Positions 1-64,000 of a DNA stretch of 64,000 bases are shown here, in pieces. The DNA is from Luteolibacter ambystomatis (lineage in GTDB: Bacteria; Verrucomicrobiota; Verrucomicrobiia; Verrucomicrobiales; Akkermansiaceae), in contig NZ_CP073100.1 in the NCBI RefSeq assembly GCF_018137965.1, positions 2,739,754 through 2,803,753 on the forward strand, in the 5' to 3' direction. The first letter of the stretch is position 1. Each line of letters starts with the position of its first letter. The notes under the pieces were generated by a model. That model was not told the origin of the DNA. It did no database searches and saw nothing but the letters and a program-made list of their open reading frames with translations. A program made the position numbers and the translations under genes.

Positions 1-2
1 TC

Positions 3-152
3 CTCGATGAAGCCCTGCGGACGGTTTGCGGACCGCTGCTGCGCTCGGTCGAGGGCCGCGGTTATGCGCCGTGGTTCACGGTGATGGCGGTGCTGCCGCT
101 GCTCGCCTTTCTCATTCTCCGCGGTGGCGGCCTGCTGCGCCGCCGCGCCTGA
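3..152 (+). CDS. C-terminal end of a membrane-anchored protein (partial)
   Basis: An open frame enters from the left edge and gives about 49 residues before a TGA stop. The last 25 residues form a hydrophobic segment (FTVMAVLPLLAFLIL) followed by a short arginine tail ending RRRA. This is a classic C-terminal membrane anchor with a cytoplasmic positive end. The FAD-dependent oxidoreductase starts 16 bases downstream on the same strand, so the two may share a transcript. No family can be named from such a short piece; the anchor resembles both ordinary C-tail anchors and sorting-type tails, but no PEP motif is visible. Confidence 0.55.
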   Translation, partial: LDEALRTVCGPLLRSVEGRGYAPWFTVMAVLPLLAFLILRGGGLLRRRA

Positions 153-168
153 TTTTGCTGCGATTGTC

Positions 169-2442
169 ATGCTCCTGGAACCTCCCTCCGCAAAACGCCA
201 TCTGCGCACCGATGAAATCACCGCCGACCTCGTCGTGATCGGCGGCGGGCTGGCCGGCACGTGTTGTGCCATCGCCGCCGCCCGCGAAGGGCTGAAGACC
301 GTGCTCATCCAGGACCGCCCGATGCTCGGTGGCAATGCCTCCAGCGAGGTGCGGCTGTGGATTCTCGGCGCGACCTCCCACCTGGGGAACAACAACCGCT
401 GGTCGCGCGAGGGCGGCGTGACCAATGAAATCCTGGAGGAAAACCTCTACCGCAACCGCCAGGGCAATCCCTACATCCTCGACACCATCCTGCTGGAGAA
501 GTGCCTGCTGGAGCCGAACCTCACGCTGCTGCTCGATACCGCCGTCGATGAGGTGGAGATGAATGGCGAGGAGATCGCCGCGGTCCGCGCCTTCTGCCCG
601 CAGAACTCCACCGTGTATCACGTGAAGGCCCCGCTGTTCTGCGATGCCTCCGGCGATGGCGTGGTGGCGTTCCTCGCCGGAGCCGCCTTCCGCATGGGCG
701 CGGAATCGAAGGAGGAATTCGGCGAAGGCTTCGCCCCGGATGCCGCTTACGGCCAACTCCTCGGCCACTCGATGTATTTCTACACCAAGGACACCGGCGC
801 GCCGGTGAGATACACCGCCCCGGCGTGGGCGCTGAAGGACATCACCGGCATCCCGCGCTACCGCCAGTTCAACACGAACATGCAGGGCTGCAACTTCTGG
901 TGGCTGGAATACGGCGGCCGTCTCGATACCGTCCACCAGTCGCAGGAGATCAAGATGGAGCTGTGGAAGGTGATCTACGGCGTGTGGGATCACATCAAGA
1001 ACTCCGGGAATTTCCCCGAGGCGGAAACACTGACGCTGGAGTGGGTCGGCCAGATCCCGGGCAAGCGCGAGAGCCGCCGCTTCGAGGGCGACTACATCCT
1101 CACCCAGCGCGATGTGGTGGAGCGCACCGTGTTTCCGGACGCGGTCGCGCACGGCGGCTGGGCGATGGACCTGCATCCGGGCGATGGTGTCTATTCCGCG
1201 CTGCCTGGCTGCACCCAGTGGCACGCGAAGGGCGTGTATGGCATCCCCTACCGCTGCTACTATAGCCGTAATATCAAAAACCTCTTCCTCGCGGGCCGCA
1301 TCATCAGCGCCAGCCATGTGGCCTTCGGCTCCACCCGCGTGATGGCTACCTGCGGTGCGGGCGGACAGGCGGTGGGCATCGCCGCGGCGCTGTGCCGCGA
1401 ATCGGGTTGCCAGCCTGCGGACCTGAATGCACCGGAAGCGATGAAGCGCCTGCAAACGCGGCTCGATCGTGCGGGCCAGCATTTGCCCGGCGTCACCGTG
1501 GAGGATGAATCCGATCTCGCCCGCAGCGCACGTGTCTCCGCGAGCAGCACCTACCGCCTCGCCACGCTGGAAACCAACAAGGCCTGGGTACGCCTCGACA
1601 GCGCGTGGGCGATGCTGGTGCCACTCACCGCCGGTTCCGCGCCGGAGTTTTCCTTCGAGGTTTCCGCGGAACACGCCGGAGCCCTGCGCGTGGAGCTCTG
1701 GAAAGCGGAGCGTGCCGGAGAGTTCACGCCGGAGGTGCTGGTGGATGCGCTGGAAATTCCGTTTTCCGAAGGGCAGTCCGATGTGGCGGTGCGCTTCCAG
1801 TGCGTGCTGCCGGTGGCTGGCTATCACTTCGTGAAAGTGTGCGAGGATCCGGCGGTGCGCCTGCGCGTGAGCGACCAGCGCGTGACCGGCGTGGTCGCGG
1901 TTTCGAATGCCTTCAACAAGGCGGTGGCCACTTCCGCAGTGCAGGAACCTCCCGCAGGCATCGGCATCGATCGCTTCGAATTCTGGCTGCCGAAGCGCCG
2001 CCCCGAAGGACGCAATCTCGCGATGACGGTGACGCCCGCCGTGGAGGTCTTCGCTCCGGAAAATGTGATCCATGGTCCCGCGCGTCCAACAAGCCTGCCG
2101 AATGCGTGGGTCGCCGATCCGCAGGACGCCGCACCGGAGTTGTGGCTCGACTGGGATGCGGCGGTATCCGTGGGTCGGGTGGTGATCGAGTTCGATCCGG
2201 ACTGGGATCATCCGATGGAGTCGGTGCTGATGACGCATCCGGAGGAGGTGGTGCCATTCATGGTACGGTCGTTCGAGTTGGTCGATGACGCGGGCGAGGT
2301 GGTGCATCGCCAGGAGGAACATCACTCGGCGCGCTTCGAATGGTCACCGCCGGAGAAGGTCGCAACGAAGCGGCTCGGCCTGCGTGTGACCGCCACCGCC
2401 GGAGCTCCCGCCGCGGTGTTCCGATTCCGCTGTTATGAGTGA
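169..2442 (+). CDS. FAD-dependent oxidoreductase (FAD_oxidored type) with a discoidin-like C-terminal region
   Basis: The product is 757 residues. The N-terminus carries a Rossmann dinucleotide-binding fingerprint (VVIGGGLAGTCCAIAAA, about residues 23-39), then a GGNASSEVRLW segment typical of the FAD_oxidored family seen in Planctomycetes and Verrucomicrobia. Residues to about 460 form the flavoprotein core and end in a second GG motif (TCGAGGQAVGIAAAL). From about 630 the sequence changes to a beta-rich segment (NVIHG, WxS-like and LWLDWD pieces) resembling an F5/8 type C carbohydrate-binding fold. The frame could start upstream at position 124, but the ATG at 169 puts the FAD motif at the usual distance from the N-terminus. 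No signal peptide is visible, so it is probably cytoplasmic. The substrate is unknown; relatives sit in polysaccharide-use loci. Confidence 0.85.
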   Translation: MLLEPPSAKRHLRTDEITADLVVIGGGLAGTCCAIAAAREGLKTVLIQDRPMLGGNASSEVRLWILGATSHLGNNNRWSREGGVTNEILEENLYRNRQGNPYILDTILLEKCLLEPNLTLLLDTAVDEVEMNGEEIAAVRAFCPQNSTVYHVKAPLFCDASGDGVVAFLAGAAFRMGAESKEEFGEGFAPDAAYGQLLGHSMYFYTKDTGAPVRYTAPAWALKDITGIPRYRQFNTNMQGCNFWWLEYGGRLDTVHQSQEIKMELWKVIYGVWDHIKNSGNFPEAETLTLEWVGQIPGKRESRRFEGDYILTQRDVVERTVFPDAVAHGGWAMDLHPGDGVYSALPGCTQWHAKGVYGIPYRCYYSRNIKNLFLAGRIISASHVAFGSTRVMATCGAGGQAVGIAAALCRESGCQPADLNAPEAMKRLQTRLDRAGQHLPGVTVEDESDLARSARVSASSTYRLATLETNKAWVRLDSAWAMLVPLTAGSAPEFSFEVSAEHAGALRVELWKAERAGEFTPEVLVDALEIPFSEGQSDVAVRFQCVLPVAGYHFVKVCEDPAVRLRVSDQRVTGVVAVSNAFNKAVATSAVQEPPAGIGIDRFEFWLPKRRPEGRNLAMTVTPAVEVFAPENVIHGPARPTSLPNAWVADPQDAAPELWLDWDAAVSVGRVVIEFDPDWDHPMESVLMTHPEEVVPFMVRSFELVDDAGEVVHRQEEHHSARFEWSPPEKVATKRLGLRVTATAGAPAAVFRFRCYE

Positions 2443-2454
2443 TGAAATCCAATC

Positions 2455-2569
2455 GTGGCTGTGGCGTCCCGCCGCAAGCCGTGGTTGTGGCGTCCCGCCG
2501 CGACACCCTCCATCCAGAGCTTCGGCGGGACGCCGACGCCACGGCCTGCTGCGAGACGCAGCAGCCACA
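2455..2569. repeat. Dispersed imperfect palindromic repeat, copy 1
   Basis: This intergenic segment contains two tandem GTGGCGTCCCGCCGC units followed by an inverted GGCGGGACGCC unit, and is bounded by GTGGCTG and its complement CAGCCAC. A second copy of the same architecture begins at 11848 and matches closely along both arms while differing in the central 15 bases. It lies between two same-strand genes. It resembles REP/MITE-like elements, and no coding capacity is credible. Confidence 0.75.
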
Positions 2570-2627
2570 TTATAAAATATAATTTCAAATTAGCGCAACA
2601 TTCCCCACCTCATTCCGTAAACCCATC

Positions 2628-4814
2628 ATGCACACGCACGCCCGATTTCTTCCGGCCTTTGTCACTTGTGGTCTCGCTCTGAGCGCGATGGCGCACGGCG
2701 CGGGCAATCTCGCCACCGGAGCCGCAGTGAAGGCCAGCAGCGAGAAAACCGAAGGCCCCGCGAAGAATGCGGTGGATGGCGTGGAGAGCGATGAGTCCCG
2801 CTGGATCGCGAATGCGAACAACGACAAGAACCCCTGGCTGGAGATCACGCTGGCGCAGCCGGCGGACATCGCCGCCGTGGATGTCTATTCCGGCTGGCGG
2901 AGCGAGGCCCAGCTCGCCGACTTCGATATTTCCGTGTGGGAAAACGGCCAATGGTCGCTGACCGATGCTGGCCGCGTGCGCGGCAACAAGGAGGACGTCC
3001 GCCGCGTGCTGGTCAGCGCCCGCAATGTCACCAAGCTGCGCCTTTCCCTGCCCTCCGGCGGTCCGGGCCGCATCCGTGAGATCGCCGTCTATGGAGCCGC
3101 GGACGAAGCCGCCGGCACCGGCGTGAAGGCCGTGGTCCGTCCCGGCGGACCGGTGGCTCGGAACGTCCACCAGATCGCGCTCAACCAGGTCGGCTTCCAA
3201 ACCGCGTGGCCGAAGCGTTTCACCGCGCCGCTGAGCCCGGACGGCACGCCATTCATCGTACGTGCGGCCTCGGGTGGATCGCCGTTGTTCCAAGGCGTCA
3301 TCAAGGGCAACATCGGCGACTTCTCCGACTTCAAGCCCGCCGACAGCGATGCCGAATACGTGGTGGAGGTGAAGGGCGGCACGCTCCGCGATGGCACCAG
3401 CGATCCCTTCTGGATCCGCACGGACCTGATGAAGGAGCGCTTCTGGCAGCCCGCGGTGGATTTCCTGATCGACTCCCGCAGCGTGGTCGGCACGCACCCC
3501 AGCGCCTACGGCGGCTGCCCGTGGCGGGACGGCACGTATTATGATGCGATCCTTCCCGCGCTGGTCATGTTCCAGATGGCGGACCCGGCGCGGATCGCGG
3601 CGATGCCCCGGCAGATCGATTGGGAGGCGGACAAGAAGCGCGTGCTTGATCCTTCGTTCAAATACTTCGCCGGTGATCCGGGCGGCAAGGGCGCGCTGGA
3701 CATCGCGCGCCGCTACTACCAGGAATTCGAGCCACCGAAAGCCGATGCACCGGATGTGGTGAAGCTGATCCACTGGGGTGCGGGCTTCTATCTGCTCAAT
3801 CCAGCCACCACCGATCCCTCCGGCGATCCGGATGGTCGCAAAATCCACAGCCAGACCGTCGAACAGGTCGCCTACGTGATCTGGGCCTGGCCGGTGCTGA
3901 AGCAGTGGCTGCCGCAATCCTTCTACGACCGCTGCAAGACGCTCTGCTTCGAGAATTGGAAGCCCTCGCTGGAAAACGATCCGCTGACCGATCCCGCCAC
4001 CTACAAACCCATCTCCGTGCTCAACCAGGGTTCCGGGATGGGCGGCGACCTCAATCCCTTCAAAGGCCGCCACGCTCCGGGCCACTCGATCGTGCCGAAC
4101 CTGCTCATGCATGAGGTGGCGAAACGCGAGAAGCGCGCCGACGCGGGCAAATATCTCGACGCCGCCGTGGTTCAAGCCGCATGGATCGTGAAAACGCTGG
4201 ATTGGAACGACCCACGCACCACCAAGGGCCAGCGCATGAGCGAGCACCGCACCATTCCGAACCTGGTATGGCTGCTGAAGAACTACCCCGACCGCGCGCC
4301 TGCCGGACTGAAGGAAAAGATCCAGCAATGGGCCGAAGTCGCCGTCCACCGTGGAGACAACCTCTGGGATTTCCGACGTTACGATGAAGATAGTAATTGG
4401 ACGATCCCGCGGATGAACGACGTGGGGAGCATCGTGAGCTTCCCCGCGTGCGCGGTGGCGGCCTCGTGGGCAGTGGACGATCCGGCCCTCAAGCGCCGCC
4501 TGCTGGAGCTGGCGGTCGCGCAGGCCGATGCGGCCTTCGGGCGGAATCCTCGTCTCGCCGCCTCCCCCAGCCTGCCGGAGCTCGGCTTCACCGGCATCGA
4601 GCGCGGCTGGCCGGTCCAGCACACGCTGAACATCTGCGCGCGCCTGGAGCTGTGCCGTGGCTCCATCTCCGGCAGCCCGGGGACCGAGATGTATCCCTTC
4701 AAGCCGGAGGGCCGCTACCGCCACCCGGAAGGCTGGGTCAACTACGGCGCCTCCTGGTGCATCAGCCTCGCGTATCTGAATGCCTCGAACGCTGGGAATC
4801 TGCCGGGGTTGTGA
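2628..4814 (+). CDS. Secreted discoidin-domain protein with CelD_N-like Ig domain and a C-terminal alpha-helical (GH9-like) region
   Basis: The 728-residue product begins with a signal peptide (hydrophobic LPAFVTCGLALSAMA, cleavage near residue 25). Residues about 25-155 look like an F5/8 type C domain (GxAVKASSE, AVDG, RWIA, WLEITLAQPADI, VDVYSGW). A segment near 178-260 (HQIALNQVGFQTAWPKRF) is typical of the N-terminal Ig-like domain of family 9 cellulases. The remaining 450 residues are rich in aromatic and helical pieces (GCPWRDGTYYDAI, RRYYQEFEP), fitting an alpha/alpha-barrel hydrolase, though no canonical catalytic motif could be assigned with certainty. It probably binds or cleaves plant polysaccharide outside the inner membrane. 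The palindromic block downstream may end its transcript. Confidence 0.75.
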   Translation: MHTHARFLPAFVTCGLALSAMAHGAGNLATGAAVKASSEKTEGPAKNAVDGVESDESRWIANANNDKNPWLEITLAQPADIAAVDVYSGWRSEAQLADFDISVWENGQWSLTDAGRVRGNKEDVRRVLVSARNVTKLRLSLPSGGPGRIREIAVYGAADEAAGTGVKAVVRPGGPVARNVHQIALNQVGFQTAWPKRFTAPLSPDGTPFIVRAASGGSPLFQGVIKGNIGDFSDFKPADSDAEYVVEVKGGTLRDGTSDPFWIRTDLMKERFWQPAVDFLIDSRSVVGTHPSAYGGCPWRDGTYYDAILPALVMFQMADPARIAAMPRQIDWEADKKRVLDPSFKYFAGDPGGKGALDIARRYYQEFEPPKADAPDVVKLIHWGAGFYLLNPATTDPSGDPDGRKIHSQTVEQVAYVIWAWPVLKQWLPQSFYDRCKTLCFENWKPSLENDPLTDPATYKPISVLNQGSGMGGDLNPFKGRHAPGHSIVPNLLMHEVAKREKRADAGKYLDAAVVQAAWIVKTLDWNDPRTTKGQRMSEHRTIPNLVWLLKNYPDRAPAGLKEKIQQWAEVAVHRGDNLWDFRRYDEDSNWTIPRMNDVGSIVSFPACAVAASWAVDDPALKRRLLELAVAQADAAFGRNPRLAASPSLPELGFTGIERGWPVQHTLNICARLELCRGSISGSPGTEMYPFKPEGRYRHPEGWVNYGASWCISLAYLNASNAGNLPGL

Positions 4815-4830
4815 GACGATGCGATTTCCA

Positions 4831-5089
4831 AGCCCCGGAGGGGCGGCGAAAGGTAGCCGGTGGCGCAAGCCACCGGAACCGTCCGGATGATGATTGAAGT
4901 CCCGGAGGGACGACGCAAACGGAGGTCTGTGAGCGTTTTATTTGGAGTGAGTCGCCGGATTGAATCATCCGATGCGGTTGGTCCTGGGTGAGAGCGCAGG
5001 CAGCGTCGTCCCTCCGGGACTTCGAAATCACTCCGATCGACGACCGGTGGCTTGCGCCACCGGCTACCATTCGTCGCCCCTCCGGGGCT
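4831..5089. repeat. Large nested palindrome between convergent genes
   Basis: Two nested inverted repeats fill the gap between convergent genes. The outer arms are 46 bases each (4831-4876 and 5044-5089) and differ at only a few places. The inner arms are 21 bases and perfect (4896-4916 and 5003-5023, GAAGTCCCGGAGGGACGACGC and its complement). Each outer arm itself contains a CCGGTGGC-GCAAGCCACCGG hairpin. The position suggests a bidirectional transcription end or a REP-like element. Nothing coding was seen in this 309-base gap. Confidence 0.75.
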
Positions 5090-5123
5090 CAGAACCAGTC
5101 GTCAGCTCCTGCTTGATCCGAAC

Positions 5124-6338
5124 TCATGGCTTCGGCTTCGCCTCGTCCTCCAGCAACAGCTTCATCATCTCTTCCGCAGCCCCTTCGCACACCGTGCGGA
5201 TCAGCTTGCGGTCCGTGGAATATCCGAGCTCATAGGTGATCGCGGGCGTGCCGAAGGTCTCATACGCCCAGCCCTTCGACGTGGGCACGCCCACGTTGTG
5301 CGCGTCCTCGCGCTTGAACTTGTAATCCGGAAAACGTCCGTGAATCGCACCCAGCCAACGGCGGGTGAAGTCCGGCGGAAAGGTCGGATCTTTGTCCTGC
5401 TGGGTGTAGAACACATCCTCGCCGGTGGAATGGAAATCGATGAAGAGATACGGCTTCACACCCGGAGACTTGCCGATCCTTACCAGTGCCTCGCTCACCG
5501 CGCGCGTCTCAGGCTGTGAGAACGCCTTCCAATCGCGGTTCGTATCCACGCCGCCCATGTTGGACCGCCAGTGGCCGTGCTCCACACCATCCGGATTCAC
5601 CAGCGGAATGACCAGCGTCTTGAACTTCGCCCGGTAGCGGCGCGCTAGATCGGTGTCCGCGGTGATGGTATCGACGAACTGCATCAGCGCCATGCTGCCG
5701 GTCACCTCCGGCGGATGCTGGCGGCCGATCACGAAGACGAGGTTCTTCGCATCACCCTCTCCGAAGGTGAGGCTGCGGAGCGTCCGGCCTTCGATGGACT
5801 TGCCCACCGGCTCCTCCTTCGCAAACGGCAGCCTGGCTTTCCGGTCCATCCACTGTTCCAGATCCGCGATGCCCAGCAATTCCTGCGCCGCCACCCACAA
5901 CGGTCGAGGGCCGGCCTGGATCGTCGCCCACGCTTCACGGGTGTCTCTCTTCGAGACAAAGCCTTCCTTTGGCAGTTCGGTCCACGTCTTCCCATCCGTG
6001 CTCAGGCGAGGCCGCAGCACCGAACCCTCCGCGGTGAGGACGAAATGAAGCTTGAGAGTCCTCGCGGTGGCCGAGGTGACTTTGAAGGCATACCACGGGC
6101 TGGGGTTGATCGGCTCGTTCTCCGGAGAAAGGGTCAGCTTGAACTCATCCGTGCCGGCTTGCTCGCAACCATTGAGACGGCCTTGCGAAAAGTCATCGTT
6201 GAAGCTCACGCCCGCGTCCTCGAACTCCCAGATGCGGCGGATGTGCTTTTCCGCTGGTGGCAGATCCTTGGCAAAAGAGGACGGCAGGAGAAATACGGCG
6301 GCCATTCCCACCAGCCATCGGCTGGATGGGCGGGACAT
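5124..6338 (-). CDS. Secreted M14-family zinc carboxypeptidase
   Basis: The protein is 404 residues from the chosen ATG. A signal peptide (MSRPSSRWLVGMAAVFLLPSS) precedes an N-terminal beta-sandwich domain of about 110 residues, as in cytosolic-carboxypeptidase-like M14 proteins. The peptidase domain shows the zinc-binding HPPE (H-x-x-E in GRQHPPEVTG), an NPDGVEHGHWR substrate-binding stretch, the third zinc ligand in FIDFHSTGED, and the catalytic glutamate in YELGYS. An in-frame ATG 18 bases upstream (6356) is an alternative start; more upstream extension gives no sensible leader. It should cut C-terminal residues from peptides in the periplasm or outside the cell. It is convergent with the discoidin gene and appears monocistronic. 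Confidence 0.85.
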   Translation of the reverse strand: MSRPSSRWLVGMAAVFLLPSSFAKDLPPAEKHIRRIWEFEDAGVSFNDDFSQGRLNGCEQAGTDEFKLTLSPENEPINPSPWYAFKVTSATARTLKLHFVLTAEGSVLRPRLSTDGKTWTELPKEGFVSKRDTREAWATIQAGPRPLWVAAQELLGIADLEQWMDRKARLPFAKEEPVGKSIEGRTLRSLTFGEGDAKNLVFVIGRQHPPEVTGSMALMQFVDTITADTDLARRYRAKFKTLVIPLVNPDGVEHGHWRSNMGGVDTNRDWKAFSQPETRAVSEALVRIGKSPGVKPYLFIDFHSTGEDVFYTQQDKDPTFPPDFTRRWLGAIHGRFPDYKFKREDAHNVGVPTSKGWAYETFGTPAITYELGYSTDRKLIRTVCEGAAEEMMKLLLEDEAKPKP

Positions 6339-6623
6339 GGAGGCGGAGGAAGCCATGCGTTTCAAGGCGATGGATGACGGATTCAGCGTGCCGTGGGAAC
6401 GCCGCGGCACGGGATTTTCTTTCCTCCCACCGGACGCGAATGAATTCCCCGTTTTCCACCCCGGTCCGATATTGCCACACGAACGCATGGCTATGAAAAC
6501 CGCATGGCAGCCGCTTCCCCTTCACATTGTAAAACAAGGTCCTACGTCCACGCGGTCCGCCCGACGACAACCTTTCTCAAACTTTCTGGTCAGTTTCCGC
6601 CATTTCGCGGAACCTGCCATTAG

Positions 6624-7172
6624 ATGAACCCCGATCCGGTCGAGCCGCACGCCGTGCCGCAGGACGAGGCGGAGATGGCTCACGCGATCGCCGCCCTCCG
6701 TGTCCCGCTGCGTGCCTACGTGCTCTCGATCCTGCCGCACAAGGCCGCATGCGATGACGTGGTGCAGGAGACCATGATCTTCCTCTGGGAGCGCCGCGGC
6801 GAATATCGGGAGGACACCAACCTGCGCGCGTGGGCGTTCAAGGTGGCGTGGTTCAAGGCCATGGGCCATCGCCGCGACCGCACGCGCGAGGAACGCGTGG
6901 TCACTTATTCGGAGGACAGCCTGCACCGCATCAGCGGCGCGATGGAAGAGATCCTGGAGGACATCGAGCCGCGCATGGAGGCCTTGCGCAAATGCCTGTC
7001 CCAGTTGGACGCGGATGAGCTCCAACTACTGCGTCTGAAGTATGTGGACCGCGGCTCGCTCACCGCCCATGCGCAGGACCGCGCCGAGCACCCGAACCGC
7101 GTCCAGAAGACGATCTCGCGGCTACGGCTGAGACTGCGCCACTGCATCCAATCCAAACTTTCCCTGTCATGA
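6624..7172 (+). CDS. ECF-type RNA polymerase sigma factor (Rhodopirellula/Verrucomicrobium type)
   Basis: The 182-residue protein has sigma region 2 (CDDVVQETMIFLWERR, then NLRAWAFKVAWFKAMGHRRD) and a C-terminal region 4 helix-turn-helix (LSQLDADELQLLRLKY, ending RVQKTISRLRLRLR). This two-domain layout is typical of extracytoplasmic-function sigma factors. The stop codon overlaps the start of the next gene (ATGA), a FecR-type regulator, so the two are translationally coupled. That pairing means the sigma factor is probably held inactive by, or signalled through, the downstream membrane protein. Its targets are unknown; a decayed secreted-protein gene follows the pair. Confidence 0.88.
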   Translation: MNPDPVEPHAVPQDEAEMAHAIAALRVPLRAYVLSILPHKAACDDVVQETMIFLWERRGEYREDTNLRAWAFKVAWFKAMGHRRDRTREERVVTYSEDSLHRISGAMEEILEDIEPRMEALRKCLSQLDADELQLLRLKYVDRGSLTAHAQDRAEHPNRVQKTISRLRLRLRHCIQSKLSLS

Positions 7173-8641
7173 AGCCGACCTCCCCGGAGCTCCGCAAGCT
7201 CATCGACCAACTGCTCGATGGACGCGAGATGAGCAAAGTCGACACCAGCCGTCTCGAAGACCTCATGCACGATGAGGATGCCCTGCGTTACTACGCGGAA
7301 ACGGTCACGCACGAGTCGATGATGGCGGACGCGCTGAATGACATCACCGGCGTGGAGAGGAAGCCTCACAACATCCTGAGTTTCCCGGCGAAGCTGGCAC
7401 TCGGTGCTGCAGCGGCCGCAGCGTGCTTCACACTCGGATTCATCAGCCGCCCGCCACAGAGGGTGGAGGTGAAAGTGCCGGTTGCCGCCGTGCCCACGCC
7501 GAAGCCACCTCGCCCCGTGGACGCCCTGCCTGCCCGCATCACCGGCCTCATGGGCGTGGAGTGGGCAAACGGCCAAGAGCCGGATCTGCTTGGCACGCAG
7601 GGTCAGGCGCGCCGTCTTTCCATCCGCACCGGTCTGGTGGAGCTCACGTATGCCTCCGGCGTGCGCGTCACGCTGGAGGGGCCGGTCGACTACTCGATCA
7701 TCGATGGCACCGCGGGCAGCCTCGCCGTGGGCAAGCTGGTCGCGTATGTGCCGAAGGGCGCGGAGGGCTTCCATGTGGACTATGCAAAGGGCCGGGTGGT
7801 CGATCTCGGCACCGAGTTCGCCATGGACGTGCATGAGGACGGCAGGACCGAGCTGGGTGTCTTCGATGGAAAGGTGCAGCTCCACGTTCCCGGGCAGGAC
7901 GTTCGCCTGCTGCAGGTGAACCAGGCGCTGATGCATGATGACCAAGCGGAGGACGTGGTCAGCTCGATCCCGCTGGACCGTGACAAGTTCGTGCGTCGCA
8001 TGCCCGCGCGTGATTTCCGCTGGGAGGTGAAGAGCGGCGGAGCGAAGCAGGTGGAGTTTGACGTCACCCATCTGATCTGGAAGTCCGGCACGTATCGCCC
8101 GGTCTTCAAGTGGATGCAGGGGCCCGCCGTAGTGGAGGTGAAGGATGTCGCCTTGCTTCGCGATGGCATGGTGATCAGCCGCACGGAGAACAGCGGCACC
8201 ACCGGGAACTACGCCCAGAACGTGACCGGAAACCTCTTCACCCTGCTGGTTGGGAGCAACCAATACCAGCCCGGCCGATGGACGCTGAAGGCCACCCTCC
8301 GACCGATCAGGGGAGGTTCCCGTGCAACCGGCATCGTGCAGTTCGAGGAAGGCCTGATCACCACCGCCACCGAGGCGGACTTCATCGGCACGTGGCGTTA
8401 CTTTTACAGCGGCCTTGAGCATCTGCGTCAATTCCTGCCGGACGGCACCATCCGCTTCTACAAGGGCGGCAGGCTGGCGACGGAGAATTTCGTCGGCGGC
8501 CGCTGGCACGTGCGGGACGGCATCCTCTATCAGGAAGCTCCCGAACTCGGCATCGTGGAAACCCACGCCCTGCGGAACAAGGACACGCTCATCTTCGTAA
8601 ACCGGCCGTATGACAATGCGGTGCGGGTGAAGGACCCGTGA
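7169..8641 (+). CDS. FecR-domain membrane regulator (likely anti-sigma factor)
   Basis: The 490-residue protein has a short cytoplasmic helical N-terminus (LRKLIDQLLDGREM, LEDLMHDEDALRYYAE), one membrane segment near residues 70-92 (LALGAAAAAACFTLGFI), and a periplasmic FecR domain around 150-270 (LTYASGVRVTLEGPVDYSI, KGRVVDLGTEFAMDVHEDG, GVFDGKVQL). The last 220 residues are beta-rich and of unknown family. FecR proteins pass periplasmic signals to a partner ECF sigma factor. Coupling by a 4-base overlap with the sigma gene supports that partnership. In this phylum the signal is generally not known. Confidence 0.85.
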   Translation: MKPTSPELRKLIDQLLDGREMSKVDTSRLEDLMHDEDALRYYAETVTHESMMADALNDITGVERKPHNILSFPAKLALGAAAAAACFTLGFISRPPQRVEVKVPVAAVPTPKPPRPVDALPARITGLMGVEWANGQEPDLLGTQGQARRLSIRTGLVELTYASGVRVTLEGPVDYSIIDGTAGSLAVGKLVAYVPKGAEGFHVDYAKGRVVDLGTEFAMDVHEDGRTELGVFDGKVQLHVPGQDVRLLQVNQALMHDDQAEDVVSSIPLDRDKFVRRMPARDFRWEVKSGGAKQVEFDVTHLIWKSGTYRPVFKWMQGPAVVEVKDVALLRDGMVISRTENSGTTGNYAQNVTGNLFTLLVGSNQYQPGRWTLKATLRPIRGGSRATGIVQFEEGLITTATEADFIGTWRYFYSGLEHLRQFLPDGTIRFYKGGRLATENFVGGRWHVRDGILYQEAPELGIVETHALRNKDTLIFVNRPYDNAVRVKDP

Positions 8642-8652
8642 GGGCAATGTAG

Positions 8653-8671
8653 GGGGAAGCTCCGCTTCCCC
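8653..8671 (+). terminator. Hairpin after the FecR gene
   Basis: A perfect 8-bp stem (GGGGAAGC / GCTTCCCC) with a 3-base loop lies 11 bases after the FecR stop codon. It is followed by TCTTCGGG rather than a clear T run, so termination is plausible but unproven. It could also be a short REP-like hairpin. Confidence 0.4.
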
Positions 8672-8733
8672 TCTTCGGGATCGGACGTCCTTCGGCCTGA
8701 CAAGCCACCGTCAACGGACCTGGCGGAGACATT

Positions 8734-8752
8734 TCGAAAGCAGAGCTTTCGA
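8734..8752. repeat. Short hairpin
   Basis: TCGAAAG and CTTTCGA form a perfect 7-bp stem around a 5-base loop (CAGAG). It sits in the 217-base gap between the FecR gene and the short secreted remnant. Its role is unknown; with the hairpin at 8653 it resembles dispersed intergenic hairpins of this phylum. Confidence 0.4.
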
Positions 8753-8858
8753 CTACAATCCCCGCCAAATTTCTTCGTTTTTCTTGGTCAGGTTTTGAAA
8801 CGCGGTGGCACTCCCCACCAAGGCGCATCGTATTGCCCGTTCCCAAAACCCCCGAACC

Positions 8859-9047
8859 ATGAAGAAAAAGGCTCTTTTCACCGGTTGTCTGCTATCCGTG
8901 TCCTTGTGCGGGCCATTGCGCGCCGCGGATGTCGCTTGGGATCCTTCGCCAAGCGCGGTCGGAGCTGGCACCAATCAGGTCCTCACCAGCATCCCGCTTT
9001 CCAAAGCGGTGGATGGCAGGCTTTTCATCCGGATTTCGGTGCCATGA
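8859..9047 (+). pseudogene. Remnant of a secreted protein gene: signal peptide joined to a C-terminal tail
   Basis: The frame encodes 62 residues. It opens with a good signal peptide (MKKKALFTGCLLSVSLCG, cleavage after LRA-A), continues for about 30 residues, and ends DGRLFIRISVP. That ending matches the terminal F-x-R-x-x-V/T tail that closes seven large secreted proteins elsewhere in the window (for example FIRAKVT and FLRLKVT). The simplest reading is an internal deletion that joined the start and the end of a much larger gene. A palindromic repeat begins six bases after the stop. It sits directly behind a sigma/FecR pair, the position of a regulated export gene. It could instead be a genuine small secreted peptide. 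Confidence 0.45.
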
Positions 9048-9052
9048 GCAAA

Positions 9053-9087
9053 GGACGGGGATACCCCGGCAAGGGGTGTCCCTGTCC
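9053..9087. repeat. Palindromic hairpin repeat
   Basis: Two 15-base arms (GGACGGGGATACCCC and GGGGTGTCCCTGTCC) pair with two mismatches around a 5-base loop. It begins six bases after the remnant ORF and may mark the site of the rearrangement that truncated that gene. It could also act as a terminator for it. Confidence 0.5.
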
Positions 9088-9127
9088 CCGGTTCTCTTTC
9101 TTGGGTAATGCAAATGCAATGAACGAT

Positions 9128-9170
9128 GGCGTGGAGGTCATGAGGGGATTCCCAAAGCGGCCTCCACGCC
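9128..9170 (-). terminator. Inverted repeat downstream of the LysR gene
   Basis: A perfect 10-bp stem (GGCGTGGAGG / CCTCCACGCC) encloses 23 bases and lies about 30 bases beyond the LysR stop codon on the minus strand. The position fits a transcription end, but the loop is long and there is no T run. Confidence 0.35.
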
Positions 9171-9200
9171 AGCAGGCTCCAACCGCACCAGGAGAGACAC

Positions 9201-10097
9201 TCACCTTTTCCCGGGCCATCCCTTCAACAGGGCCATCAGCTCCCCGAGGGCTCCTTTCGCCCTCCCCGTGCGCCGCGCGAAGACGTGGGTGATCTTCGGC
9301 TGGCCTTTCAACGGCACCGCCACCACCGCGCTGCCCGCGAGCTTCTCCAGTGCGGCCGGAAGAATCGCGATCCCCGATCCCGCCGCCACCATCACCGCCA
9401 CCGCCTGGGCGCGCGGTGACTCCAGGATCACCCGTGGGCGGAATCCCGCATCCGCGCACATTCGCCCCACCAATGCCGCGAAGGCCGGCGCGGCCTCATG
9501 CGCCACCGCCACAAACGGTTCCTTCGCCAGCTCCTTCAACGCGACCTGCCGCCGTCCGGCCAAAGGATGATCCGAGGCCACGAAGCAACACAGCGCTTCC
9601 CGATGCCACGGCGTGACTTCGATTCCCGCCGCATCCGCGGGTGCCTCGATGCCCACGAACCCACCATCGAGCCTGCCTTCGGCAATCGCCCGCAGTTGGT
9701 CGTGTGGCGGCGCATCGTGCAGCAGGATCTGCACCTGCGGATGGGTGCCGCGGAAACGCCGCAGGATCTCCACCAGATCGTCATTCATCACCGCGCTGAC
9801 GAAGCCGAGGCGCAGACGCGCGGTTTCCCCCGCCACGGTCCGCTTCACCGCCTCTCCCGCGCGCGTGAGGCGGTTCGGAATCGTCCGCGTTTCCTCATAG
9901 AACAAATGCCCCGCCGGGGTGAGCGAGACCCCGCGCGGTTCGCGTTCGAAGAGCACCGCACCCAGCTTCTCCTCCAGCACCCGGACATGTCGGGACAGCG
10001 GCGGCTGGGCGAGATTGAGCCTTCGGGCAGCCCGGGTGAACGACAGCTCCTCCGCCACCGCCAGAAAGCACTCCAGTTCGCGCAGGGAATAATTCAT
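9201..10097 (-). CDS. LysR-family transcriptional regulator
   Basis: The 298-residue protein has the standard N-terminal winged helix-turn-helix (LRELECFLAVAEELSF, then RRLNLAQPPLSRHVRVLEEK, residues 5-60) and a periplasmic-binding-protein-like effector domain from about 90 to the end (RLRLGFVSAVMNDDLVEIL, DGGFVGIEAPADA). Its length is normal for the family. It is divergent from ilvD with only 71 bases between the start codons, and a canonical LysR operator lies in that gap. It therefore probably autoregulates and controls ilvD. The effector is unknown; a branched-chain amino-acid intermediate would be a reasonable guess from context. Confidence 0.9.
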   Translation of the reverse strand: MNYSLRELECFLAVAEELSFTRAARRLNLAQPPLSRHVRVLEEKLGAVLFEREPRGVSLTPAGHLFYEETRTIPNRLTRAGEAVKRTVAGETARLRLGFVSAVMNDDLVEILRRFRGTHPQVQILLHDAPPHDQLRAIAEGRLDGGFVGIEAPADAAGIEVTPWHREALCCFVASDHPLAGRRQVALKELAKEPFVAVAHEAAPAFAALVGRMCADAGFRPRVILESPRAQAVAVMVAAGSGIAILPAALEKLAGSAVVAVPLKGQPKITHVFARRTGRAKGALGELMALLKGWPGKR

Positions 10098-10101
10098 ACC
10101 G

Positions 10102-10126
10102 GATTGGTATCACAGGACAACCAATC
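10102..10126. promoter_or_regulatory. LysR-type operator in the lysR-ilvD divergent promoter
   Basis: GATTGGT and ACCAATC are perfect 7-base inverted arms separated by exactly 11 bases. This contains the T-N11-A core that LysR-type regulators bind. It lies five bases upstream of the LysR start codon and 43 bases before the ilvD start. That is the classic place for autorepression and divergent activation. Confidence 0.75.
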
Positions 10127-10168
10127 GAGTCATTCCAATATGGATGATTCCACGGCCAATATCCAAGC

Positions 10169-11848
10169 ATGGCTCTCAGCGACATCGTCAAGAAAGGCGC
10201 GATCCGCGCGCCGCACCGCAGCCTTCTCCGCGCGACCGGCGCGATCCGGTCGGAGGATGATTGGGACAAGCCCTTCATCGCCATCGCGAACTCCTTCGTC
10301 CAGATCATCCCCGGCCACGCCCATCTGGATGTGGTCGGCCGCAAGGTCCGCGAAGCCGTGCGCGCGGCGGGCGGCGTGCCTTTCGAGTTCAACTGCATCG
10401 GCGTGGACGACGGCATCGCGATGGGCCACGGCGGCATGCGCTACTCCCTCGCCTCGCGCGAGATCATCGCCGACAGCATCGAGACGATGCTGCGCGCCCA
10501 CTGTTTCGATGGAGCGGTGTGCATCCCGAACTGCGACAAGATCGTACCCGGCATGATGATGGGAGCGGCGCGGGTGAACATCCCCACCGTCTTCGTGTCC
10601 GGTGGCCCGATGCGTTCGGGAAAGAATCCGACCACTGGAGAATCGCTCGATCTCGCGTCCGTGTTCGAGGCCGTGGGCAAACTCTCCGCGCAGGCGATCA
10701 CAGAGGATCAGCTCGGTGAAATCGAACGCAACGCCTGCCCCACCTGCGGTTCCTGCTCGGGCATGTTCACCGCGAACTCGATGAACTGTCTGTGCGAGGC
10801 GCTGGGACTGGCGCTGCCTGGCAATGGCTCGATCCTCGCCACCGATCCCGCGCGCGACGCGCTCTTCGAACGTGCCGGACGCGCCATCGTGCGGCTGGTG
10901 CGCGATGACGTGAAGCCCTCCGACATCCTCACCCGCGGTGCGTTCGCCAACGCCCTCGCACTGGACATGGCAATGGGCGGCTCCTCGAACACCGTGCTGC
11001 ACACCATCGCCGTGGCCCATGAAGCGGGCATCCCGCTGACGATGCGCGATTTCAACGACATGGCCGCGCGCGTGCCGCATCTCTGCAAGGTCGCGCCCTC
11101 CGGGAAGCACTACATGGAGGACATCGACCGAGCCGGTGGCATCTCCGCGATCTTGCAGCGGCTCGCGGAAATCCCCGGCCTGCTCCATCTGGATGCCTTC
11201 ACCGTGAGCGGTCTCACTCTTGGCGAAACCATCTCCGTGGCGGAGGTGAAGGACGCCGAGGTGATCCGTCCGCTCGATCGCGCCTATTCCCAGCAAGGTG
11301 GGCTCGCCGTGCTTCACGGCAATCTCGCGCCGGACGGCTGCGTGGTGAAGACCGCAGGCGTGAGCCCCACCATGATGACCTTCACCGGTCCCGCCGTGAT
11401 CTTCGAGTCCGAGCAGGAAGCCACCAGCGGCATTCTCACGGGACAGGTGAAACCCGGCGACATGGTGGTGATCCGCTACGAGGGACCGAAGGGCGGCCCC
11501 GGCATGCCGGAAATGCTCGCGCCCACCTCGGCCATCGCCGGTCGCGGTCTGGGCGAGTCCGTGATGTTGATCACGGACGGACGTTTCTCCGGAGCCACGC
11601 GTGGCGGCGCCATCGGCCATGTTTCCCCGGAAGCCGCCGCAGGAGGCACCATCGCCCTGATCGAGCCCGGAGACCGGATCGAGGTCGATATTCCGAAGCG
11701 CACGATTCATCTCCATGTTTCCGAGGATATCCTCGCCGAACGCCGGGCGAGGTGGACGCCGCCCGAGCCGAAGATCCGCAGCGGCTACCTCGCCCGCTAC
11801 GCGAAGCTGGTCACCAGCGCGGACACCGGGGCGGTGCTGGCGGTGTAG
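10169..11848 (+). CDS. ilvD: Dihydroxy-acid dehydratase
   Basis: The 559-residue protein is full length. It dehydrates 2,3-dihydroxy-isovalerate and 2,3-dihydroxy-methylvalerate to the 2-keto acids, the third step of valine and isoleucine synthesis, in the cytoplasm. Family signatures are present: VDDGIAMGH near 76-84, the iron-sulfur cysteine motif [14 protein letters not shown] near 113-126, [16 protein letters not shown] near 190-206, and [20 protein letters not shown] near 470. The divergent LysR gene and operator suggest regulated expression. No other ilv gene is adjacent. A dispersed palindromic repeat begins on the last base of its TAG stop codon. Confidence 0.96.
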
Positions 11849-11962
11849 TGGCTGTGGCGTCCCGCCGCAGGCCGTGGTCGTGGCGTCCCGCCGCGACGTC
11901 TTCCCTCCCAAGCATCGGCGTCCCGCCGATGCCACAGCCTGCCGCGGAACGCGTCAGCCACA
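11848..11962. repeat. Dispersed imperfect palindromic repeat, copy 2
   Basis: This is the second copy of the element at 2455. It has the same tandem GTGGCGTCCCGCCGC units and the same GTGGCTG / CAGCCAC outer ends, with a divergent centre. Its first base is the last base of the ilvD stop codon, so it probably shapes the ilvD transcript 3' end. In both copies the element follows a plus-strand gene closely. Confidence 0.75.
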
Positions 11963-12037
11963 GTTGGCGAAAATTCCCGGTCAGGTTCGGCGGTTTCGCG
12001 GCACAGCGCATGACGCGTCTTTTTGCCCGCTTTTCCC

Positions 12038-14656
12038 ATGAACCGCCGCCAGTTCCAGAAACTCCTCGCCGCCTCCGCCGCAGCCGCCTTTTCCCCCACT
12101 GCCTTCGCCGCTGCCACGGGCACGCCCTTCCCCGCCGCGGACGCCCTGATCAAGCGCCTGCTCGGAGAGGCCGCCGCGAAGATCCGCTGCGAAAAAACCG
12201 AAAGCGATACGGACGCCTACACCATCGACCGCGATGGAGACACGCTGGTGCTGCGCGGCAACTCGCCCATCGCCATCGGCGCGGCGCTCAACGACTGGCT
12301 GCGCCGCGATGCCAGGCGCCAGCTCTCCTGGACCGGCGAAAACCTGACGCTGCCCGCCACCCTGCCGCTACCGACCGAACCTCGCTCCGCGAAAGCCGCA
12401 CTGAAGCACCGGGTGGCGTATAATTTCTGCACCTTCGGCTACACCATGGCGTGGTGGGATTGGGCCGAGTGGGAGCGTGAGATCGATTTCCTCGCGCTGA
12501 TGGGGGTGAACATGCCGCTGGCGATGGTCGGCACCGAGTGCGTGTGGCGCGCGGTGTTCACGAAGATCGGCATGAGCGATGCCGCGATCCGATCCTTCCT
12601 GTGCGGACCGTGTTTCCTGCCGTGGCAGTTCATGGCGAACATCGAGAGCTGGGGCGGGCCGATGCCGGTCTCGTGGCTGGAAAGCCACCAGCTTCTCGGG
12701 CGAAAGATTCAGGACCGCATGCGCGAGCTCGGCATGACTCCGATCGCCCCGGGCTTCACCGGCTACGTGCCGCTCGCGCTGCGCGAGTTGAAGCCGGATG
12801 CGAAGATCCTGCAGAAGAAGCCGTGGTTCGGTTTCCCCCAGGGCACCGCCCAGCTCGATCCCACCGATCCGCTGTATCCGAAGCTCGCCTCGATGTTCGT
12901 GGAGGAACAGCAGCGTCTCTTCGGCGAGGCGCATTGGTATGCCTGCGATGTCTTCCACGAGAGCAAGCCGCCATCGAACGATCCGGCATACCTCGGATCG
13001 GTCGGCAAGATGCTCATCGACGCGCTGATGAAGGCCGACCCGCAGGCGAAGATCGCCATGCAGACCTGGACTCTCTACGAGCCGGTGGTGAAGGCCATTC
13101 CGGAGGACCGCCTGCTGCTCCTCGATCTCGATGGCCGCCGCAAGGACTACTGGGGCCGCGCCTTCGTCTCCGGCGTGATCCACAACTTCGGCGGGCGTGT
13201 TTACCTCGGTGGCAATCTCAAGAAATCGCTGGAGCTGGATCGCCATGCGGTGAATCCGGATCTGAAGAACGTGCAGGGCCTCGGCGTCTTCTGCGAGGGC
13301 AGCCACGCGAACTCACCGATTTACATGGCCGCACTGGAAAGCACCTTCCGCAAGCCCGGTGCCGCGGACAATGGCAAGGCGTGGTTGCGCGACTGGGCGG
13401 CCTCGCGTTTCGGCGTCGCGGAGGGTCCGGCGATTGAAGCATGGGTCTCCACGTGGGATCACGTCTATGCTCCGGGCAGCGGCGCTTCCTACAACTCCGG
13501 CGAATCGCCTCTGTGTGCGCGTCCGACCCTGAACGGCAAGGCCAGCTCGCCCTCCGCCGGCTCCTTCTCACGCAGCTATCCCTTGGAAAAACTCTGGGAT
13601 GCGTGGCAGTTGCTCGCGAGCGACGCCCAGCGTCTCGGCAAGCTGGATACCTATCGCTACGACCTCGTCGATTGGGGACGCCAGGCTTTGGCCGATCTCT
13701 CGGTGGTGCTGCGCAAGGACATCCTCACCGCCTACGAGGCCGGTGACCGCACCGCCTTCGACAAGGCCTGCCGCGCCTATCTCGAACTGGGCCGTGATCT
13801 CGACCGGCTGCTTGGCACCCGCCGCGAATTCCGCCTCGGCAACTGGCTTGCCAGCGCACGCCGCTGGGGCAAGGACGCCGCGGAAAAGAAACTCCACGAA
13901 CGCGCCGCCCGCCTGCTGGTCACCTTGTGGGGGCCGAACCGCCAGGCGCAGGTGAACTTCGACTACTCGAACCGCCAGTGGCACGGCCTGCTCGGTGCCT
14001 ATTATCTGAAGCGCTGGGAGAAGTATCTCGTCTTCCTCCAGTCGGAGATCGCGAAGCCGAAGGACCAGCGCCTCGATGACAAGACGCTGCTCAAGGTCTA
14101 CGGTCGTCCGGGTCCGGAGAATCATCCGTTCTTCAAGGATCTCGCCGAATGGGAATGGCAGTGGGCCGATCAATGCCAGGGCACCTTCACCGCGGAGCCG
14201 GAAGGCGATCCGCTGGCCATCACCCGCGAACTGATCGCGAAGTACGAGAGATCCGTACCACGCACGCCCGCGAAGAGTCCGATACGCCCCGATGTTCCCG
14301 AAGACGCCTTCGCCCTCGGCGAATGGGGTGCGGGCAAGCTGACAGCGGATTGGAAAAAGATCCGCTGGTCGGTGGAAGGGAAGTTCTCCGACTCCGGCAA
14401 ATTCGGCGTCACCTTCCAAGGCACGGGCAAGGACAAGGTCCGTGTACGCAACGTCACGCTCTATCAGAATGGCAAGGCGGTTTCGTCCGATCCGCATGAA
14501 GGCAGCACCGGCGCGGAGAATTCCGGCAACGTGTGGGCGATCCAGTTCCCGAATGTCACGCAGGCGCAAGGGCTGGAGATCGAAGCGGAACTCGCCAGCA
14601 ACGCTCCGGCAACATCCACCGGTGAGATCCACGCACACCGGTTGGCGACGAAGTGA
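12038..14656 (+). CDS. Alpha-N-acetylglucosaminidase, GH89 (NAGLU-like), Tat-exported
   Basis: The 872-residue product starts with a twin-arginine leader (MNRRQFQKLLAASAAAAF). After an N-terminal domain of about 120 residues comes the GH89 catalytic region: NFCTFGYTMAWWDWAEWERE, WLALMGVNMPLA-like FLALMGVNMPLAMVGTE, FLPWQFMANIESWGGPMP, and GFTGYVPLALREL. Likely catalytic glutamates are E308 in DVFHESKPP and E420 in FCEGSHANSP, which match the two active-site acids of the human enzyme by context. The C-terminus adds a beta-rich accessory segment. The enzyme removes terminal alpha-linked N-acetylglucosamine from glycans in the periplasm. The chosen ATG follows an in-frame upstream one by 15 bases and gives the cleaner Tat signal. 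Confidence 0.92.
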   Translation: MNRRQFQKLLAASAAAAFSPTAFAAATGTPFPAADALIKRLLGEAAAKIRCEKTESDTDAYTIDRDGDTLVLRGNSPIAIGAALNDWLRRDARRQLSWTGENLTLPATLPLPTEPRSAKAALKHRVAYNFCTFGYTMAWWDWAEWEREIDFLALMGVNMPLAMVGTECVWRAVFTKIGMSDAAIRSFLCGPCFLPWQFMANIESWGGPMPVSWLESHQLLGRKIQDRMRELGMTPIAPGFTGYVPLALRELKPDAKILQKKPWFGFPQGTAQLDPTDPLYPKLASMFVEEQQRLFGEAHWYACDVFHESKPPSNDPAYLGSVGKMLIDALMKADPQAKIAMQTWTLYEPVVKAIPEDRLLLLDLDGRRKDYWGRAFVSGVIHNFGGRVYLGGNLKKSLELDRHAVNPDLKNVQGLGVFCEGSHANSPIYMAALESTFRKPGAADNGKAWLRDWAASRFGVAEGPAIEAWVSTWDHVYAPGSGASYNSGESPLCARPTLNGKASSPSAGSFSRSYPLEKLWDAWQLLASDAQRLGKLDTYRYDLVDWGRQALADLSVVLRKDILTAYEAGDRTAFDKACRAYLELGRDLDRLLGTRREFRLGNWLASARRWGKDAAEKKLHERAARLLVTLWGPNRQAQVNFDYSNRQWHGLLGAYYLKRWEKYLVFLQSEIAKPKDQRLDDKTLLKVYGRPGPENHPFFKDLAEWEWQWADQCQGTFTAEPEGDPLAITRELIAKYERSVPRTPAKSPIRPDVPEDAFALGEWGAGKLTADWKKIRWSVEGKFSDSGKFGVTFQGTGKDKVRVRNVTLYQNGKAVSSDPHEGSTGAENSGNVWAIQFPNVTQAQGLEIEAELASNAPATSTGEIHAHRLATK

Positions 14657-14727
14657 ATCTTTGGCGTCCACCCGGGAGAATCCTACGACAAAAGGTAGTC
14701 GCGGAGCGACGGCAGATGAAACATCTC

Positions 14728-15423
14728 TCACCTCCTCCGGCGCAGCACCAGCACCCCGGCCCCAAAAGCACCCACCCACGCCATGTCCGGCTCGGGGACG
14801 GCGATGGTTCCGCTGATGACGAGGTTGTCCAGGGTGAGATACCGCGTGGTCGTTCCGGAGTTGTCGATGAACGGCATGTAGAACGTGACCGAAGTGCCCG
14901 GCAACGCGGCGAACCCACCACCGAGCGGCACGGCATTCACCACCGGATTCCCCGAACCGATGAAGCCGATGCGCGTAAGAGTGTCTCCGATCACATCATC
15001 GAATCCATCCAGGCTGGAATAGACCCGCGCATTGTGGCCGTTGGCACTGGTGTTGTCGTAGAAGAGGTTCGTCCCCGTCAGCTCCATCGACAGGCTGGTG
15101 AGCGTGACCACCTTGTCATTCGGAATGGTGACGGTGAATGAATAGTAGGCGTTCAATCCCAGCGCCGCGCCGGTATTGGTGGAGGGCGTGTCGAGGCCGG
15201 TGATCCGCAGGGCGTTCGACGCCCCCTCGTCGGTTGGACTTCCCGCGCCGGAGCCGATCATGAAATTGCTCACGGTGACCCCGGCGGCGATGGCCTCCGG
15301 TCCCAGCGTGGGCACCAGCGATGGCACGCCGCCGACATTCGTGAAGGTGAAGGTCGCCAGCACCGCGCCGGAGGCGGAAGCTGCGAAACCGAGAATGGCC
15401 GCGACAATGGGGAGAATTTTCAT
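14728..15423 (-). CDS. PEP-CTERM sorting-domain secreted protein
   Basis: The 231-residue protein has a signal peptide (MKILPIVAAILGFAASASG) and ends with a PEP-CTERM tail: VPEPD, a hydrophobic stretch (MAWVGAFGAGVLVL) and RRRR. Such tails are processed by an exosortase. The body is a beta-sandwich of unknown function (TSLSMELTGTNLFYD, RYLTLDNLVISGTI) typical of this phylum's extracellular proteins. It lies 96 bases downstream of a beta-strand-repeat gene on the same strand. No exosortase is in the window. It is the only clear PEP-CTERM protein here; the neighbouring repeat proteins end differently. Confidence 0.85.
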   Translation of the reverse strand: MKILPIVAAILGFAASASGAVLATFTFTNVGGVPSLVPTLGPEAIAAGVTVSNFMIGSGAGSPTDEGASNALRITGLDTPSTNTGAALGLNAYYSFTVTIPNDKVVTLTSLSMELTGTNLFYDNTSANGHNARVYSSLDGFDDVIGDTLTRIGFIGSGNPVVNAVPLGGGFAALPGTSVTFYMPFIDNSGTTTRYLTLDNLVISGTIAVPEPDMAWVGAFGAGVLVLRRRR

Positions 15424-15519
15424 GGGCTGGGGGATGGAAATCGAAGGCAGCGGATGAGGCCCGCTCCCCGCCCGTCCATTCACGTCGAGGAGAGCGCGAA
15501 GCGGACCCGTTCCCGTGCA

Positions 15520-18183
15520 TCAGGAAGCGGAAACGCGGAGACGGGCGAAGATGCGGTTTCCGCTACCACGCGGAATGGTCACGGTGATGATCTCCGTCTG
15601 CGCATCGAGGGTGATCACGGAGACGCCGGGCGAGGAATCGCCGGTGGTCACGCCCACGTGGAAGGACTGCCAGGTGGAGAGATTGTCACTGGCCTCCACC
15701 GAGAGGGAGATGTCGCTGGTCTCGGAGTTGACATTGCGGATGAAGGCGATGGTCCAGTTCGTGCCGTCCGAGCTGGTCATGAAGCTGCTGGACGACGCGG
15801 TCTTCGGATCGGTGCCGAGGACGTATTCCACCGCGTTCGGGATGCCGTCGTGGTCGTAGTCCGCGTTCGGAGCGCCATCGCCGGACGGATTCATGCCCAG
15901 CCCCTGGGACCAGGTGGTGTAGGGGCTCGCGCCAAATACGAGGTTCACCGTACGATTCACATCGTCATACTGGATGAAGAATCCCGATGGCAGGGCGCCG
16001 GGATTGAACGTGCCGGTGCGGGTGCCGGTGTAGCGCGCCACCGTGTAGGAGGTCAGCGTGGTCGCCTGGAGCACGGCGGTGGTCAGCGTGGCATTGGTGA
16101 GGTTCAGGTTTCCGGTCACATCCAGCAGGTCGCAGGTGCCCGCCTTGAGCTGGCAGAGATAGCTGCCGCCATTGAAGGAAAGGTCGTGCGTGGGCAGCGT
16201 GCCGACGGTGGTCGCCGTGCTGCCGGGCGAGACCACACCGGCCACGGTGGTGCTGCCCGCGATCGAACCGAAACCGGCGAGCGTCCCGGCCGCGCCAACG
16301 CTGACCTGGGTGGAAGCCAGAGCGGCATTCAGGTAAAGCGTGCCCGCCTGCACGGTGGTGCTGCCGGTGAAGGTCTGGGCGGTGGTGAGTGTCTGGCTGG
16401 CCGTGCCTTTCTTCACCAGCTTCACGGTATTGGTAGCACCATTCTGAATGATGCCGTCCCACGTGTTGTCGGCGGTATTGTTGAGGGTCAGCGTGGCATC
16501 GGTAGCGGCATTGTTCTGCACGCGGGATGCGCCCTTGTTCACGGTGTCCGTCACGATGCCACCCAGCTCCTGCGCATGGCCGTTGAGATCGAGGATGCTG
16601 GTGCCAACACCATTGGTGCCGATGTTGAGCAGGGCGTTCGGGGAAAGCCCGTTGTCCACACCGAGAACGACGCTGCCACCGTAGATGGTGGAGGTACCCG
16701 TCCAGTGATTGTTGGCATTGGCAAGGGTGATGGTGCCATTGCCCGCGGTGGTGCCGCGGAAGATCACGTTGCAACCGGCGACGGCCTCGGTGATCGCGCC
16801 GTTGAGCACCAGCGAGGCACCCTCCTGCACACCGATGCGGACCGGCGAGGCGGTGACGCTGACGGCACCATTGAGGGTATTGGTTCCCGCGGAGCTGGAG
16901 ATCGCACCGCGCGAGCCGGCGAGGATCTCGGTGCCGGTGAAGGTGCCGGTATAACCCGCGCCGGTGACGGCGATATCCTTCGGAATCGTCACGCCGCCGG
17001 ACAACGCGATCTGCGCGCCGGCCTTGACCGAAACAATGCCGCCCGCGGAGAGCGCGCCGGAGTTGGTCGCGCGCACCACGCCGGTGCTCACGGTGGTGGT
17101 GCCGGTATTGGAGTTCGGCACATCCAGGGTGAGGACGTTCACGCCCTTCTGCTCGAAGTTCGACTGGAGGCCGCCGGACAGGCCCGGGATGGCGCTCTGG
17201 CTCAGGTGGGTGGTGCGGTTGAGGGCGATGGTGCCGTTGTTGACGAGCTGGCCACTGCCCAGCGTGCCCACTCCCCCGCCCCAGCCGATGGTCAGCGTGG
17301 TGCCCGCGTCGACGGTGGTCTTGCCCGTGTTGGTGTTGTCGGCATGGATGATGAAACGGCCGCCGCCGGTGAAACGCACGTCGCCCGCGGGCGAACCGCC
17401 GTCTACCATCGCACAGGTGAAACGCTTCTCACCCACCGTGTCCGTGGACTCGAAGGTCGCGCCGTTGGAAAGGATGCGCAGAGCCGGGCCGACATTGGTG
17501 TTGCGGACCCACTCCTGATCGGTACCGGTGACGGAAGCGCGCAGCTTGCCGCCGTCGATGTTCAACTGGAGCGTGCCGGTAACGTTGTTCGTTTCCAGGA
17601 TGGTGCGCGTTTCGACCACCCCGCCGGAGTTGATGTTGATGCTGGCGCTGCCCGCACTGCCCGCGAACGTGCCGAAGGAAATCACATCCGCGGTGAAGGT
17701 GGAGCCGGAATTGACCGTCACGCTGGCATTGGCCGCGGCGGTGCCACGGGTCAGGACGCCGAACTGGCCGCTGGAGGTGAGGTTGCCGCCGGAGAGGACG
17801 AGCTGCGCCGCGCCGGCATAGCTGTTGGTCTGGCCGCCACCGACGAAACTGGTGTCCCCGCCATTCGCCACGATAGTGCCGCTGGTGACGGTGAGCTTCG
17901 AATTTCCGGTGTCGTTGTTTCCGATGACGATCGAACGGCCTTCCGCGCTGCCGGTGGTGCCGGTGTAGGTGGCGGTGGTGCCGAGGTCATAGAGTGCCGT
18001 GGCGTTGATGTTCACGCGGGTCACACTCGAACCGGTGCCGGGTGCGATGGCGGAGGAGGACCAGTTGGTATCGGTGTTCCAGGCATCGCTGGTGGTACCG
18101 TTGAAGGTGTAGGTCGTGGCGCGGGCGGCGGAGTTCCAGGCCGCGAACATCGCGAGCGAGAGGAAGAGCGGACTCGGTTTCAT
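15520..18183 (-). CDS. Autotransporter-associated beta-strand repeat protein
   Basis: The 887-residue protein has a signal peptide (MKPSPLFLSLAMFAAWNSAARA) and then a module opening YTFNGTTSDAWNTDTNW that starts such proteins. It continues with repeats of about 30-50 residues of the form GGTLTKxGxGTLTLxxANT(W/Y)TGTSTIxGG. The last 130 residues are not repeats: DYDHDGIPNAVEYVLGTDP, then SLSVEASDNLSTWQSF, ending RIFARLRVSAS. There is no C-terminal beta-barrel, so it is not a classical autotransporter. It is probably an exported, surface or matrix beta-solenoid. The longer frame upstream of the chosen ATG lacks a leader and was rejected. Confidence 0.85.
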   Translation of the reverse strand: MKPSPLFLSLAMFAAWNSAARATTYTFNGTTSDAWNTDTNWSSSAIAPGTGSSVTRVNINATALYDLGTTATYTGTTGSAEGRSIVIGNNDTGNSKLTVTSGTIVANGGDTSFVGGGQTNSYAGAAQLVLSGGNLTSSGQFGVLTRGTAAANASVTVNSGSTFTADVISFGTFAGSAGSASININSGGVVETRTILETNNVTGTLQLNIDGGKLRASVTGTDQEWVRNTNVGPALRILSNGATFESTDTVGEKRFTCAMVDGGSPAGDVRFTGGGRFIIHADNTNTGKTTVDAGTTLTIGWGGGVGTLGSGQLVNNGTIALNRTTHLSQSAIPGLSGGLQSNFEQKGVNVLTLDVPNSNTGTTTVSTGVVRATNSGALSAGGIVSVKAGAQIALSGGVTIPKDIAVTGAGYTGTFTGTEILAGSRGAISSSAGTNTLNGAVSVTASPVRIGVQEGASLVLNGAITEAVAGCNVIFRGTTAGNGTITLANANNHWTGTSTIYGGSVVLGVDNGLSPNALLNIGTNGVGTSILDLNGHAQELGGIVTDTVNKGASRVQNNAATDATLTLNNTADNTWDGIIQNGATNTVKLVKKGTASQTLTTAQTFTGSTTVQAGTLYLNAALASTQVSVGAAGTLAGFGSIAGSTTVAGVVSPGSTATTVGTLPTHDLSFNGGSYLCQLKAGTCDLLDVTGNLNLTNATLTTAVLQATTLTSYTVARYTGTRTGTFNPGALPSGFFIQYDDVNRTVNLVFGASPYTTWSQGLGMNPSGDGAPNADYDHDGIPNAVEYVLGTDPKTASSSSFMTSSDGTNWTIAFIRNVNSETSDISLSVEASDNLSTWQSFHVGVTTGDSSPGVSVITLDAQTEIITVTIPRGSGNRIFARLRVSAS

Positions 18184-18636
18184 GGTTTTTGAGAGGGTGG
18201 CGGACGGGCCGGATGGATCTGCAATGATGGGCTCTTCCCGGATCGGAAGCGGATGGACGCCGCCCCGGAATGGAACGGCAGGACGGGAGGAACTGGCTGG
18301 CAACCTACCCAAGCCGAATTGCTCGTCAAAACAAATTTGTGTGTTTTTTGCGCAGTAACCATGAAGACACATTGTGACATCGTTTGTTTCCTAGCGCACA
18401 TGAGGGATTTACGCCGAAATGAAGGCCACTCATGGTGGAAGCCGATGCCGGGAGTGCCCGGAATCGCTTTTATATTCATATAATTCTGGATATGAACGGC
18501 TCAAATCAGGCCGCCACCACCATTCCACCCGCCCATCCACTCCTTGCAAAATCGGATATACGCCCTAGATCAAAATCCGCGCATACGATATTTTTTGTCT
18601 GTTTTGCGCTACAATCATCGCGCGACCGTGGTGCCT
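18184..18636. other. Long non-coding leader/promoter region of the beta-strand repeat gene
   Basis: No gene is credible in this AT-richer stretch. It should contain the promoter for the minus-strand repeat-protein gene. The one regular element I see is an inverted repeat, TTCATAT-N8-ATATGAA, at 18475-18496, which could be an operator. The segment next to the start codon ends CAAAAACC before the ATG, as does the leader of the repeat gene starting at 32099. Confidence 0.5.
18475..18496. promoter_or_regulatory. Candidate operator, inverted repeat
   Basis: Perfect 7-base arms TTCATAT and ATATGAA are separated by 8 bases in an AT-rich intergenic region, about 290 bases upstream of the start codon. 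The binding protein is unknown. Confidence 0.3.
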
Positions 18637-18721
18637 CTTCGTACGTAGTTCCTCCTTTAGGAGGGTTTCTGACGCGTCGTCGCTCCACCCAGCCCTCCTA
18701 AAGGAGGAACTACATACGAAG
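18637..18721 (-). terminator. Long palindrome after the PL11 fusion gene
   Basis: Two 29-base arms (18637-18665 and 18693-18721) pair with a single mismatch around a 27-base loop. The arms contain GTAGTTCCTCCTTTAGGAGG, itself a small hairpin. The right arm ends four bases before the stop end of the large minus-strand PL11 gene, so it probably ends that transcript. It has the look of a dispersed repeat used as a terminator. Confidence 0.65.
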
Positions 18722-18724
18722 ACT

Positions 18725-21700
18725 TCAGTTTCCCGTCACCACGAGGCGCAGGAATCCCGCCGGAGCGGTGCCGCGCGGAATGACCGCCTTCATCTGGCGG
18801 GTGGTGTCATTCTCGCTCACGACCACCGGGATGACCTCCACATCCACCCAGGTCACCATGTCCGATGAACGTCGTACTTTGTATGACGTATTCACCAGGG
18901 TCTTCGACATGGAGAACGTCAGCACGATGTTCCCCTGCCCGTCCTGGGAACACACCAGCGGGCTGCCCGGCTCCGCCACCAGGGGCGACCTGCCGAAGAA
19001 ATACTCCAGCAGGTTCTGGCAACCATCCTTGTCCGGGTCCGCGTTCGGGCCGGTGATGAGTGGATCGGTCTGGCCGGAGAACGATGCGGCGGACCACTGG
19101 GCGAAAGTCGCGGCAGCGACCGTTGCCGTGAGCGTGATGCGCACCTGCCCCACGGTGGAGGTATCGAACGTGGCGGTATAGCCCGCCCCCGTCGTGTCAT
19201 TCCATGTGAACACCGGCGATCCGGTGATCGCTGCGGGGGTGGACAACAAGGTGTAGGTACCGGGTGAAAGCGTGCCGCCCAGCAAGGCCGGCACCACCGT
19301 GATCGCACCATTCAAGACCGCCGTCCCTGAGACGGTCAGACCGCGGGTCACCGTGGAATCGACTCCCAGCGCGAGCCTCGCTCCCGATCCCAGCGTGAGA
19401 TTCCCTCCCACCGTCCCGGTTCCACCGACCGTGGCACCGGAGGACGCGGACACCGCGGTGGCACCAAGTGAGCCGGTGATCCACAACGAACCGGTGGAAA
19501 CGGTGGTTGCTCCGGTGTAGGTGCTCGCTCCTGCCAGCGTCCATGCGCCGCTGCCGCTCTTGGTGATCGCTGTGAAACCGGTGCCGTTCTTGATCGCACC
19601 GCTGAACAGGGCGTCCGTGTTCGCGCCGCCCACGTTCCACGTCATGGTGCGCCCCGCGGTGGGACCACCGCGCAGCTCGCCCGTGCCGGTCAGTTCGCCG
19701 ATGGTATTGGTGAGGCCACTTGGACCGAAATTCACCTGCATGTACATGCCCACGCCGGTGGCCAGATTGATCCGTGCGGTGCCGAAGCCGTTGGTGTTGT
19801 TGATGCGGAAGTCGCCACCGTTCGGGCCCTTGGTCACATTGATCAGACCGGTGAAGGCGCTCCAGTTGCCGGTGATGTCACAGCGCACGTAGTCGGTCTG
19901 GAAATTGAGCGTGCCCGCTCCGCTCACCGTCCCCGACAGGGTACCGCGGCCGAAGGCAACCAGCGAACCGCTGTCACCCGCCGCCACTTGGATCGCATTC
20001 GGGAAAGTGCCCGCGCTGGTGCTGCTGCTGCCGAGGCTGTAGAGCCTCAAGGTGCCGCCATCCAATGTAACCGGGCCCGTGCCGAGCGCGCCGCCATTCG
20101 CCGCAGCATCCAGCAGCGCGATGGTGCCCGCCTGGATCACGCTGCCGCCGCTGAAAAGATTCGCCGCACCCAGCGAAAGCGTGCCGGTGCCGGTCTTGGT
20201 AAGGAGACCCGCACCATCGATGCCGCCGTTGGCCGCCGTGAGCGTGTAGTTCTTCGTGGTATTCGCCACGCTGACCGCACCGGGCGTGACCGGACCGGCG
20301 ATGGTGATCGCATTGACCGATGAGGTGTCATCGAACACCGCGCTGTCCGGAGACAGGAAGACCTCGCTGCCACCGTTGAGCAACCAGTTTGCCGCCACGG
20401 TATCCCAGGTGGTTCCAGCCGTACCGGTCCAGGTGAGGGTGCCCGCCCCGCGCTTCACCACGATCTTGATGACTCCGGCCGTGGTGGTGTCGAAGGTGGC
20501 GGTCTGGTTCGATCCCACAGGTGGATTCCACACCAGCACGGGCGCGCCGGTGAGCGTGCCCGAATAGGTGGCGATGGTGTAGGTGCCCTGGGGAAACGCA
20601 CCGGTGCCGGGCACCGGCGTGATGACGATGGTGCCGTTCGTCGTCAGGTTTCCATTGATGGTGAGGCCTGACACCACGCCATTGACAGCGGTGAAGGCGA
20701 GCTTGCCGCCGCTCTGGATCGCCACGTCACCGGTGATCGATCCACTGCCGCCGAGCGTCGCACCGTTCTGCACCGTCACCGCACTGCCGGTGAGCGATCC
20801 GGTCACCACCAATGCGCCCGCCTGCACCGTGGTCGCGCCGGTGTGGGTGCAGGCTCCGCTGAGCATGAGCGTGCCGGTGCCAACCTTTGTCAACGCGGTG
20901 ATGCCGGTGCTGTTGCCGATGGATCCTGCATACAACGAATCCGTATTCTTGTTCCCTACCTGCCACGTCAGCGTGCGCCCGGAGGTCGGCCCGCCACGCA
21001 GGGCGGCGGTGGAGACACCAGACAGCTCGCCCATGGCCAGCGTCACGTTGCCACTCATCGTGAGGTTGTAGTAGGCGTAGGCATTGTCGCCCAATGTGAC
21101 CGCCGCAGCCGCATAGCCGGATGAGTTCGCGATGCGGAAATCCCCGAGCACCGTGAGCCTGCCGCTGAAGGCCGACCAGTTGCCCTTGAGATCCGTGCGG
21201 ACATACGGCGAGTAGAACGTGAGATCGCCCGCGCCGGTGAGGCTGCCCGTCAGGCCGCAACGTCCGTCCGCATCGATGCGTGCCACGCCACCCGCAGGGA
21301 CCGCCACATTCCACGCCGCGGTCTCGCTGGCCTGTACGTCCGCCATGGAGAGCGTGCCATTGTTGATCGTGATCAGTCCGCTGCCGAGGCCGCTGGTATT
21401 CGGCGTCGATCCGGCCAGATAAATACGGCCGCCATTGAGGATGGTGCCACCGGTGTAGGTGTTCGCACTGGCGATCAGCAGCGTACCCGGACCGGTCTTG
21501 ATGAGGGCACCGCTGCCACTGATCGTGCCGCTGGATTGAATCGAGCTGTTCGCGAGCGCGATGTCGATGGTGCCGCCGGAGCTGCCGAGCGTGAGATTGC
21601 GGTTCGTGTTCGTTTGCGAAGCGGTGAGGCTGAGGGTGCCGCCATTGAGAACGAAATTCGATGCCGCCGCGCTGGATGCGCCGATGGAACTCGGAGTGCC

Positions 21701-24700
21701 CGCATCACCCAATGCCGATACGGCGAGCACACCGCCATTCACCACCGTGGGACCGGTGTAGCTATGGTTGGAGGAAACGAGCGTGAGCGTGCCGCTGCCG
21801 CTCTTGGTCAGGCCGCCACTGCCGGAAAGGCCACCCGCACCATTGAAGGTGTAGTCGTTGCTCGCATTCACCGTCACTCCGGAGACAGGCAGCGTGGTCG
21901 CAAGCGACACCGTCGGGCTGGCCGCTCCGGTGTTGTCAAAGGTGACGGTGTCCCCGGAAACGAAGACATCCGGAGAGCCCGCGCGCAGCCAGTTCTGGCT
22001 GGAAGCGAGATCCCAGTTCGCGCCGGTGCCACGCCACGTCACGGTGGCCGCGGCGCGTGTGACCGGCACCGTCAGGCGGATGGAGCCGCTATCCGCGGCG
22101 AGCGTGTAGGGTGTGCCCGCGGGCACCACCACGGCGAGATTCGAAACGCTTCCGGTGAGCGTGCCGGTGTAGGTGGCGAGCGTATAGGTGCCGGGAGCGA
22201 GCGCGCCGTTCAGCGGATTCACCACGATACTCACCTTGCCGGACAGCGAGAGATTGCCGGTGATCGCGAGGCGGTCGTTGGCCTTGGTGGTGCCGGATGA
22301 ATCATCGGACAAGTCCATGGCGAAGGCCGCGCCATCCTCTGCGGCGAGTCCGTTGCCAAATGCCAGCGCACCCGCACTACCCATGCCCAAGCCGGGCGTG
22401 ATCGCACCGCGGTACTTGATCGTGACCGGCTGGGAAAATTGGCCGGTGCCCGCGATCCGGCCGCCGGTATTCCCACCTGCCGCCGCTCCGCCCCAGGTGC
22501 CCCCCCACACGGTGACCGGGCTTCCTTGCAGGCTGCCATTCACCACCAGCGCGCCATCCCAGACGGTGGTCTTGCCGGTGAAGGCATGCGTTCCGCCCAG
22601 CGTGAGCGTTCCCTTGCCCGCCTTCATCAGCGTCATCGCACCACCCAGCGAACCACTGCCGGTGAATGCGTAATCCTTCGGACTGTAGACGGTCACGGCT
22701 CCCGGCTGGAGCGTGCCCATGAGCGCCACCGCGGTGGTCGCGTCCCCGCCGATGTCGAAGCGCACCGTATCGCCGTTGGCGAAAGTACTATTCGTCCCGT
22801 TGTTCAACCAACTCGGGGTGATGCCGGCATCCCAGGTGGTGGCACCGCTGCCACCACGCCACACCAGCTTCGCATCCACCATCGGCGGAGGTGGCGGCGG
22901 GGTCATGTCCGTGCCGAGGTAATAGTCGGTATAGCTCGATTGCACGTAGCCCTTGGTCGTCGCCTGGATGCGATACTGGGGATTGTGCATCAGGGTGTAG
23001 ATCCGGAACGGCTGGCCGTTGCTGGTCTTCACCACATCCGGGATCTTCGTCGTGTAGATGCGCAGCTCGGAGTTGTCGTTTGCCACCACCACCAGCTCCT
23101 CGCGCCAGTCGCCGAGGATGTCGCCCCAGAAGGCGGGTCGGCCGCCGTAGGCCTGATACACGCCGGGCGAGGTCTCATTGTAGATCGTATAGGTGCGCGA
23201 CTGGCTGCCGGGATACTGGGGATTGAACCACGCGATGGCCGGGGCCTCCGCACTGCTGCCAACGGTGGCAATGAACTGGCGTCCGAGATATGGCTTCGTC
23301 AGCCCCGGAATCGCCGAGGAAACAGTGCCCGCATCCACACCCCACCAAATCGTCTCCGGCGGGAACGGCTGTTGGCTGAAAAGCGCGTTGCCCTTGCTGT
23401 CATAGACGTTCGGCTGGGTGGAGAACATCTCGATGCCCTTCGTACTCGGATCGAAATCCCCCACCACCCCGCGGCCGACATCCACCACATCCCCTGCATA
23501 CCACTTCCGGATGACGGCACTCTTGTCCGCAGCATGCAGCACGGTGGCGAGACCGGTGCCATTGTTCTGCTGGATGAGGAAGGTTTCGAGACCGGGGCGG
23601 TCCGGGTCGATGTCCGTGATGTGGAAGCGGTCGCCGTGGACGACCTCGTTGAGCACGCCGCCGTTGATCTGGCCGGAGCCATCCGATTTCAACACGTGGC
23701 CAATGTCGCAGTATTCGTCCTTCCCATCATTGTCCACGTCCGCGAGGCGGATCTGGTGGGCGGTGGCGGTATGGCCGCTGAAGGGCCACGTCCAGCGCTG
23801 GGAGAGCACGCCGCCGCGATAGTCCCAGGTGGTGGCCACGTCATTGAAGCTCTCGTCCGGATTGCGGTTCGAAGCCTGATAGAAAATGGAAGGCTTCATG
23901 CCGTCCGCATAGACGATGCCCATGTGGGCATTCATGTGGGTGCGCGTGACCCATGCCGCCGGCACGGGAATGGTGGCGCGCGCTTTCTCGACACCGGTGG
24001 TGCCCTCCAGAATGGAGATGTATTGCACCTCGTCATCCGGCGCGGTGAGCGTGGTGCCATTGGGAAAGATCACGCCATTCGCCGTGCGCACGATCACCTC
24101 CGCCTTGCCGTCGCCATCGAGATCGTAGACCGTAACATTGTCCCCGTGGCCGATGCCGATGGAGGATGAGCCCGGCGTGATGTTGTAGTGGTCCACGCTG
24201 TTCGGCCCCATGTTCATCTGCCAGAGCAGCGTGCCATCGCGCTTGTAGGCCTGGAGCCACTGGCGGGCCTCGACGTTCGGATTGCTGCGGTCGATGACGA
24301 AATCGTATTCGCCATCGCCATCGAGATCCCCCACCCAGCAGAACTTCACGTCATAGGAAACGCCCGCCGCCGCATCGTCCGGCGTGGGTTGCATGGGCAC
24401 GGAGAGATACTGGCGCGCAGACGCGTTCAAGGGCAGCGTGCAAGGTCCGCTGGCGAGGTTCGCCCACACGTCCGCGAGCTCCACGCCATTGAGCACCGGC
24501 CTTACCGAATAGGTGTAGGCGGTGGTGGAGAGGTTGCCCGGCGCATCCACGTAGTTCGTGGTGGTGGTGATGGGCGAGCCATTGACCTTCACCGCGGCCG
24601 CGCCATTGGCGGAGCGGTAGAGATTGAAGGCGACTTCCTCCGGATCATTACCCAGCAAGCGCCAGCCCACGTACACCTGCGTGCTGCTGGTGCGGATGGC

Positions 24701-24805
24701 GACCACCCCACGGCCCAGCCGCTCCATCTGTCGCTGGGCGGATGCCACCCATGGAACACCCAGCAGAAATACGAACCAAACAAGGGAACATCGGACGCGA
24801 AACAT
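18725..24805 (-). CDS. PL11 rhamnogalacturonan lyase fused to autotransporter-associated beta-strand repeats
   Basis: The 2,026-residue protein begins with a signal peptide (CSLVWFVFLLGVPWVASA). Residues about 25-635 are a family 11 polysaccharide lyase: MERLGRGVVAIRT, VYVGWRLLGNDPEEVAFNLY, and calcium-binding propeller motifs DLDGDGEYDFVID, DLDGDGKAEVIVRT and DVDNDGKDEYCDIG. A PPPPPP linker near 640 leads to about 1,250 residues of beta-strand repeats, with fresh module starts such as TWRGTGANWD and LTWTGTAGTTWDT. The last 125 residues hold ADPDKDGCQNLLEYFFG and end GFLRLVVTGN. The enzyme part should cleave the rhamnogalacturonan-I backbone outside the inner membrane. It is the last gene of the PL4 - small protein - PL11 operon, 25 bases after its neighbour. 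Most PL11 enzymes are near 600 residues, so the fusion is unusual. Confidence 0.88.
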   Translation of the reverse strand: MFRVRCSLVWFVFLLGVPWVASAQRQMERLGRGVVAIRTSSTQVYVGWRLLGNDPEEVAFNLYRSANGAAAVKVNGSPITTTTNYVDAPGNLSTTAYTYSVRPVLNGVELADVWANLASGPCTLPLNASARQYLSVPMQPTPDDAAAGVSYDVKFCWVGDLDGDGEYDFVIDRSNPNVEARQWLQAYKRDGTLLWQMNMGPNSVDHYNITPGSSSIGIGHGDNVTVYDLDGDGKAEVIVRTANGVIFPNGTTLTAPDDEVQYISILEGTTGVEKARATIPVPAAWVTRTHMNAHMGIVYADGMKPSIFYQASNRNPDESFNDVATTWDYRGGVLSQRWTWPFSGHTATAHQIRLADVDNDGKDEYCDIGHVLKSDGSGQINGGVLNEVVHGDRFHITDIDPDRPGLETFLIQQNNGTGLATVLHAADKSAVIRKWYAGDVVDVGRGVVGDFDPSTKGIEMFSTQPNVYDSKGNALFSQQPFPPETIWWGVDAGTVSSAIPGLTKPYLGRQFIATVGSSAEAPAIAWFNPQYPGSQSRTYTIYNETSPGVYQAYGGRPAFWGDILGDWREELVVVANDNSELRIYTTKIPDVVKTSNGQPFRIYTLMHNPQYRIQATTKGYVQSSYTDYYLGTDMTPPPPPPMVDAKLVWRGGSGATTWDAGITPSWLNNGTNSTFANGDTVRFDIGGDATTAVALMGTLQPGAVTVYSPKDYAFTGSGSLGGAMTLMKAGKGTLTLGGTHAFTGKTTVWDGALVVNGSLQGSPVTVWGGTWGGAAAGGNTGGRIAGTGQFSQPVTIKYRGAITPGLGMGSAGALAFGNGLAAEDGAAFAMDLSDDSSGTTKANDRLAITGNLSLSGKVSIVVNPLNGALAPGTYTLATYTGTLTGSVSNLAVVVPAGTPYTLAADSGSIRLTVPVTRAAATVTWRGTGANWDLASSQNWLRAGSPDVFVSGDTVTFDNTGAASPTVSLATTLPVSGVTVNASNDYTFNGAGGLSGSGGLTKSGSGTLTLVSSNHSYTGPTVVNGGVLAVSALGDAGTPSSIGASSAAASNFVLNGGTLSLTASQTNTNRNLTLGSSGGTIDIALANSSIQSSGTISGSGALIKTGPGTLLIASANTYTGGTILNGGRIYLAGSTPNTSGLGSGLITINNGTLSMADVQASETAAWNVAVPAGGVARIDADGRCGLTGSLTGAGDLTFYSPYVRTDLKGNWSAFSGRLTVLGDFRIANSSGYAAAAVTLGDNAYAYYNLTMSGNVTLAMGELSGVSTAALRGGPTSGRTLTWQVGNKNTDSLYAGSIGNSTGITALTKVGTGTLMLSGACTHTGATTVQAGALVVTGSLTGSAVTVQNGATLGGSGSITGDVAIQSGGKLAFTAVNGVVSGLTINGNLTTNGTIVITPVPGTGAFPQGTYTIATYSGTLTGAPVLVWNPPVGSNQTATFDTTTAGVIKIVVKRGAGTLTWTGTAGTTWDTVAANWLLNGGSEVFLSPDSAVFDDTSSVNAITIAGPVTPGAVSVANTTKNYTLTAANGGIDGAGLLTKTGTGTLSLGAANLFSGGSVIQAGTIALLDAAANGGALGTGPVTLDGGTLRLYSLGSSSTSAGTFPNAIQVAAGDSGSLVAFGRGTLSGTVSGAGTLNFQTDYVRCDITGNWSAFTGLINVTKGPNGGDFRINNTNGFGTARINLATGVGMYMQVNFGPSGLTNTIGELTGTGELRGGPTAGRTMTWNVGGANTDALFSGAIKNGTGFTAITKSGSGAWTLAGASTYTGATTVSTGSLWITGSLGATAVSASSGATVGGTGTVGGNLTLGSGARLALGVDSTVTRGLTVSGTAVLNGAITVVPALLGGTLSPGTYTLLSTPAAITGSPVFTWNDTTGAGYTATFDTSTVGQVRITLTATVAAATFAQWSAASFSGQTDPLITGPNADPDKDGCQNLLEYFFGRSPLVAEPGSPLVCSQDGQGNIVLTFSMSKTLVNTSYKVRRSSDMVTWVDVEVIPVVVSENDTTRQMKAVIPRGTAPAGFLRLVVTGN

Positions 24806-24830
24806 GAGGGCGGGTTTTTCAGTTTCTGTT

Positions 24831-25502
24831 TCAGGAGTGCCGGAACTGCTGGAGGGAAAGCACGAGGAGGATCACGAGAGCGATGATCCCGATCACCGCG
24901 GGCAGCCATCGCGGGCCCTGCTGCGCGGGAGTGGATGAAGGGATTCCCGGCGCTGTCGTCGGGACGGACACGATGGCGGCAGCCGGTGCCGCGCGCTCCG
25001 CGAGTGGGACGGGAGTGCGGATGTCCAGCGTGTCCCGCCCCTCGCCTCTTTTGAGCAGCGGATTCAGTCCCAACACATGGCCCGCCGCATCCACCACCTC
25101 GAGCGATCCGCCATAACCAGGCGGAAGCTTGTTCAGATAGACGGCGCGGAAACTGAGACCGGACGGACGTTCCACGGGATAGACCATCGAGAACACGGCC
25201 TCGTTGTTCCGGATGGCGGCGAAGACCCGTTGCGGATCCAGTTTCCGGCCATCGGCGGAGGCCTCGTAAAGTACGACGCGCTCCGTAGCCATGCGCTCCA
25301 GCACGGCGGCATCCGCCAGCGGCTCCCCGGCGAGGAGCCCCGCGATCTCCAGGGAGGTGGTGATCACCAGTTCCACTCCATCGCCATCCAGTCGCGCACG
25401 GGCGCTGCTCTCATACGGCTGGTGCGCCAGCGCGGATGACACTCCTCCCCACAACAACACAATCGCGAGGAAACGACGGCAGGCTGTGAGGGAAGCGGCC
25501 AT
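24831..25502 (-). CDS. Secreted protein of unknown function with C-terminal membrane anchor
   Basis: The 223-residue product has an N-terminal signal (FLAIVLLWGGVSSALA), a domain of about 130 residues beginning HQPYESSARARLDGDGVEL, a proline/serine/threonine-rich linker, and a C-terminal membrane helix (WLPAVIGIIALVILLVLSL) with a short basic tail. It is thus probably a periplasmic domain tethered to the inner membrane. I do not recognise the domain; the LDGDGVELVITTSLEIAGLL pattern recalls accessory domains fused to HupE/UreJ-like membrane proteins. It lies between two rhamnogalacturonan lyase genes on the same strand, so a role in sugar uptake or enzyme export is an inference from context only. 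Confidence 0.7.
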   Translation of the reverse strand: MAASLTACRRFLAIVLLWGGVSSALAHQPYESSARARLDGDGVELVITTSLEIAGLLAGEPLADAAVLERMATERVVLYEASADGRKLDPQRVFAAIRNNEAVFSMVYPVERPSGLSFRAVYLNKLPPGYGGSLEVVDAAGHVLGLNPLLKRGEGRDTLDIRTPVPLAERAAPAAAIVSVPTTAPGIPSSTPAQQGPRWLPAVIGIIALVILLVLSLQQFRHS

Positions 25503-25645
25503 GGTTCCGCCTCAAGACTTTTGCAAGGGCGACTCCGCAGTCATGCCCCGCGCCCCGCCCGCCGCCAGCAGGCAGCAGGCGGCAAACGCGCACCGGAGGA
25601 GGAGTTGGAACGGGCGGCCCATGATGGAGTTTTCCTACTATCCGA

Positions 25646-27283
25646 CTAGTACATATCCACACAATCGATCGCACAGCCCGGGGCAAGGAATCCCGATCCA
25701 CCGTTTCCGGAAGTGATCCGGATCTCCAGCTTGTTGGCCCCGGTGGTGAATGCGCTGGCCGGCACACGATAGGTGTAAGTGGTGTTGTTCCCACGCCAGG
25801 TGCCGATGGTCATGCCGCGCGAGTCCGGCTGGGACGAAGACTTCTGCAAGGGCGAGGACCAGGCATTCACGCCCACCTGCGGACGCCCTCCGGAAAACGC
25901 GGTGGTGATGCCGATGCGCACGGTGCGCTCCTTCACCTCGGCGGGCTTGAGATCGAAGTTGATGGCGATCGGATCATTCACACCACGCCACTGGCATGCG
26001 GGAAAATCGGCAGGGTTGCTTTTTCCGATCACATAGGCACCCGGGTTCCAAGGTGCCTGACGGCTGTCGGAGGGATGCATGCGGGGGATGTTCGCGCCAT
26101 TCCGGAACTCCAGCGGTGTGCCGTCCCAGGTGCCGATGCGCCAGAGTGCGGGCATGCGGGATGGATCATCGGTGAGACGAATCGGTGGAAGGTTCGTCAC
26201 CTGTCCCGCGATCACCTTCACCGGTGCGGTGTGTACGCCCAGTTCGTTCTTGTACACCGTCATGGTGTAGTCGCCCGGCTTCATGCAGGGGCTGGTAGCG
26301 GAGCCATCGCCACGCGCGGCCTCCATCCAGTACTGCGCGGTGGGATTCGAGAAGGCGATGGTGTAAGGTATGGCCGGGTCCCTGTCCTCCAGTCCGAGCA
26401 CGGCCACCCGGCCGCGGCCGCTGGCGGGAATCCAGCCGGTGAGACCGAGATCCGCCATGAAGCTCATGTCCGGCATCGCGGGAGTGGTGCCTTTGGTGAA
26501 CATCAGCGCGTAGGGACCATGGAGCACGCCGGTCCGACACTTCTCGGTCTGGGCATGGCCGGAGTTCATGTAGTTGTATACCTCGCTGTCCGATCCGCTC
26601 TGGTTCTGGATGTCCCGGAAGAACGGCCCGCCGCTGGAGCTTTCCCGATTCCCATAGGCCATGTAAACGCCGCGCCCCGTGCCGGTGACGCCGCGGATGG
26701 CGAGCTCCTTCGCGCGCTGGTTGCCATAGTACTTGCTGCGGGTGGTTCCATCGGCGAGGCCGAAGACGTCCTTCGATTCCACACCGCGCGTGTTGTCCCG
26801 GGTGGTGGACTCGGCGGGAGTCCCGGGAAACAACGGTCCCTGGAGACGGGTGATCCAGCGCAGCTCGCCCACGCGTGGCTCATTGCCCGCGTAGGTGGCC
26901 ATGTAGATCACATTCTCGTTCTTACGAACGATGTAGTAGTGGGTCATGTTCGCCGCCACCTGGTTCTCGCCCGTGGTGGTGACGGTGACCTTCACCAGAT
27001 TGGCATCCGCGGTGACGGCGGTGGTGGTGCCCTGCGAGCCGAGACCGGAGGCGATGGCCGAGGCCTTGCCGCGGTCGTTCAGCTCCGTGCCATCCAGCTT
27101 GATGGAATCGATGCTGCCGCTGGCACGCATGACCCGGAAGACGAGCCCCGCGCCGCTGTCCACCGTGTGCCACTTGTCATCCGTGACGACACCGAAGGCG
27201 GCATGCGCGCGATCCGCGAGAAGGGCGATCGTGACGACCACCGCGACCGTGGCGAACCGGAGGGAAAATCGTGACACGTTCAT
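25646..27283 (-). CDS. Rhamnogalacturonan lyase, PL4
   Basis: The 545-residue protein has a signal peptide (FATVAVVVTIALLADRAHA) and three domains: a beta-supersandwich lyase domain to about 300, an fn3-like domain (PGDYTMTVYKNELGVH, VTNLPPIRL), and a C-terminal CBM-like domain (WRIGTWDGTPLEFRN to the end). The catalytic block YNYMNSGH gives Y236, Y238 and H243, with K184 in SKYYG upstream. The Y-x-Y-x4-H spacing equals that of Y203, Y205 and H210 in the characterised Aspergillus enzyme, whose base is K150. It should cleave rhamnogalacturonan-I by beta-elimination. It is the first gene of the operon that includes PL11. An upstream in-frame start was rejected because this ATG begins the signal peptide. 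Confidence 0.9.
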   Translation of the reverse strand: MNVSRFSLRFATVAVVVTIALLADRAHAAFGVVTDDKWHTVDSGAGLVFRVMRASGSIDSIKLDGTELNDRGKASAIASGLGSQGTTTAVTADANLVKVTVTTTGENQVAANMTHYYIVRKNENVIYMATYAGNEPRVGELRWITRLQGPLFPGTPAESTTRDNTRGVESKDVFGLADGTTRSKYYGNQRAKELAIRGVTGTGRGVYMAYGNRESSSGGPFFRDIQNQSGSDSEVYNYMNSGHAQTEKCRTGVLHGPYALMFTKGTTPAMPDMSFMADLGLTGWIPASGRGRVAVLGLEDRDPAIPYTIAFSNPTAQYWMEAARGDGSATSPCMKPGDYTMTVYKNELGVHTAPVKVIAGQVTNLPPIRLTDDPSRMPALWRIGTWDGTPLEFRNGANIPRMHPSDSRQAPWNPGAYVIGKSNPADFPACQWRGVNDPIAINFDLKPAEVKERTVRIGITTAFSGGRPQVGVNAWSSPLQKSSSQPDSRGMTIGTWRGNNTTYTYRVPASAFTTGANKLEIRITSGNGGSGFLAPGCAIDCVDMY

Positions 27284-27489
27284 CTGGAGAAGGAGGGATA
27301 TGGCGTATTCCGCCACCAACACCCGATCACGGAATCGTCCGTCATTTGCGGGCGTTCCGACAATAACCCGTAAGGATTAGGATGAATAGAGGAGCATGAT
27401 GTGCAGGCGACGATCGGCAAAGGGATTATCGGGATGAGGGAAAATCCACCCTGACTGAAGTCTTACGACTCCAGCTACGCAGAGCGAAA

Positions 27490-27525
27490 ATCGCGCCGCC
27501 CGGGAGGCAATCCGGACGGCGCGAT
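27490..27525 (-). terminator. Intrinsic terminator of the large repeat-protein gene
   Basis: Read on the minus strand, a 14-bp stem with one mismatch (ATCGCGCCGTCCGG and its partner) and an 8-base loop is followed by TTTCGCT. It lies 20 bases beyond the stop codon of the 1,517-residue repeat protein. It insulates that gene from the downstream PL4 operon. Confidence 0.7.
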
Positions 27526-27545
27526 CGCATCGCAACGGGTCACTC

Positions 27546-30500
27546 CTACTTGGTCGCCTTGAGGCGGCCGAAGAGCTTCCCGGACCCAGATAAAGTGCGT
27601 GGCACGGTGACGGTGATGGTCTCCGGAGAGCCCGCCGCCACGTTGATCGTCACCCCGTTCGCATCCGGACCGGAATTGGCGGCGCCGATGGCGACGGCCG
27701 TCCATGCGGACAGGCCGGTGCCGTATTCGAAGTTCAAGGTCACATCGGATTTCGAATCGGTGTTGCGGGTGAAGGTGAAGACGTAGCTCGTGGGATTCAC
27801 CGCGAGATGCGGCGTCACGCCGGAGGACGATGCGAGCGGATTGCCGCCGAGCACGTATTCCAGCAGGTTGAGGATGCCGTCGTGATCCGGATCATCCCCC
27901 GCTCCACTTTCAAATCCGGGGGCACCGGTGAGTCCCTGCGCGGTGGCCCAGCTCGCATAGCCCGCCACCGTGAGCGTGAGCACGCCGGTGGATTCATCGA
28001 AGGTCCAGGTGTTCGAGCCATCGACCTTCGTCCATACGTTCGCGTTTTCGGTGAAGCCGGTGACGGTGAAGTTCGCGCCGAAGGTGACGGAGCCGAGCGC
28101 CGTGCGGTTCACCAGCGTCCAGGTGTTGCCATTGGCGAGAGCGGCACCGGTGGTGTCGATGTTGAAGTCGCCGTCCAGCATGACCGATCCGGAGATGGTG
28201 CCGGTGACGGAGTTGGTGACACCATTCGCCCCCGGCTTGAAGGCGAGCGCGCCATTGTCCGGGAGGATGAGGCCGCCCTCATTGACGTTGGTATTGCCGG
28301 TGTAGGTGTTCACACCGGAAAGCGTCAGCGTGCTGGCACCCACCTTGTTGATCACGAGGGCCGCGCTCGCACCGTTTGCAAACACTCCACCAAAGCTGCT
28401 GTCCACCGGGAAACCTCCGACGGTCTTGCCACCGATGGTGTAGGCCGCCGCACCGGTGTATCCGCCGCCACCCCCGGAGAGCACGCCGCCGGTGCCGATG
28501 AGCTGGCCGATGGTGATGGTGCCGCCGGACGGACCAGCAAGGCGGACGAAGCCACCCAGTGAACCGAGATTCAACGTCAGGTTGGTGCCACCACCTGTTC
28601 CATTGAAGCGGAAGCCCACACCGCTGGCGGTGATGGTGCCACTGAATCCGGTCAGTGTGCCGGTGAGATCCGTCACCCACGCATTGGAAAGCGTGATGGC
28701 ACCGGAGCCGGTGACCGTGCCGAGGCCGAGGATATTGGAGCTTCCCGTCTTGGCGATGGTGTGGGTGCCGTTGGCGATGACGGTGCCGAAGTTGGCGGCT
28801 GCCGAGCCGGTGGAGATGCCACCGGTGCCATTGAGCGTGATCGCTCCTGTCGGCAGATTGACAGTGCCGCCGATGAAGACGGTACCACCATCAATCGTGA
28901 CGCCGCCATTCGCAGTGCTCGTGCCGGTCAGCGTGAGATTGCCGGAACCCGCCTTGTGGAAGAGTCCGCTGCCGCTCGTCGCACCCGCAATGGTGATGGC
29001 GTTCGCTCCGGTGTCCAGAGTGACGATGCCGCCGGAAAGGACGATACCGCGGTTCGCTGCCAGCGTGAATGCGCCATCCGTGATCAACGTGGTGCCCGCG
29101 GCGAGCGTCAGATTGGTTCCAGCCGCGGAGGGCACTTGTCCCAACGAGAGATCCGAGCCGATCCTCAAGGTGCCGCCATTGACAACGTTCGCTCCGGTGT
29201 AGGTATTCGCCGCAGGGAGGCTGAGCGTACCGGTGCCGGCCTTCACGAATCCGCCCGCGCCATTGTTGCCCACCGGTTGCGAGAGCGCGACATCGTTGCC
29301 GTTGGTATCGAATACCGCCTGGCCGTTGAAGGTCACGGTACGGCTGATGGAGTAGTCATCGGTATTCCCCGCCGTGTAACGGAGCGTGCCGCCGAGGAAC
29401 GACAGCGACCCGGTGCCCAGACCACCGCCGACGACCGCGAGCGTGCCGCCGCCGCTGATGATGGTGCCGCCGCTGTAGGTGTTCGGCACCTGGAGATCGA
29501 GCATCCCCGCGCCGGCCTTGGTGAGCGAGCCGGTGCCATCGATGGCCCCGGAGATGACCAGCGTTTCACCGGACGAAATGGTGGCGATGGTGTTCGACGC
29601 CAGGGTCACGCCGGTGGCGATGATCTGGCCCACATCCCCGGGGACCGCCGGGACGGAGGTGTCCGTGAGATTCGCGGTGCCGGTGCCGTTGTTGAAGATG
29701 AGATTGCCACCGCTGCCCGCCAGGAAGATGTAGGCGAGCGGGCTGTTCAGATTGAGCGCGGCCACGGTGCGGTCCCCATCCAGCGTGATCATGGAACTGC
29801 CGCCGAGCACGTTGCCGAAGTTCGCGGTGTCACCCGTGGCATTCGGGATGGTGCCGCCGGTCCAGTTCCCCGCGGTGCCCCAGCTTCCTCCGGAGGAGGA
29901 CGACCAGGTGCCGGTCTGGGCGAGACTGCCACCGATGGTCATGGTGATGGCGGTACCGGTGCTGGCGAAGGTGTAGGTCAGTCCGCCGAGCGCACCGGAG
30001 GCGACGGTGAAGGAGGACGGGGAGAAGTTCGCGATGCTGGCCGCGGTGAAGAGCGTGTAGGTATTGCCCGGCGTCATCGCGCCCGGACCGGCGAGGCCGA
30101 GGTTCACCACCTGGCTCGCACCGAGTGTGAGCGCGCCATTCACATGGATCTGGTCCGAGCTGCTGCCCGTGCCGAGATCCACATTCACCGTCGCGCCGCT
30201 GCTGAGATTCAGCGTATCCACGGTGAGCGTGCCGATGGTCCCGGTGCCGCCCGGGATGAGGCTGGTGCCCGCACCCGCGGTGACCGTGCCGGTGACGCTG
30301 CCGGTGCCGCCCAGGGAATTCCCGGAGAGCAAGGTGAGGCCGGGGGTGGAAACATCAAGCACGCCCGGAGAAGTCACGGTGATGGCCTTCGAGCTGGCGA
30401 TGGAGTTCTTCGTGAAGAGCGTGCCGTTTGTCACCGTGGTGGGACCGGTGTAGGTCAGCGTACCGGTGAGGGACTGGATGAAGGTTCCGGACTTCGCGAT

Positions 30501-32099
30501 GCCCAGCGCGCCGCCGCCGGTGCCATCCTGGATGTTTCCGGCGAAGGTGCCGACCCCACCCGCACTGATCGTGAGCGTGGCCGGGGTGGCGGAGGCATTC
30601 TGGAGGACCGGCAGGGTGGCCGCGAGAATGGGCGAGGTATTGACCGCGCCGATCGTTCCATCCACGCCACCGGTGGTGAGGATGCCGCTGCTGTTGTTGG
30701 TGAAGGTGAGCGCATTGCCGTTGAAAGTGCCGCCGGTGGTCAGCCTCAGTTCGCCCTGGTTCAGGTAGATGCCGCCTGTGAAGGTGTTCGCACCGCCCAG
30801 GGTGAGCAGGCCCGGACCGGCCTTCGTCAAGGCGGTGGTGCTGGTGTTGTCCGCGATGATCGAGTTGATCGCGAGGCTGGTGGTGCCCTGGCCGAACTGG
30901 TGGACCACGAGATCCGCACCCGCCGCACCCTTCAACGTGCCGCCGGTGATGACGTTCGCGAAGCCGGTGGCCACCGCGCCGGAGACGAGGATGCCGCCGG
31001 AGCTGATGGTGTTCGTGCCGGAAAGGTTGACGGTGGATGACTGGGCCGCGGCAAAGCGCAGGCTGTTCGTGGTCACGTTGTCATAGGTCGTGTTGCTCGC
31101 CAGCGTGACATTGGTGTTGGTGGTTCCACCCCAGGTGTCCGTGGTGTAGGTGGGCGCGGCGAAGGTGGTCAGCGTGCCAGCGGTCGCGGCACCGCGCGGG
31201 AAGTCGGTGGGGTTGGTCGCGGCCGCATTGTTCGCCCAGACCAGCCAGCCTCCGATGATGCCATTGGTGCTGGCGGTGGTGCCGCTGACGGTGCTGCTGT
31301 TGTTGCTGTTGGTGATGCTGGCGGTCGCGCCGACTCCGCCGCGGGTGACCGGACCGAAGTTGGTGACCATCCTGCCGCCGCTGTTGCGGAACTGGTCGAA
31401 GTAGGACCAGCCGGGATTCACCTGCAGGCCGCTCAGGTTCTGCGTATAGGTATTGTTCGTCCCCGTGGTGAAGCGGACCGTGGCACCGCTCGTGATCATC
31501 TGGGTGCTGGAACTGAGACCGGAAGTGAGCGCGGGATAGCTGATGTTGACGTTCACTCCATTGAACGTGGTCGCTCCGGTGTAGGTGCTGGGATTCGAAC
31601 TGTTGAGCGCCACGGAACCCAGACCGGTGAATGTCAGCGCGCTCGCGCCACCGCCGATGCCACCACCATTCGTCAGCGTGCGACCGGTGGGCACCAGCCA
31701 GGACTGCGAGGCACCAAGCGTGACCGGCGCGTTGATCGTGAGGTTCGCGGTCGCACCGGTCATGTCGATGCCGGTGCCGGAGATGCCTGCCAGCGTGAGG
31801 GTGCCACCGCTGGCGGCGACGGTGATGTTGGTCGTGTTCTGCATCAGCATCCCGCCGAAGCTCACGTTCGCAGCGACGCCAACGCCCGAACCGGTGGCGG
31901 TGATGGCATTCGTCCACTGGGCGATGTCGGCGGATGTAGGAACCACGCCGCCGTTCCACGCCGCCGGAAGGTCGAGCGTGCTGGCGTTGTTGAGGCGCGT
32001 GATGGTCGCGCCGTGGGCGGACAGGCAGGAGACGATCGTGATGAAGAGCGGGAGTCCGGACTGGAGGGGTCGCTTCTGGAATGGGGCAAGGATTTTCAT
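27546..32099 (-). CDS. Large autotransporter-associated beta-strand repeat protein
   Basis: The 1,517-residue product has a signal peptide (LPLFITIVSCLSAHGA) and an opening motif RLNNASTLDLPAAWNGG with IAQW, seen at the head of such repeat proteins. Many tandem beta-strand repeats follow (LTKAGPGLLTLGGANTFTGG, GTLSLPAANTYTGANVV and relatives), interrupted by a second module start (GTWSSSSGGSWGTAGNW). The final 135 residues contain DDPDHDGILNLLEYVLGGNP, a VTLNFEYGTGLSAW segment and the ending KLFGRLKATK. No barrel is present. It is probably an exported fibrous or matrix protein. The frame extends upstream, but only the chosen ATG (18 bases before the hydrophobic leader) gives a signal peptide. 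Confidence 0.85.
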   Translation of the reverse strand: MKILAPFQKRPLQSGLPLFITIVSCLSAHGATITRLNNASTLDLPAAWNGGVVPTSADIAQWTNAITATGSGVGVAANVSFGGMLMQNTTNITVAASGGTLTLAGISGTGIDMTGATANLTINAPVTLGASQSWLVPTGRTLTNGGGIGGGASALTFTGLGSVALNSSNPSTYTGATTFNGVNVNISYPALTSGLSSSTQMITSGATVRFTTGTNNTYTQNLSGLQVNPGWSYFDQFRNSGGRMVTNFGPVTRGGVGATASITNSNNSSTVSGTTASTNGIIGGWLVWANNAAATNPTDFPRGAATAGTLTTFAAPTYTTDTWGGTTNTNVTLASNTTYDNVTTNSLRFAAAQSSTVNLSGTNTISSGGILVSGAVATGFANVITGGTLKGAAGADLVVHQFGQGTTSLAINSIIADNTSTTALTKAGPGLLTLGGANTFTGGIYLNQGELRLTTGGTFNGNALTFTNNSSGILTTGGVDGTIGAVNTSPILAATLPVLQNASATPATLTISAGGVGTFAGNIQDGTGGGALGIAKSGTFIQSLTGTLTYTGPTTVTNGTLFTKNSIASSKAITVTSPGVLDVSTPGLTLLSGNSLGGTGSVTGTVTAGAGTSLIPGGTGTIGTLTVDTLNLSSGATVNVDLGTGSSSDQIHVNGALTLGASQVVNLGLAGPGAMTPGNTYTLFTAASIANFSPSSFTVASGALGGLTYTFASTGTAITMTIGGSLAQTGTWSSSSGGSWGTAGNWTGGTIPNATGDTANFGNVLGGSSMITLDGDRTVAALNLNSPLAYIFLAGSGGNLIFNNGTGTANLTDTSVPAVPGDVGQIIATGVTLASNTIATISSGETLVISGAIDGTGSLTKAGAGMLDLQVPNTYSGGTIISGGGTLAVVGGGLGTGSLSFLGGTLRYTAGNTDDYSISRTVTFNGQAVFDTNGNDVALSQPVGNNGAGGFVKAGTGTLSLPAANTYTGANVVNGGTLRIGSDLSLGQVPSAAGTNLTLAAGTTLITDGAFTLAANRGIVLSGGIVTLDTGANAITIAGATSGSGLFHKAGSGNLTLTGTSTANGGVTIDGGTVFIGGTVNLPTGAITLNGTGGISTGSAAANFGTVIANGTHTIAKTGSSNILGLGTVTGSGAITLSNAWVTDLTGTLTGFSGTITASGVGFRFNGTGGGTNLTLNLGSLGGFVRLAGPSGGTITIGQLIGTGGVLSGGGGGYTGAAAYTIGGKTVGGFPVDSSFGGVFANGASAALVINKVGASTLTLSGVNTYTGNTNVNEGGLILPDNGALAFKPGANGVTNSVTGTISGSVMLDGDFNIDTTGAALANGNTWTLVNRTALGSVTFGANFTVTGFTENANVWTKVDGSNTWTFDESTGVLTLTVAGYASWATAQGLTGAPGFESGAGDDPDHDGILNLLEYVLGGNPLASSSGVTPHLAVNPTSYVFTFTRNTDSKSDVTLNFEYGTGLSAWTAVAIGAANSGPDANGVTINVAAGSPETITVTVPRTLSGSGKLFGRLKATK

Positions 32100-32699
32100 G
32101 GTTTTTGCGCGATAGCGGGGGTTCCGGGCGGCAGACGGACAACAAACACCTTCCTTGTTTATTTTCAGATGGTTAGGAGGCGGATCGACAACTACCCGGC
32201 AGCACGGATACCGGACATGAATTGAAAGCAACAATTTCAAACATTGGCCTCCTGACCCGCTTCTCTCAAGAAGAAACCGGCAAACTACCACATTCGGACT
32301 AATAATCCCACATTTACCCAACTCATGAAAAACCCGCGTCGCAATGGGTTCCGCTCATGGCATCCGTTTCCCCAAAAACAAACGCAAATCACACACCATT
32401 AAATAATTAAAATAATTCACCCTCCTGAAAACGAGTCATCATCACCCCTCCCCATCAAACTCCGGCCAGGCCGCAGCCGATGGAGCGCCTTCCAAAAACA
32501 CAGAAATTCCCACACACCCCGGATAGGCCCATTTCCGGGTATTCCGGCCAACTACGGGAAACCTCGTAGTATGTCCGTTCGATCCGCGCCCGATCGTCTC
32601 CCATTCGCCCCATTCGTTGCATACAACTACTCATTCGGGTAGCTGCCTCCCCTCCTGTCCCGGCCGATAGGATGTACTGTTCCTTCCGCGACCTCCGCC
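32100..32699. other. 600-base divergent intergenic region
   Basis: This region separates two divergently transcribed giant secreted-protein genes and should hold both promoters. It is AT-richer than its surroundings, especially near 32395-32420 where AAATAATTAAAATAATT occurs. A short inverted repeat TTGAAA-N7-TTTCAA lies at 32222-32240. No coding frame with a leader or family resemblance was found. Confidence 0.5.
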
Positions 32700-35600
32700 A
32701 TGCTTCTCCCCCGCCCTTCCCGATCCGCACAGGCCCTGTTGCTATGCCTTTCCCTCGCCACCGCCCGGGCCGCGCCGCCGCAGGGCACATGGGTGAATCT
32801 CGCGGCGGACGGCCGCCTGTTGTATGCCCGTGACTCCCTCGGCAACCGTGTGCCAGACTTCGGCGACTGCGGCTACAAGGCGGGTCGCGAGGCCATCCCG
32901 GAGGCTGCGGTGAAGGTCACCCTGAATCCCGCCGATGGCGATGATCGGGCGCGCATCCAGACCGCGATCGACCAAGTGGCTGCGATGCCGATGGATGCGA
33001 ATGGCATCCGAGGGGCGGTGCTCCTCACCGCCGGAGAGTACCAGCTCAGTTCCACCCTGAAGCTGAATGCCAGCGGCGTGGTGCTGCGCGGTGTGGGAGC
33101 CTCCGATACCGGCACCCGCCTGCGCGCCACCGATCCGCGGCAATACACGCTGGTCCAGATCGGCGGCAGCGGTTCCCGCACCACCGTCAGCAGCACCACG
33201 AAGAACATCACGGACAAGTATGTGCCGGTGGGCTCCCGCAGCTTCAATGTGGAGAACACCGGCAACCTCGCCGTGGGCCAGAGCATCGTGGTCTTCCGCC
33301 CATGCACCCAGGAGTGGATCAACGCGCTGGGCATGGACAAGCTCGACAACCCGTGGACTCCGGGGGATCGCGATGTCCTCGCCGAGCGGGTGATCACCCG
33401 CATCGAGGGCAGCCGTGTGTTCATCGATGCCCCCATCACCACCGCGATCGACGCCACCTACGGCGGCGGAAAAATCTATCGCTATACCTGGAGCGGCCGC
33501 ATCCAGAACGCGGGCATCGAGGACATCAAGGGGATCTCCAGCTACAACGCCACGATCAGTAACGACGAGAACCACGCGTGGACGTTCATCGGCATTTCCT
33601 CTGCGGAAAATTCCTGGGTGCGCCGCGTGGTCTCGCAGTACTTCGGCTTCGCCTGCGTGAACGTCACCGCTGGCGGACGACAGATCAGCATCCTCGATTC
33701 CCAATCGCTCGATCCGATCTCCGAGTCCACAGGCGGGCGCCGCTATGCCTTCTGCATCGATAGCGCGACGCAGTGCCTGGTGTGGAACTGCTATACCAAA
33801 AACGACCGCCACCAGTATGTGACCGGCTCCGATACTCCGGGGCCGCATGCCTTCGTCTCCAGCACCAGCGATGCCGCACGGGCCGATGTCGGCCCGCACC
33901 ACCGCTGGGGCAGCGCGTTGCTCTACGATCGCGTGACTTGCAATGGCGATGAGATCAACGTCCGCAACCGCGGCAACTCCGGCACCGGCCACGGCTGGGC
34001 AGGTGGCAACTGCGTGGTGTGGAATAGCAAGGCGGACAACTACATCATCCAGAATCCCCCCACCGCGAGGAACTGGCTGATCGGCAGCGTGGGTACGGTG
34101 AGTGGCAGCGCGGGCACCTACGATGCGAATGGGGCGAACGTCTTCCCCAGCACGCTGTGGGGAAACCAGCGGCAGGATCTCCAGACGCGCCGCGGCCTCC
34201 AGATCCGCGAGTATGTGGCCGGAGATTTCGACCAGTTCACCGCGGACGCGGGCGAAACCACGCCGGTGGATGCGACCTGGCAATCGCAGGTCGCGGCCCA
34301 GGGTACCACGGCAGGCTTTGACACGCTCCAGGCGGGGCGCTGGGTGCCATGGACACATTCCTTCTCCCTCGCCGCAGGAGAATCCACTGTCAGCGCCACG
34401 CTGTGGGTGAGCGTGCGCGGCACCGCCGCCAATGCACAGAACGGACGCCTCTACATCGACGATCTCGCGAATTCAAAGCCGCTCTCCACCTACGCCGCCT
34501 CCATTCCCACCACCGGCTCGACCGTCCTGCGCATCGATCTGGCGGACGACCTCGCCCGTCTCGCCGATGGAAAGCTCAACCTCGCGGTGCAGAACAACGC
34601 CGCCGTCGATTGGTCGATGCTCGAACTGCGCGTGGCTCCCGCCACCACCGGCAGCTCCACCGTTACCCTGACGCCGGAAGCCGATGCCACGATCCGCGCC
34701 GGTGCCTCCGCCGCAGTGAATGCGGGCGGCGATGTGGTGCTCGGCGTGAAGGAAGCCACCGGAGCGGATGACGACCGCCGCGCGCTGCTGCGCTGGGACC
34801 TCTCCGGCATTTCCAGCAAGGTGCTCCATGCGAAGATCCGGCTGGTGCCGGTGACCGTCGATTCCTCCGATCTCGAAAATGGCGCGGTGGTCTGCACCTC
34901 CAACACCTGGGCGGAAAACACGGTGACCTGGAACAACCAGCCCGCCGCCCCCGCGCGCCTCGTCACGTGGTGGCCGCGCCAGAACCAGCCGGTGGAGTTC
35001 ATCGTCACCACGGATGTGCTCGCCGCGATGGCGAAGGATAAAAAACTATCCGTGCAGTTGTTCTCGGCCCGCGAGTCGGGAGGCACCAGCTATGCCTCGC
35101 GCGAGGATGCGGATCCGGCACGCCGGCCGCAGCTCGTCCTCGTCACCGATGGTACGTTTTCGCTGGATGCGCAGCCCCCCGCACGTTCGACGAGCGCGGG
35201 CACGTCCACCACCTACACGGTGTCCATGACCACGCGCGATGGCTTCACCGGGTCGGCCGCGTTTTCCGCCACCGGGCTTCCTGCCGGAGCCACGGCGACC
35301 TTCGCGCCTCCTTCTCTTTCCGCCGCAGGAACCACCGTTCTCACCCTCACCACCGCGGCGTCCACCCCCGGCGGGACCTACGACATCACGATCCTCGCCA
35401 ATGGCACCGCGGGAACCGCGCGCAGCCAGGTCTCCCTGACCGTCACCTCACCCGGCACGGACTTGATCTGGAACTCGCCCTCCGGAGGCGTGTGGGACCT
35501 CACCACGGCGAATTGGTTCAATGAGATCACCGCCGCGCCGGATACTTTCCAAGCAGGGAAGAAGGTCGTCTTCACCGACCGGGCGAATGTCATCACGCAG

Positions 35601-38372
35601 ATCACGCTGCCCGCAGGCGTGACCGTCGCACCCGCGGGAATCACCCTCTCCGCGGAGGACACCCACTTCAGCCTCGATGGAACCGGAGCGATCACCGGCA
35701 CCGGTCCGCTGGTGAAAAGCGGCGGCGGCACTTTCACCCTCTCCACCACCAACGACCGGACCGGCACGACCACGATCTCCGGCGGCGCACTGGAAATGCC
35801 GGTGCTCACCAACGGCGGCGTGGCAGGCCCCCTCGGAGCGGCATCCACCGCGGCCCCGAACATCGTGCTCGATGGCGGCTGCCTGCGCTGGATCGGAAAC
35901 ACCGCCACGACGACCAACCGCGGATTCACCCTCACGGCGAACGGCGGCACGCTCGAGTCCAGCCCCACCGCCATCACCTCGCTGACATGGAGCGGCACGA
36001 TCGCCACCAGCGGCAGCGGCGATCGCGTGTTCACCCTCGGCGGGAGTGACCCCGACCCGTTCAAAGGTTCCACCAACACGCTCGCCGGCATCATCACGGA
36101 CGGCCCCGGTGGCCGGACCAGCGTGGTGAAGTCCGGAGGCAACTCCTGGGTCTTGTCCGGCACCAACACCTGGTCCGGCGGCACCCGGATCGAGGCAGGA
36201 CGGCTCCGTGGCAACAACCCCTCCGGCTTCGGCACCGGCCCCGTCATGGTGGCGGACGGCGGCCAGATCTATCTTGCCTCCGCCTCGTCCTTCGCAAATG
36301 CCTTCACCATCGTCGGCCTCGGCATCCCGGAAATCGGCGGCAACTATGGCGCGCTCCGGCTGACCGCCAACAACTGCAACGTCACCGGTCCGGTCACGCT
36401 GGCCGGCAATGCCCGCATCACCGGACGCCTCGCCACCACCACCGGTGGGATCATTTCCGGAAAGATCAGCGGCGAGTACTCGCTGGAACTCGGCGGCAGC
36501 GCCACCGCCAATGACGCGGGCGTCACCACGCGCCTCACCGCCTCCGCCAATGCCTGCGTGCTCCGCGGCTCGCCGGACGCGGACCAGGGGGAAACGCAGA
36601 CGCTTGCCACCAAGCGCCTCAATGACAGCAACACGCGCATTTCCTATCTGCGCTTCAACCTCGCCGACATTCTCGCCGCCTATACGCTGCCGGAGATCGA
36701 TTCGATGGCGCTGCAGCTCCACCTCACCGCCCCCTCCGCCTCGGACACGCTCCGCGTCTATGCCCTCGCGGACACGAACGCAACCGGCGTCTCCGATGCC
36801 ACCTGGACCGCGGTGATGACGTGGAACAACCAACCGGCGCGCACCACCGCTCCGGACGACATTCCCAACAGTTCGGCGGCCTTGCCGAACGCCAATGCGG
36901 TGCTGCTCGGATCGGTGGCGAACTACGGCGGGGTCGCGGGCATCGTCAGCGTGCCGCTCGATATCGTGAAGATCCGCGACCTGCTCGCCACGGACACCAA
37001 CCAGCAGATCACCCTGTTGTTCCACAACACCTCCTCAAACATCGCCAGTTGGGCAGCGCTCGGAAACACCAGCGGCCTGCCCGCACCGGTGTTGGAAATC
37101 ATCGGCCGCCCCTATGGCGGTGCGGGCGGCATCCTCACCCTCTCCAATCCGGGCAACCAATGGACCGGCCAGACCACGATCAGCCACGGCACCGTAAAGC
37201 TGGGCTCCGCCACCGCCCTGCCCCATGGCGCGGACAAGGGGGATGTGGTCATCAATAACAACAACCCCAACGAGAACTCCGTGCTCGATCTGAAAGGCAC
37301 GAGCCCGACCTTGAACGCCCTATCCTCCTCCGGCCCGGTCACGACCCGCTGCATCGTCACGAACACCGCGGCCGCCACCGCCACGCTCACCCTCGGTGAC
37401 AACGATGCGGATGGCGATTTCGCCGGCATCCTGCAGAACGGTCCCGGCGTGCTCGCCCTGACCAAGACCGGCACGGGAATCCAGATCCTCTCCGGCGTGA
37501 ACACCTTCACCGGCTCCACCATCATCGCCGCTGGCACGCTGATGGTGAATGGCACGCTCGCCACCGGGCCGGTGCAGGTGCAGGCGGGTGGCGTGCTCTC
37601 AGGCACCGGCACGCTCGGCGGCTCCGTGACCATCCTTCCGGATGGAACGATCTCTCCCGGCGTGACCATCGGCACGCTGAATGCCAGCCAGTCGCTCCAG
37701 CTCCAAGGCCGGACCGAGATCGACCTGGACAAGACGGCAGGCACGCGCGACGAGATCCGCGGAGCCACCGTGCTGACCTATGGAGGCACGCTGGCGATCA
37801 GGAATCAGTCGGGCGCGCTTGCAGCCGGAGACCAGTTCCAGATCTTCACCGCCGCGGCGTATGCCGGGAGCTTCGCCACGCTGGAGCCCGCGTTTCCCGC
37901 CATCGGACTGATGTGGGACACCAGCCAGTTGGACACCTCCGGAACCTTGCGCGTGCGTGCGGCCACGCCGATCGAGACCTGGCGGCAGAACTGGTTCGGC
38001 ACCGGTGCGGATGCGGGCCTTGCAGCGGACCTCGCCACTCCCGCGGGCGATGGCGTCTCCAACCTGTTGAAGTATGCCACGGGCACGGAACCCTCGCAGC
38101 CCGCCTTCACCCGGCTGCCGCGCCCCGTCTCCATCAGCCGGAAGCCGGGTATCCGCTTCCAGCGCAACCTGCTCGCCACCGACGTGGGCTACGAGGTGCA
38201 TGCCTCCGGCGATCTGATCCAATGGCTGGTGGTCGCATCACGCACCGCCGGCGCCTCCATCTGGGCGTTGAACGGCGCGCAGGTCACGGACGATGGCACG
38301 GGTCAGGTCACCATCACCGAAACCGCCTCTCCGGGATCGCAGCGTTTCCTGCGGCTGAAGGTCACGCGCTGA
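32700..38372 (+). CDS. Mosaic secreted protein: pectate-lyase-like beta-helix, two DNRLRE domains and beta-strand repeats
   Basis: The 1,890-residue product has a signal peptide (ALLLCLSLATARA). Residues about 30-490 form a right-handed parallel beta-helix of pectate-lyase type (AVLLTAGEYQLSSTLKL, VVLRGVGASDTGTRL, AWTFIGISSAENSWVRRV). A DNRLRE domain follows near 653-817 (RALLRWDLSGI, NTWAENTVTWNNQPA). Next come Ig-like and beta-strand repeat segments, then a second DNRLRE near 1,279-1,470 (SYLRFNLADI, WTAVMTWNNQPART), then more repeats. The last 130 residues carry TWRQNWFG, GDGVSNLLKYATGTEP and the ending RFLRLKVTR. The EF-hand-like turn in this C-terminal module is degenerate (ATPAGDG). It is probably an exported polysaccharide-binding or cleaving protein. 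The catalytic residues of the helix could not be assigned. Confidence 0.85.
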   Translation: MLLPRPSRSAQALLLCLSLATARAAPPQGTWVNLAADGRLLYARDSLGNRVPDFGDCGYKAGREAIPEAAVKVTLNPADGDDRARIQTAIDQVAAMPMDANGIRGAVLLTAGEYQLSSTLKLNASGVVLRGVGASDTGTRLRATDPRQYTLVQIGGSGSRTTVSSTTKNITDKYVPVGSRSFNVENTGNLAVGQSIVVFRPCTQEWINALGMDKLDNPWTPGDRDVLAERVITRIEGSRVFIDAPITTAIDATYGGGKIYRYTWSGRIQNAGIEDIKGISSYNATISNDENHAWTFIGISSAENSWVRRVVSQYFGFACVNVTAGGRQISILDSQSLDPISESTGGRRYAFCIDSATQCLVWNCYTKNDRHQYVTGSDTPGPHAFVSSTSDAARADVGPHHRWGSALLYDRVTCNGDEINVRNRGNSGTGHGWAGGNCVVWNSKADNYIIQNPPTARNWLIGSVGTVSGSAGTYDANGANVFPSTLWGNQRQDLQTRRGLQIREYVAGDFDQFTADAGETTPVDATWQSQVAAQGTTAGFDTLQAGRWVPWTHSFSLAAGESTVSATLWVSVRGTAANAQNGRLYIDDLANSKPLSTYAASIPTTGSTVLRIDLADDLARLADGKLNLAVQNNAAVDWSMLELRVAPATTGSSTVTLTPEADATIRAGASAAVNAGGDVVLGVKEATGADDDRRALLRWDLSGISSKVLHAKIRLVPVTVDSSDLENGAVVCTSNTWAENTVTWNNQPAAPARLVTWWPRQNQPVEFIVTTDVLAAMAKDKKLSVQLFSARESGGTSYASREDADPARRPQLVLVTDGTFSLDAQPPARSTSAGTSTTYTVSMTTRDGFTGSAAFSATGLPAGATATFAPPSLSAAGTTVLTLTTAASTPGGTYDITILANGTAGTARSQVSLTVTSPGTDLIWNSPSGGVWDLTTANWFNEITAAPDTFQAGKKVVFTDRANVITQITLPAGVTVAPAGITLSAEDTHFSLDGTGAITGTGPLVKSGGGTFTLSTTNDRTGTTTISGGALEMPVLTNGGVAGPLGAASTAAPNIVLDGGCLRWIGNTATTTNRGFTLTANGGTLESSPTAITSLTWSGTIATSGSGDRVFTLGGSDPDPFKGSTNTLAGIITDGPGGRTSVVKSGGNSWVLSGTNTWSGGTRIEAGRLRGNNPSGFGTGPVMVADGGQIYLASASSFANAFTIVGLGIPEIGGNYGALRLTANNCNVTGPVTLAGNARITGRLATTTGGIISGKISGEYSLELGGSATANDAGVTTRLTASANACVLRGSPDADQGETQTLATKRLNDSNTRISYLRFNLADILAAYTLPEIDSMALQLHLTAPSASDTLRVYALADTNATGVSDATWTAVMTWNNQPARTTAPDDIPNSSAALPNANAVLLGSVANYGGVAGIVSVPLDIVKIRDLLATDTNQQITLLFHNTSSNIASWAALGNTSGLPAPVLEIIGRPYGGAGGILTLSNPGNQWTGQTTISHGTVKLGSATALPHGADKGDVVINNNNPNENSVLDLKGTSPTLNALSSSGPVTTRCIVTNTAAATATLTLGDNDADGDFAGILQNGPGVLALTKTGTGIQILSGVNTFTGSTIIAAGTLMVNGTLATGPVQVQAGGVLSGTGTLGGSVTILPDGTISPGVTIGTLNASQSLQLQGRTEIDLDKTAGTRDEIRGATVLTYGGTLAIRNQSGALAAGDQFQIFTAAAYAGSFATLEPAFPAIGLMWDTSQLDTSGTLRVRAATPIETWRQNWFGTGADAGLAADLATPAGDGVSNLLKYATGTEPSQPAFTRLPRPVSISRKPGIRFQRNLLATDVGYEVHASGDLIQWLVVASRTAGASIWALNGAQVTDDGTGQVTITETASPGSQRFLRLKVTR

Positions 38373-38382
38373 ACCGTGGCTC

Positions 38383-39195
38383 TCACCACGGCAGCGCCAC
38401 CGGTTCGACCCCGGGAACGGCGATGGAGGCGGACAACGATACCATCCGCTGTGGGGAGTCGAAAACGTAAGCGCCACCGCTCAATTCCTTTCCGCGTTCC
38501 TCCACCCGTTCACCCCGCTGCTCGGCAGCAGCCAGATCGAGCACCGTGTGGTTGAGACCGGCCCGGTACGACATGCGGACGAAGCCCTTGCTCCAAGCCG
38601 GAGAACTCACAAACAGGGTATCGAGAATCCGCCGTCCTTCCGCGCTGGCATGGGAATTATTCCAAGTCTGCTCCAAGCCCGGATCTGCCTGCAGGTCTTT
38701 CAACCCGGCGGAGTCCATCGACCGCACCCATTGATCGAAGCTGGCCGCGTATGCGCGTGCCACCGCCATCCCATCTCGCGGGCGGAGCCGGTTGCGCTCA
38801 TCCAGTATCATCGGCAGCAGCAAATCGCGGGAGGTGGTGTGGAACTCCCCGCGCATCACCTTCGCCAGCTCTTGCGGATCGTAGCGACCTTCGCGCTCGA
38901 TCAGTGGACGCCAGCGTTTGAGATCCGCCTGCTTTCCGATGGTGGGAAGGAAATGCCGCACAATGGCCTGTTGCAAAACACGCTCCAATCCCAAGCTGGC
39001 AGTCTCGGTCTGAAGATTGGGCACATCAAGATCATGCAAACGATCCGCGAGATTCCCCACCAGGCCAGTGAGCCTGAGGGCTTCCGTTTCGTCTCCCGCC
39101 TGCGCGGCGAGACGGGCCTTCGCCAACAATATCTTGCCCGCATGGATATGGGCCCCGGCGGGCACGAAGCAGAAATCACCCGGCGGCAATACCAA
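38383..39195 (-). pseudogene. 5'-truncated gene of unknown function
   Basis: The frame encodes 270 residues. It has no ATG or GTG near its start; the only start is a TTG immediately preceded by an in-frame stop. The protein begins abruptly in what looks like the middle of a domain (LPPGDFCFVPAGAHIHAGKILLAKARLA), has no leader, and is mostly helical. Its 5' end lies under 60 bases from the arsenic operon operator. The likely history is that a longer secreted-protein gene lost its 5' part when the arsenic genes arrived or the region rearranged. I do not recognise the family. A real TTG-initiated protein cannot be excluded. Confidence 0.5.
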
Positions 39196-39254
39196 TCATT
39201 TGCAAGAAACCGCGGCTCTCCTCCGGTGATCGGACCTTGACCAACGCGCCTGTT

Positions 39255-39276
39255 CATGACGAAATTTCTCGTCATG
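39255..39276. promoter_or_regulatory. ArsR operator overlapping the arsR start
   Basis: CATGACGA and TCGTCATG are perfect 8-base inverted arms separated by 6 bases. The site spans the first possible arsR start codon (39256) and reaches the second (39274). A dyad of this kind at the head of an ArsR-led operon is where the repressor is expected to bind for autoregulation. It also argues that the true start is the second ATG. Confidence 0.6.
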
Positions 39277-39672
39277 ATAAATTCCGTCACGTTCTGCCGG
39301 TCGATCGGGGATGCCACCCGCTGGCGGATCGCCATGCTGGTGCGGGATGAGGCGCTGTGCGTGTGCGAGCTCGCGGACATCCTGCGGATGCCGCAGTCCT
39401 CCGTCTCCAGCCACGTGCAGATCCTGCGGAAAGCCGGCCTGCTGGAGAGCGAGCGCTGCGGCAAGTGGACCTACTTCCGCATCCAGCCGCGCTTCCGGAA
39501 GCTTCTCTCCACCCTCGCCGCCAGCCTGGGATCGCCCTCTCAAAAAACGGAAGCCGCCGATCTCAAACGCGCCGTGACCCGCATGGAAAAGCGCGCGTCG
39601 AGTTGCTGCCCCGGTTCCGTAAAACTCATCTCCTCCACCTCTTCCAAAGTCTCCACACGCTGCTGCTCATGA
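39274..39672 (+). CDS. arsR: ArsR-family metalloregulatory repressor
   Basis: The 132-residue winged-helix protein has the family core FCRSIGDATRWRIAMLV, then the metal-sensing helix with CVCEL (the ELCVCDL equivalent, both cysteines present), then the recognition helix QSSVSSHVQILRKAGLL. It carries an extra cysteine pair near the C-terminus (SSCCPG). It should repress the operon and leave DNA when arsenite or antimonite binds the cysteines. The ATG at 39256 would add six residues but lies inside the operator. The stop overlaps the next gene's start (ATGA), so the two are coupled. Confidence 0.88.
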   Translation: MINSVTFCRSIGDATRWRIAMLVRDEALCVCELADILRMPQSSVSSHVQILRKAGLLESERCGKWTYFRIQPRFRKLLSTLAASLGSPSQKTEAADLKRAVTRMEKRASSCCPGSVKLISSTSSKVSTRCCS

Positions 39673-40127
39673 TCCTCTCCGAACTGAAGTCCCTGCTGGC
39701 GGAACACTCCACCCGCCAGTTCCACATCAGCTTGCCCGATGGCGATGCCGTTCCCGTGTGCTTCCACGTCACGGAAGTCGGCCGGACGCAAAAGACCTTC
39801 CTGGATTGTGGAGGCACCCGTCGCGATACCGTCACCTGCCAGCTCCAGGTCTGGGTGGTCCCGGATGTGGGCCATCGTCTGGAAACCGGCAAGATGGCGG
39901 CCATTCTCCGGAAAGCGAAAACCCTGCTGCCGGACGAGTCCGTCCCCGTCGAAATCGAATACGAGGACCGCATCATCTCCCAATACACCATCTCCCGCCA
40001 TGAAGTGACGGGGGAAGCCGTCGTGCTATATCTCACCCACAAGCACACCGAGTGCCTGGCTCCGGAGCTCTGTGGCTTGCCGCCCATCGGCGGCAACCGT
40101 TGCCTTGGCCCCCAAGGATGCTGCTGA
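39669..40127 (+). CDS. DUF6428-like protein of arsenic operons
   Basis: The 152-residue protein begins LSELKSLLAEHSTRQFHISL and contains FHVTEVGRTQKTFLDCGGT and QLQVWVVPDVGHRLETGKM, which match small cytosolic proteins I associate with DUF6428. They commonly sit between arsR and arsenic-resistance genes in Bacteroidetes and Verrucomicrobia. It has several cysteines (DCGG, CLAPELC, and a CC at the end) that could bind arsenic, but no function is established. It overlaps arsR by 4 bases and precedes aqpS by 5 bases, so it is part of the operon. Two in-frame upstream starts were rejected because they lie inside arsR. Confidence 0.75.
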   Translation: MILSELKSLLAEHSTRQFHISLPDGDAVPVCFHVTEVGRTQKTFLDCGGTRRDTVTCQLQVWVVPDVGHRLETGKMAAILRKAKTLLPDESVPVEIEYEDRIISQYTISRHEVTGEAVVLYLTHKHTECLAPELCGLPPIGGNRCLGPQGCC

Positions 40128-40132
40128 CTCCC

Positions 40133-40798
40133 ATGAAACGTCTCCTCGCCGAGTGCCTCGGCACCTTCATCCTCGTCTTCGCCGGGACCAGCGCGATCGT
40201 GGTGAACCACACCACCGGCAGCGTGATCGGCCATGCGGGGATCGCGCTGGTCTTCGGCCTGGTGGTGCTGGCGATGATCCACACCTTCGGCGATGTCAGC
40301 GGCGCGCATCTCAATCCGGCCGTGACGCTCGGCTTCGCAGCGGCACGGCGTTTTCCGTTGAACGAAGTGCCCGGCTACCTGCTCGCCCAATTCGGAGGGG
40401 CCATCACCGCCAGCATGGCGGTGAAACTACTATTCCCGCAGTCGATCACGCTCGGAGCCACGCTTCCTTCCGGCGGCTGGCAACAGAGTTTCATCCTGGA
40501 AGCGATCCTCACCTTCATCCTCATGCTGGTGATCCTCAGCGTCTCCACCGGCGCGAAGGAAAAGGGTATCACCGCGGGCATCGCCATCGGTGGCGTGGTC
40601 GCACTCGAGGCGATGTTCGCCGGTCCCATCTGCGGAGCCTCGATGAACCCCGCACGCTCGCTGGGTCCGGCGCTGGTTTCCGGACACCTGGACTCCCTCT
40701 GGATCTACCTCACCGCCACCGTGCTCGGCGCGCTGGCCGCCGTTCCGATCTGCATCGGTATCCGCGAACCCGGCTGCTGTGATGGCAAATGCCACTGA
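40133..40798 (+). CDS. aqpS: Aquaglyceroporin of the arsenic operon (AqpS-like)
   Basis: The 221-residue protein is an MIP-family channel with six membrane segments and both half-helix motifs, HLNPAVTL (near 62) and SMNPARSL (near 177). The usual arsenite efflux pump gene (arsB or acr3) is absent here. This layout, with an aquaporin between arsR and arsC, matches the known Sinorhizobium arrangement, in which arsenite made by ArsC leaves down its gradient through AqpS. The C-terminus ends in a cysteine-rich tail (EPGCCDGKCH) that may bind metalloid. It lies in the inner membrane. Confidence 0.85.
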   Translation: MKRLLAECLGTFILVFAGTSAIVVNHTTGSVIGHAGIALVFGLVVLAMIHTFGDVSGAHLNPAVTLGFAAARRFPLNEVPGYLLAQFGGAITASMAVKLLFPQSITLGATLPSGGWQQSFILEAILTFILMLVILSVSTGAKEKGITAGIAIGGVVALEAMFAGPICGASMNPARSLGPALVSGHLDSLWIYLTATVLGALAAVPICIGIREPGCCDGKCH

Positions 40799-40817
40799 AC
40801 CCCGCCTCCCAACCTTC

Positions 40818-41258
40818 ATGTCCTCCCTCCCCATCATCCTCGTCCTCTGCACCGGCAATTCCTGCCGCTCCCACCTCGCTGAAGGTATCCTGCGCAACGC
40901 ACTCGGCGACCGCTTCCGCATCGAAAGCGCCGGATCGAAGCCCGCCGGTTACGTCCATCCGCTCGCCATCCGCGCCATGGAGGAAATCAACATCGACATC
41001 AGCAGCCATCGTTCGAAGCACCTCGATGAGTTTCTGAGCGACACCGTGGAAACCGTCATCACGGTCTGCGGCCATGCCGACCAGGCCTGCCCGATGTTCC
41101 CCGGCCAGATGAACCGCCACCATTTCCCCTTTGATGATCCCGCGCACGCCACCGGCACGGAGGACGAGCAGATGGCCGTCTTCCGCCGGGTGCGCGATGA
41201 GATCCGCACCGTCTTCGAAGCCTATGCGGCGGGGCGGCTCGATTCCCTCCGAGCCTGA
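40818..41258 (+). CDS. arsC: Arsenate reductase, thioredoxin-coupled LMW-phosphatase type
   Basis: The 146-residue protein has the P-loop CTGNSCRS (C11, C-x5-R) and the redox pair C84 and C91 in CGHADQACPMFPG. This is the three-cysteine arrangement of the Staphylococcus pI258 ArsC (10, 82, 89). It reduces arsenate to arsenite in the cytoplasm using thioredoxin. An in-frame ATG at 40782 overlaps the aqpS end, but the 40818 start places the P-loop cysteine at the usual distance. It is the last gene of the arsenic operon. Confidence 0.93.
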   Translation: MSSLPIILVLCTGNSCRSHLAEGILRNALGDRFRIESAGSKPAGYVHPLAIRAMEEINIDISSHRSKHLDEFLSDTVETVITVCGHADQACPMFPGQMNRHHFPFDDPAHATGTEDEQMAVFRRVRDEIRTVFEAYAAGRLDSLRA

Positions 41259-41326
41259 AGCGCACGCTTGCGACCGGGAGAATGTCCGAAAGATACAGGC
41301 CGCACCCGGCGTTTTGCACGCATTGC

Positions 41327-42463
41327 ATGAAATACCCCGAACCTATTTCCCGGCGCAACTCGCTGAAAACAATCGGACTAGGCTGGATGGCATTGCAGTG
41401 CCCCACCCTGCTCCAAGCCCAGACCAAGCAGCCCGCTCCGTCCCGCGCCCGTGAGGTGACGGACTGGCTCGACCGCTACTGGGACGACAAGCGCGAGATC
41501 TACATGGACAAGGCCGACAAGAAGAACCCCACCGCGATCTGGGCCGGGGGCATTCTGTTCTCCACGCTGGTCGCCGCCGCCCGCCACGACAAGCAACGCT
41601 TCCAGCCGATGATGAACCACTACTTCAAGGGGTTGGAGGCCTACTGGGACCCGAAGGTGAAGATTCCCGGCTACGAACCGCTACCCACCGCCGGCAATGG
41701 CAACGACAAGTACTACGACGACAACGCGTGGATGGTGCTCACCTTTCTGGAAGCCTACGAGCAAACCGGAGAGGCGAAGTACCTGCGCCGGGCGAAGGAG
41801 ACGCACGACTTCGTCCTCAGCGGCTGGGACGACCAGCTCGGCGGCGGCATCTGGTGGCATGAACGCCACAATGATGATGCGAAAAACACCTGCGTGAACG
41901 CCCCCGCCGCCCTGAGCTGCTTCCGCCTTTCCAAGTTCAGCGATCCGAAGACGGCGGAGAAGCTCATTGCCCAGGGCAAAAAGATCGTCGAATGGACGGT
42001 GAAGACCCTGCAATCCGAGGACGGTCTGTTCATGGACCACATCAAGGTTTCCACCGGCAAGATCAGCCGCGCGCGCCTCACCTACAATACGGCACTGATG
42101 CTGCGCTGCTTCCTGTGGCTCCACAGCTACACCAATGATCCCGCCCACCTCGCGGAAGCCAAGCGCGTGGCGAAGGCCGCGGACTCGTTCCTGGATGGCA
42201 ATGGCGTTTATCGCGATTTACAAAAGTGGTCGCACCTCATGGTCGAGGCGGATATCGAGATGTACCGCCACACCAAGGATGACTATTACCTGAACCGCGC
42301 CAAAAAGACCTGCACCGCACATTACGATTCGTGGAAATCCGCGCCAAAACCGGAGGTCATCGACAATGCCTCATGCGCCCGCGAATTGTGGCTGCTCGAA
42401 GACCTCGACAGCCCCGCCGCCGTGAGATTCTGGCAAAATTCGGACAACCCCCGGAAGTCCTGA
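41327..42463 (+). CDS. Glycoside hydrolase family 76 (alpha-1,6-mannanase-like), Tat-exported
   Basis: The 378-residue product begins with a twin-arginine signal (SRRNSLKTIGLGW) close to the SRRxFLK consensus. The body is an alpha/alpha-barrel with the GH76 catalytic aspartate pair in YYDDNAWM (D131, D132) and repeats such as YLRRAKETHDFVL and LGGGIWWHER. The family cleaves alpha-1,6-mannans. The start at 41282 would put 15 extra residues before the Tat motif, so the second ATG was chosen. It follows arsC by 68 bases and may be separately transcribed. The tatA gene lies 190 bases downstream. Confidence 0.85.
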   Translation: MKYPEPISRRNSLKTIGLGWMALQCPTLLQAQTKQPAPSRAREVTDWLDRYWDDKREIYMDKADKKNPTAIWAGGILFSTLVAAARHDKQRFQPMMNHYFKGLEAYWDPKVKIPGYEPLPTAGNGNDKYYDDNAWMVLTFLEAYEQTGEAKYLRRAKETHDFVLSGWDDQLGGGIWWHERHNDDAKNTCVNAPAALSCFRLSKFSDPKTAEKLIAQGKKIVEWTVKTLQSEDGLFMDHIKVSTGKISRARLTYNTALMLRCFLWLHSYTNDPAHLAEAKRVAKAADSFLDGNGVYRDLQKWSHLMVEADIEMYRHTKDDYYLNRAKKTCTAHYDSWKSAPKPEVIDNASCARELWLLEDLDSPAAVRFWQNSDNPRKS

Positions 42464-42653
42464 TCCGTGGCGGCTCGATGGCCGGAAATAGTCCGGATTC
42501 CGCCCGTCAGGGGACAAAAAACGGCTTTCCCATACCCTGCCGGTACGCGACTGTCCCGGCAGGGAGCTGAATGCCGGATGGCTTGAGTTCTTGCCACGCC
42601 CGGGCCGGGCGGAGAATATCCTTTCATATCAAAAACATCAGTCCTCCAGTTTT

Positions 42654-42845
42654 ATGAATCTGCCTCTCGCCATTCTGAGCCCTGTCGAAATCGGTCTCAT
42701 CCTCGTGGTCCTGTTGCTGCTCTTCGGCGCGAAGAAGCTGCCGGAGCTCGCCCGCGGCGTGGGCAAAAGCCTCGGTGAATTCCACAAGGGCAAGGCCGAA
42801 AGCGAAGTCGAGAAGCCGAAGAGCGACTCCGACAAGCAGGCCTGA
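42654..42845 (+). CDS. tatA: Twin-arginine translocase subunit TatA/TatE
   Basis: The 63-residue protein has the standard plan: a short periplasmic N-terminus, one membrane helix (SPVEIGLILVVLLLLFGAKK), the hinge FGAKKLPELARGVGKSLGEF, and a charged C-terminal tail. It forms the pore of the Tat system in the inner membrane. No tatB or tatC is nearby. An upstream ORF start adds an unlikely cysteine-free extension before the membrane helix and was rejected. Two Tat-signal enzymes occur in the window, one of them immediately upstream. Confidence 0.92.
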   Translation: MNLPLAILSPVEIGLILVVLLLLFGAKKLPELARGVGKSLGEFHKGKAESEVEKPKSDSDKQA

Positions 42846-42861
42846 TACTGATACAGAGCAA

Positions 42862-43036
42862 GCCCGTGGCTGGAGCATCTTGCTCCGGTCCGGGGTTGTT
42901 TTCGTTGCCCGGTTCCCAATCTCATTGGAAATCGCGGTGTCGGGACACCACGGAGGTTTGATAGTGACCGGAGGAGGGAGGTCCGGAGCGGGGACGCTCC
43001 GGACACGGACTGGAGCAAGATGCTCCAGCCACGGGC
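42862..43036. terminator. Palindrome between the convergent tatA and TonB-receptor genes
   Basis: Perfect 25-base arms (42862-42886 and 43012-43036) enclose 125 bases. Inside is a further hairpin, GTCCGGAGC-N6-GCTCCGGAC, at 42981-43004. The arms contain GGAGCATCTTGCTCC, itself self-complementary. It fills the gap between convergent genes, a place for a bidirectional terminator. Its arm sequence differs from the palindromes at 4831 and 18637. Confidence 0.65.
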
Positions 43037-43052
43037 CGATTGCCAGGCCCTC

Positions 43053-45497
43053 TCAGAAAGTATAGGTCGCGGAGAGGTAGAAGTTGGTGCCCGCAGCCGT
43101 GGACCGGTCATCCACCGAGCCCGCCTGACCCCCGAAGACATCGAGGCCCAGGTGCCCGCCACCCCGGCGGACCGTGCTCCAGTTCCAATACTTCTCGTTG
43201 AACAGGTTGTTCACCCCGGCATTGAGCGTGACGCTTTCGATCGGGTGATACCACGCGACGATATCAAGCGTGAACCACGCCGGTGGCCGGAACATCCGTC
43301 CGTTCATGGTGGTGTCATCCGTGCGGGTGACGGCGGCGGTGTAGGTGCCGAGCAACTTGGCCCCGTATTTCGCATCCGGTTCCTGATATCCGATCCAGCC
43401 CACCGTCTTCCAGGGATCGACGGTATTGAGCGCCGTGCCCTTGGTCTGGTTTTCACCATAGACCCGCCCGGAACTCAGGCCCAGCGTGAAGCCATCGAAC
43501 CGCCTGTCGGTTTCGCCCACGTTCCACTCCGCGCTGGCCTCGAGGCCGTAGATGATCGCCGCGCCGATGTTCTCCGTGGTCACCAGCACGGTGCCGTCCG
43601 GCATCGTATCCACCGGGACGTTGCCGTTGATGTAATCGCGATACTTCGTGAAGAAGGCCTCGATGCCCACCTTGCCCAGCCCGGACTCACCCTTGTAGCC
43701 CAGCTTGAAGGCGTGGCTCAGTTCTTCACGCAGGTCCGGATTCGGCACGGTGATCTGCTGGAAGCCGCCCGCGGGGTGCTCGAAGATCATCGTGAGCTCC
43801 TCCGCCGTGGGATTGCGGATGCCCATGCTGTATCCGGCGTAGGCTCGCGTGTGATCGGTGATCTTGTATTGAAGATCGAACCGTGGCGAGAGTCCGAAGT
43901 TCTCGTAGCCGCTGGAGGGCTTGAGGCCCAGATCGAGCAGGGCTCCAAGGCGCGCCAGATACGCCGGAGTCAGTTCGGCATTGATCTGATGGAAGTCACC
44001 GCGGAGACCCAGCGTGGTGCTCCAGCGCGAGCTCAGCTCGATCTCATCCTGGATGAAGATTCCCAGCCGGTTGGTCTCGGAGGGAGCGAAGGAGATGCGG
44101 TCGAACACCGTGGTCCGGGTGGAAACGATGGGCAGGCCGCCGTCCGGATTCGGCAGCACCACGCCATCGGTCTCGATGCGGTCGAAGCGGTTCGATGAAT
44201 TTTCCTGCGAAACATCCACGCCTCCGAGGAAGCGGTGCTTCAACCCGAACAACTCGAAGTCGCGACGCGCGATCGAATTGATGCCGTAGATCTCGGTTTC
44301 GAAATCGATCTTCTGGCGGCGGTTGCGTCCTTCGGTGGAGTCGATCCCCCACTCCTCGGGGAAGCCGGTCTCGCGGCGCGGATTGGTGCTGCGGTTGCGC
44401 GTGCCCATGTCCGCGTCCTGCCAATAAACATGCGTGTCCAAGGTGTCGATAACGCCCCCCACCGGTTCGTATAGCCAGTTCAGGCTGATGCGCTGGCGGT
44501 CCACGGCCTGCCAGTTGTCGATGCTCTTCTTGAAGATGTTGAACATCTCGATCGACGGATGGAGCGCGCTGCGCATGTCCGCGTGGATGCTGCGGTGGTA
44601 GTTCTCCAGCGTCAGCAGGAAGTGGTTTTCCCCGGAGCCATAGCCCGCCTTGGCGAGCCACGCGCTGCTGTCCATCTGCATCGGGTCCGGCGGGATGGTG
44701 CCATTGTTGGCGGTCTCCTCACCCTCGCGTCCGGCATAGACGAGCATGATGTCGAAGTCCCCCTCCTTCATCGCCCCGCCGAGCTGCCACGCGAGGCCCT
44801 CGTTGCGTGAGAAATACTGGGTGCGTGCGAAGCCGCCCCAGTTCTTCTTTCCCAGCAGATCGTCGGAGCCCAGCGTCTTCATCGAAACCATGCCGCCCAT
44901 GGCATCGCTGCCGTAGAGCGCGCTCGCGCCGCCCTTGAGGATCTCCACCAGCTGGAACATCGCCGGATCGAAGTAATCGCGGCCGATTCCGCCCGCGCCG
45001 GTTTCCGCGCCCGCGTCGAAGGAGGTCGAGGCATACTCCGGAGGCTGGCGGATGCCATCCACCTCCACGCCCACGCGGTTGCCCTCGGTGCCGCGGATGT
45101 TGAAGCTGCTCGATCCGCTCGCCGCATAGGCCACGGCACCATCGCCGGTGGTCATGTCGAACGGCACCACCACGGTGGGATCGTACTTCACGATGCCACC
45201 GAGATCCTGGGCGCCGGTCTGAAGCAGCGCCTCGCGGTCCACGCTTGCTACGGTACCCGCGGTATCCAGCCACGACCGCTGCGTGCGGGTGGCCACCACC
45301 ACCATTTCCTCAAGCTGTGGGAGGATGCCTCCGGAATCCTCCTTGCCGGCATCCTGCTTTTTCTCTTCCGGATCAACGACCGGAGCGGCGTCCTGCGCCG
45401 GGACCGAACCCGCCAGGCAAAGCGAGAGCATCCACACGAGGTGGAAACGGCTCCCGGCATGCCTGACGGCCGGAAGCATCCAATGGAAACCATTCAT
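43053..45497 (-). CDS. TonB-dependent receptor of the haem/haemoglobin type
   Basis: The 814-residue protein has a signal peptide (FHLVWMLSLCLAGSVPA), a TonB-box-like EEMVVVATRT, a plug domain (FNIRGTEGNRVGVEVDG, then LVEILKGGASALYGSDAMGG) and a 22-strand-type barrel ending in the outer-membrane signature YLSATYTF. In the barrel, SMGIRNPTAEEL and VPNPDLREEL occupy the places of the FRAP and NPNL boxes of haem receptors, with a histidine between them (FEHPAGG). The boxes are degenerate, so haem is likely but not certain. The upstream gene ends 49 bases away on the same strand, so it is probably the last gene of a three-gene operon. It imports its ligand across the outer membrane with TonB energy. 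Confidence 0.88.
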   Translation of the reverse strand: MNGFHWMLPAVRHAGSRFHLVWMLSLCLAGSVPAQDAAPVVDPEEKKQDAGKEDSGGILPQLEEMVVVATRTQRSWLDTAGTVASVDREALLQTGAQDLGGIVKYDPTVVVPFDMTTGDGAVAYAASGSSSFNIRGTEGNRVGVEVDGIRQPPEYASTSFDAGAETGAGGIGRDYFDPAMFQLVEILKGGASALYGSDAMGGMVSMKTLGSDDLLGKKNWGGFARTQYFSRNEGLAWQLGGAMKEGDFDIMLVYAGREGEETANNGTIPPDPMQMDSSAWLAKAGYGSGENHFLLTLENYHRSIHADMRSALHPSIEMFNIFKKSIDNWQAVDRQRISLNWLYEPVGGVIDTLDTHVYWQDADMGTRNRSTNPRRETGFPEEWGIDSTEGRNRRQKIDFETEIYGINSIARRDFELFGLKHRFLGGVDVSQENSSNRFDRIETDGVVLPNPDGGLPIVSTRTTVFDRISFAPSETNRLGIFIQDEIELSSRWSTTLGLRGDFHQINAELTPAYLARLGALLDLGLKPSSGYENFGLSPRFDLQYKITDHTRAYAGYSMGIRNPTAEELTMIFEHPAGGFQQITVPNPDLREELSHAFKLGYKGESGLGKVGIEAFFTKYRDYINGNVPVDTMPDGTVLVTTENIGAAIIYGLEASAEWNVGETDRRFDGFTLGLSSGRVYGENQTKGTALNTVDPWKTVGWIGYQEPDAKYGAKLLGTYTAAVTRTDDTTMNGRMFRPPAWFTLDIVAWYHPIESVTLNAGVNNLFNEKYWNWSTVRRGGGHLGLDVFGGQAGSVDDRSTAAGTNFYLSATYTF

Positions 45498-45546
45498 CTG
45501 TCAAAAGTGGGAGGTATCGCCGCACACCTGCGGCCAGGAGAGAAGT

Positions 45547-46614
45547 TCAACGGCTGACTTCGAGGCGCATCATCCGCCGTGGATTGGCGGACATCATGGC
45601 ATCATCGGAAACCTTGACCGATGATCGGCCGCTGGCAGTCACGACGGCCACACCGGATGCTCCGGTGCCCGACCACGACCACGCACCGGTGCCCACCTTC
45701 GTCGCAAGCGTCGACCAGGTCGTGAGATCGTTCGCCACCTTCACCCGGTAGGTGATCTCGGCCGGCGGAGTGTCGGGAATGGAGAACCCGATCCGCAGCC
45801 GTCCGTCCAAGCTCTCGGGCACGGGCGAGGCGGACCGGCCATTGTCGATGGTGGCGAGCGTGGGATTGGTCCCCAGCGCGTACTCCATCAGATTGGGTAC
45901 GCCATCGCGATCGGGGTCCGCCAGATCCGCCGCATTGCCGCTGTTCTCCGTGGTTTGGAAATACAACTGCCGCCACGTCTCAAGCGGAGTGGTGGGAGCT
46001 CCGCCGACCTGCTGGAAATCCGATGCCACATCGATCCGCGCGCCGACCACCGAGGTATGGTTGGCCAGCGGCATATGGATCTTCACGCTGTGGATTACAT
46101 CCGTGACCCCGGAGAGATCCCATTGCCACGTCACACCGCGGTAGGTGAAGGAGTCGATGTTCTCCATCTCCGGCACGCCGGTGTTGTTGTCCACCACCTT
46201 GGTGCCATCCAGGATCATCGGCAGCGTGGCGTGGATCTGCTGGTTTCCGCCATTGTAGCTCAGCACCGGACCGCCATTGAACGGAAAGGTCACGGCGGGA
46301 TCCCAGGTGACATCGAGCTGGTAGACCGCGTGCTGGATGTCGAAGTTGGTGGCGGTCTGGTTGACCGTCATCGAATACGCTCCGGTCCAGCTGTAGAGAC
46401 CCATGCCCGCACCGTATCCCGGACTGGCGACCGTCATCGTGCCGGTCATGGTCGAGGGTTTGTCCGGGATGCGATATGGATTCTGAGAGGCGAGAAAGGT
46501 CCAATAGGTCGTTTTGACCAGACCATCCAGCGCGTGGTTTTTCAGCAGCGATTGCGCGGTCACGGGCAAGGCGCCAAGCAGAAACGCTGTGGTGATAGTG
46601 AGTGAACGGAACAT
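45547..46614 (-). CDS. Secreted protein with the novel LSGV/His domain and a conserved C-terminal module
   Basis: The 355-residue product has a signal peptide (MFRSLTITTAFLLGALPVTA). Residues about 20-210 contain a segment (YRGVTWQWDLSGVTDVIHSV, then LANHTSVVGARID) that aligns with the divergent gene's product and with the N-terminus of the upstream repeat protein. The histidine in ANHT aligns in all three. Residues about 215-355 are the shared C-terminal module (TWRQLYFQ, ADPDRDGVPNLMEYALGTNP, YRVKVANDLTTWSTL, ending MMRLEVSR). It sits 26 bases after the repeat-protein gene and 49 bases before the receptor, in the middle of the operon. I do not recognise a known family; binding a ligand delivered to the receptor is an inference. 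Confidence 0.75.
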   Translation of the reverse strand: MFRSLTITTAFLLGALPVTAQSLLKNHALDGLVKTTYWTFLASQNPYRIPDKPSTMTGTMTVASPGYGAGMGLYSWTGAYSMTVNQTATNFDIQHAVYQLDVTWDPAVTFPFNGGPVLSYNGGNQQIHATLPMILDGTKVVDNNTGVPEMENIDSFTYRGVTWQWDLSGVTDVIHSVKIHMPLANHTSVVGARIDVASDFQQVGGAPTTPLETWRQLYFQTTENSGNAADLADPDRDGVPNLMEYALGTNPTLATIDNGRSASPVPESLDGRLRIGFSIPDTPPAEITYRVKVANDLTTWSTLATKVGTGAWSWSGTGASGVAVVTASGRSSVKVSDDAMMSANPRRMMRLEVSR

Positions 46615-46640
46615 GGCAATGAGGATGAAAGCTCCAACGT

Positions 46641-49600
46641 TCAAGGAGTGTCCGTGACCTTGGCGCGGATGAAGCCGCTTGAACCCGGCGTGGTCAGGCG
46701 GAAGCTGCGGTATTCCCAGCCCAGCGGATCGGAAAGCGGCGGCATGCCATCCGCATCCGCGGTCACTTCGGAAACCGGCAGCGTCCAGTTCACCAGATCG
46801 GCGCTGCCCTGGATGCGGTAGCGGACTCCATCGATCAGCACGGAGACGAGACCATTGGCATCCACCGTGAAGGCCCCCGCGTTCCTGCGGACCGCCAACG
46901 TGAGCAGCACCGGGCCCTCCACCGGCTTCGAGCGCAGCTTGCCGCCGCTCCCACCGGAAAGCGGCGCACCATCGAACGCGAACTCCGCGAGGTTGTTCCA
47001 GCCATCATGGTCCGGATCGTGGGCCTTGCCATCATTGACGCCTGCGGTGAGGGACTGGTTCGCGGTCCATGCATCGAACGGTGATCCGGCCGGTCCCTCC
47101 GTCACCAGCAGCCTGCCGTTTCCGAGGATGTAGGCGGACTCGTGCTCCGCGCCCGATCCGATCCGCCCCCACGTGCCGCGCACCTGGGCCACGCCATCGA
47201 TCTGGAATCCCTTGATGGTATCCGTGGAGGAATGCAGGAGATTCAGCGCGGTGCCGAATCTCAGCTTCAGATCCGCTCCATTTGGAAGGTTGGCGGCGGT
47301 AAGCGCCAGCGTGCCCTGGTTCAGGATGGTCGCACCGGTGTAGGTGTTCGCCCCGCCCAGGGTGAGGGTGTTGATGCCGGTCTTCACCAGCGTGACGGCT
47401 CCGGTGCCATTGTCCGTAATCGTGGCGCCGATGTCCGTGGCGCCACTCGCCGTGATCACCAGCTCGGAGGCCGTGTTCACTCCGGTGCCCGCGGTGAGCG
47501 TGCCGTTGTTGATCTTGTTCGTGCGGGTGCTGCTGCCGCCGCTGCCGATGATCCCGCCGCTCTCCACCCGCAGCGCGAAGCCGCCGAGATTGAGAACATT
47601 ACCGACCGTGCCGCCGCGGGCTCCGAGGAAGTTCAGGGTGTTGATGACGCGCGGAGCCGTCAACGTGCTGGTGAAGCCGGTGGTGGAGGAACTCGCGTTG
47701 AGCTTGATGTTGGAACTGGTGGTCCACGTGGTGTCGTTCGCGGCCGCCGTGTAGGCGAGGTAGCTGGTGAGCGCCGTGAGGCCATAGGTCCCGTAGGTCA
47801 CGAACTCGGTGGCCGCCACGCCGGACGATCCGGTGCCGGTGGTCGCCCACGGCCCGATGATGCCATCATCCAGCACCGGAGCCGTGCCCAGCAGGATCTG
47901 GTTCTTCACATCCGTGCCGATGGATTGGCCGGAGAAATGGATGGTCGCCCCCGGAACGCGCTCGAGCGTGCCGATCTGGACGACGATCTGGTTGACCGTC
48001 CCGCTGATGACCTGGTTGCGCGCGGTGTAGAAGATGTTCGCGCTCGATTCGAGCTTCAGCTTCGAGAACACTTCGGAGAAGAGGGTGCCCTCCGTGCCGC
48101 CGGGGAGATGGACCTCCAAGGTCGCCCCCTTCATCGTGATCGTGGCCGTGTCAGCGATACGATCTTCATAGTAGGAGTCGTAGTTTCCGACATTGACCAG
48201 CCGCAGCATGGTGTTCGGATCGAGCCGGACATCACCACGGATCGAGCCGAAGTCGCCGTTCAGGGTCAACGTTCCGCCCTCCACCGCGGTGCCTCCGGTA
48301 TACGTGTTCACGGCGGTCAGTTCCAGCGTGCCGGTGCCTGTCTTCACCAAACCACCGGTGCCGGAGACCACGCCGCTGAGACGCCCGTCGGCCGAACCGA
48401 GGCCGTTGTCCACCCGCACCACGCGCGGGGATGCGCCGAGGTCGATCGCGTTGGTGAGGTCCACGTTGTTGTCCGCGCCGATGTTCGAGAGGATCAGCTT
48501 CTTGCCATCCGCCACGAAACCGCCGCCGCCCCACGTCAGCGCCGCGCCGCCGTTCAGGACCACCGTGCGCGGCATCACCAGCATCGTCTCGTCCAAGGGA
48601 CCGCCGAAAGCCGCGAAGCCCCCGTCACCAGTGAACTCGATCTCGCCGGGACCGCTGCTCAGTGTTCCAGCAAGATCGCCCGAACCGAGGCCGAGCACGC
48701 CACCAGCGAGCTTCACATGACTCGCGGCAGGCAGAGCGGTGGCGCTGTCGATGCGCAGCATGCCGCCCGCGATCACGGTGTCCCCCGTGTAGGTGCTGGT
48801 GCCGCCGAGGATCTGCACGCCCGGCCCCTGCTTCACCAGCGCGAGCTGGTTTTCATTCGCACCCGCTCCACCGATTTTCCCAAGGAATGCCGGGACGTTA
48901 TACTGATCGTAGGAGGGAGACGTGAGCGTGAGCGTGGAGACCGCGGCATTGCCACCCACAATCGCCGAATCCGAGCTCGTCCCGGTGGTGCCGATGCCCG
49001 TGGTCTCATTGAAAATGTTCACGCCATCCGCGCGGATGGAGGTGAACGATTGGTCCGACTTCGCAACGCCATCACCGAGCACTAGCCTCGCGTTCTCCTC
49101 GGACAGGATCGTGGCATCCTGGGTGAACCGGCGGCTGTAGAGGTTCAGCGCGAAATTGGCTCCGAAGCGGTTGTCGCCCCCCTTCAGCACCACCAGCGTG
49201 TCTTTCAAATACAGCTCCAACAGTGCGGCCGCTGTATTGGTGTTGGTGCCGGTCACGGTGTTCGTGCCGCCCATCAGGATGATCTGGTTGTAGGTGTTGC
49301 CGGTGAAGGTGTTGGCACCGGAGAGCACGAGATTGCCATCGCCCTTCTTGTAGAAGCCCGGGGCGAGGACATCGCCGGAGACATCCAGCGTGTTCCCCCC
49401 GCCCACGGTGAGCAAACTGAACGCGCCGGCCTTCAATGGCGCGGAGATCGTGTGGGTCACGGTGCCCGGAGAGCTGGTGATCAAGCCGCCCTCGCCGATC
49501 GCCAATGCGGCGCCAGTGGAACCGATCGTGACTCCGCTGGCGGATGAGATGGACAGCGTGCTCGCGCCGTGGGCCGCATCCAGAGTCACCCCCGTGCCGG

Positions 49601-50450
49601 TGGGGAAGGAAATCTTGGTTCCCTCCACCGGCAGCGCGCCGCCGGTCCAGTTCGCCGTGTCACTCCACAGCAGGCTCGTTCCGCCGCCACTCCATTCCGT
49701 GGCCTGCGGGAAAACGCTTGCCGCGTAGGCCGTGCTGCTCTGGTCGATCCGCGCCGCATAGAGCTGCGCGTGCTGCACGCCGGTGAATTTCACCTCATAG
49801 GAAAGGATGTCCTCCGACACGCCGCTGAGGTCGAACTGGACGCCGCGGATGTTCTTGTAGATGTCCTCCATCCCGCTCGGCATCGCGGCGCTGCCACTAT
49901 AGACCTGCGAGACCAGATCCGAGTGGGAGGCATTCAACGTGAATGTCCCGGAGGCCGTGGTATAGTTGAGCACCGGCTGCGCGTGGTCGTGGAAGTCATA
50001 GCCGAATGCCTCGCCGATCTCCGCTTGGAAGGCCACCGTCTTGAGTCCCGCCACCGGAGTCTTGTCCACGAACCCGAGCGTACCACCGGCGAGGTTGATC
50101 GTGGCCGAGGCACCACCGAAGTAAATGGATGCGCCCGCCGGGTAGGGACCACCGGCCGTTCCGTTGGCGATCTTGTAGATCACCGCATCGCCGGAGGCGG
50201 ACGTGTTCGAGCCGATGGCCCCTACCGCGCCTGTTCCTGGATCGTAGCTGGTCCAGCTGCCACCCGAGGTCTTCCACGCCGCGGTTCCAGGAAAGATGAC
50301 GCCCGTATAGCCTCCCGCCACGGTGAGATTCGCCCAACCGTCGTAGTCCGTTTGCCCGCTCAGGGTGATCGGCACGGGAGCCGCAAAAGCGTTGCCGAAG
50401 CAGAGGGTGAGGAAGGCGGAAACGAGCAGCGGGGAGCGGAGAGGTTTCAT
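46641..50450 (-). CDS. Beta-strand repeat protein with the novel LSGV/His domain at the N-terminus
   Basis: The 1,269-residue protein starts with a signal peptide (LLVSAFLTLCFGNAFA). Residues about 25-245 form a domain (ITLSGQTDYDGWANL, GGPYPAGASIYFGGASA, FDLSGVSEDILSYEVKFTGV, QHAQLYAARID) clearly homologous to the divergently encoded protein at 50661. Repeats follow (TSLLWSDTANWTGGALP as a module start, then units such as LVLSGANTFTGN). The last 145 residues have AHDPDHDGWNNLAEFAFDG, YRIQGSADLVNWTL and the ending FIRAKVTDTP. It is the first gene of the operon leading to the TonB-dependent receptor. The longer upstream frame runs through the divergent gene and was rejected. Confidence 0.82.
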   Translation of the reverse strand: MKPLRSPLLVSAFLTLCFGNAFAAPVPITLSGQTDYDGWANLTVAGGYTGVIFPGTAAWKTSGGSWTSYDPGTGAVGAIGSNTSASGDAVIYKIANGTAGGPYPAGASIYFGGASATINLAGGTLGFVDKTPVAGLKTVAFQAEIGEAFGYDFHDHAQPVLNYTTASGTFTLNASHSDLVSQVYSGSAAMPSGMEDIYKNIRGVQFDLSGVSEDILSYEVKFTGVQHAQLYAARIDQSSTAYAASVFPQATEWSGGGTSLLWSDTANWTGGALPVEGTKISFPTGTGVTLDAAHGASTLSISSASGVTIGSTGAALAIGEGGLITSSPGTVTHTISAPLKAGAFSLLTVGGGNTLDVSGDVLAPGFYKKGDGNLVLSGANTFTGNTYNQIILMGGTNTVTGTNTNTAAALLELYLKDTLVVLKGGDNRFGANFALNLYSRRFTQDATILSEENARLVLGDGVAKSDQSFTSIRADGVNIFNETTGIGTTGTSSDSAIVGGNAAVSTLTLTSPSYDQYNVPAFLGKIGGAGANENQLALVKQGPGVQILGGTSTYTGDTVIAGGMLRIDSATALPAASHVKLAGGVLGLGSGDLAGTLSSGPGEIEFTGDGGFAAFGGPLDETMLVMPRTVVLNGGAALTWGGGGFVADGKKLILSNIGADNNVDLTNAIDLGASPRVVRVDNGLGSADGRLSGVVSGTGGLVKTGTGTLELTAVNTYTGGTAVEGGTLTLNGDFGSIRGDVRLDPNTMLRLVNVGNYDSYYEDRIADTATITMKGATLEVHLPGGTEGTLFSEVFSKLKLESSANIFYTARNQVISGTVNQIVVQIGTLERVPGATIHFSGQSIGTDVKNQILLGTAPVLDDGIIGPWATTGTGSSGVAATEFVTYGTYGLTALTSYLAYTAAANDTTWTTSSNIKLNASSSTTGFTSTLTAPRVINTLNFLGARGGTVGNVLNLGGFALRVESGGIIGSGGSSTRTNKINNGTLTAGTGVNTASELVITASGATDIGATITDNGTGAVTLVKTGINTLTLGGANTYTGATILNQGTLALTAANLPNGADLKLRFGTALNLLHSSTDTIKGFQIDGVAQVRGTWGRIGSGAEHESAYILGNGRLLVTEGPAGSPFDAWTANQSLTAGVNDGKAHDPDHDGWNNLAEFAFDGAPLSGGSGGKLRSKPVEGPVLLTLAVRRNAGAFTVDANGLVSVLIDGVRYRIQGSADLVNWTLPVSEVTADADGMPPLSDPLGWEYRSFRLTTPGSSGFIRAKVTDTP

Positions 50451-50660
50451 GAGCGTCGGGAGGTTTGAGGATGCCCCACCATGTCCCGCTCCGGATTTCC
50501 CCGCGCGCGCCTGCTTGCGTTTGACCAGCGTTCTTTTGCCATTCCGTCGGACGCGGGTGACGGAACATGTGACAATGACATCATCATGACAAATCATCGT
50601 CTTCCAAAGACAAGCAGCCGCGCGACAAAGACTATGAACATAGTACACGATGCGGACGCT
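50451..50660. promoter_or_regulatory. Divergent promoter region with palindromic candidate operator
   Basis: This 210-base gap lies between two divergent genes whose products share a domain, so a single regulator could govern both. It contains ACTATG-AA-CATAGT (50631-50644), a perfect 6-base inverted repeat. It also holds a TGACA-rich stretch near 50569-50600 with several CATCAT/ATGACA words that loosely recall Fur-type boxes without forming a clean one. Confidence 0.45.
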
Positions 50661-51422
50661 ATGACAAAAACAACTGCTATCGCCTTCGCCTCGCTGCTCC
50701 TTGCATCCGTCGCGAACGCGGAATACGTCGCCGATGCCGACCCCGTCACCTCCGGCAACCAGCCCGGAAGCATCTACAGCCCGCTGACCCTCAGCGGCAC
50801 CACCAAGTCCGAAGGCTGGACGAAGCTCACCGCGGCCAACTATCCGGGCAACGGCAGCTACCCGGGCAACAGCGCCTGGGTCGGCGCGCTCGGTTCCCAG
50901 GTGGGACCGAACGCCGGTGCCAACGGCCTCGCCAAGGTCTCCAATGGAACGAGCGGCGGCCCCTACCCGACCAGCGCCTCCATCTACCACGGCGGCTACG
51001 GCACCACGGCGAACACCTTCGGCGGAACGCTGTCCGTCCCTGTTTCCGGATCGGGCCTGCTCTCCGGCGTGAAGACCGTCATCTTCCAGCTCGATATCGG
51101 CGAGGCCTGGACCTACGACCTCTTCGATGATGTCGCGCCGGTCCTCACCTATACCACCTCCAGCGGCACCTACACCATCAGCGCCACCTACGCCTCGCGC
51201 TACGTGAAGTATCCGAACGGCCAGGTATACATGAACGGCACCTGGGAGGACCTGTATATCAACTCCCGCGCCTATCAGTTCAACCTCAGCGGCGTGACGG
51301 AAACCATCCTGTCCTACTCGGTCAGCTTCTCGGGAGTCGAGCACTCCCAGGTCTATGGTCTCGGCCTGCAGCAAAGCACCGCCACCCTGACCACCAACAT
51401 CCTGCCGACGAACATTCCCTGA
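50661..51422 (+). CDS. Secreted protein of the novel LSGV/His domain, divergent from the receptor operon
   Basis: The 253-residue product has a signal peptide (MTKTTAIAFASLLLASVANA). The body, about 220 residues, aligns along its length with the N-terminal domain of the repeat protein encoded divergently: LTLSGTTKSEGWTKL, GGPYPTSASIYHGGYG, LDIGEAWTYDLFDDVAPVLTY, FNLSGVTETILSYSVSFSGV, EHSQVYG. It has no repeats and no C-terminal module, so the domain also exists alone. An upstream ORF start at 50481 was rejected since it lacks a leader. A terminator hairpin follows. Function unknown; location periplasmic or extracellular. Confidence 0.82.
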   Translation: MTKTTAIAFASLLLASVANAEYVADADPVTSGNQPGSIYSPLTLSGTTKSEGWTKLTAANYPGNGSYPGNSAWVGALGSQVGPNAGANGLAKVSNGTSGGPYPTSASIYHGGYGTTANTFGGTLSVPVSGSGLLSGVKTVIFQLDIGEAWTYDLFDDVAPVLTYTTSSGTYTISATYASRYVKYPNGQVYMNGTWEDLYINSRAYQFNLSGVTETILSYSVSFSGVEHSQVYGLGLQQSTATLTTNILPTNIP

Positions 51423-51503
51423 TCGGGATCGTTCCGGTTTGTCTTCCACGTCCTGCCGGAGCCAAGGCCGGAAAGGCGCGGGATGAACTCCTGGAAAAAC
51501 AAA

Positions 51504-51528
51504 CCGCCGCGGGCAAATCCCGCGGCGG
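51504..51528. terminator. Intrinsic terminator hairpin between convergent genes
   Basis: A perfect 10-bp GC stem (CCGCCGCGGG / CCCGCGGCGG) with a 5-base loop lies 81 bases after the plus-strand gene and 66 bases from the minus-strand gene end. Read from the minus strand the stem is followed by TTTGTTTTTCC, a good T tract. Read from the plus strand the tract is weak. Confidence 0.65.
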
Positions 51529-51593
51529 CGCGTTGAATATACTATATAGATAGTAGTTATCAGGCAGCAACCCCGGCCTTGACGCCGGGCTCT

Positions 51594-52259
51594 TCACTTG
51601 GATTCCGGGATCACCTTGATCCCCACCTCGCCCAACCGCTTTTCATCACCGGAGGGAGTGACGAAGACGAGACTGCGCGTGTCGTCCCGGTATTCCCATA
51701 GCGAGGTGTACACGGGAACCCCGGATTGCTTCGCGAAGTCGATGCGGATGCCGATGTTCCTCTGCCCGCCTCCCGGCCGGACATCGACGGGCTTCAATCC
51801 CTTTGGAACCTGCACCGCTTTCTTGTCGCAGAGCACGTACAGCTCCTCCGGGGTCACATTGAGGAAACGGATCGTTCCCCAGGCGAAGCCGGCCTCCGAG
51901 TCATCGATCACCAGCGCCTTGAGTCCGGAAGGCGCGGCCTCGTCCGGAACGAGAAGAATGAGCGGCCGCTCCATCGCTACCGGCACGCTGCATGACAAGG
52001 TCACGGGCGGCTCCCCCTCCTTCGCGGTGCGGTCGAGAGCGCGGATGACCAGCGGCGTCCCGGGAGCGTTCCCCGGATAGGCATGCGAGCGGCGCAGCGG
52101 ATGCAGGTCCTTGATGGGAACGTCCTTGTCTCCGGAAACCCACGCGAGCTTGCGCGCCGCGACCGATTCGTCCCACGCGAGCAACCTCGCATCACCGCCA
52201 TGCGCGGGAGATGCCAGCATGGCTGCCATGAGGAAAAACAACGGGCGGGGATGGATCAT
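51594..52259 (-). CDS. Secreted protein of unknown function coupled to the Verru_Chthon A gene
   Basis: The 221-residue protein has a signal peptide (LFFLMAAMLASPAHG) and a beta-rich body (LLAWDESVAARKLAWVSG, FAWGTIRFLNVTPEELYVL, GIRIDFAKQSGVPVYTSLWE). No domain is recognised. Its start overlaps the stop of the upstream Verru_Chthon A gene (ATGA on the minus strand), so the two are translationally coupled and probably work together, perhaps at the cell surface. The longer ORF upstream of the chosen ATG lies inside the neighbouring gene. Confidence 0.7.
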   Translation of the reverse strand: MIHPRPLFFLMAAMLASPAHGGDARLLAWDESVAARKLAWVSGDKDVPIKDLHPLRRSHAYPGNAPGTPLVIRALDRTAKEGEPPVTLSCSVPVAMERPLILLVPDEAAPSGLKALVIDDSEAGFAWGTIRFLNVTPEELYVLCDKKAVQVPKGLKPVDVRPGGGQRNIGIRIDFAKQSGVPVYTSLWEYRDDTRSLVFVTPSGDEKRLGEVGIKVIPESK

Positions 52260-55200
52260 GATTTCGCGAGGCTGGTGTTCCGTTCCTCGGCCGGGATGTA
52301 GCGGAACGAGACGATGGTGAAGCGGCGGCCGAAGGTTTTGTTCACGGGAGTCAGTGCGGCGACCTTCGTTTCGGGCGGCTGCGAGGAGTCCACCCAGTCC
52401 GGCGTGCGTTGCACGACCGCTTCGCACCACGCCTGCGCGACAGGCTTGCCCTGCGGATCATGGGCCTCGCCATAGCCGCGGATGATGAAGGTGTCCGACC
52501 TCACAGTGAGGCGCGCGCCGATGGAGCCGAGCACGTCCGCTTCCGTCAGGTAGCCCGGGATGCCGACGCCGGTCTTGGCCGGATTGATGTTTGCACCGTT
52601 GGGATAGTTGCCGGTGTTGAAGGTCTGCAGGAGATACTCGTTGTTCAGGCCGGTGCGGTCGATGGCCGTCTGCAAGGCACCGGAAAGGGCGGACGCACCA
52701 CCCGTCGGCTGGCGGTTCACGAACTCGCCGAGCGAGAAGAACGGGCCGCGCTTCTTCACCTCCGCCACCATTTCCTCCGCGAGCTTGCGGATCCTGCCAT
52801 CATCCAGGCTGCGATAGCCACTCCAGGCGTCGTTGGAGGAACCGCTTGGATAGCGGAACCTCGGGAAAGGCGAGCCATTCTCGTAAACCGTGGCACCGGA
52901 CGGAGAGCCATCGTCCAGCTTGAACGGCGTGCCGCGCAGGCCTGCCAAGACGGCACTCCAGGCATTGACGCTGGTCGAGTTCACATTGAACGCGCCATCC
53001 ACCATCAGGTGCGAGGCGATGCGGAGACACCCTTCCGGAACGGCCAACCGGTCCACCAGGGCCTTGTCCGTCATGCCGCGCCTGGTGAGCACCATGGAGG
53101 TGTTCTTCAAGGGATGAAGCACGGGATCCGTGACGAATGCCGTGAGCAGGTCACGCGTGCCGCCGCTGGCACTGGCGGTGCCGTTGGTCCACATGGAGGG
53201 GGAGCCGCTGCCTTCACGCGGGGTGAAGGTGGGAGCCAGACCGGAGAAGAAGAACGAGTCCCACAGCGCCTCATTGACGAGGAAGGACGTGTCCACCACC
53301 GGCAGACCCGCAGGCGAGAACTTCTCCCCGGAGGCCGCCGCCGTCATGACCTTGGCGACGGTGCCGCTGGGTAGATAAGCGGATGCCCAGCTGTTTCCAG
53401 CCTGGTTGGACGGACCGAAGGCGGTGGGGGCGAGGTCCGCATGCTGGAATCCCGCGATGGACAGCAGCGGCGCGCGCGGCAACTCGAAGAAGGCGAGCTT
53501 CGACCGCCCGTTCGATGCCGCATTGGAAGCACCATAGTAGGAGCACCGGCCATCCGGCGTGAGCTGGAGCCCCGCACCGGAAACGGACGCGCACTGGCGC
53601 ATCGCGGACTCGTAATGCGGACCGGAGGCGAAGGAGCCGCCACCGGTGAGGTAGCTGTTGACGAAGGTCTGGCGCGGGTTCGTGGTATAGGCGAGATCCG
53701 CCACCTGGTTGGCATCCACGGCCACGCGGTGGTAGGTTTCCAACACGCCCACCATCTTCGGCGCGGCCGCCAGCTCGGAGCCGGTGAAGGTCGGCGCGGC
53801 GAACGTCTGGTCACCGAGCACGTTGTTGTGGGAATGGATCTCTTCCATCAGCGACGGGGGCTTTCCGTTCATGCGTCCGGCATCCTCCATCGAGATGAAA
53901 TAATGATGCTGGCCGCGGGTGAAGCGGATGGTCCCATCCAGACGATCCGTGGGCTGCACCTGCATGGAGTTGGGAAAGCCGGAGCCGTTCATGGAGTCCG
54001 CCGTGGTGAGACGGATCGCGATTCCTCCCTTGGTATTGAACTGGGACGGATCATCCACCGGACGCATCCGCCATGTCCGGGTCTGTTCACTGCCGCGGCG
54101 GTCGAAGAACCGCGGTGCGTTGTCCACCAGCGAGAAGACGCGGACCTCGCCGGGTCCGAGCCGCACCGGACGCGGCGGGCTGGCGGAGCCATCGGCGGTG
54201 AGGTTGAGGAAAAAGTAGGGATCGACGTTGCGTCCGGTCGTTCCTCCGGAGGTGAAGAGCGAAAGCCAGGTGTCCGGATTCGCCCTCCGGGTGCCGCTCT
54301 GGTCCACCAGGTTCCACTGCGCGCTGAGCGGGAAGTCCATCCAAGGATAGATCACCAGCCCCTGGGTCTCCACCGCCACGTCATGCGGATTCCAAAGGGT
54401 GACCACGGGCGTGAACACGAGGTTCACCTGCTTCTGCGCATCCACCCACTCGCTGATGAAATACAACAGGCGGTCCAACACCGGACGGACCGCGGTCTGG
54501 CTGACCTGGCCGTCCGGTTTCCCCGTCGCCACCGGCCACGAGATGTTCGAGGGGGGGCGCTCGAAGGCCGTGGGACCTTCACGGAGATAGAGATGCCGGG
54601 GAATCCGGTAGAACGACCGGAGCGTGTCAAAGGTCGGGATGCCGGCGCAGTTGAACTTGTGGGTGTAGGTGATCTCGCCGTAGTTCGCCGTGAGCTGGAC
54701 CTGTCCGCCGGAAACCATGGGCGCATGGAGCGGCTTCTGGCCCTTGTAACCGGTGGTCTCCGAGCGGAAGGGATTCGCGCTGTTGTTCCATGCGGTCTGG
54801 GAGAACTCGCCATCGGAGAGATCGAAGCCGAGATTGAGATCGGTCTTCAGTCCACCATCGACCGGATTGGTCAGCAGGCCGGTGGCATGCGTCGTGTAGT
54901 CCTTGCCCAGACCGGACACCGGCGTATCCGCGGAGATGAGACTGCTGTCGAGTTGCACCTGCTTCAGATCGGTCACCCGTGCCGAGCGCAGGTTCCATCC
55001 GTCCTTGGGTTGCAGAAACGGCGGGTTCAATGCGGGATTCGGACGCGGCTGGGCCGCCAGCACGTCATTCATATCCGCCATCTGATCCGGGCCGCCTACG
55101 TTGAGCTTGGCCTTGGTGTTCTCCTGCACCACCGCCCACGCGGCGGCACCATCCTTCACGGTCACGGGAGCCGCCTTCAGATCGAAGCCATCCTGCTGCA

Positions 55201-55714
55201 AGCGGAACAGCGATGGCCACGACGGCTGCGGCGCGTTCTTGATCTCATCCTCCGTTTCGACCACGGCGGCATCGGGGCGTGACAAGAGCCAGCCGCGGAA
55301 GCGCGAACGTTTTTCCTTCGCATAGTCCGGAGCGGACCTGGTCGGATCATCGCAGTATCTCGGCGACCAGGATTCCCATACCCCCACCGCCTGCTTCCGT
55401 GATGTACCGGCCACCAAGTCACCATCCGCGGTGATCCTACGGTCGTCTCCGGCGAGCTGTTGAAGTCTCGACAATGCCAGAGCCACCGAGAGCCGCGCGT
55501 TCGCCATCGCCCTGGCACGCATCTCGTGCTGGCCCGATGACCGCAGCGTGACGGTACTCAGCGAAAGCAATCCCAGCGCGAGAATGCACAGCAACATCAT
55601 CATCATCATGACGACGATGAGCGAGAAGCCCCGGACCCGCGGCGGCGGTGGGGATGCGTAGGTGGCGGCCGCTTTCGCATGCGGAGCCGCGCCATGGTTC
55701 GGAAGGGTTTTCAT
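52256..55714 (-). CDS. Verru_Chthon cassette protein A-like, with pilin-like N-terminus
   Basis: The 1,152-residue protein has a prepilin-like leader: about 28 residues rich in A and P, then RGFSLIVVMMMMMLLCILAL, a hydrophobic helix preceded by a glycine as at prepilin peptidase sites. The following LRSSGQHEMRARAMANARLS and ARLQQLAGDDRRI-like stretch (LSRLQQLAGDDRRITADGD) match the start of Verru_Chthon cassette protein A. This phylum-specific family is usually encoded with partners B, C and D, which also have pilin-like ends. Here only A is present, coupled to one small secreted protein. Its function in other species is unknown; surface or pseudopilus-like assembly is inferred from the leader. 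Confidence 0.85.
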   Translation of the reverse strand: MKTLPNHGAAPHAKAAATYASPPPPRVRGFSLIVVMMMMMLLCILALGLLSLSTVTLRSSGQHEMRARAMANARLSVALALSRLQQLAGDDRRITADGDLVAGTSRKQAVGVWESWSPRYCDDPTRSAPDYAKEKRSRFRGWLLSRPDAAVVETEDEIKNAPQPSWPSLFRLQQDGFDLKAAPVTVKDGAAAWAVVQENTKAKLNVGGPDQMADMNDVLAAQPRPNPALNPPFLQPKDGWNLRSARVTDLKQVQLDSSLISADTPVSGLGKDYTTHATGLLTNPVDGGLKTDLNLGFDLSDGEFSQTAWNNSANPFRSETTGYKGQKPLHAPMVSGGQVQLTANYGEITYTHKFNCAGIPTFDTLRSFYRIPRHLYLREGPTAFERPPSNISWPVATGKPDGQVSQTAVRPVLDRLLYFISEWVDAQKQVNLVFTPVVTLWNPHDVAVETQGLVIYPWMDFPLSAQWNLVDQSGTRRANPDTWLSLFTSGGTTGRNVDPYFFLNLTADGSASPPRPVRLGPGEVRVFSLVDNAPRFFDRRGSEQTRTWRMRPVDDPSQFNTKGGIAIRLTTADSMNGSGFPNSMQVQPTDRLDGTIRFTRGQHHYFISMEDAGRMNGKPPSLMEEIHSHNNVLGDQTFAAPTFTGSELAAAPKMVGVLETYHRVAVDANQVADLAYTTNPRQTFVNSYLTGGGSFASGPHYESAMRQCASVSGAGLQLTPDGRCSYYGASNAASNGRSKLAFFELPRAPLLSIAGFQHADLAPTAFGPSNQAGNSWASAYLPSGTVAKVMTAAASGEKFSPAGLPVVDTSFLVNEALWDSFFFSGLAPTFTPREGSGSPSMWTNGTASASGGTRDLLTAFVTDPVLHPLKNTSMVLTRRGMTDKALVDRLAVPEGCLRIASHLMVDGAFNVNSTSVNAWSAVLAGLRGTPFKLDDGSPSGATVYENGSPFPRFRYPSGSSNDAWSGYRSLDDGRIRKLAEEMVAEVKKRGPFFSLGEFVNRQPTGGASALSGALQTAIDRTGLNNEYLLQTFNTGNYPNGANINPAKTGVGIPGYLTEADVLGSIGARLTVRSDTFIIRGYGEAHDPQGKPVAQAWCEAVVQRTPDWVDSSQPPETKVAALTPVNKTFGRRFTIVSFRYIPAEERNTSLAKS

Positions 55715-55807
55715 ACGAGCAATGAAACCGCCCGCGACATTCGGGATGCCCCCCTGACAGAAAGAAGAGGCACGAAGCCGGACACCCGTGGATGCACAAG
55801 AAACATC

Positions 55808-55871
55808 CGGGTGCCGCACCCGAATCACGAAGGCAAGGTCACATGGCCTACTGCGGAACCTGCGTCAGGTT
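55808..55871. promoter_or_regulatory. Two candidate operators upstream of the Verru_Chthon A / sigma divergent pair
   Basis: The 312-base gap between the divergent genes contains two perfect 6-base inverted repeats with 3-base centres: CGGGTG-CCG-CACCCG at 55808-55822 and AACCTG-CGT-CAGGTT at 55857-55871. They could bind a regulator of one or both genes. I see nothing else in the gap. Confidence 0.35.
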
Positions 55872-56026
55872 ACGTGGATTTTCATACATCCACTCCAAAC
55901 CTATCGAATACGCTCATGCCTCCTTGCAAATGACACACGTTTGGGAAACACTTGTTATCGCGAACCTCCGCAACCTCAAATGGGTTGACATCCAAAGCCG
56001 GTGATTTGAACCGTTGATTTCATTGC

Positions 56027-56602
56027 ATGGCCGACACCCCGAACAGCGGACCGCCGCCAGACACCCTCTCATCCGGCGGTTTCGAAGAATTGGTCGCGGA
56101 CCATCAAAAGCGAATCTACTTCTTCATCCGCTCGATGGTGTTCCAACCGGAAGACGCCGGGGACATCCTGCAGGACGTGAACCTGATCCTGATCCGCAAG
56201 CGGGAGAAATTCAAAATGGGCACGGACTTCAAGTCCTGGGCATTCGCGATCGCACGCTTCGAGTGCCTCGCCTACCTTTCGCGACGGAAGAAGACGGTCT
56301 TGCAATCCCTGGACACCGGAGTGCTGGAAAGCCTGGCCGACCGCGCGGAAGAACGTGCGGATGATGTCGAACCATGGCTGCGCGCCTTGGAAGAGTGCCG
56401 CCGCGGATTGCCCGATGAATCGGCACGGTTGCTTTCCCTGCGCTATCAGCATCAGGTGATGCTGGAAACGATCGCCGCCCAATGGCAAACCTCCGTGGGA
56501 GCTCTGAAACAGAAGCTTCTGCGCATCCGCATCCAGCTCAAAAACTGCATCCTGAAACGCCGCGGAAAGGAAATCACCGGAAATGACGGTTTTTGCCCGT
56601 AA
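56027..56602 (+). CDS. ECF-type sigma factor (Rhodopirellula/Verrucomicrobium family)
   Basis: The 191-residue protein begins with an acidic/proline leader, then sigma region 2 (FEELVADHQKRIYFFIR, EDAGDILQDVNLILIRKR, FKSWAFAIARFECLAYL) and a region 4 helix-turn-helix (LPDESARLLSLRYQHQVMLE, IAAQWQTSVGALKQKLLRIR). The pattern matches the Rhodopirellula/Verrucomicrobium family of ECF sigma factors. A FecR-type membrane regulator follows 41 bases after its stop. It probably directs transcription of nearby export genes, for which a candidate promoter motif is noted separately. Confidence 0.9.
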   Translation: MADTPNSGPPPDTLSSGGFEELVADHQKRIYFFIRSMVFQPEDAGDILQDVNLILIRKREKFKMGTDFKSWAFAIARFECLAYLSRRKKTVLQSLDTGVLESLADRAEERADDVEPWLRALEECRRGLPDESARLLSLRYQHQVMLETIAAQWQTSVGALKQKLLRIRIQLKNCILKRRGKEITGNDGFCP

Positions 56603-56624
56603 CCCGGGGAATTTCCGAGAGTAT
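56597..56624 (+). promoter_or_regulatory. Candidate ECF promoter upstream of the FecR gene
   Basis: CCGTAACCC, then 14 bases, then AGTAT, ending 19 bases before the FecR start codon. The AAC core is typical of ECF -35 elements. The same pair of words, with a 15-base spacer, occurs before the repeat-protein gene at 58364. Confidence 0.35.
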
Positions 56625-56643
56625 AATTTACGAAGAAGCGAAC

Positions 56644-58242
56644 ATGGCACACGACTGGCAGAACTGGATCGACCGGTTGAAATCCCGGGATCTCACGCAG
56701 GAAGAGCTGCGTGAATTCGAAGACGCGCTGCGCGAAGATCCGGCGCTGGCGGACGAATATCTGGACGCGTTGCTGACGGACACCTCGCTGGAGGCGGAAG
56801 GTCTGCCGGATCCACGGGCGTGGATGAGAAGCATGGTGGCCTCCCCGCTTTCCTCCCCCATCCCGCGCCGCGCTTATTACCGGAGTCCGGGATTCTGGGC
56901 CGCTGCGGCGGCAGTGGTTCTGATCATGGGTGCCGCCGGTTTTTTCACAGGCCGCAGTTCCGTCCATCCGAAGGTTGCGATGACTCCCGGGAAGCCGGAG
57001 CCGGTGGCCACCATCACGGATGCGGACGACGCCGCAGCCGCCGTTGGATTGAAAATCGGAGCGCCGCTCGACAAAGGCACGCTGGTGATTCCGGACCAGT
57101 CGAAGGTGGGTATCGCCATGCGCAGCGGCGCGCGGCTGGAGATCCGCGGCCCGGCGAATCTGGAACTGGAGAATTCGGAACGGATCCGTCTCGATAAGGG
57201 ACGTCTCAGCACCTACGCCCCGGAGTATGCGCACGGATTCACCGTGGTCACGAATGACGGCCGGGTGGTCGATCTCGGCACGCGCTTCATCACCTCAGCG
57301 GGCACCAAGCTCGGAACCGAGGTGCATGTTCTCGATGGGTTGGTGGAAACGTATTCCTCGCCCTTCCGGAACGACCTCAAGCCGCAGGACTTGAAAAAGA
57401 CAGAGGCGGCCATCCTCAAGGATGGCAAGATGACCTCCACCGACTACCTGGCGAGGCGGTTCGATGTACCATTGGACCCGAATCTTCCCGACAGCGATGG
57501 CGATGGCATCCCGGATGCCACGGAAGTGCAATACGGCAGCGATCCTTATGACTCCGCGTCGCAGCCGGTGCTGCTTCGCATGGAGGAATCCTTCCGGAAC
57601 TATCCCATCGGACCGATCGCCCGTGTGAAAGCCACGACGGTTGGAGTAGAGCCGGCTGCCCTGTGGGAAGGTGGAGGTTCCTTTGTATCCAAAGGCCTCA
57701 CCTATGAGAACCATGGCAGGACATTGATCACCTCGAACGGTTCCGTCCGCACCCTCGGAGAAGCCAACGTCGGCTCGACCTTGTTCCCCCTCACACGCCT
57801 GCCCGCCAACGGCGTCTTCTACATCAGCTACCTGATGCAGATCGAACAACCTGCGACCTCCCCCAAGTCAACCTTCGGAGGCTTCCTGCTCTACAATGGA
57901 GACAAGGAGGAATTGTTCGTGGGGGATTTGAGCACGGGCGGAAATATGGGATCACGGTTCCGGACCTCCGTGAGTGAAGAACACGGAAAGATCCCGGTGG
58001 ATGGCGCCACGCATCTTTTTGTCATCCGCATCGACCGCACCAAGCTGGTCACGGACATCTATGTGGATCCGCCTCTGGGTGAACCGGAGAATGCCGGCAA
58101 CCGCTTCATCCGCTATCAGGATGTCCCCGTCTTCGACCGGATCTCGATGCGCTCGGCCAGCTCAGGCGCCCAGTATCCCGTGAACTTCGATGAAATCCGC
58201 ATCGGCCTGACATGGGACTCGGTGCTTCCGCTTGAGAAGTAA
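56644..58242 (+). CDS. FecR-domain membrane regulator with a periplasmic LamG-like domain
   Basis: The 532-residue protein has a helical cytoplasmic N-terminus (LKSRDLTQEELREFEDALRE), one membrane segment near 80-98 (FWAAAAAVVLIMGAAGFFTG) and a FecR domain near 150-270 (VGIAMRSGARLEIRGPANLE, DGRVVDLGTRFITSAG). A calcium-binding turn follows (LPDSDGDGIPDATEVQYGSD). Residues about 315-532 are a jelly-roll-type domain (EESFRNYPIGPI, FYISYLMQIEQP, FDRISMRSAS) that resembles the duplicated domain of the giant protein encoded two genes downstream. It probably controls the sigma factor encoded just upstream. The upstream in-frame start adds only 17 non-conserved residues. Confidence 0.85.
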   Translation: MAHDWQNWIDRLKSRDLTQEELREFEDALREDPALADEYLDALLTDTSLEAEGLPDPRAWMRSMVASPLSSPIPRRAYYRSPGFWAAAAAVVLIMGAAGFFTGRSSVHPKVAMTPGKPEPVATITDADDAAAAVGLKIGAPLDKGTLVIPDQSKVGIAMRSGARLEIRGPANLELENSERIRLDKGRLSTYAPEYAHGFTVVTNDGRVVDLGTRFITSAGTKLGTEVHVLDGLVETYSSPFRNDLKPQDLKKTEAAILKDGKMTSTDYLARRFDVPLDPNLPDSDGDGIPDATEVQYGSDPYDSASQPVLLRMEESFRNYPIGPIARVKATTVGVEPAALWEGGGSFVSKGLTYENHGRTLITSNGSVRTLGEANVGSTLFPLTRLPANGVFYISYLMQIEQPATSPKSTFGGFLLYNGDKEELFVGDLSTGGNMGSRFRTSVSEEHGKIPVDGATHLFVIRIDRTKLVTDIYVDPPLGEPENAGNRFIRYQDVPVFDRISMRSASSGAQYPVNFDEIRIGLTWDSVLPLEK

Positions 58243-58289
58243 GCGAAACGATGGCACCGGACAGGCGCGCGATTTTTTTCGCCGAATCT

Positions 58290-58318
58290 CCGTAACCCAA
58301 AACACCCCGCGCAAGTAT
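58290..58318 (+). promoter_or_regulatory. Candidate ECF promoter upstream of the beta-strand repeat gene
   Basis: CCGTAACCC, then 15 bases, then AGTAT, ending 45 bases before the start codon. It repeats the words found upstream of the FecR gene, so the local sigma factor may recognise both. Confidence 0.35.
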
Positions 58319-58360
58319 GCGGATGATTGTCATGAATAATTCGTGACTGCGTTCGCATAC
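58315..58360 (+). promoter_or_regulatory. Nested palindrome in the 5' leader of the repeat gene
   Basis: Outer arms GTATGCG and CGCATAC and inner arms GTCATGAAT and ATTCGTGAC (one mismatch) share the same centre. The whole block ends three bases before the start codon. It could be an operator or an mRNA hairpin that limits ribosome access. No Shine-Dalgarno sequence is visible. Confidence 0.45.
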
Positions 58361-58363
58361 CCC

Positions 58364-61300
58364 ATGAAAAAAAAACCTTCGAACCTCTGGTTCAAATCCC
58401 CCCTGTTGTCCGCGTGCATCGTCCTCGGACTATCGCTGCACGCCGGTGCCGCCAACTATGAATGGCAGACCGCGGGAACCAATGACACCTGGTCCACCGC
58501 AGGCGGTGACGCCAACTGGTTCATCGCCGGTGCCGGTCCTCTGGCCGCATGGGCCGATGGCAATGCCGCCGTCTTCAACGCGACCACCGATGCAACGGTG
58601 ACGGTCAGTGGAACGGTCGCGCCTACGGCGGTGACCTTCGGCACTGGGTGGGCGAACAACTTCACGCTTACGGGCGGCACCATCGCATTTGGTGGTGCAA
58701 CCGGCAGCATCGATTCCTCCGCGGTGGGAACTGTCGGCGGACGACAGCTCAAAATCCTCAGTGCGATCACCGGCACCGCCGGTCTCATGATCAACTCCCA
58801 CGGCGATCTCACCGCCGGTGGCGGTGGCAATGGTGCCTACCTCCAGCTCGGCGGGAACAACAGCGGTCTCACAGGTGGCATCGCCGTCACCGGTGGATTG
58901 ATCGATCTCACCGCGGCGAACTCCGTGGGCGCCAACACGCTCACCTTCTCCAATGGCGGCGGTATCCTCAATGCACAGCACGGAGCGATCATTCTCACCA
59001 ATCCGATCACCGTTTCCACGGCTGGCACCGTACGGACCTGGAGCAATTCCATCTTCAACCTCACCGGGCTGATCTCAGGATCCGGCACGCTGGCGTTCAC
59101 CGATGGCGGCGTCACCACGCTCGGTTCCGCCACCGGCGCCGGCGGCACGGCGGTGAACACCGCTGCGAACACCTTCGGCGGCAAGATATCGGTGGGAGGT
59201 GGCAAGCTGGGCATCACCGGTGATTCCGCTCTCGGCACGCCCCCGGCCTCCTTCCAGGCGGACAACATCACGATCTCGAACAACGCGACGTTCATGAACA
59301 TGTCGCAGGCCACCTCGGCCACGAACTTCGGTGCCGGTTTCGATGTGACCCTGAACGCAAACCGCGGCATCACGCTCGGCACCGGTGGTGCCACCTTCCA
59401 AATCGGCTATGGAAAGACCTTCACGGTCAACGGAGCGATCACCGGAGTTGGCAACCTGACCAAACCCGATGGAGGAACACTCGTCTTGAACGATGCCATC
59501 ACTTACACGGGCAACACCGGCGTCACCGGAGGCACGCTGACCTTCAATCCACCGGGCAATCTCACCAAGGGCGGCACGGTGACCGTCGCAGTGGGTTCGG
59601 CATTGAACTGGGCCCCGACTGGAAGGACTCTGACTCTCTCCGGGACCGGCAACACCTTCACCGGCGAGCTGCGTATCAGCGGCGTGGGGAGCACCATCGA
59701 CATCGGCGCGAACAACGTCACCTTCAACGGCGCGGGCGGTACCGGTCTGCGCTATGCCGCCGCCAGCGGCACCGGCACGGTCAACGCCACCGGCGGTGGC
59801 AAGCTGATCCTTGGCACCACCGGCGTTGCCCCCGCCGGGGATGACTGGGGTGCGACCAACGTGAACGGCACCCTGCTCATCAATGCCGTGATCGACGGTC
59901 CTGCGGGAAAGACCTACGAAAACTATGGCGGCGGAGCCGGCGGCACCACGATCTTCGCGGTGAACAATACCTATCTCGGTGACACCTACGTCAGCGACGG
60001 CACACTTCAGATCGGTACCGGCGGCACCACCGGCTCCATCGGCGCGGGCGTCCTTGGAGTGAACGGCGGCAAGACGTTCGCGGTGAACCGCGCGGATGCC
60101 GTGACGCTCACGCAAAACGTGATCCTCGTCGGCGCTGCTGGAAACTCGAACTTCACCGTGGCGGACGGAGCCGCCGCCACCGATCTCACGCTGTCCGGCG
60201 TGGTTTCCGGCACGCGCGAATTCTGGAAGCGCGGTCTGGGCACGCTGGCGCTGACGAATAGCAACACCTACACCGGCAGCACCGTATTGGTGGACGGCAT
60301 CCTCGATCTCAACACGCTCGGCAACGGAGCAACACCGGGAGCGAACGGCACCGGTGGCATCTTCATCGCCCAGGCAGGCACGCCCGCGACGCTGCGCTAC
60401 AGCGGCCCCACCGCCTCCACCGACAAGATCGGCGCGAATGCCCTCCAAGGCACGGGTGCGAACACCATCATCGAGATCCCCAATGCCGCAACCACGTTGA
60501 CCATCACCTCCCCGCTGGGTCAGAACGGCGCTGGCAAAGGCTTCACGAAGACTGGAGCGGGTTCGCTGGTGCTTGCCAATGACAGCACCTACACCGGCCC
60601 CACCGTCGTCAATACCGGCACGCTCCAACTCGGCAACGGCGGCGCGACCGGCACGCTCGGTGGTGGCGCGGTAACGAACAACGGCAAGCTGGTCTTCAAC
60701 CGCAGCGGCATAACGACCGTGGCGGGTGTCATTTCCGGCAGCGGCTCGCTCGAACAGACCAGCGGCACGCTTTCGCTGACGGGGGCAAACACCTATACCG
60801 GTGAAACCACAGTGACCGGAGGCACGCTGTCACTCGCCAACGCGTTCCTGGACGATGCCTCCACCGTCCGCATCGCAACAGGCGGGGTGCTCGATCTCCA
60901 GCACGGTGCGTCCGATACGGTGGACAAGTTGTTCATCAACGGCGTCCAGCAGGCCGCGGGTGTCTATGATTCCACCAACAGCGGTGGCTTCATCACCGGC
61001 TCCGGAAGCCTCAATGTGACGGGCGTTCCCACCGATCCCTATGTGGCGTGGGCATCCGCAAAAGGCCTCACCTCCGGAGTGAACGACGCCAAGGGGGATG
61101 ATCCGGACCATGACGGCCTGAACAATCTCATTGAGTTCGCCTTCGATGGGAACCCGCTTTCGGGAGCCTCCGACCAGCGGATCTTCACCAAGGTGGCCAC
61201 GGTCAATGGAAGCCCGGCCCTGACCCTGACTCTGCCGGTCAGAGTGGGAACGAGCTTCCCTCCGAGCGTCGGAGAGCTGGTTTCGGGACCCGGCAGCGTC

Positions 61301-61498
61301 ATTTATCACATCCAGGGTTCCGTGGATCTGGTGAACTGGGCACTGGACGTGGACGAAGTGCCTGCAGGCGACGTGGCGGCCGTTCAAGCGGGCATCGCCA
61401 ATCCCGAAACCGGCTGGATCAACCGCTCGTTCTACATCCCAGGCTCTGATCCTTCCGGAACGCCCGAGTGCTTCATCCGCGCGAAGGCGACCGAGTAA
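58364..61498 (+). CDS. Autotransporter-associated beta-strand repeat protein
   Basis: The 1,044-residue protein has a signal peptide (LLSACIVLGLSLHAGA) and opens with YEWQTAGTNDTWSTAGGDANW, a standard head module. Beta-strand repeats follow, for example GSLVLANDSTYTGPTVV and GTLSLTGANTYTGETTV. The last 150 residues contain GDDPDHDGLNNLIEFAFDGNP, YHIQGSVDLVNWALD and the ending CFIRAKATE, closest to the C-terminus of the repeat protein at 46641. No barrel is present. It follows the sigma/FecR pair and a candidate promoter, so it is probably regulated by them. The frame opens with a GTG 21 bases upstream, but the ATG starts the leader. Confidence 0.85.
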   Translation: MKKKPSNLWFKSPLLSACIVLGLSLHAGAANYEWQTAGTNDTWSTAGGDANWFIAGAGPLAAWADGNAAVFNATTDATVTVSGTVAPTAVTFGTGWANNFTLTGGTIAFGGATGSIDSSAVGTVGGRQLKILSAITGTAGLMINSHGDLTAGGGGNGAYLQLGGNNSGLTGGIAVTGGLIDLTAANSVGANTLTFSNGGGILNAQHGAIILTNPITVSTAGTVRTWSNSIFNLTGLISGSGTLAFTDGGVTTLGSATGAGGTAVNTAANTFGGKISVGGGKLGITGDSALGTPPASFQADNITISNNATFMNMSQATSATNFGAGFDVTLNANRGITLGTGGATFQIGYGKTFTVNGAITGVGNLTKPDGGTLVLNDAITYTGNTGVTGGTLTFNPPGNLTKGGTVTVAVGSALNWAPTGRTLTLSGTGNTFTGELRISGVGSTIDIGANNVTFNGAGGTGLRYAAASGTGTVNATGGGKLILGTTGVAPAGDDWGATNVNGTLLINAVIDGPAGKTYENYGGGAGGTTIFAVNNTYLGDTYVSDGTLQIGTGGTTGSIGAGVLGVNGGKTFAVNRADAVTLTQNVILVGAAGNSNFTVADGAAATDLTLSGVVSGTREFWKRGLGTLALTNSNTYTGSTVLVDGILDLNTLGNGATPGANGTGGIFIAQAGTPATLRYSGPTASTDKIGANALQGTGANTIIEIPNAATTLTITSPLGQNGAGKGFTKTGAGSLVLANDSTYTGPTVVNTGTLQLGNGGATGTLGGGAVTNNGKLVFNRSGITTVAGVISGSGSLEQTSGTLSLTGANTYTGETTVTGGTLSLANAFLDDASTVRIATGGVLDLQHGASDTVDKLFINGVQQAAGVYDSTNSGGFITGSGSLNVTGVPTDPYVAWASAKGLTSGVNDAKGDDPDHDGLNNLIEFAFDGNPLSGASDQRIFTKVATVNGSPALTLTLPVRVGTSFPPSVGELVSGPGSVIYHIQGSVDLVNWALDVDEVPAGDVAAVQAGIANPETGWINRSFYIPGSDPSGTPECFIRAKATE

Positions 61499-61577
61499 TC
61501 CCCCTGCATCAGTCGCAGCGGCCATCGCAACGCGGCGGCCCGCGGCTTCCATTTTCTTGGGTAATGCAATAGACGAA

Positions 61578-61613
61578 AATGACGGCCGGTGGATCACACC
61601 ACCGGCCGTCATT
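61578..61613 (+). terminator. Intrinsic terminator after the repeat gene
   Basis: A perfect 15-bp stem (AATGACGGCCGGTGG and its complement) with a 6-base loop is followed by CTTCGTTT. It lies 80 bases after the stop codon. It should separate this gene from the giant gene downstream. Confidence 0.75.
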
Positions 61614-61651
61614 CTTCGTTTCCCTCCAACAAGCTTTCCGAAAAAAATCCG

Positions 61652-64000
61652 ATGTCCCCCTTTCGAATCCTGTCGGCGTGGTTCGGCCTGTTCATGATCG
61701 CCCGCTCCGCCCTGCCCGATGGCTTGATCGGACGTGAGAACTTCACCTATCCGGATGGCGCGATCGCGGGCAAAACCGGCGGCGAGGGGTTCGACCGCGA
61801 CAACAGCACGGCGAACAATGCCTTCACCGGCCACACCGGCACGACGGCGGATTGGGACAACGTGGGCGGAACCCCACAGGTCAGCGGCGGGAGACTGATC
61901 ACCTCGAACAGTTCCGCGAAGCGGGAGTTCGACGGCCCCGGCGAGGGCCTCAATACGGATGAATACTACGGTGCGATCAGCGGCGACGCAGCGGCGAATG
62001 CGAAGGTGGTCTATTTCCGCTTCAACATGACGCGGGATGCCGCCGTCACCTGGTCCGGCCTCAGCTCTTATGATTTCGGAAACGAACGCATTCTCTTCGG
62101 CGTGCCCAATGTGGCGAACCCGGCTTCCGGAAAAAGAGAGTTCGCCATCCACATCCTCGGCGGCGCGGAAGCCAGCTACAACTACTCCGGCATCGTGCCG
62201 GTCGCAGGCCTCACCTACACGCTGGTGGGCAAGTTGGACTTCGCCAACCAGGTGCTGAAATTGTGGATCAATCCCGATCTCTCCCAACCCGAAGCCTCCA
62301 ACGTGCCGGTGGTGACGCGGTCCTACACCGCCGGGAACTGGTCCAGCTCGCTGCGCCTCGGCTCCGGCAGCGACAGCAGCGGCGCGGTGATCTGGGATGA
62401 CGTGTGCGCGGCCACGACATGGACACTGCTCCAGCAGCCGGACACCGATGGTGATGGCATGCCGGACGATTGGGAAACGGCCAACAGCCTCAACCCCGCA
62501 CTGAATGACGCCACCCTGGATCCGGATAACGACGGACTGAACAATCTGGACGAGTATCGCCAGGGCACCAATCCGCAGGTGGCGGACACCGATGGCGATG
62601 GACTTGACGATGGAGATGAAATCGAGCGGGGCACCAATCCCCTTCTCACGGATAGCGATGGCGACGGTCTGTCGGATGGCGTGGAGACCGGCACCGGGAT
62701 CTATGTGAATGCGACCAACACCGGCACCAATCCTCTCACGGCGGACAGCGACGGTGACGGCTTCAGCGATTCGACCGAGATCACGCTTGGCACCAATCCG
62801 AACGATACCGCCTCCTATCCCCCTACCGGCAATCTCGCGCTGCTCGGTTACGATGACTTCGCCTATGCGGCAGGCAATGTCTCCGGACGCAACGGCGGCT
62901 TGTATTTCGACACGGACAATTCGATCACGAATAACGCGTTCATCGGCCACGACGGGACTCCCTCCGCGTGGATCAATACGGTGGGCACTCCCACGGTCGC
63001 CTCCGGCCGCCTCGTCACCAACAACTCCAGCTCCCGTCGTCCGTTCAATGGACCCGCGACCGGTGCCGGCACGGACGAGGAATACGGGGCGATCGCCAAT
63101 GGTCGTCCTTGCCAGGTGGTGTACTTCCGCACCCGCATGACCCGCACCGCCTCCGCCACCTTCTCGGGCGTGAGCTGCTATTCCTATACCGCGGAGAAGC
63201 TGTTTTTCGGCGTGGTTTCGGAAGGCGCGGGCACCGACACGCTGGGCCTGAGCGAAACGGGAGTCGGCACCACGCAAACAACCGCTTCGGTGGCGGACAA
63301 CACCGACCATGAAATCGTCGGCAAGCTGGACACCGCCACCGGTCTGGCCGTGCTATGGCTGGACCCGGATTTCACCAAGGCCGAGTCCGCAAACACACCT
63401 GCCGTCACGCGTGTGATGTCCTCGTCCTTTGCCACGACTTCCCTGCGATTGTCTTCAGGCGGCCAGGCGACGTGGGACAACCTCCGTGTGACGACGACAT
63501 GGAATGCGCTGGCGGATGGTTCGCCACAGGCGGTGGCCGACCAAGTCTCCCTGCATCGCGGACAAAAAGTGCGGCTGCAGGTGCTGGCGAATGACAGCGG
63601 CGCGTATGACGCACAGGGACTGTCGATTGTTTCCGGTCCATCCTCCGGCACCGCCACGGTGATGGCGGATCATTCGATCCTCTACTCCCATCAAGGGGGA
63701 GCTGCTGGAACGGATACCTTCACCTACCGGCTGCCATCCCTGTTCCCCGGCGTGCCCGCGGTGGACGCCACCGTGACGATTACGGTGACGGAGCAACTGA
63801 GGATTCCCAGCCCCACGCTCCAGGTGCCGGACTCGCCTCCACCCGCTGCCTATGTCATGGTCAATGCGTTTCCCGGTGTCAGCTTCAGCAATCCGACCTG
63901 CATCGCGCGCATCGCCAATGACGGCAAGCGGTTGTTCGTGGGCGAGCGCAATGGCAAGATCTGGCTGATCCCGGACGTGACTGCGGCCGCGCCGGTGAAG
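61652..64000 (+). CDS. Giant secreted multidomain protein: duplicated LamG-like domains, calcium repeats, Ig-like domain, start of a sugar-dehydrogenase domain (partial)
   Basis: The frame is open from its ATG to the window edge (783 residues so far). A signal peptide (FRILSAWFGLFMIARSA) leads to two homologous jelly-roll domains near 22-260 and 392-630. Matching pieces are ENFTYPDGAIAG / DDFAYAAGNVSG and VVYFRFNMTRDA / VVYFRTRMTRTA. Between them are thrombospondin type 3-like calcium repeats (DTDGDGMPDDWE, DTDGDGLDDGDE, DSDGDGLSDGVE, DSDGDGFSDSTE). Next is an Ig/cadherin-like domain (VADQVSLHRGQKVRLQVLAN). The last 50 residues (VNAFPGVSFSNPTCIARIA, LFVGERNGKIWLIPDV) begin a six-bladed propeller of the soluble PQQ glucose/sorbosone dehydrogenase type. 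It is probably an extracellular sugar-oxidising or binding protein. Confidence 0.85.
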   Translation, partial: MSPFRILSAWFGLFMIARSALPDGLIGRENFTYPDGAIAGKTGGEGFDRDNSTANNAFTGHTGTTADWDNVGGTPQVSGGRLITSNSSAKREFDGPGEGLNTDEYYGAISGDAAANAKVVYFRFNMTRDAAVTWSGLSSYDFGNERILFGVPNVANPASGKREFAIHILGGAEASYNYSGIVPVAGLTYTLVGKLDFANQVLKLWINPDLSQPEASNVPVVTRSYTAGNWSSSLRLGSGSDSSGAVIWDDVCAATTWTLLQQPDTDGDGMPDDWETANSLNPALNDATLDPDNDGLNNLDEYRQGTNPQVADTDGDGLDDGDEIERGTNPLLTDSDGDGLSDGVETGTGIYVNATNTGTNPLTADSDGDGFSDSTEITLGTNPNDTASYPPTGNLALLGYDDFAYAAGNVSGRNGGLYFDTDNSITNNAFIGHDGTPSAWINTVGTPTVASGRLVTNNSSSRRPFNGPATGAGTDEEYGAIANGRPCQVVYFRTRMTRTASATFSGVSCYSYTAEKLFFGVVSEGAGTDTLGLSETGVGTTQTTASVADNTDHEIVGKLDTATGLAVLWLDPDFTKAESANTPAVTRVMSSSFATTSLRLSSGGQATWDNLRVTTTWNALADGSPQAVADQVSLHRGQKVRLQVLANDSGAYDAQGLSIVSGPSSGTATVMADHSILYSHQGGAAGTDTFTYRLPSLFPGVPAVDATVTITVTEQLRIPSPTLQVPDSPPPAAYVMVNAFPGVSFSNPTCIARIANDGKRLFVGERNGKIWLIPDVTAAAPVK

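Follow-up and report, generated by a model that had tools for sequence, protein, structure and literature searches.

A predicted secreted domain family encoded beside haem-type TonB receptors in Verrucomicrobiota: a candidate haemophore-like module

The receptor operon and its divergent neighbour

The window, that is, the whole 64,000-nucleotide stretch of the Luteolibacter ambystomatis genome analysed here, carries a minus-strand operon encoding a 1269-aa repeat protein (46641..50450), a 355-aa protein (45547..46614) and an 814-aa TonB-dependent receptor of the haem/haemoglobin type (43053..45497), together with a plus-strand gene for a 253-aa protein (50661..51422), which is read away from the operon across a divergent intergenic region of 210 bases (50451..50660). 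This layout, including the gaps of 26 and 49 bases within the operon, is exactly that of the original prediction, and the divergent arrangement is common to the window and the loci L041, L042 and L115. The three proteins other than the receptor have N-termini that, read by eye, look like signal peptides.

The 253-aa protein, whose frame opens also further upstream, at 50481, carries a single domain copy (50766-51419) and has no PEP-CTERM tail. In the 1269-aa protein (length counted from an ATG; the open frame extends upstream to a GTG at 51449) the domain is N-terminal (about 49695-50378) and is followed by a region of PATR repeats (PF12951, 2e-21; TIGR02601 also matches) and a C-terminal tail; no autotransporter beta-barrel was found, PATR being the sole Pfam match at E up to 1. 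The 355-aa protein, the receptor-proximal domain member of the window, likewise has the domain in its N-terminal part (about 45979-46545) rather than on a C-terminal module as predicted; its C-terminal part is an extension (the DPDRDG... region).

The intergenic region contains a 14-base palindrome, ACTATGAACATAGT (50631-50644), which occurs once in the window where 0.01 occurrences would be expected; it was rejected as an operator, being absent, with up to 2 mismatches allowed, from the promoters of seven relatives. No convincing Fur box was found in 24 promoters, whose closest approaches to the 19-base consensus are 9-13/19: the window promoter scores 12/19, a score equalled by 12 of 200 random stretches, the best promoter (L061) is equalled by 2 of 200, and for 18 of the 24 at least 43 of the 200 random stretches do as well.

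As regards the receptor, in which Pfam finds both plug and barrel, its predicted haem type is borne out by TIGR01786 (haemoglobin/transferrin/lactoferrin; 335.5 vs a cut-off of 323.75 bits); the score exceeds the cut-off for none of the other receptor models listed. The heme/hemoglobin model TIGR01785 falls short (290.7 vs 316.85 bits), the SusC/RagA signature reaches 14.1 bits vs a cut-off of 46.2, and siderophore and B12 receptor models lie far below their cut-offs. Among 26 receptors gathered, TIGR01786 is passed by four of the five scored, namely the window's and three of four relatives. Haem receptors of the FRAP/NPNL kind carry these two boxes with a histidine between them. The window receptor has IRNP and NPDL instead, with His574 between the RNP and NPDL boxes; the pattern RNP...H...PN(P/T/S)xL, histidine included, is present in 26/26 receptors, all selected by similarity to the window's receptor with a profile started from it. 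The boxes, described in the original prediction as degenerate, are thus inexact but not decayed: because all 26 gathered receptors have the pattern, they represent a shared variant.

The domain family, its conserved residues and its predicted fold

The N-terminus of the repeat protein aligns with the 253-aa protein, as predicted, at 43% identity over 229 columns (E 3e-43). Pairwise matches of the 355-aa protein are weak (E 5e-4 and 5e-5), yet a profile built on 32 sequences, with the subfamily of this protein left out, recovers it at 4.9e-10; judged by its sequence, it belongs to the family as a divergent member, and the earlier claim that it shares the domain stands. When members were withheld from the profile, 12 of 14 outscored every non-family ORF (best outsider 0.0013), and two failed to do so (L056, 0.003; L055, 0.036).

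Altogether, 94 domain members were gathered, mostly from Verrucomicrobiota, with others in Planctomycetota and in one Armatimonadota MAG; 66 of them end in a PEP-CTERM-like tail, recognised by regular expression. These tails apart, none of the Pfam and NCBIfam families searched credibly matches the domain (47 members, Pfam E up to 0.5), so that the predicted novelty of the domain was not contradicted by a profile placing it in a known unrelated family. A search of PDB sequences with the domain profile returned AcuA as its sole chain (E 0.82), which is no credible relative; among the titles listed by literature searches none concerns such a domain, and the viral contigs contain no match to the family.

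The histidine proposed to be common to the three proteins does fall in one alignment column (QHAQ, EHSQ and ANHT): it is domain His193 (His228 in the 253-aa protein), kept in 91/94 members and the only His column widely conserved in the domain. A tyrosine absent from the original prediction is as striking: domain Tyr74 (Tyr109 in the 253-aa protein) is invariant, 94/94. In a tree covering 89 of the 94 rows (five rows under 60 bits were dropped), 31 rows lack, within 10 kb in the stretch examined, every one of the haem genes listed; since these rows retain the Tyr and, a few exceptions aside, the His, the pair may be structural or serve another ligand.

The AlphaFold model of the domain of the 253-aa protein is all-beta and confident (pLDDT 94.6), and places Tyr74 in a short strand. 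The nearest fold matches are weak and are jelly rolls of carbohydrate-binding and ephrin-receptor types (best Foldseek E 5.8e-3), the best Z values, 8.8 for VIA and 8.3 for CBM22, lying near the tool's stated background level. Among the fold matches listed, none is by title a haem protein, HasA, HmuY, NEAT and HtaA included, an absence that carries no weight as evidence.

Genomic neighbourhoods and the link with DUF6607

The domain was examined in 69 loci, with a domain ORF at threshold in 68; the 13 of these that lacked 5 kb flanks on both sides were excluded, leaving 55, and seven of 15 loci (L064, L068, L070, L072, L073, L074 and L077) were left out as duplicate contigs. The predicted association with TonB receptors extends to other genomes, a related receptor lying within 5 kb in 24/55 loci, the window's included, where about 3% per locus would be met by chance (background receptor density taken from 20 chosen domain-positive genomes of rounded sizes). 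Within the same distance are found DUF6607 in 18 loci, HmuT-like genes in 9, HemS in 6 and HugZ-like genes in 4, and any of these or the receptor in 35/55; all loci were found by homology and are related, so that the binomial and Fisher figures overstate their independence.

Two separate tree clades, of 7 and 17 rows, are receptor-adjacent throughout, the 355-aa protein belonging to the larger. The operons of L051-L056 continue with HmuT, FecCD and ABC genes plus a HemS or HutZ-like gene, and in Geminisphaera colitermitum (L067) the domain lies between two HugZ-HmuT pairs; haem ABC, HemS and HutZ-like genes recur across separate lineages. Elsewhere the domain is found with none of the haem genes sought nearby, so receptor operons are not its only setting. 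In the window's own genome HemS is lacking and FecCD is matched just twice, weakly and over part of its length (29.8 and 27.2 bits, cut-off 26.5); the HutZ-like protein of L053 found no match in a single-sequence search of 7 genomes, which, run without a positive control, carries no weight. A GH76 gene lies near the window operon, a CBM96-like gene neighbours the domain in L014, and pseudopilin-like neighbours occur too; when six neighbours in the window were searched for in the other examined loci, only a 1190-aa gene had a relative (L050, 2.6e-44), the GH76 gene having none.

DUF6607 (PF20311) is present in 29/35 domain-positive vs 1/45 domain-negative genomes (Fisher 8e-15), and, within the window's genus, in 12/12 vs 0/26 (Fisher 4e-10), and this contrast comes mainly from within a single family and genus; 27 genomes first taken as domain-negative from a single-sequence search were re-searched with the profile. 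The six domain-positive genomes without DUF6607 all belong to one family (f4) with one copy of the domain each, three of the PATR-stalk type and three weak; one of the 27 re-searched genomes, G047, has a weak partial match (4.2e-8) and no DUF6607, and was counted as domain-positive. The DUF6607 model superposes on PDB 8xjc, deposited as 'a novel haemophore of Riemerella anatipestifer' (Z 34.4, rmsd 1.7 over 270, 38% identity), which it also matches by sequence profile (9.1e-87). DUF6607 is absent from the examined stretch of the window operon and of L041, L042, L012 and L051-L056; a second copy in the window's genome (L146) has uninformative neighbours. DUF6607 could itself be the haemophore wherever it occurs, the domain then having some other role.

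A possible route for haem, and comparison with known systems

The homology of the domain copies, the order of the genes, the class of the receptor, the conserved residues and the association across genomes are matters of observation, and a role of the domain in haem uptake is well supported. Given the haem-gene neighbourhood and the near-invariant Tyr/His, the domain may, less certainly, be a new kind of extracellular haem catcher that would bind haem directly. The reading I favour, and regard as moderately probable, is that the domain is a haemophore-like secreted or surface module that feeds the adjacent TonB haem receptor. Beyond the outer membrane, a beta-sandwich module, released or anchored at the surface, would pick up haem or a haem protein, probably by way of the conserved Tyr and His, and would pass it to the haem-type receptor encoded alongside. 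The window would hold the module in three forms: the 253-aa protein has it by itself and is probably released, the 355-aa protein adds a C-terminal extension and would be the immediate partner of the receptor, and the 1269-aa protein would carry it on a stalk of PATR beta-repeats.

More tentatively, and with somewhat less than even confidence, the family could be a structurally new class of haemophores, jelly rolls with the invariant Tyr and the near-invariant His as haem ligands, which in Verrucomicrobiota (also Planctomycetota and an Armatimonadota MAG) would occur in released, PEP-CTERM-anchored and PATR-stalk forms, often with the unrelated haemophore DUF6607, and would feed TonB haem receptors. 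Should the domain bind haem, it would be a further, independent way of capturing haem outside the cell, it would give a function to a group of unannotated PEP-CTERM proteins, and it would provide a context for DUF6607, still 'unknown' in Pfam despite its match to a deposited haemophore. The prediction about Tyr and His is a specific one and would cost little to test.

The rival that survives best, rather unlikely in my estimate, is a partner or scaffold that does not itself bind haem and displays, docks or anchors, e.g. by presenting the DUF6607 haemophore or by screening the mouth of the receptor; the 18/55 loci with a gene of this deposited haemophore's family within 5 kb, the tails on 66/94 members and a fold resembling protein- and sugar-binding jelly rolls are in keeping with it, whereas the receptor operons in whose examined stretch the domain occurs without DUF6607 argue against it, and near-absolute Tyr/His conservation seems beyond the needs of a generic scaffold. 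Binding of carbohydrate or matrix by a CBM-like PEP-CTERM surface protein, its proximity to haem genes reflecting shared regulation only, is improbable: CBM22, CBM16 and CBM4 are among the weak fold matches (Z 7.3-8.3), the family has the tails, and CBM96-like, GH76 and pseudopilin-like genes are among the neighbours, but Z 7-8 is common background by the tool's own note, the receptor is haem-type and far from SusC/RagA, the GH76 gene does not recur in the other loci examined, and the haem ABC, HemS and HutZ-like genes do. Another TonB cargo (metal, siderophore or cobalamin) is very improbable, for although receptor families share a fold and cross-match, and the window's genome has neither HemS nor a strong FecCD match, of the receptor models listed only TIGR01786 has its cut-off passed, HemS and HutZ-like genes lie in operons of the same domain family, and DUF6607 links to a deposited haemophore.

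Returning to the haemophore-like reading, the DUF6607/8xjc protein is found near the domain and likely acts in the same pathway, yet it has no sequence match to the domain, and the predicted folds differ, a lyase/nitrobindin-like barrel with helices for DUF6607 vs a jelly-roll-like sandwich for the domain. With the passengers of PATR autotransporters the 1269-aa protein shares the repeats; it differs in the lack of a detected barrel and in the new domain at its N-terminus.

In Porphyromonas gingivalis, as described in an excerpt of PMC8911585, the haem-binding protein HmuY delivers haem to the TonB receptor HmuR, and the domain, as a putative haem-binding partner of a TonB receptor, may be regarded as analogous. 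Excerpts of PMC6200708 place one HmuY homologue in a Verrucomicrobia bacterium and give HmuY two His for haem coordination, vs one conserved Tyr and one His in the domain. Identity with HmuY (PF14064) was rejected, for 0/47 members match at E up to 0.5 and the window's genome has none; nor are HasA, NEAT or HtaA among the 13 Pfam families reported for these members at the same threshold.

HtaA and ChtA belong to a Gram-positive system, that of Corynebacterium, which is not known to include a TonB receptor. Their CR domains are beta-sandwiches with an axial Tyr, seated in a helix, and a helper Tyr or His (excerpt of PMC12494546). As secreted beta-sandwiches with such a pairing they would be analogous to the domain with its conserved Tyr/His, whereas the modelled position of Tyr74 is a short strand. 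HasA has HasR as its TonB receptor partner. HasA uses His32/Tyr75 (excerpt of PMC6200708), and its likeness to the system proposed here lies in a Tyr/His pair combined with a TonB receptor.

A putatively secreted domain shared by three proteins

On the minus strand of the window, a 1269-aa protein with PATR repeats (an autotransporter-type beta-strand repeat; 46641-50450), a 355-aa secreted protein (45547-46614) and an 814-aa TonB receptor (43053-45497) follow one another, and a 253-aa secreted protein (50661-51422, plus strand) is divergent from this operon; the positions and the intergenic gaps of 26, 49 and 210 bases are exactly as originally predicted. Judged by eye, the starts are signal-peptide-like. 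Across 229 aligned columns the 253-aa protein and the N-terminus of the repeat protein are 43% identical (E 3e-43), and the proposed kinship of the 355-aa protein with both, marginal pairwise, is borne out by a profile lacking its whole subfamily (4.9e-10); the domain is N-terminal in both the 355-aa and 1269-aa proteins. With 14 members withheld from the profile, 12 scored above every non-family ORF and two did not. The best non-family ORFs, at loci L013 (10512-13040, minus strand; E 0.0029) and L117 (10357-12924, minus strand; E 0.0013), are large, adjoin stalk-type domain genes and may contain further divergent copies.

As anticipated, the domain stands outside the Pfam and NCBIfam families searched: only PEP-CTERM types match more than one of the 47 members scanned, and every other model hits a single member, never better than E 0.03. 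The best match in a PDB sequence search was E 0.82, and by sequence the domain belongs to none of HmuY, HasA, NEAT, HtaA or DUF6607 (PF20311). Its AlphaFold2 model (47 sequences) is confident and all-beta (pLDDT 94.6, pTM 0.91), and Foldseek returned no match at E < 0.001 (best 5.8e-3). VIA-align ranks a phage baseplate chain first (Z 8.8), ahead of a CBM22 tandem (Z 8.3) and the N-terminal domain of a xylanase chain (Z 8.2); CBM, ephrin-receptor, toxin and cyclase chains come next at Z 7-8, scores close to the tool's stated background. A jelly-roll-like sandwich is thus the probable fold.

The L. ambystomatis genome (a single contig of 5.32 Mb) carries four copies: besides the three window proteins, a fourth lies at C1:685817-686362. 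Counting this genome each time, single-sequence searches found the domain in 5 of 59 related genomes and 20 of 387 genomes of the phylum, and a profile search in 34 of 336 of the order. Further named carriers are Geminisphaera, Coraliomargarita, Verrucomicrobium, Blastopirellula and one Planctomycetales MAG; MAGs labelled Burkholderiaceae (L075) and Fimbriimonadaceae (L063) also carry it, through transfer or binning error, and the labels of carrier MAGs, the Planctomycetales one included, may be binning errors.

Receptor class and gene neighbourhoods

The window receptor has Plug and barrel domains (Pfam) and passes TIGR01786, the haemoglobin/transferrin receptor model (335.5 bits vs a cut-off of 323.75), by which it belongs to the haem receptor group; it misses TIGR01785, the heme/hemoglobin model (290.7 vs 316.85). 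Three of four relatives' receptors tested also pass TIGR01786; that of L051 fails (289.9 bits). The original prediction took the receptor boxes (IRNP, NPDL) to be degenerate, a reading to be abandoned: RNP...H...PN(P/T/S)xL, with an invariant histidine between the boxes, recurs in 26 of 26 receptors, which, being collected by similarity from annotated loci, indicate a shared variant, not decay in the window.

The expected association with TonB receptors in other genomes was found among 69 loci annotated with purpose-built profiles. Of these, 55 have 5 kb or more of flank on each side. A receptor is encoded within 5 kb of the domain in 24 of the 55 and DUF6607 in 18; any of receptor, DUF6607, HemS, HmuT or HugZ occurs in 35, none in 20. 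Given 229 receptors across 104.7 Mb from 20 domain-carrying genomes, chance would place a receptor at ~3% of loci, or 10% for the genome richest in them. Since the loci are related to each other, such figures rank, and do not prove, the association.

Several layouts recur. Domain, domain with C-terminal extension and receptor follow one another in L012, L044, L051-L056 and L112; the window, L041 and L115 vary this layout, one of the domains being carried by a PATR stalk and a short domain gene lying divergent to the rest. The operons of L051 and L054-L056 run on into HemS, HmuT, FecCD and ABC genes, those of L052 and L053 into HmuT, FecCD, ABC and a HutZ/HugZ-like gene; at L067 the domain lies amid HugZ, HmuT, FecCD and ABC genes. 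Gene identities in L053 and L055 were checked by Pfam (PF01497, PF01032, PF00005, PF01243, PF05171) and, for HutZ, by NCBIfam (2.5e-45; 154 bits, below the curated cut-off of 225). The L. ambystomatis genome has no HemS and two weak, partial FecCD matches just above cut-off. At some loci where no haem gene occurs, the neighbours include pseudopilin-like or CBM-like PEP-CTERM proteins.

Domain, DUF6607 and receptor are consecutive in L111, L114, L127, L132, L134 and L135, and 12 tree rows have DUF6607 beside the domain with no receptor within the available stretch. DUF6607, domain, a secreted 339-367-aa protein, a pseudopilin-like gene and an AraC regulator form a whole unit in L016, L122 and L130 and a partial one in L120 and L125, where no counterpart of the 339-367-aa protein was identified; none of the five has a receptor within the available stretch. 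AraC-family regulators recur near the loci (27 ORFs at E <= 1e-10, query included; the weaker may be ordinary AraC relatives), and those near domain/DUF6607 loci, such as L111:8711-9598, are possibly haem- or iron-responsive.

Around the window operon, a GH76-family glycosidase gene lies downstream (41282-42463, plus strand; PF03663, 8.7e-38), with no relative in the other loci compared. On the same strand are a short protein, TatA-like by eye (42591-42845), and, at 40052-41258, two overlapping genes, one of the aquaporin family (PF00230) and one low-molecular-weight phosphatase/arsenate-reductase-like (PF01451), which may be an arsenic detoxification pair. A 1190-aa gene (52256-55828, minus strand) has one relative, in L050, and no Pfam match.

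In a tree of 89 domains, rooted at midpoint only, two separate clades are wholly receptor-adjacent, one of 7 rows (families f7, f14 and f34), the other of 17 rows, from the window's family, containing the 355-aa protein. Context labels need 14 changes vs a shuffled mean of 38, and short partner and stalk forms fall in mixed clades alongside rows without a nearby haem gene; these clades therefore suggest an old domain-receptor pairing with repeated moves of the short and stalk forms.

DUF6607 as a companion

DUF6607, which Pfam labels as unknown, adjoins haem-type receptors in several loci (L111:10588-11526 and relatives), and L. ambystomatis has copies at C1:686644-687456 and 814287-815186. 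It is present in 29 of 35 genomes with the domain vs 1 of 45 genomes lacking it, and within the window's genus in 12/12 vs 0/26; G669, counted among the 29, has no more than a piece of it where a contig breaks off (3.3e-9). Its AlphaFold model (pLDDT 93.9) matches PDB 8xjc with Z 34.4 (38% identity), the next rows being a phycobiliprotein lyase at only Z 10.1 and nitrobindin at Z 9.3, and its sequence profile retrieves the 8xjc chain at 9.1e-87. The entry, known here from its title alone, is titled as 'a novel haemophore' of Riemerella anatipestifer; the literature searched held no title about it.

A candidate haem-capture system

Among 94 members the most conserved columns are Tyr74 (94/94) and His193 (91/94), the latter being the histidine singled out at the start, followed by Leu127 (90/94) and Trp18 (84 of the 85 members having a residue there). 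Histidine is missing at this position only from L139, L140 and L142, which all score low (40-45 bits), and L142 sits in a DUF6607/receptor operon. Near haem-type genes His is kept in 58/59 and Tyr in 59/59; away from them the counts are 33/35 and 35/35, and this retention in both settings counts against the pair as proof of haem function.

Alongside the genes, homology, receptor class, genomic association and residue conservation observed here, I infer haem as the ligand, its ligation, its transfer to the receptor and display of the domain. Most likely, the three window proteins capture extracellular haem, or a protein that contains it, for delivery to the receptor. Of the three, the 253-aa form lacks a PEP-CTERM tail and may diffuse, the 355-aa form would be the receptor's immediate partner, and the 1269-aa form would hold its domain out on PATR beta-structure.

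If so, the domain acts like a haemophore; no description of it was found in the literature searched, and the system itself is of a known kind. By analogy only, its Tyr/His pair resembles those of HasA (PMC6200708) and of the corynebacterial CR domains (PMC12494546).
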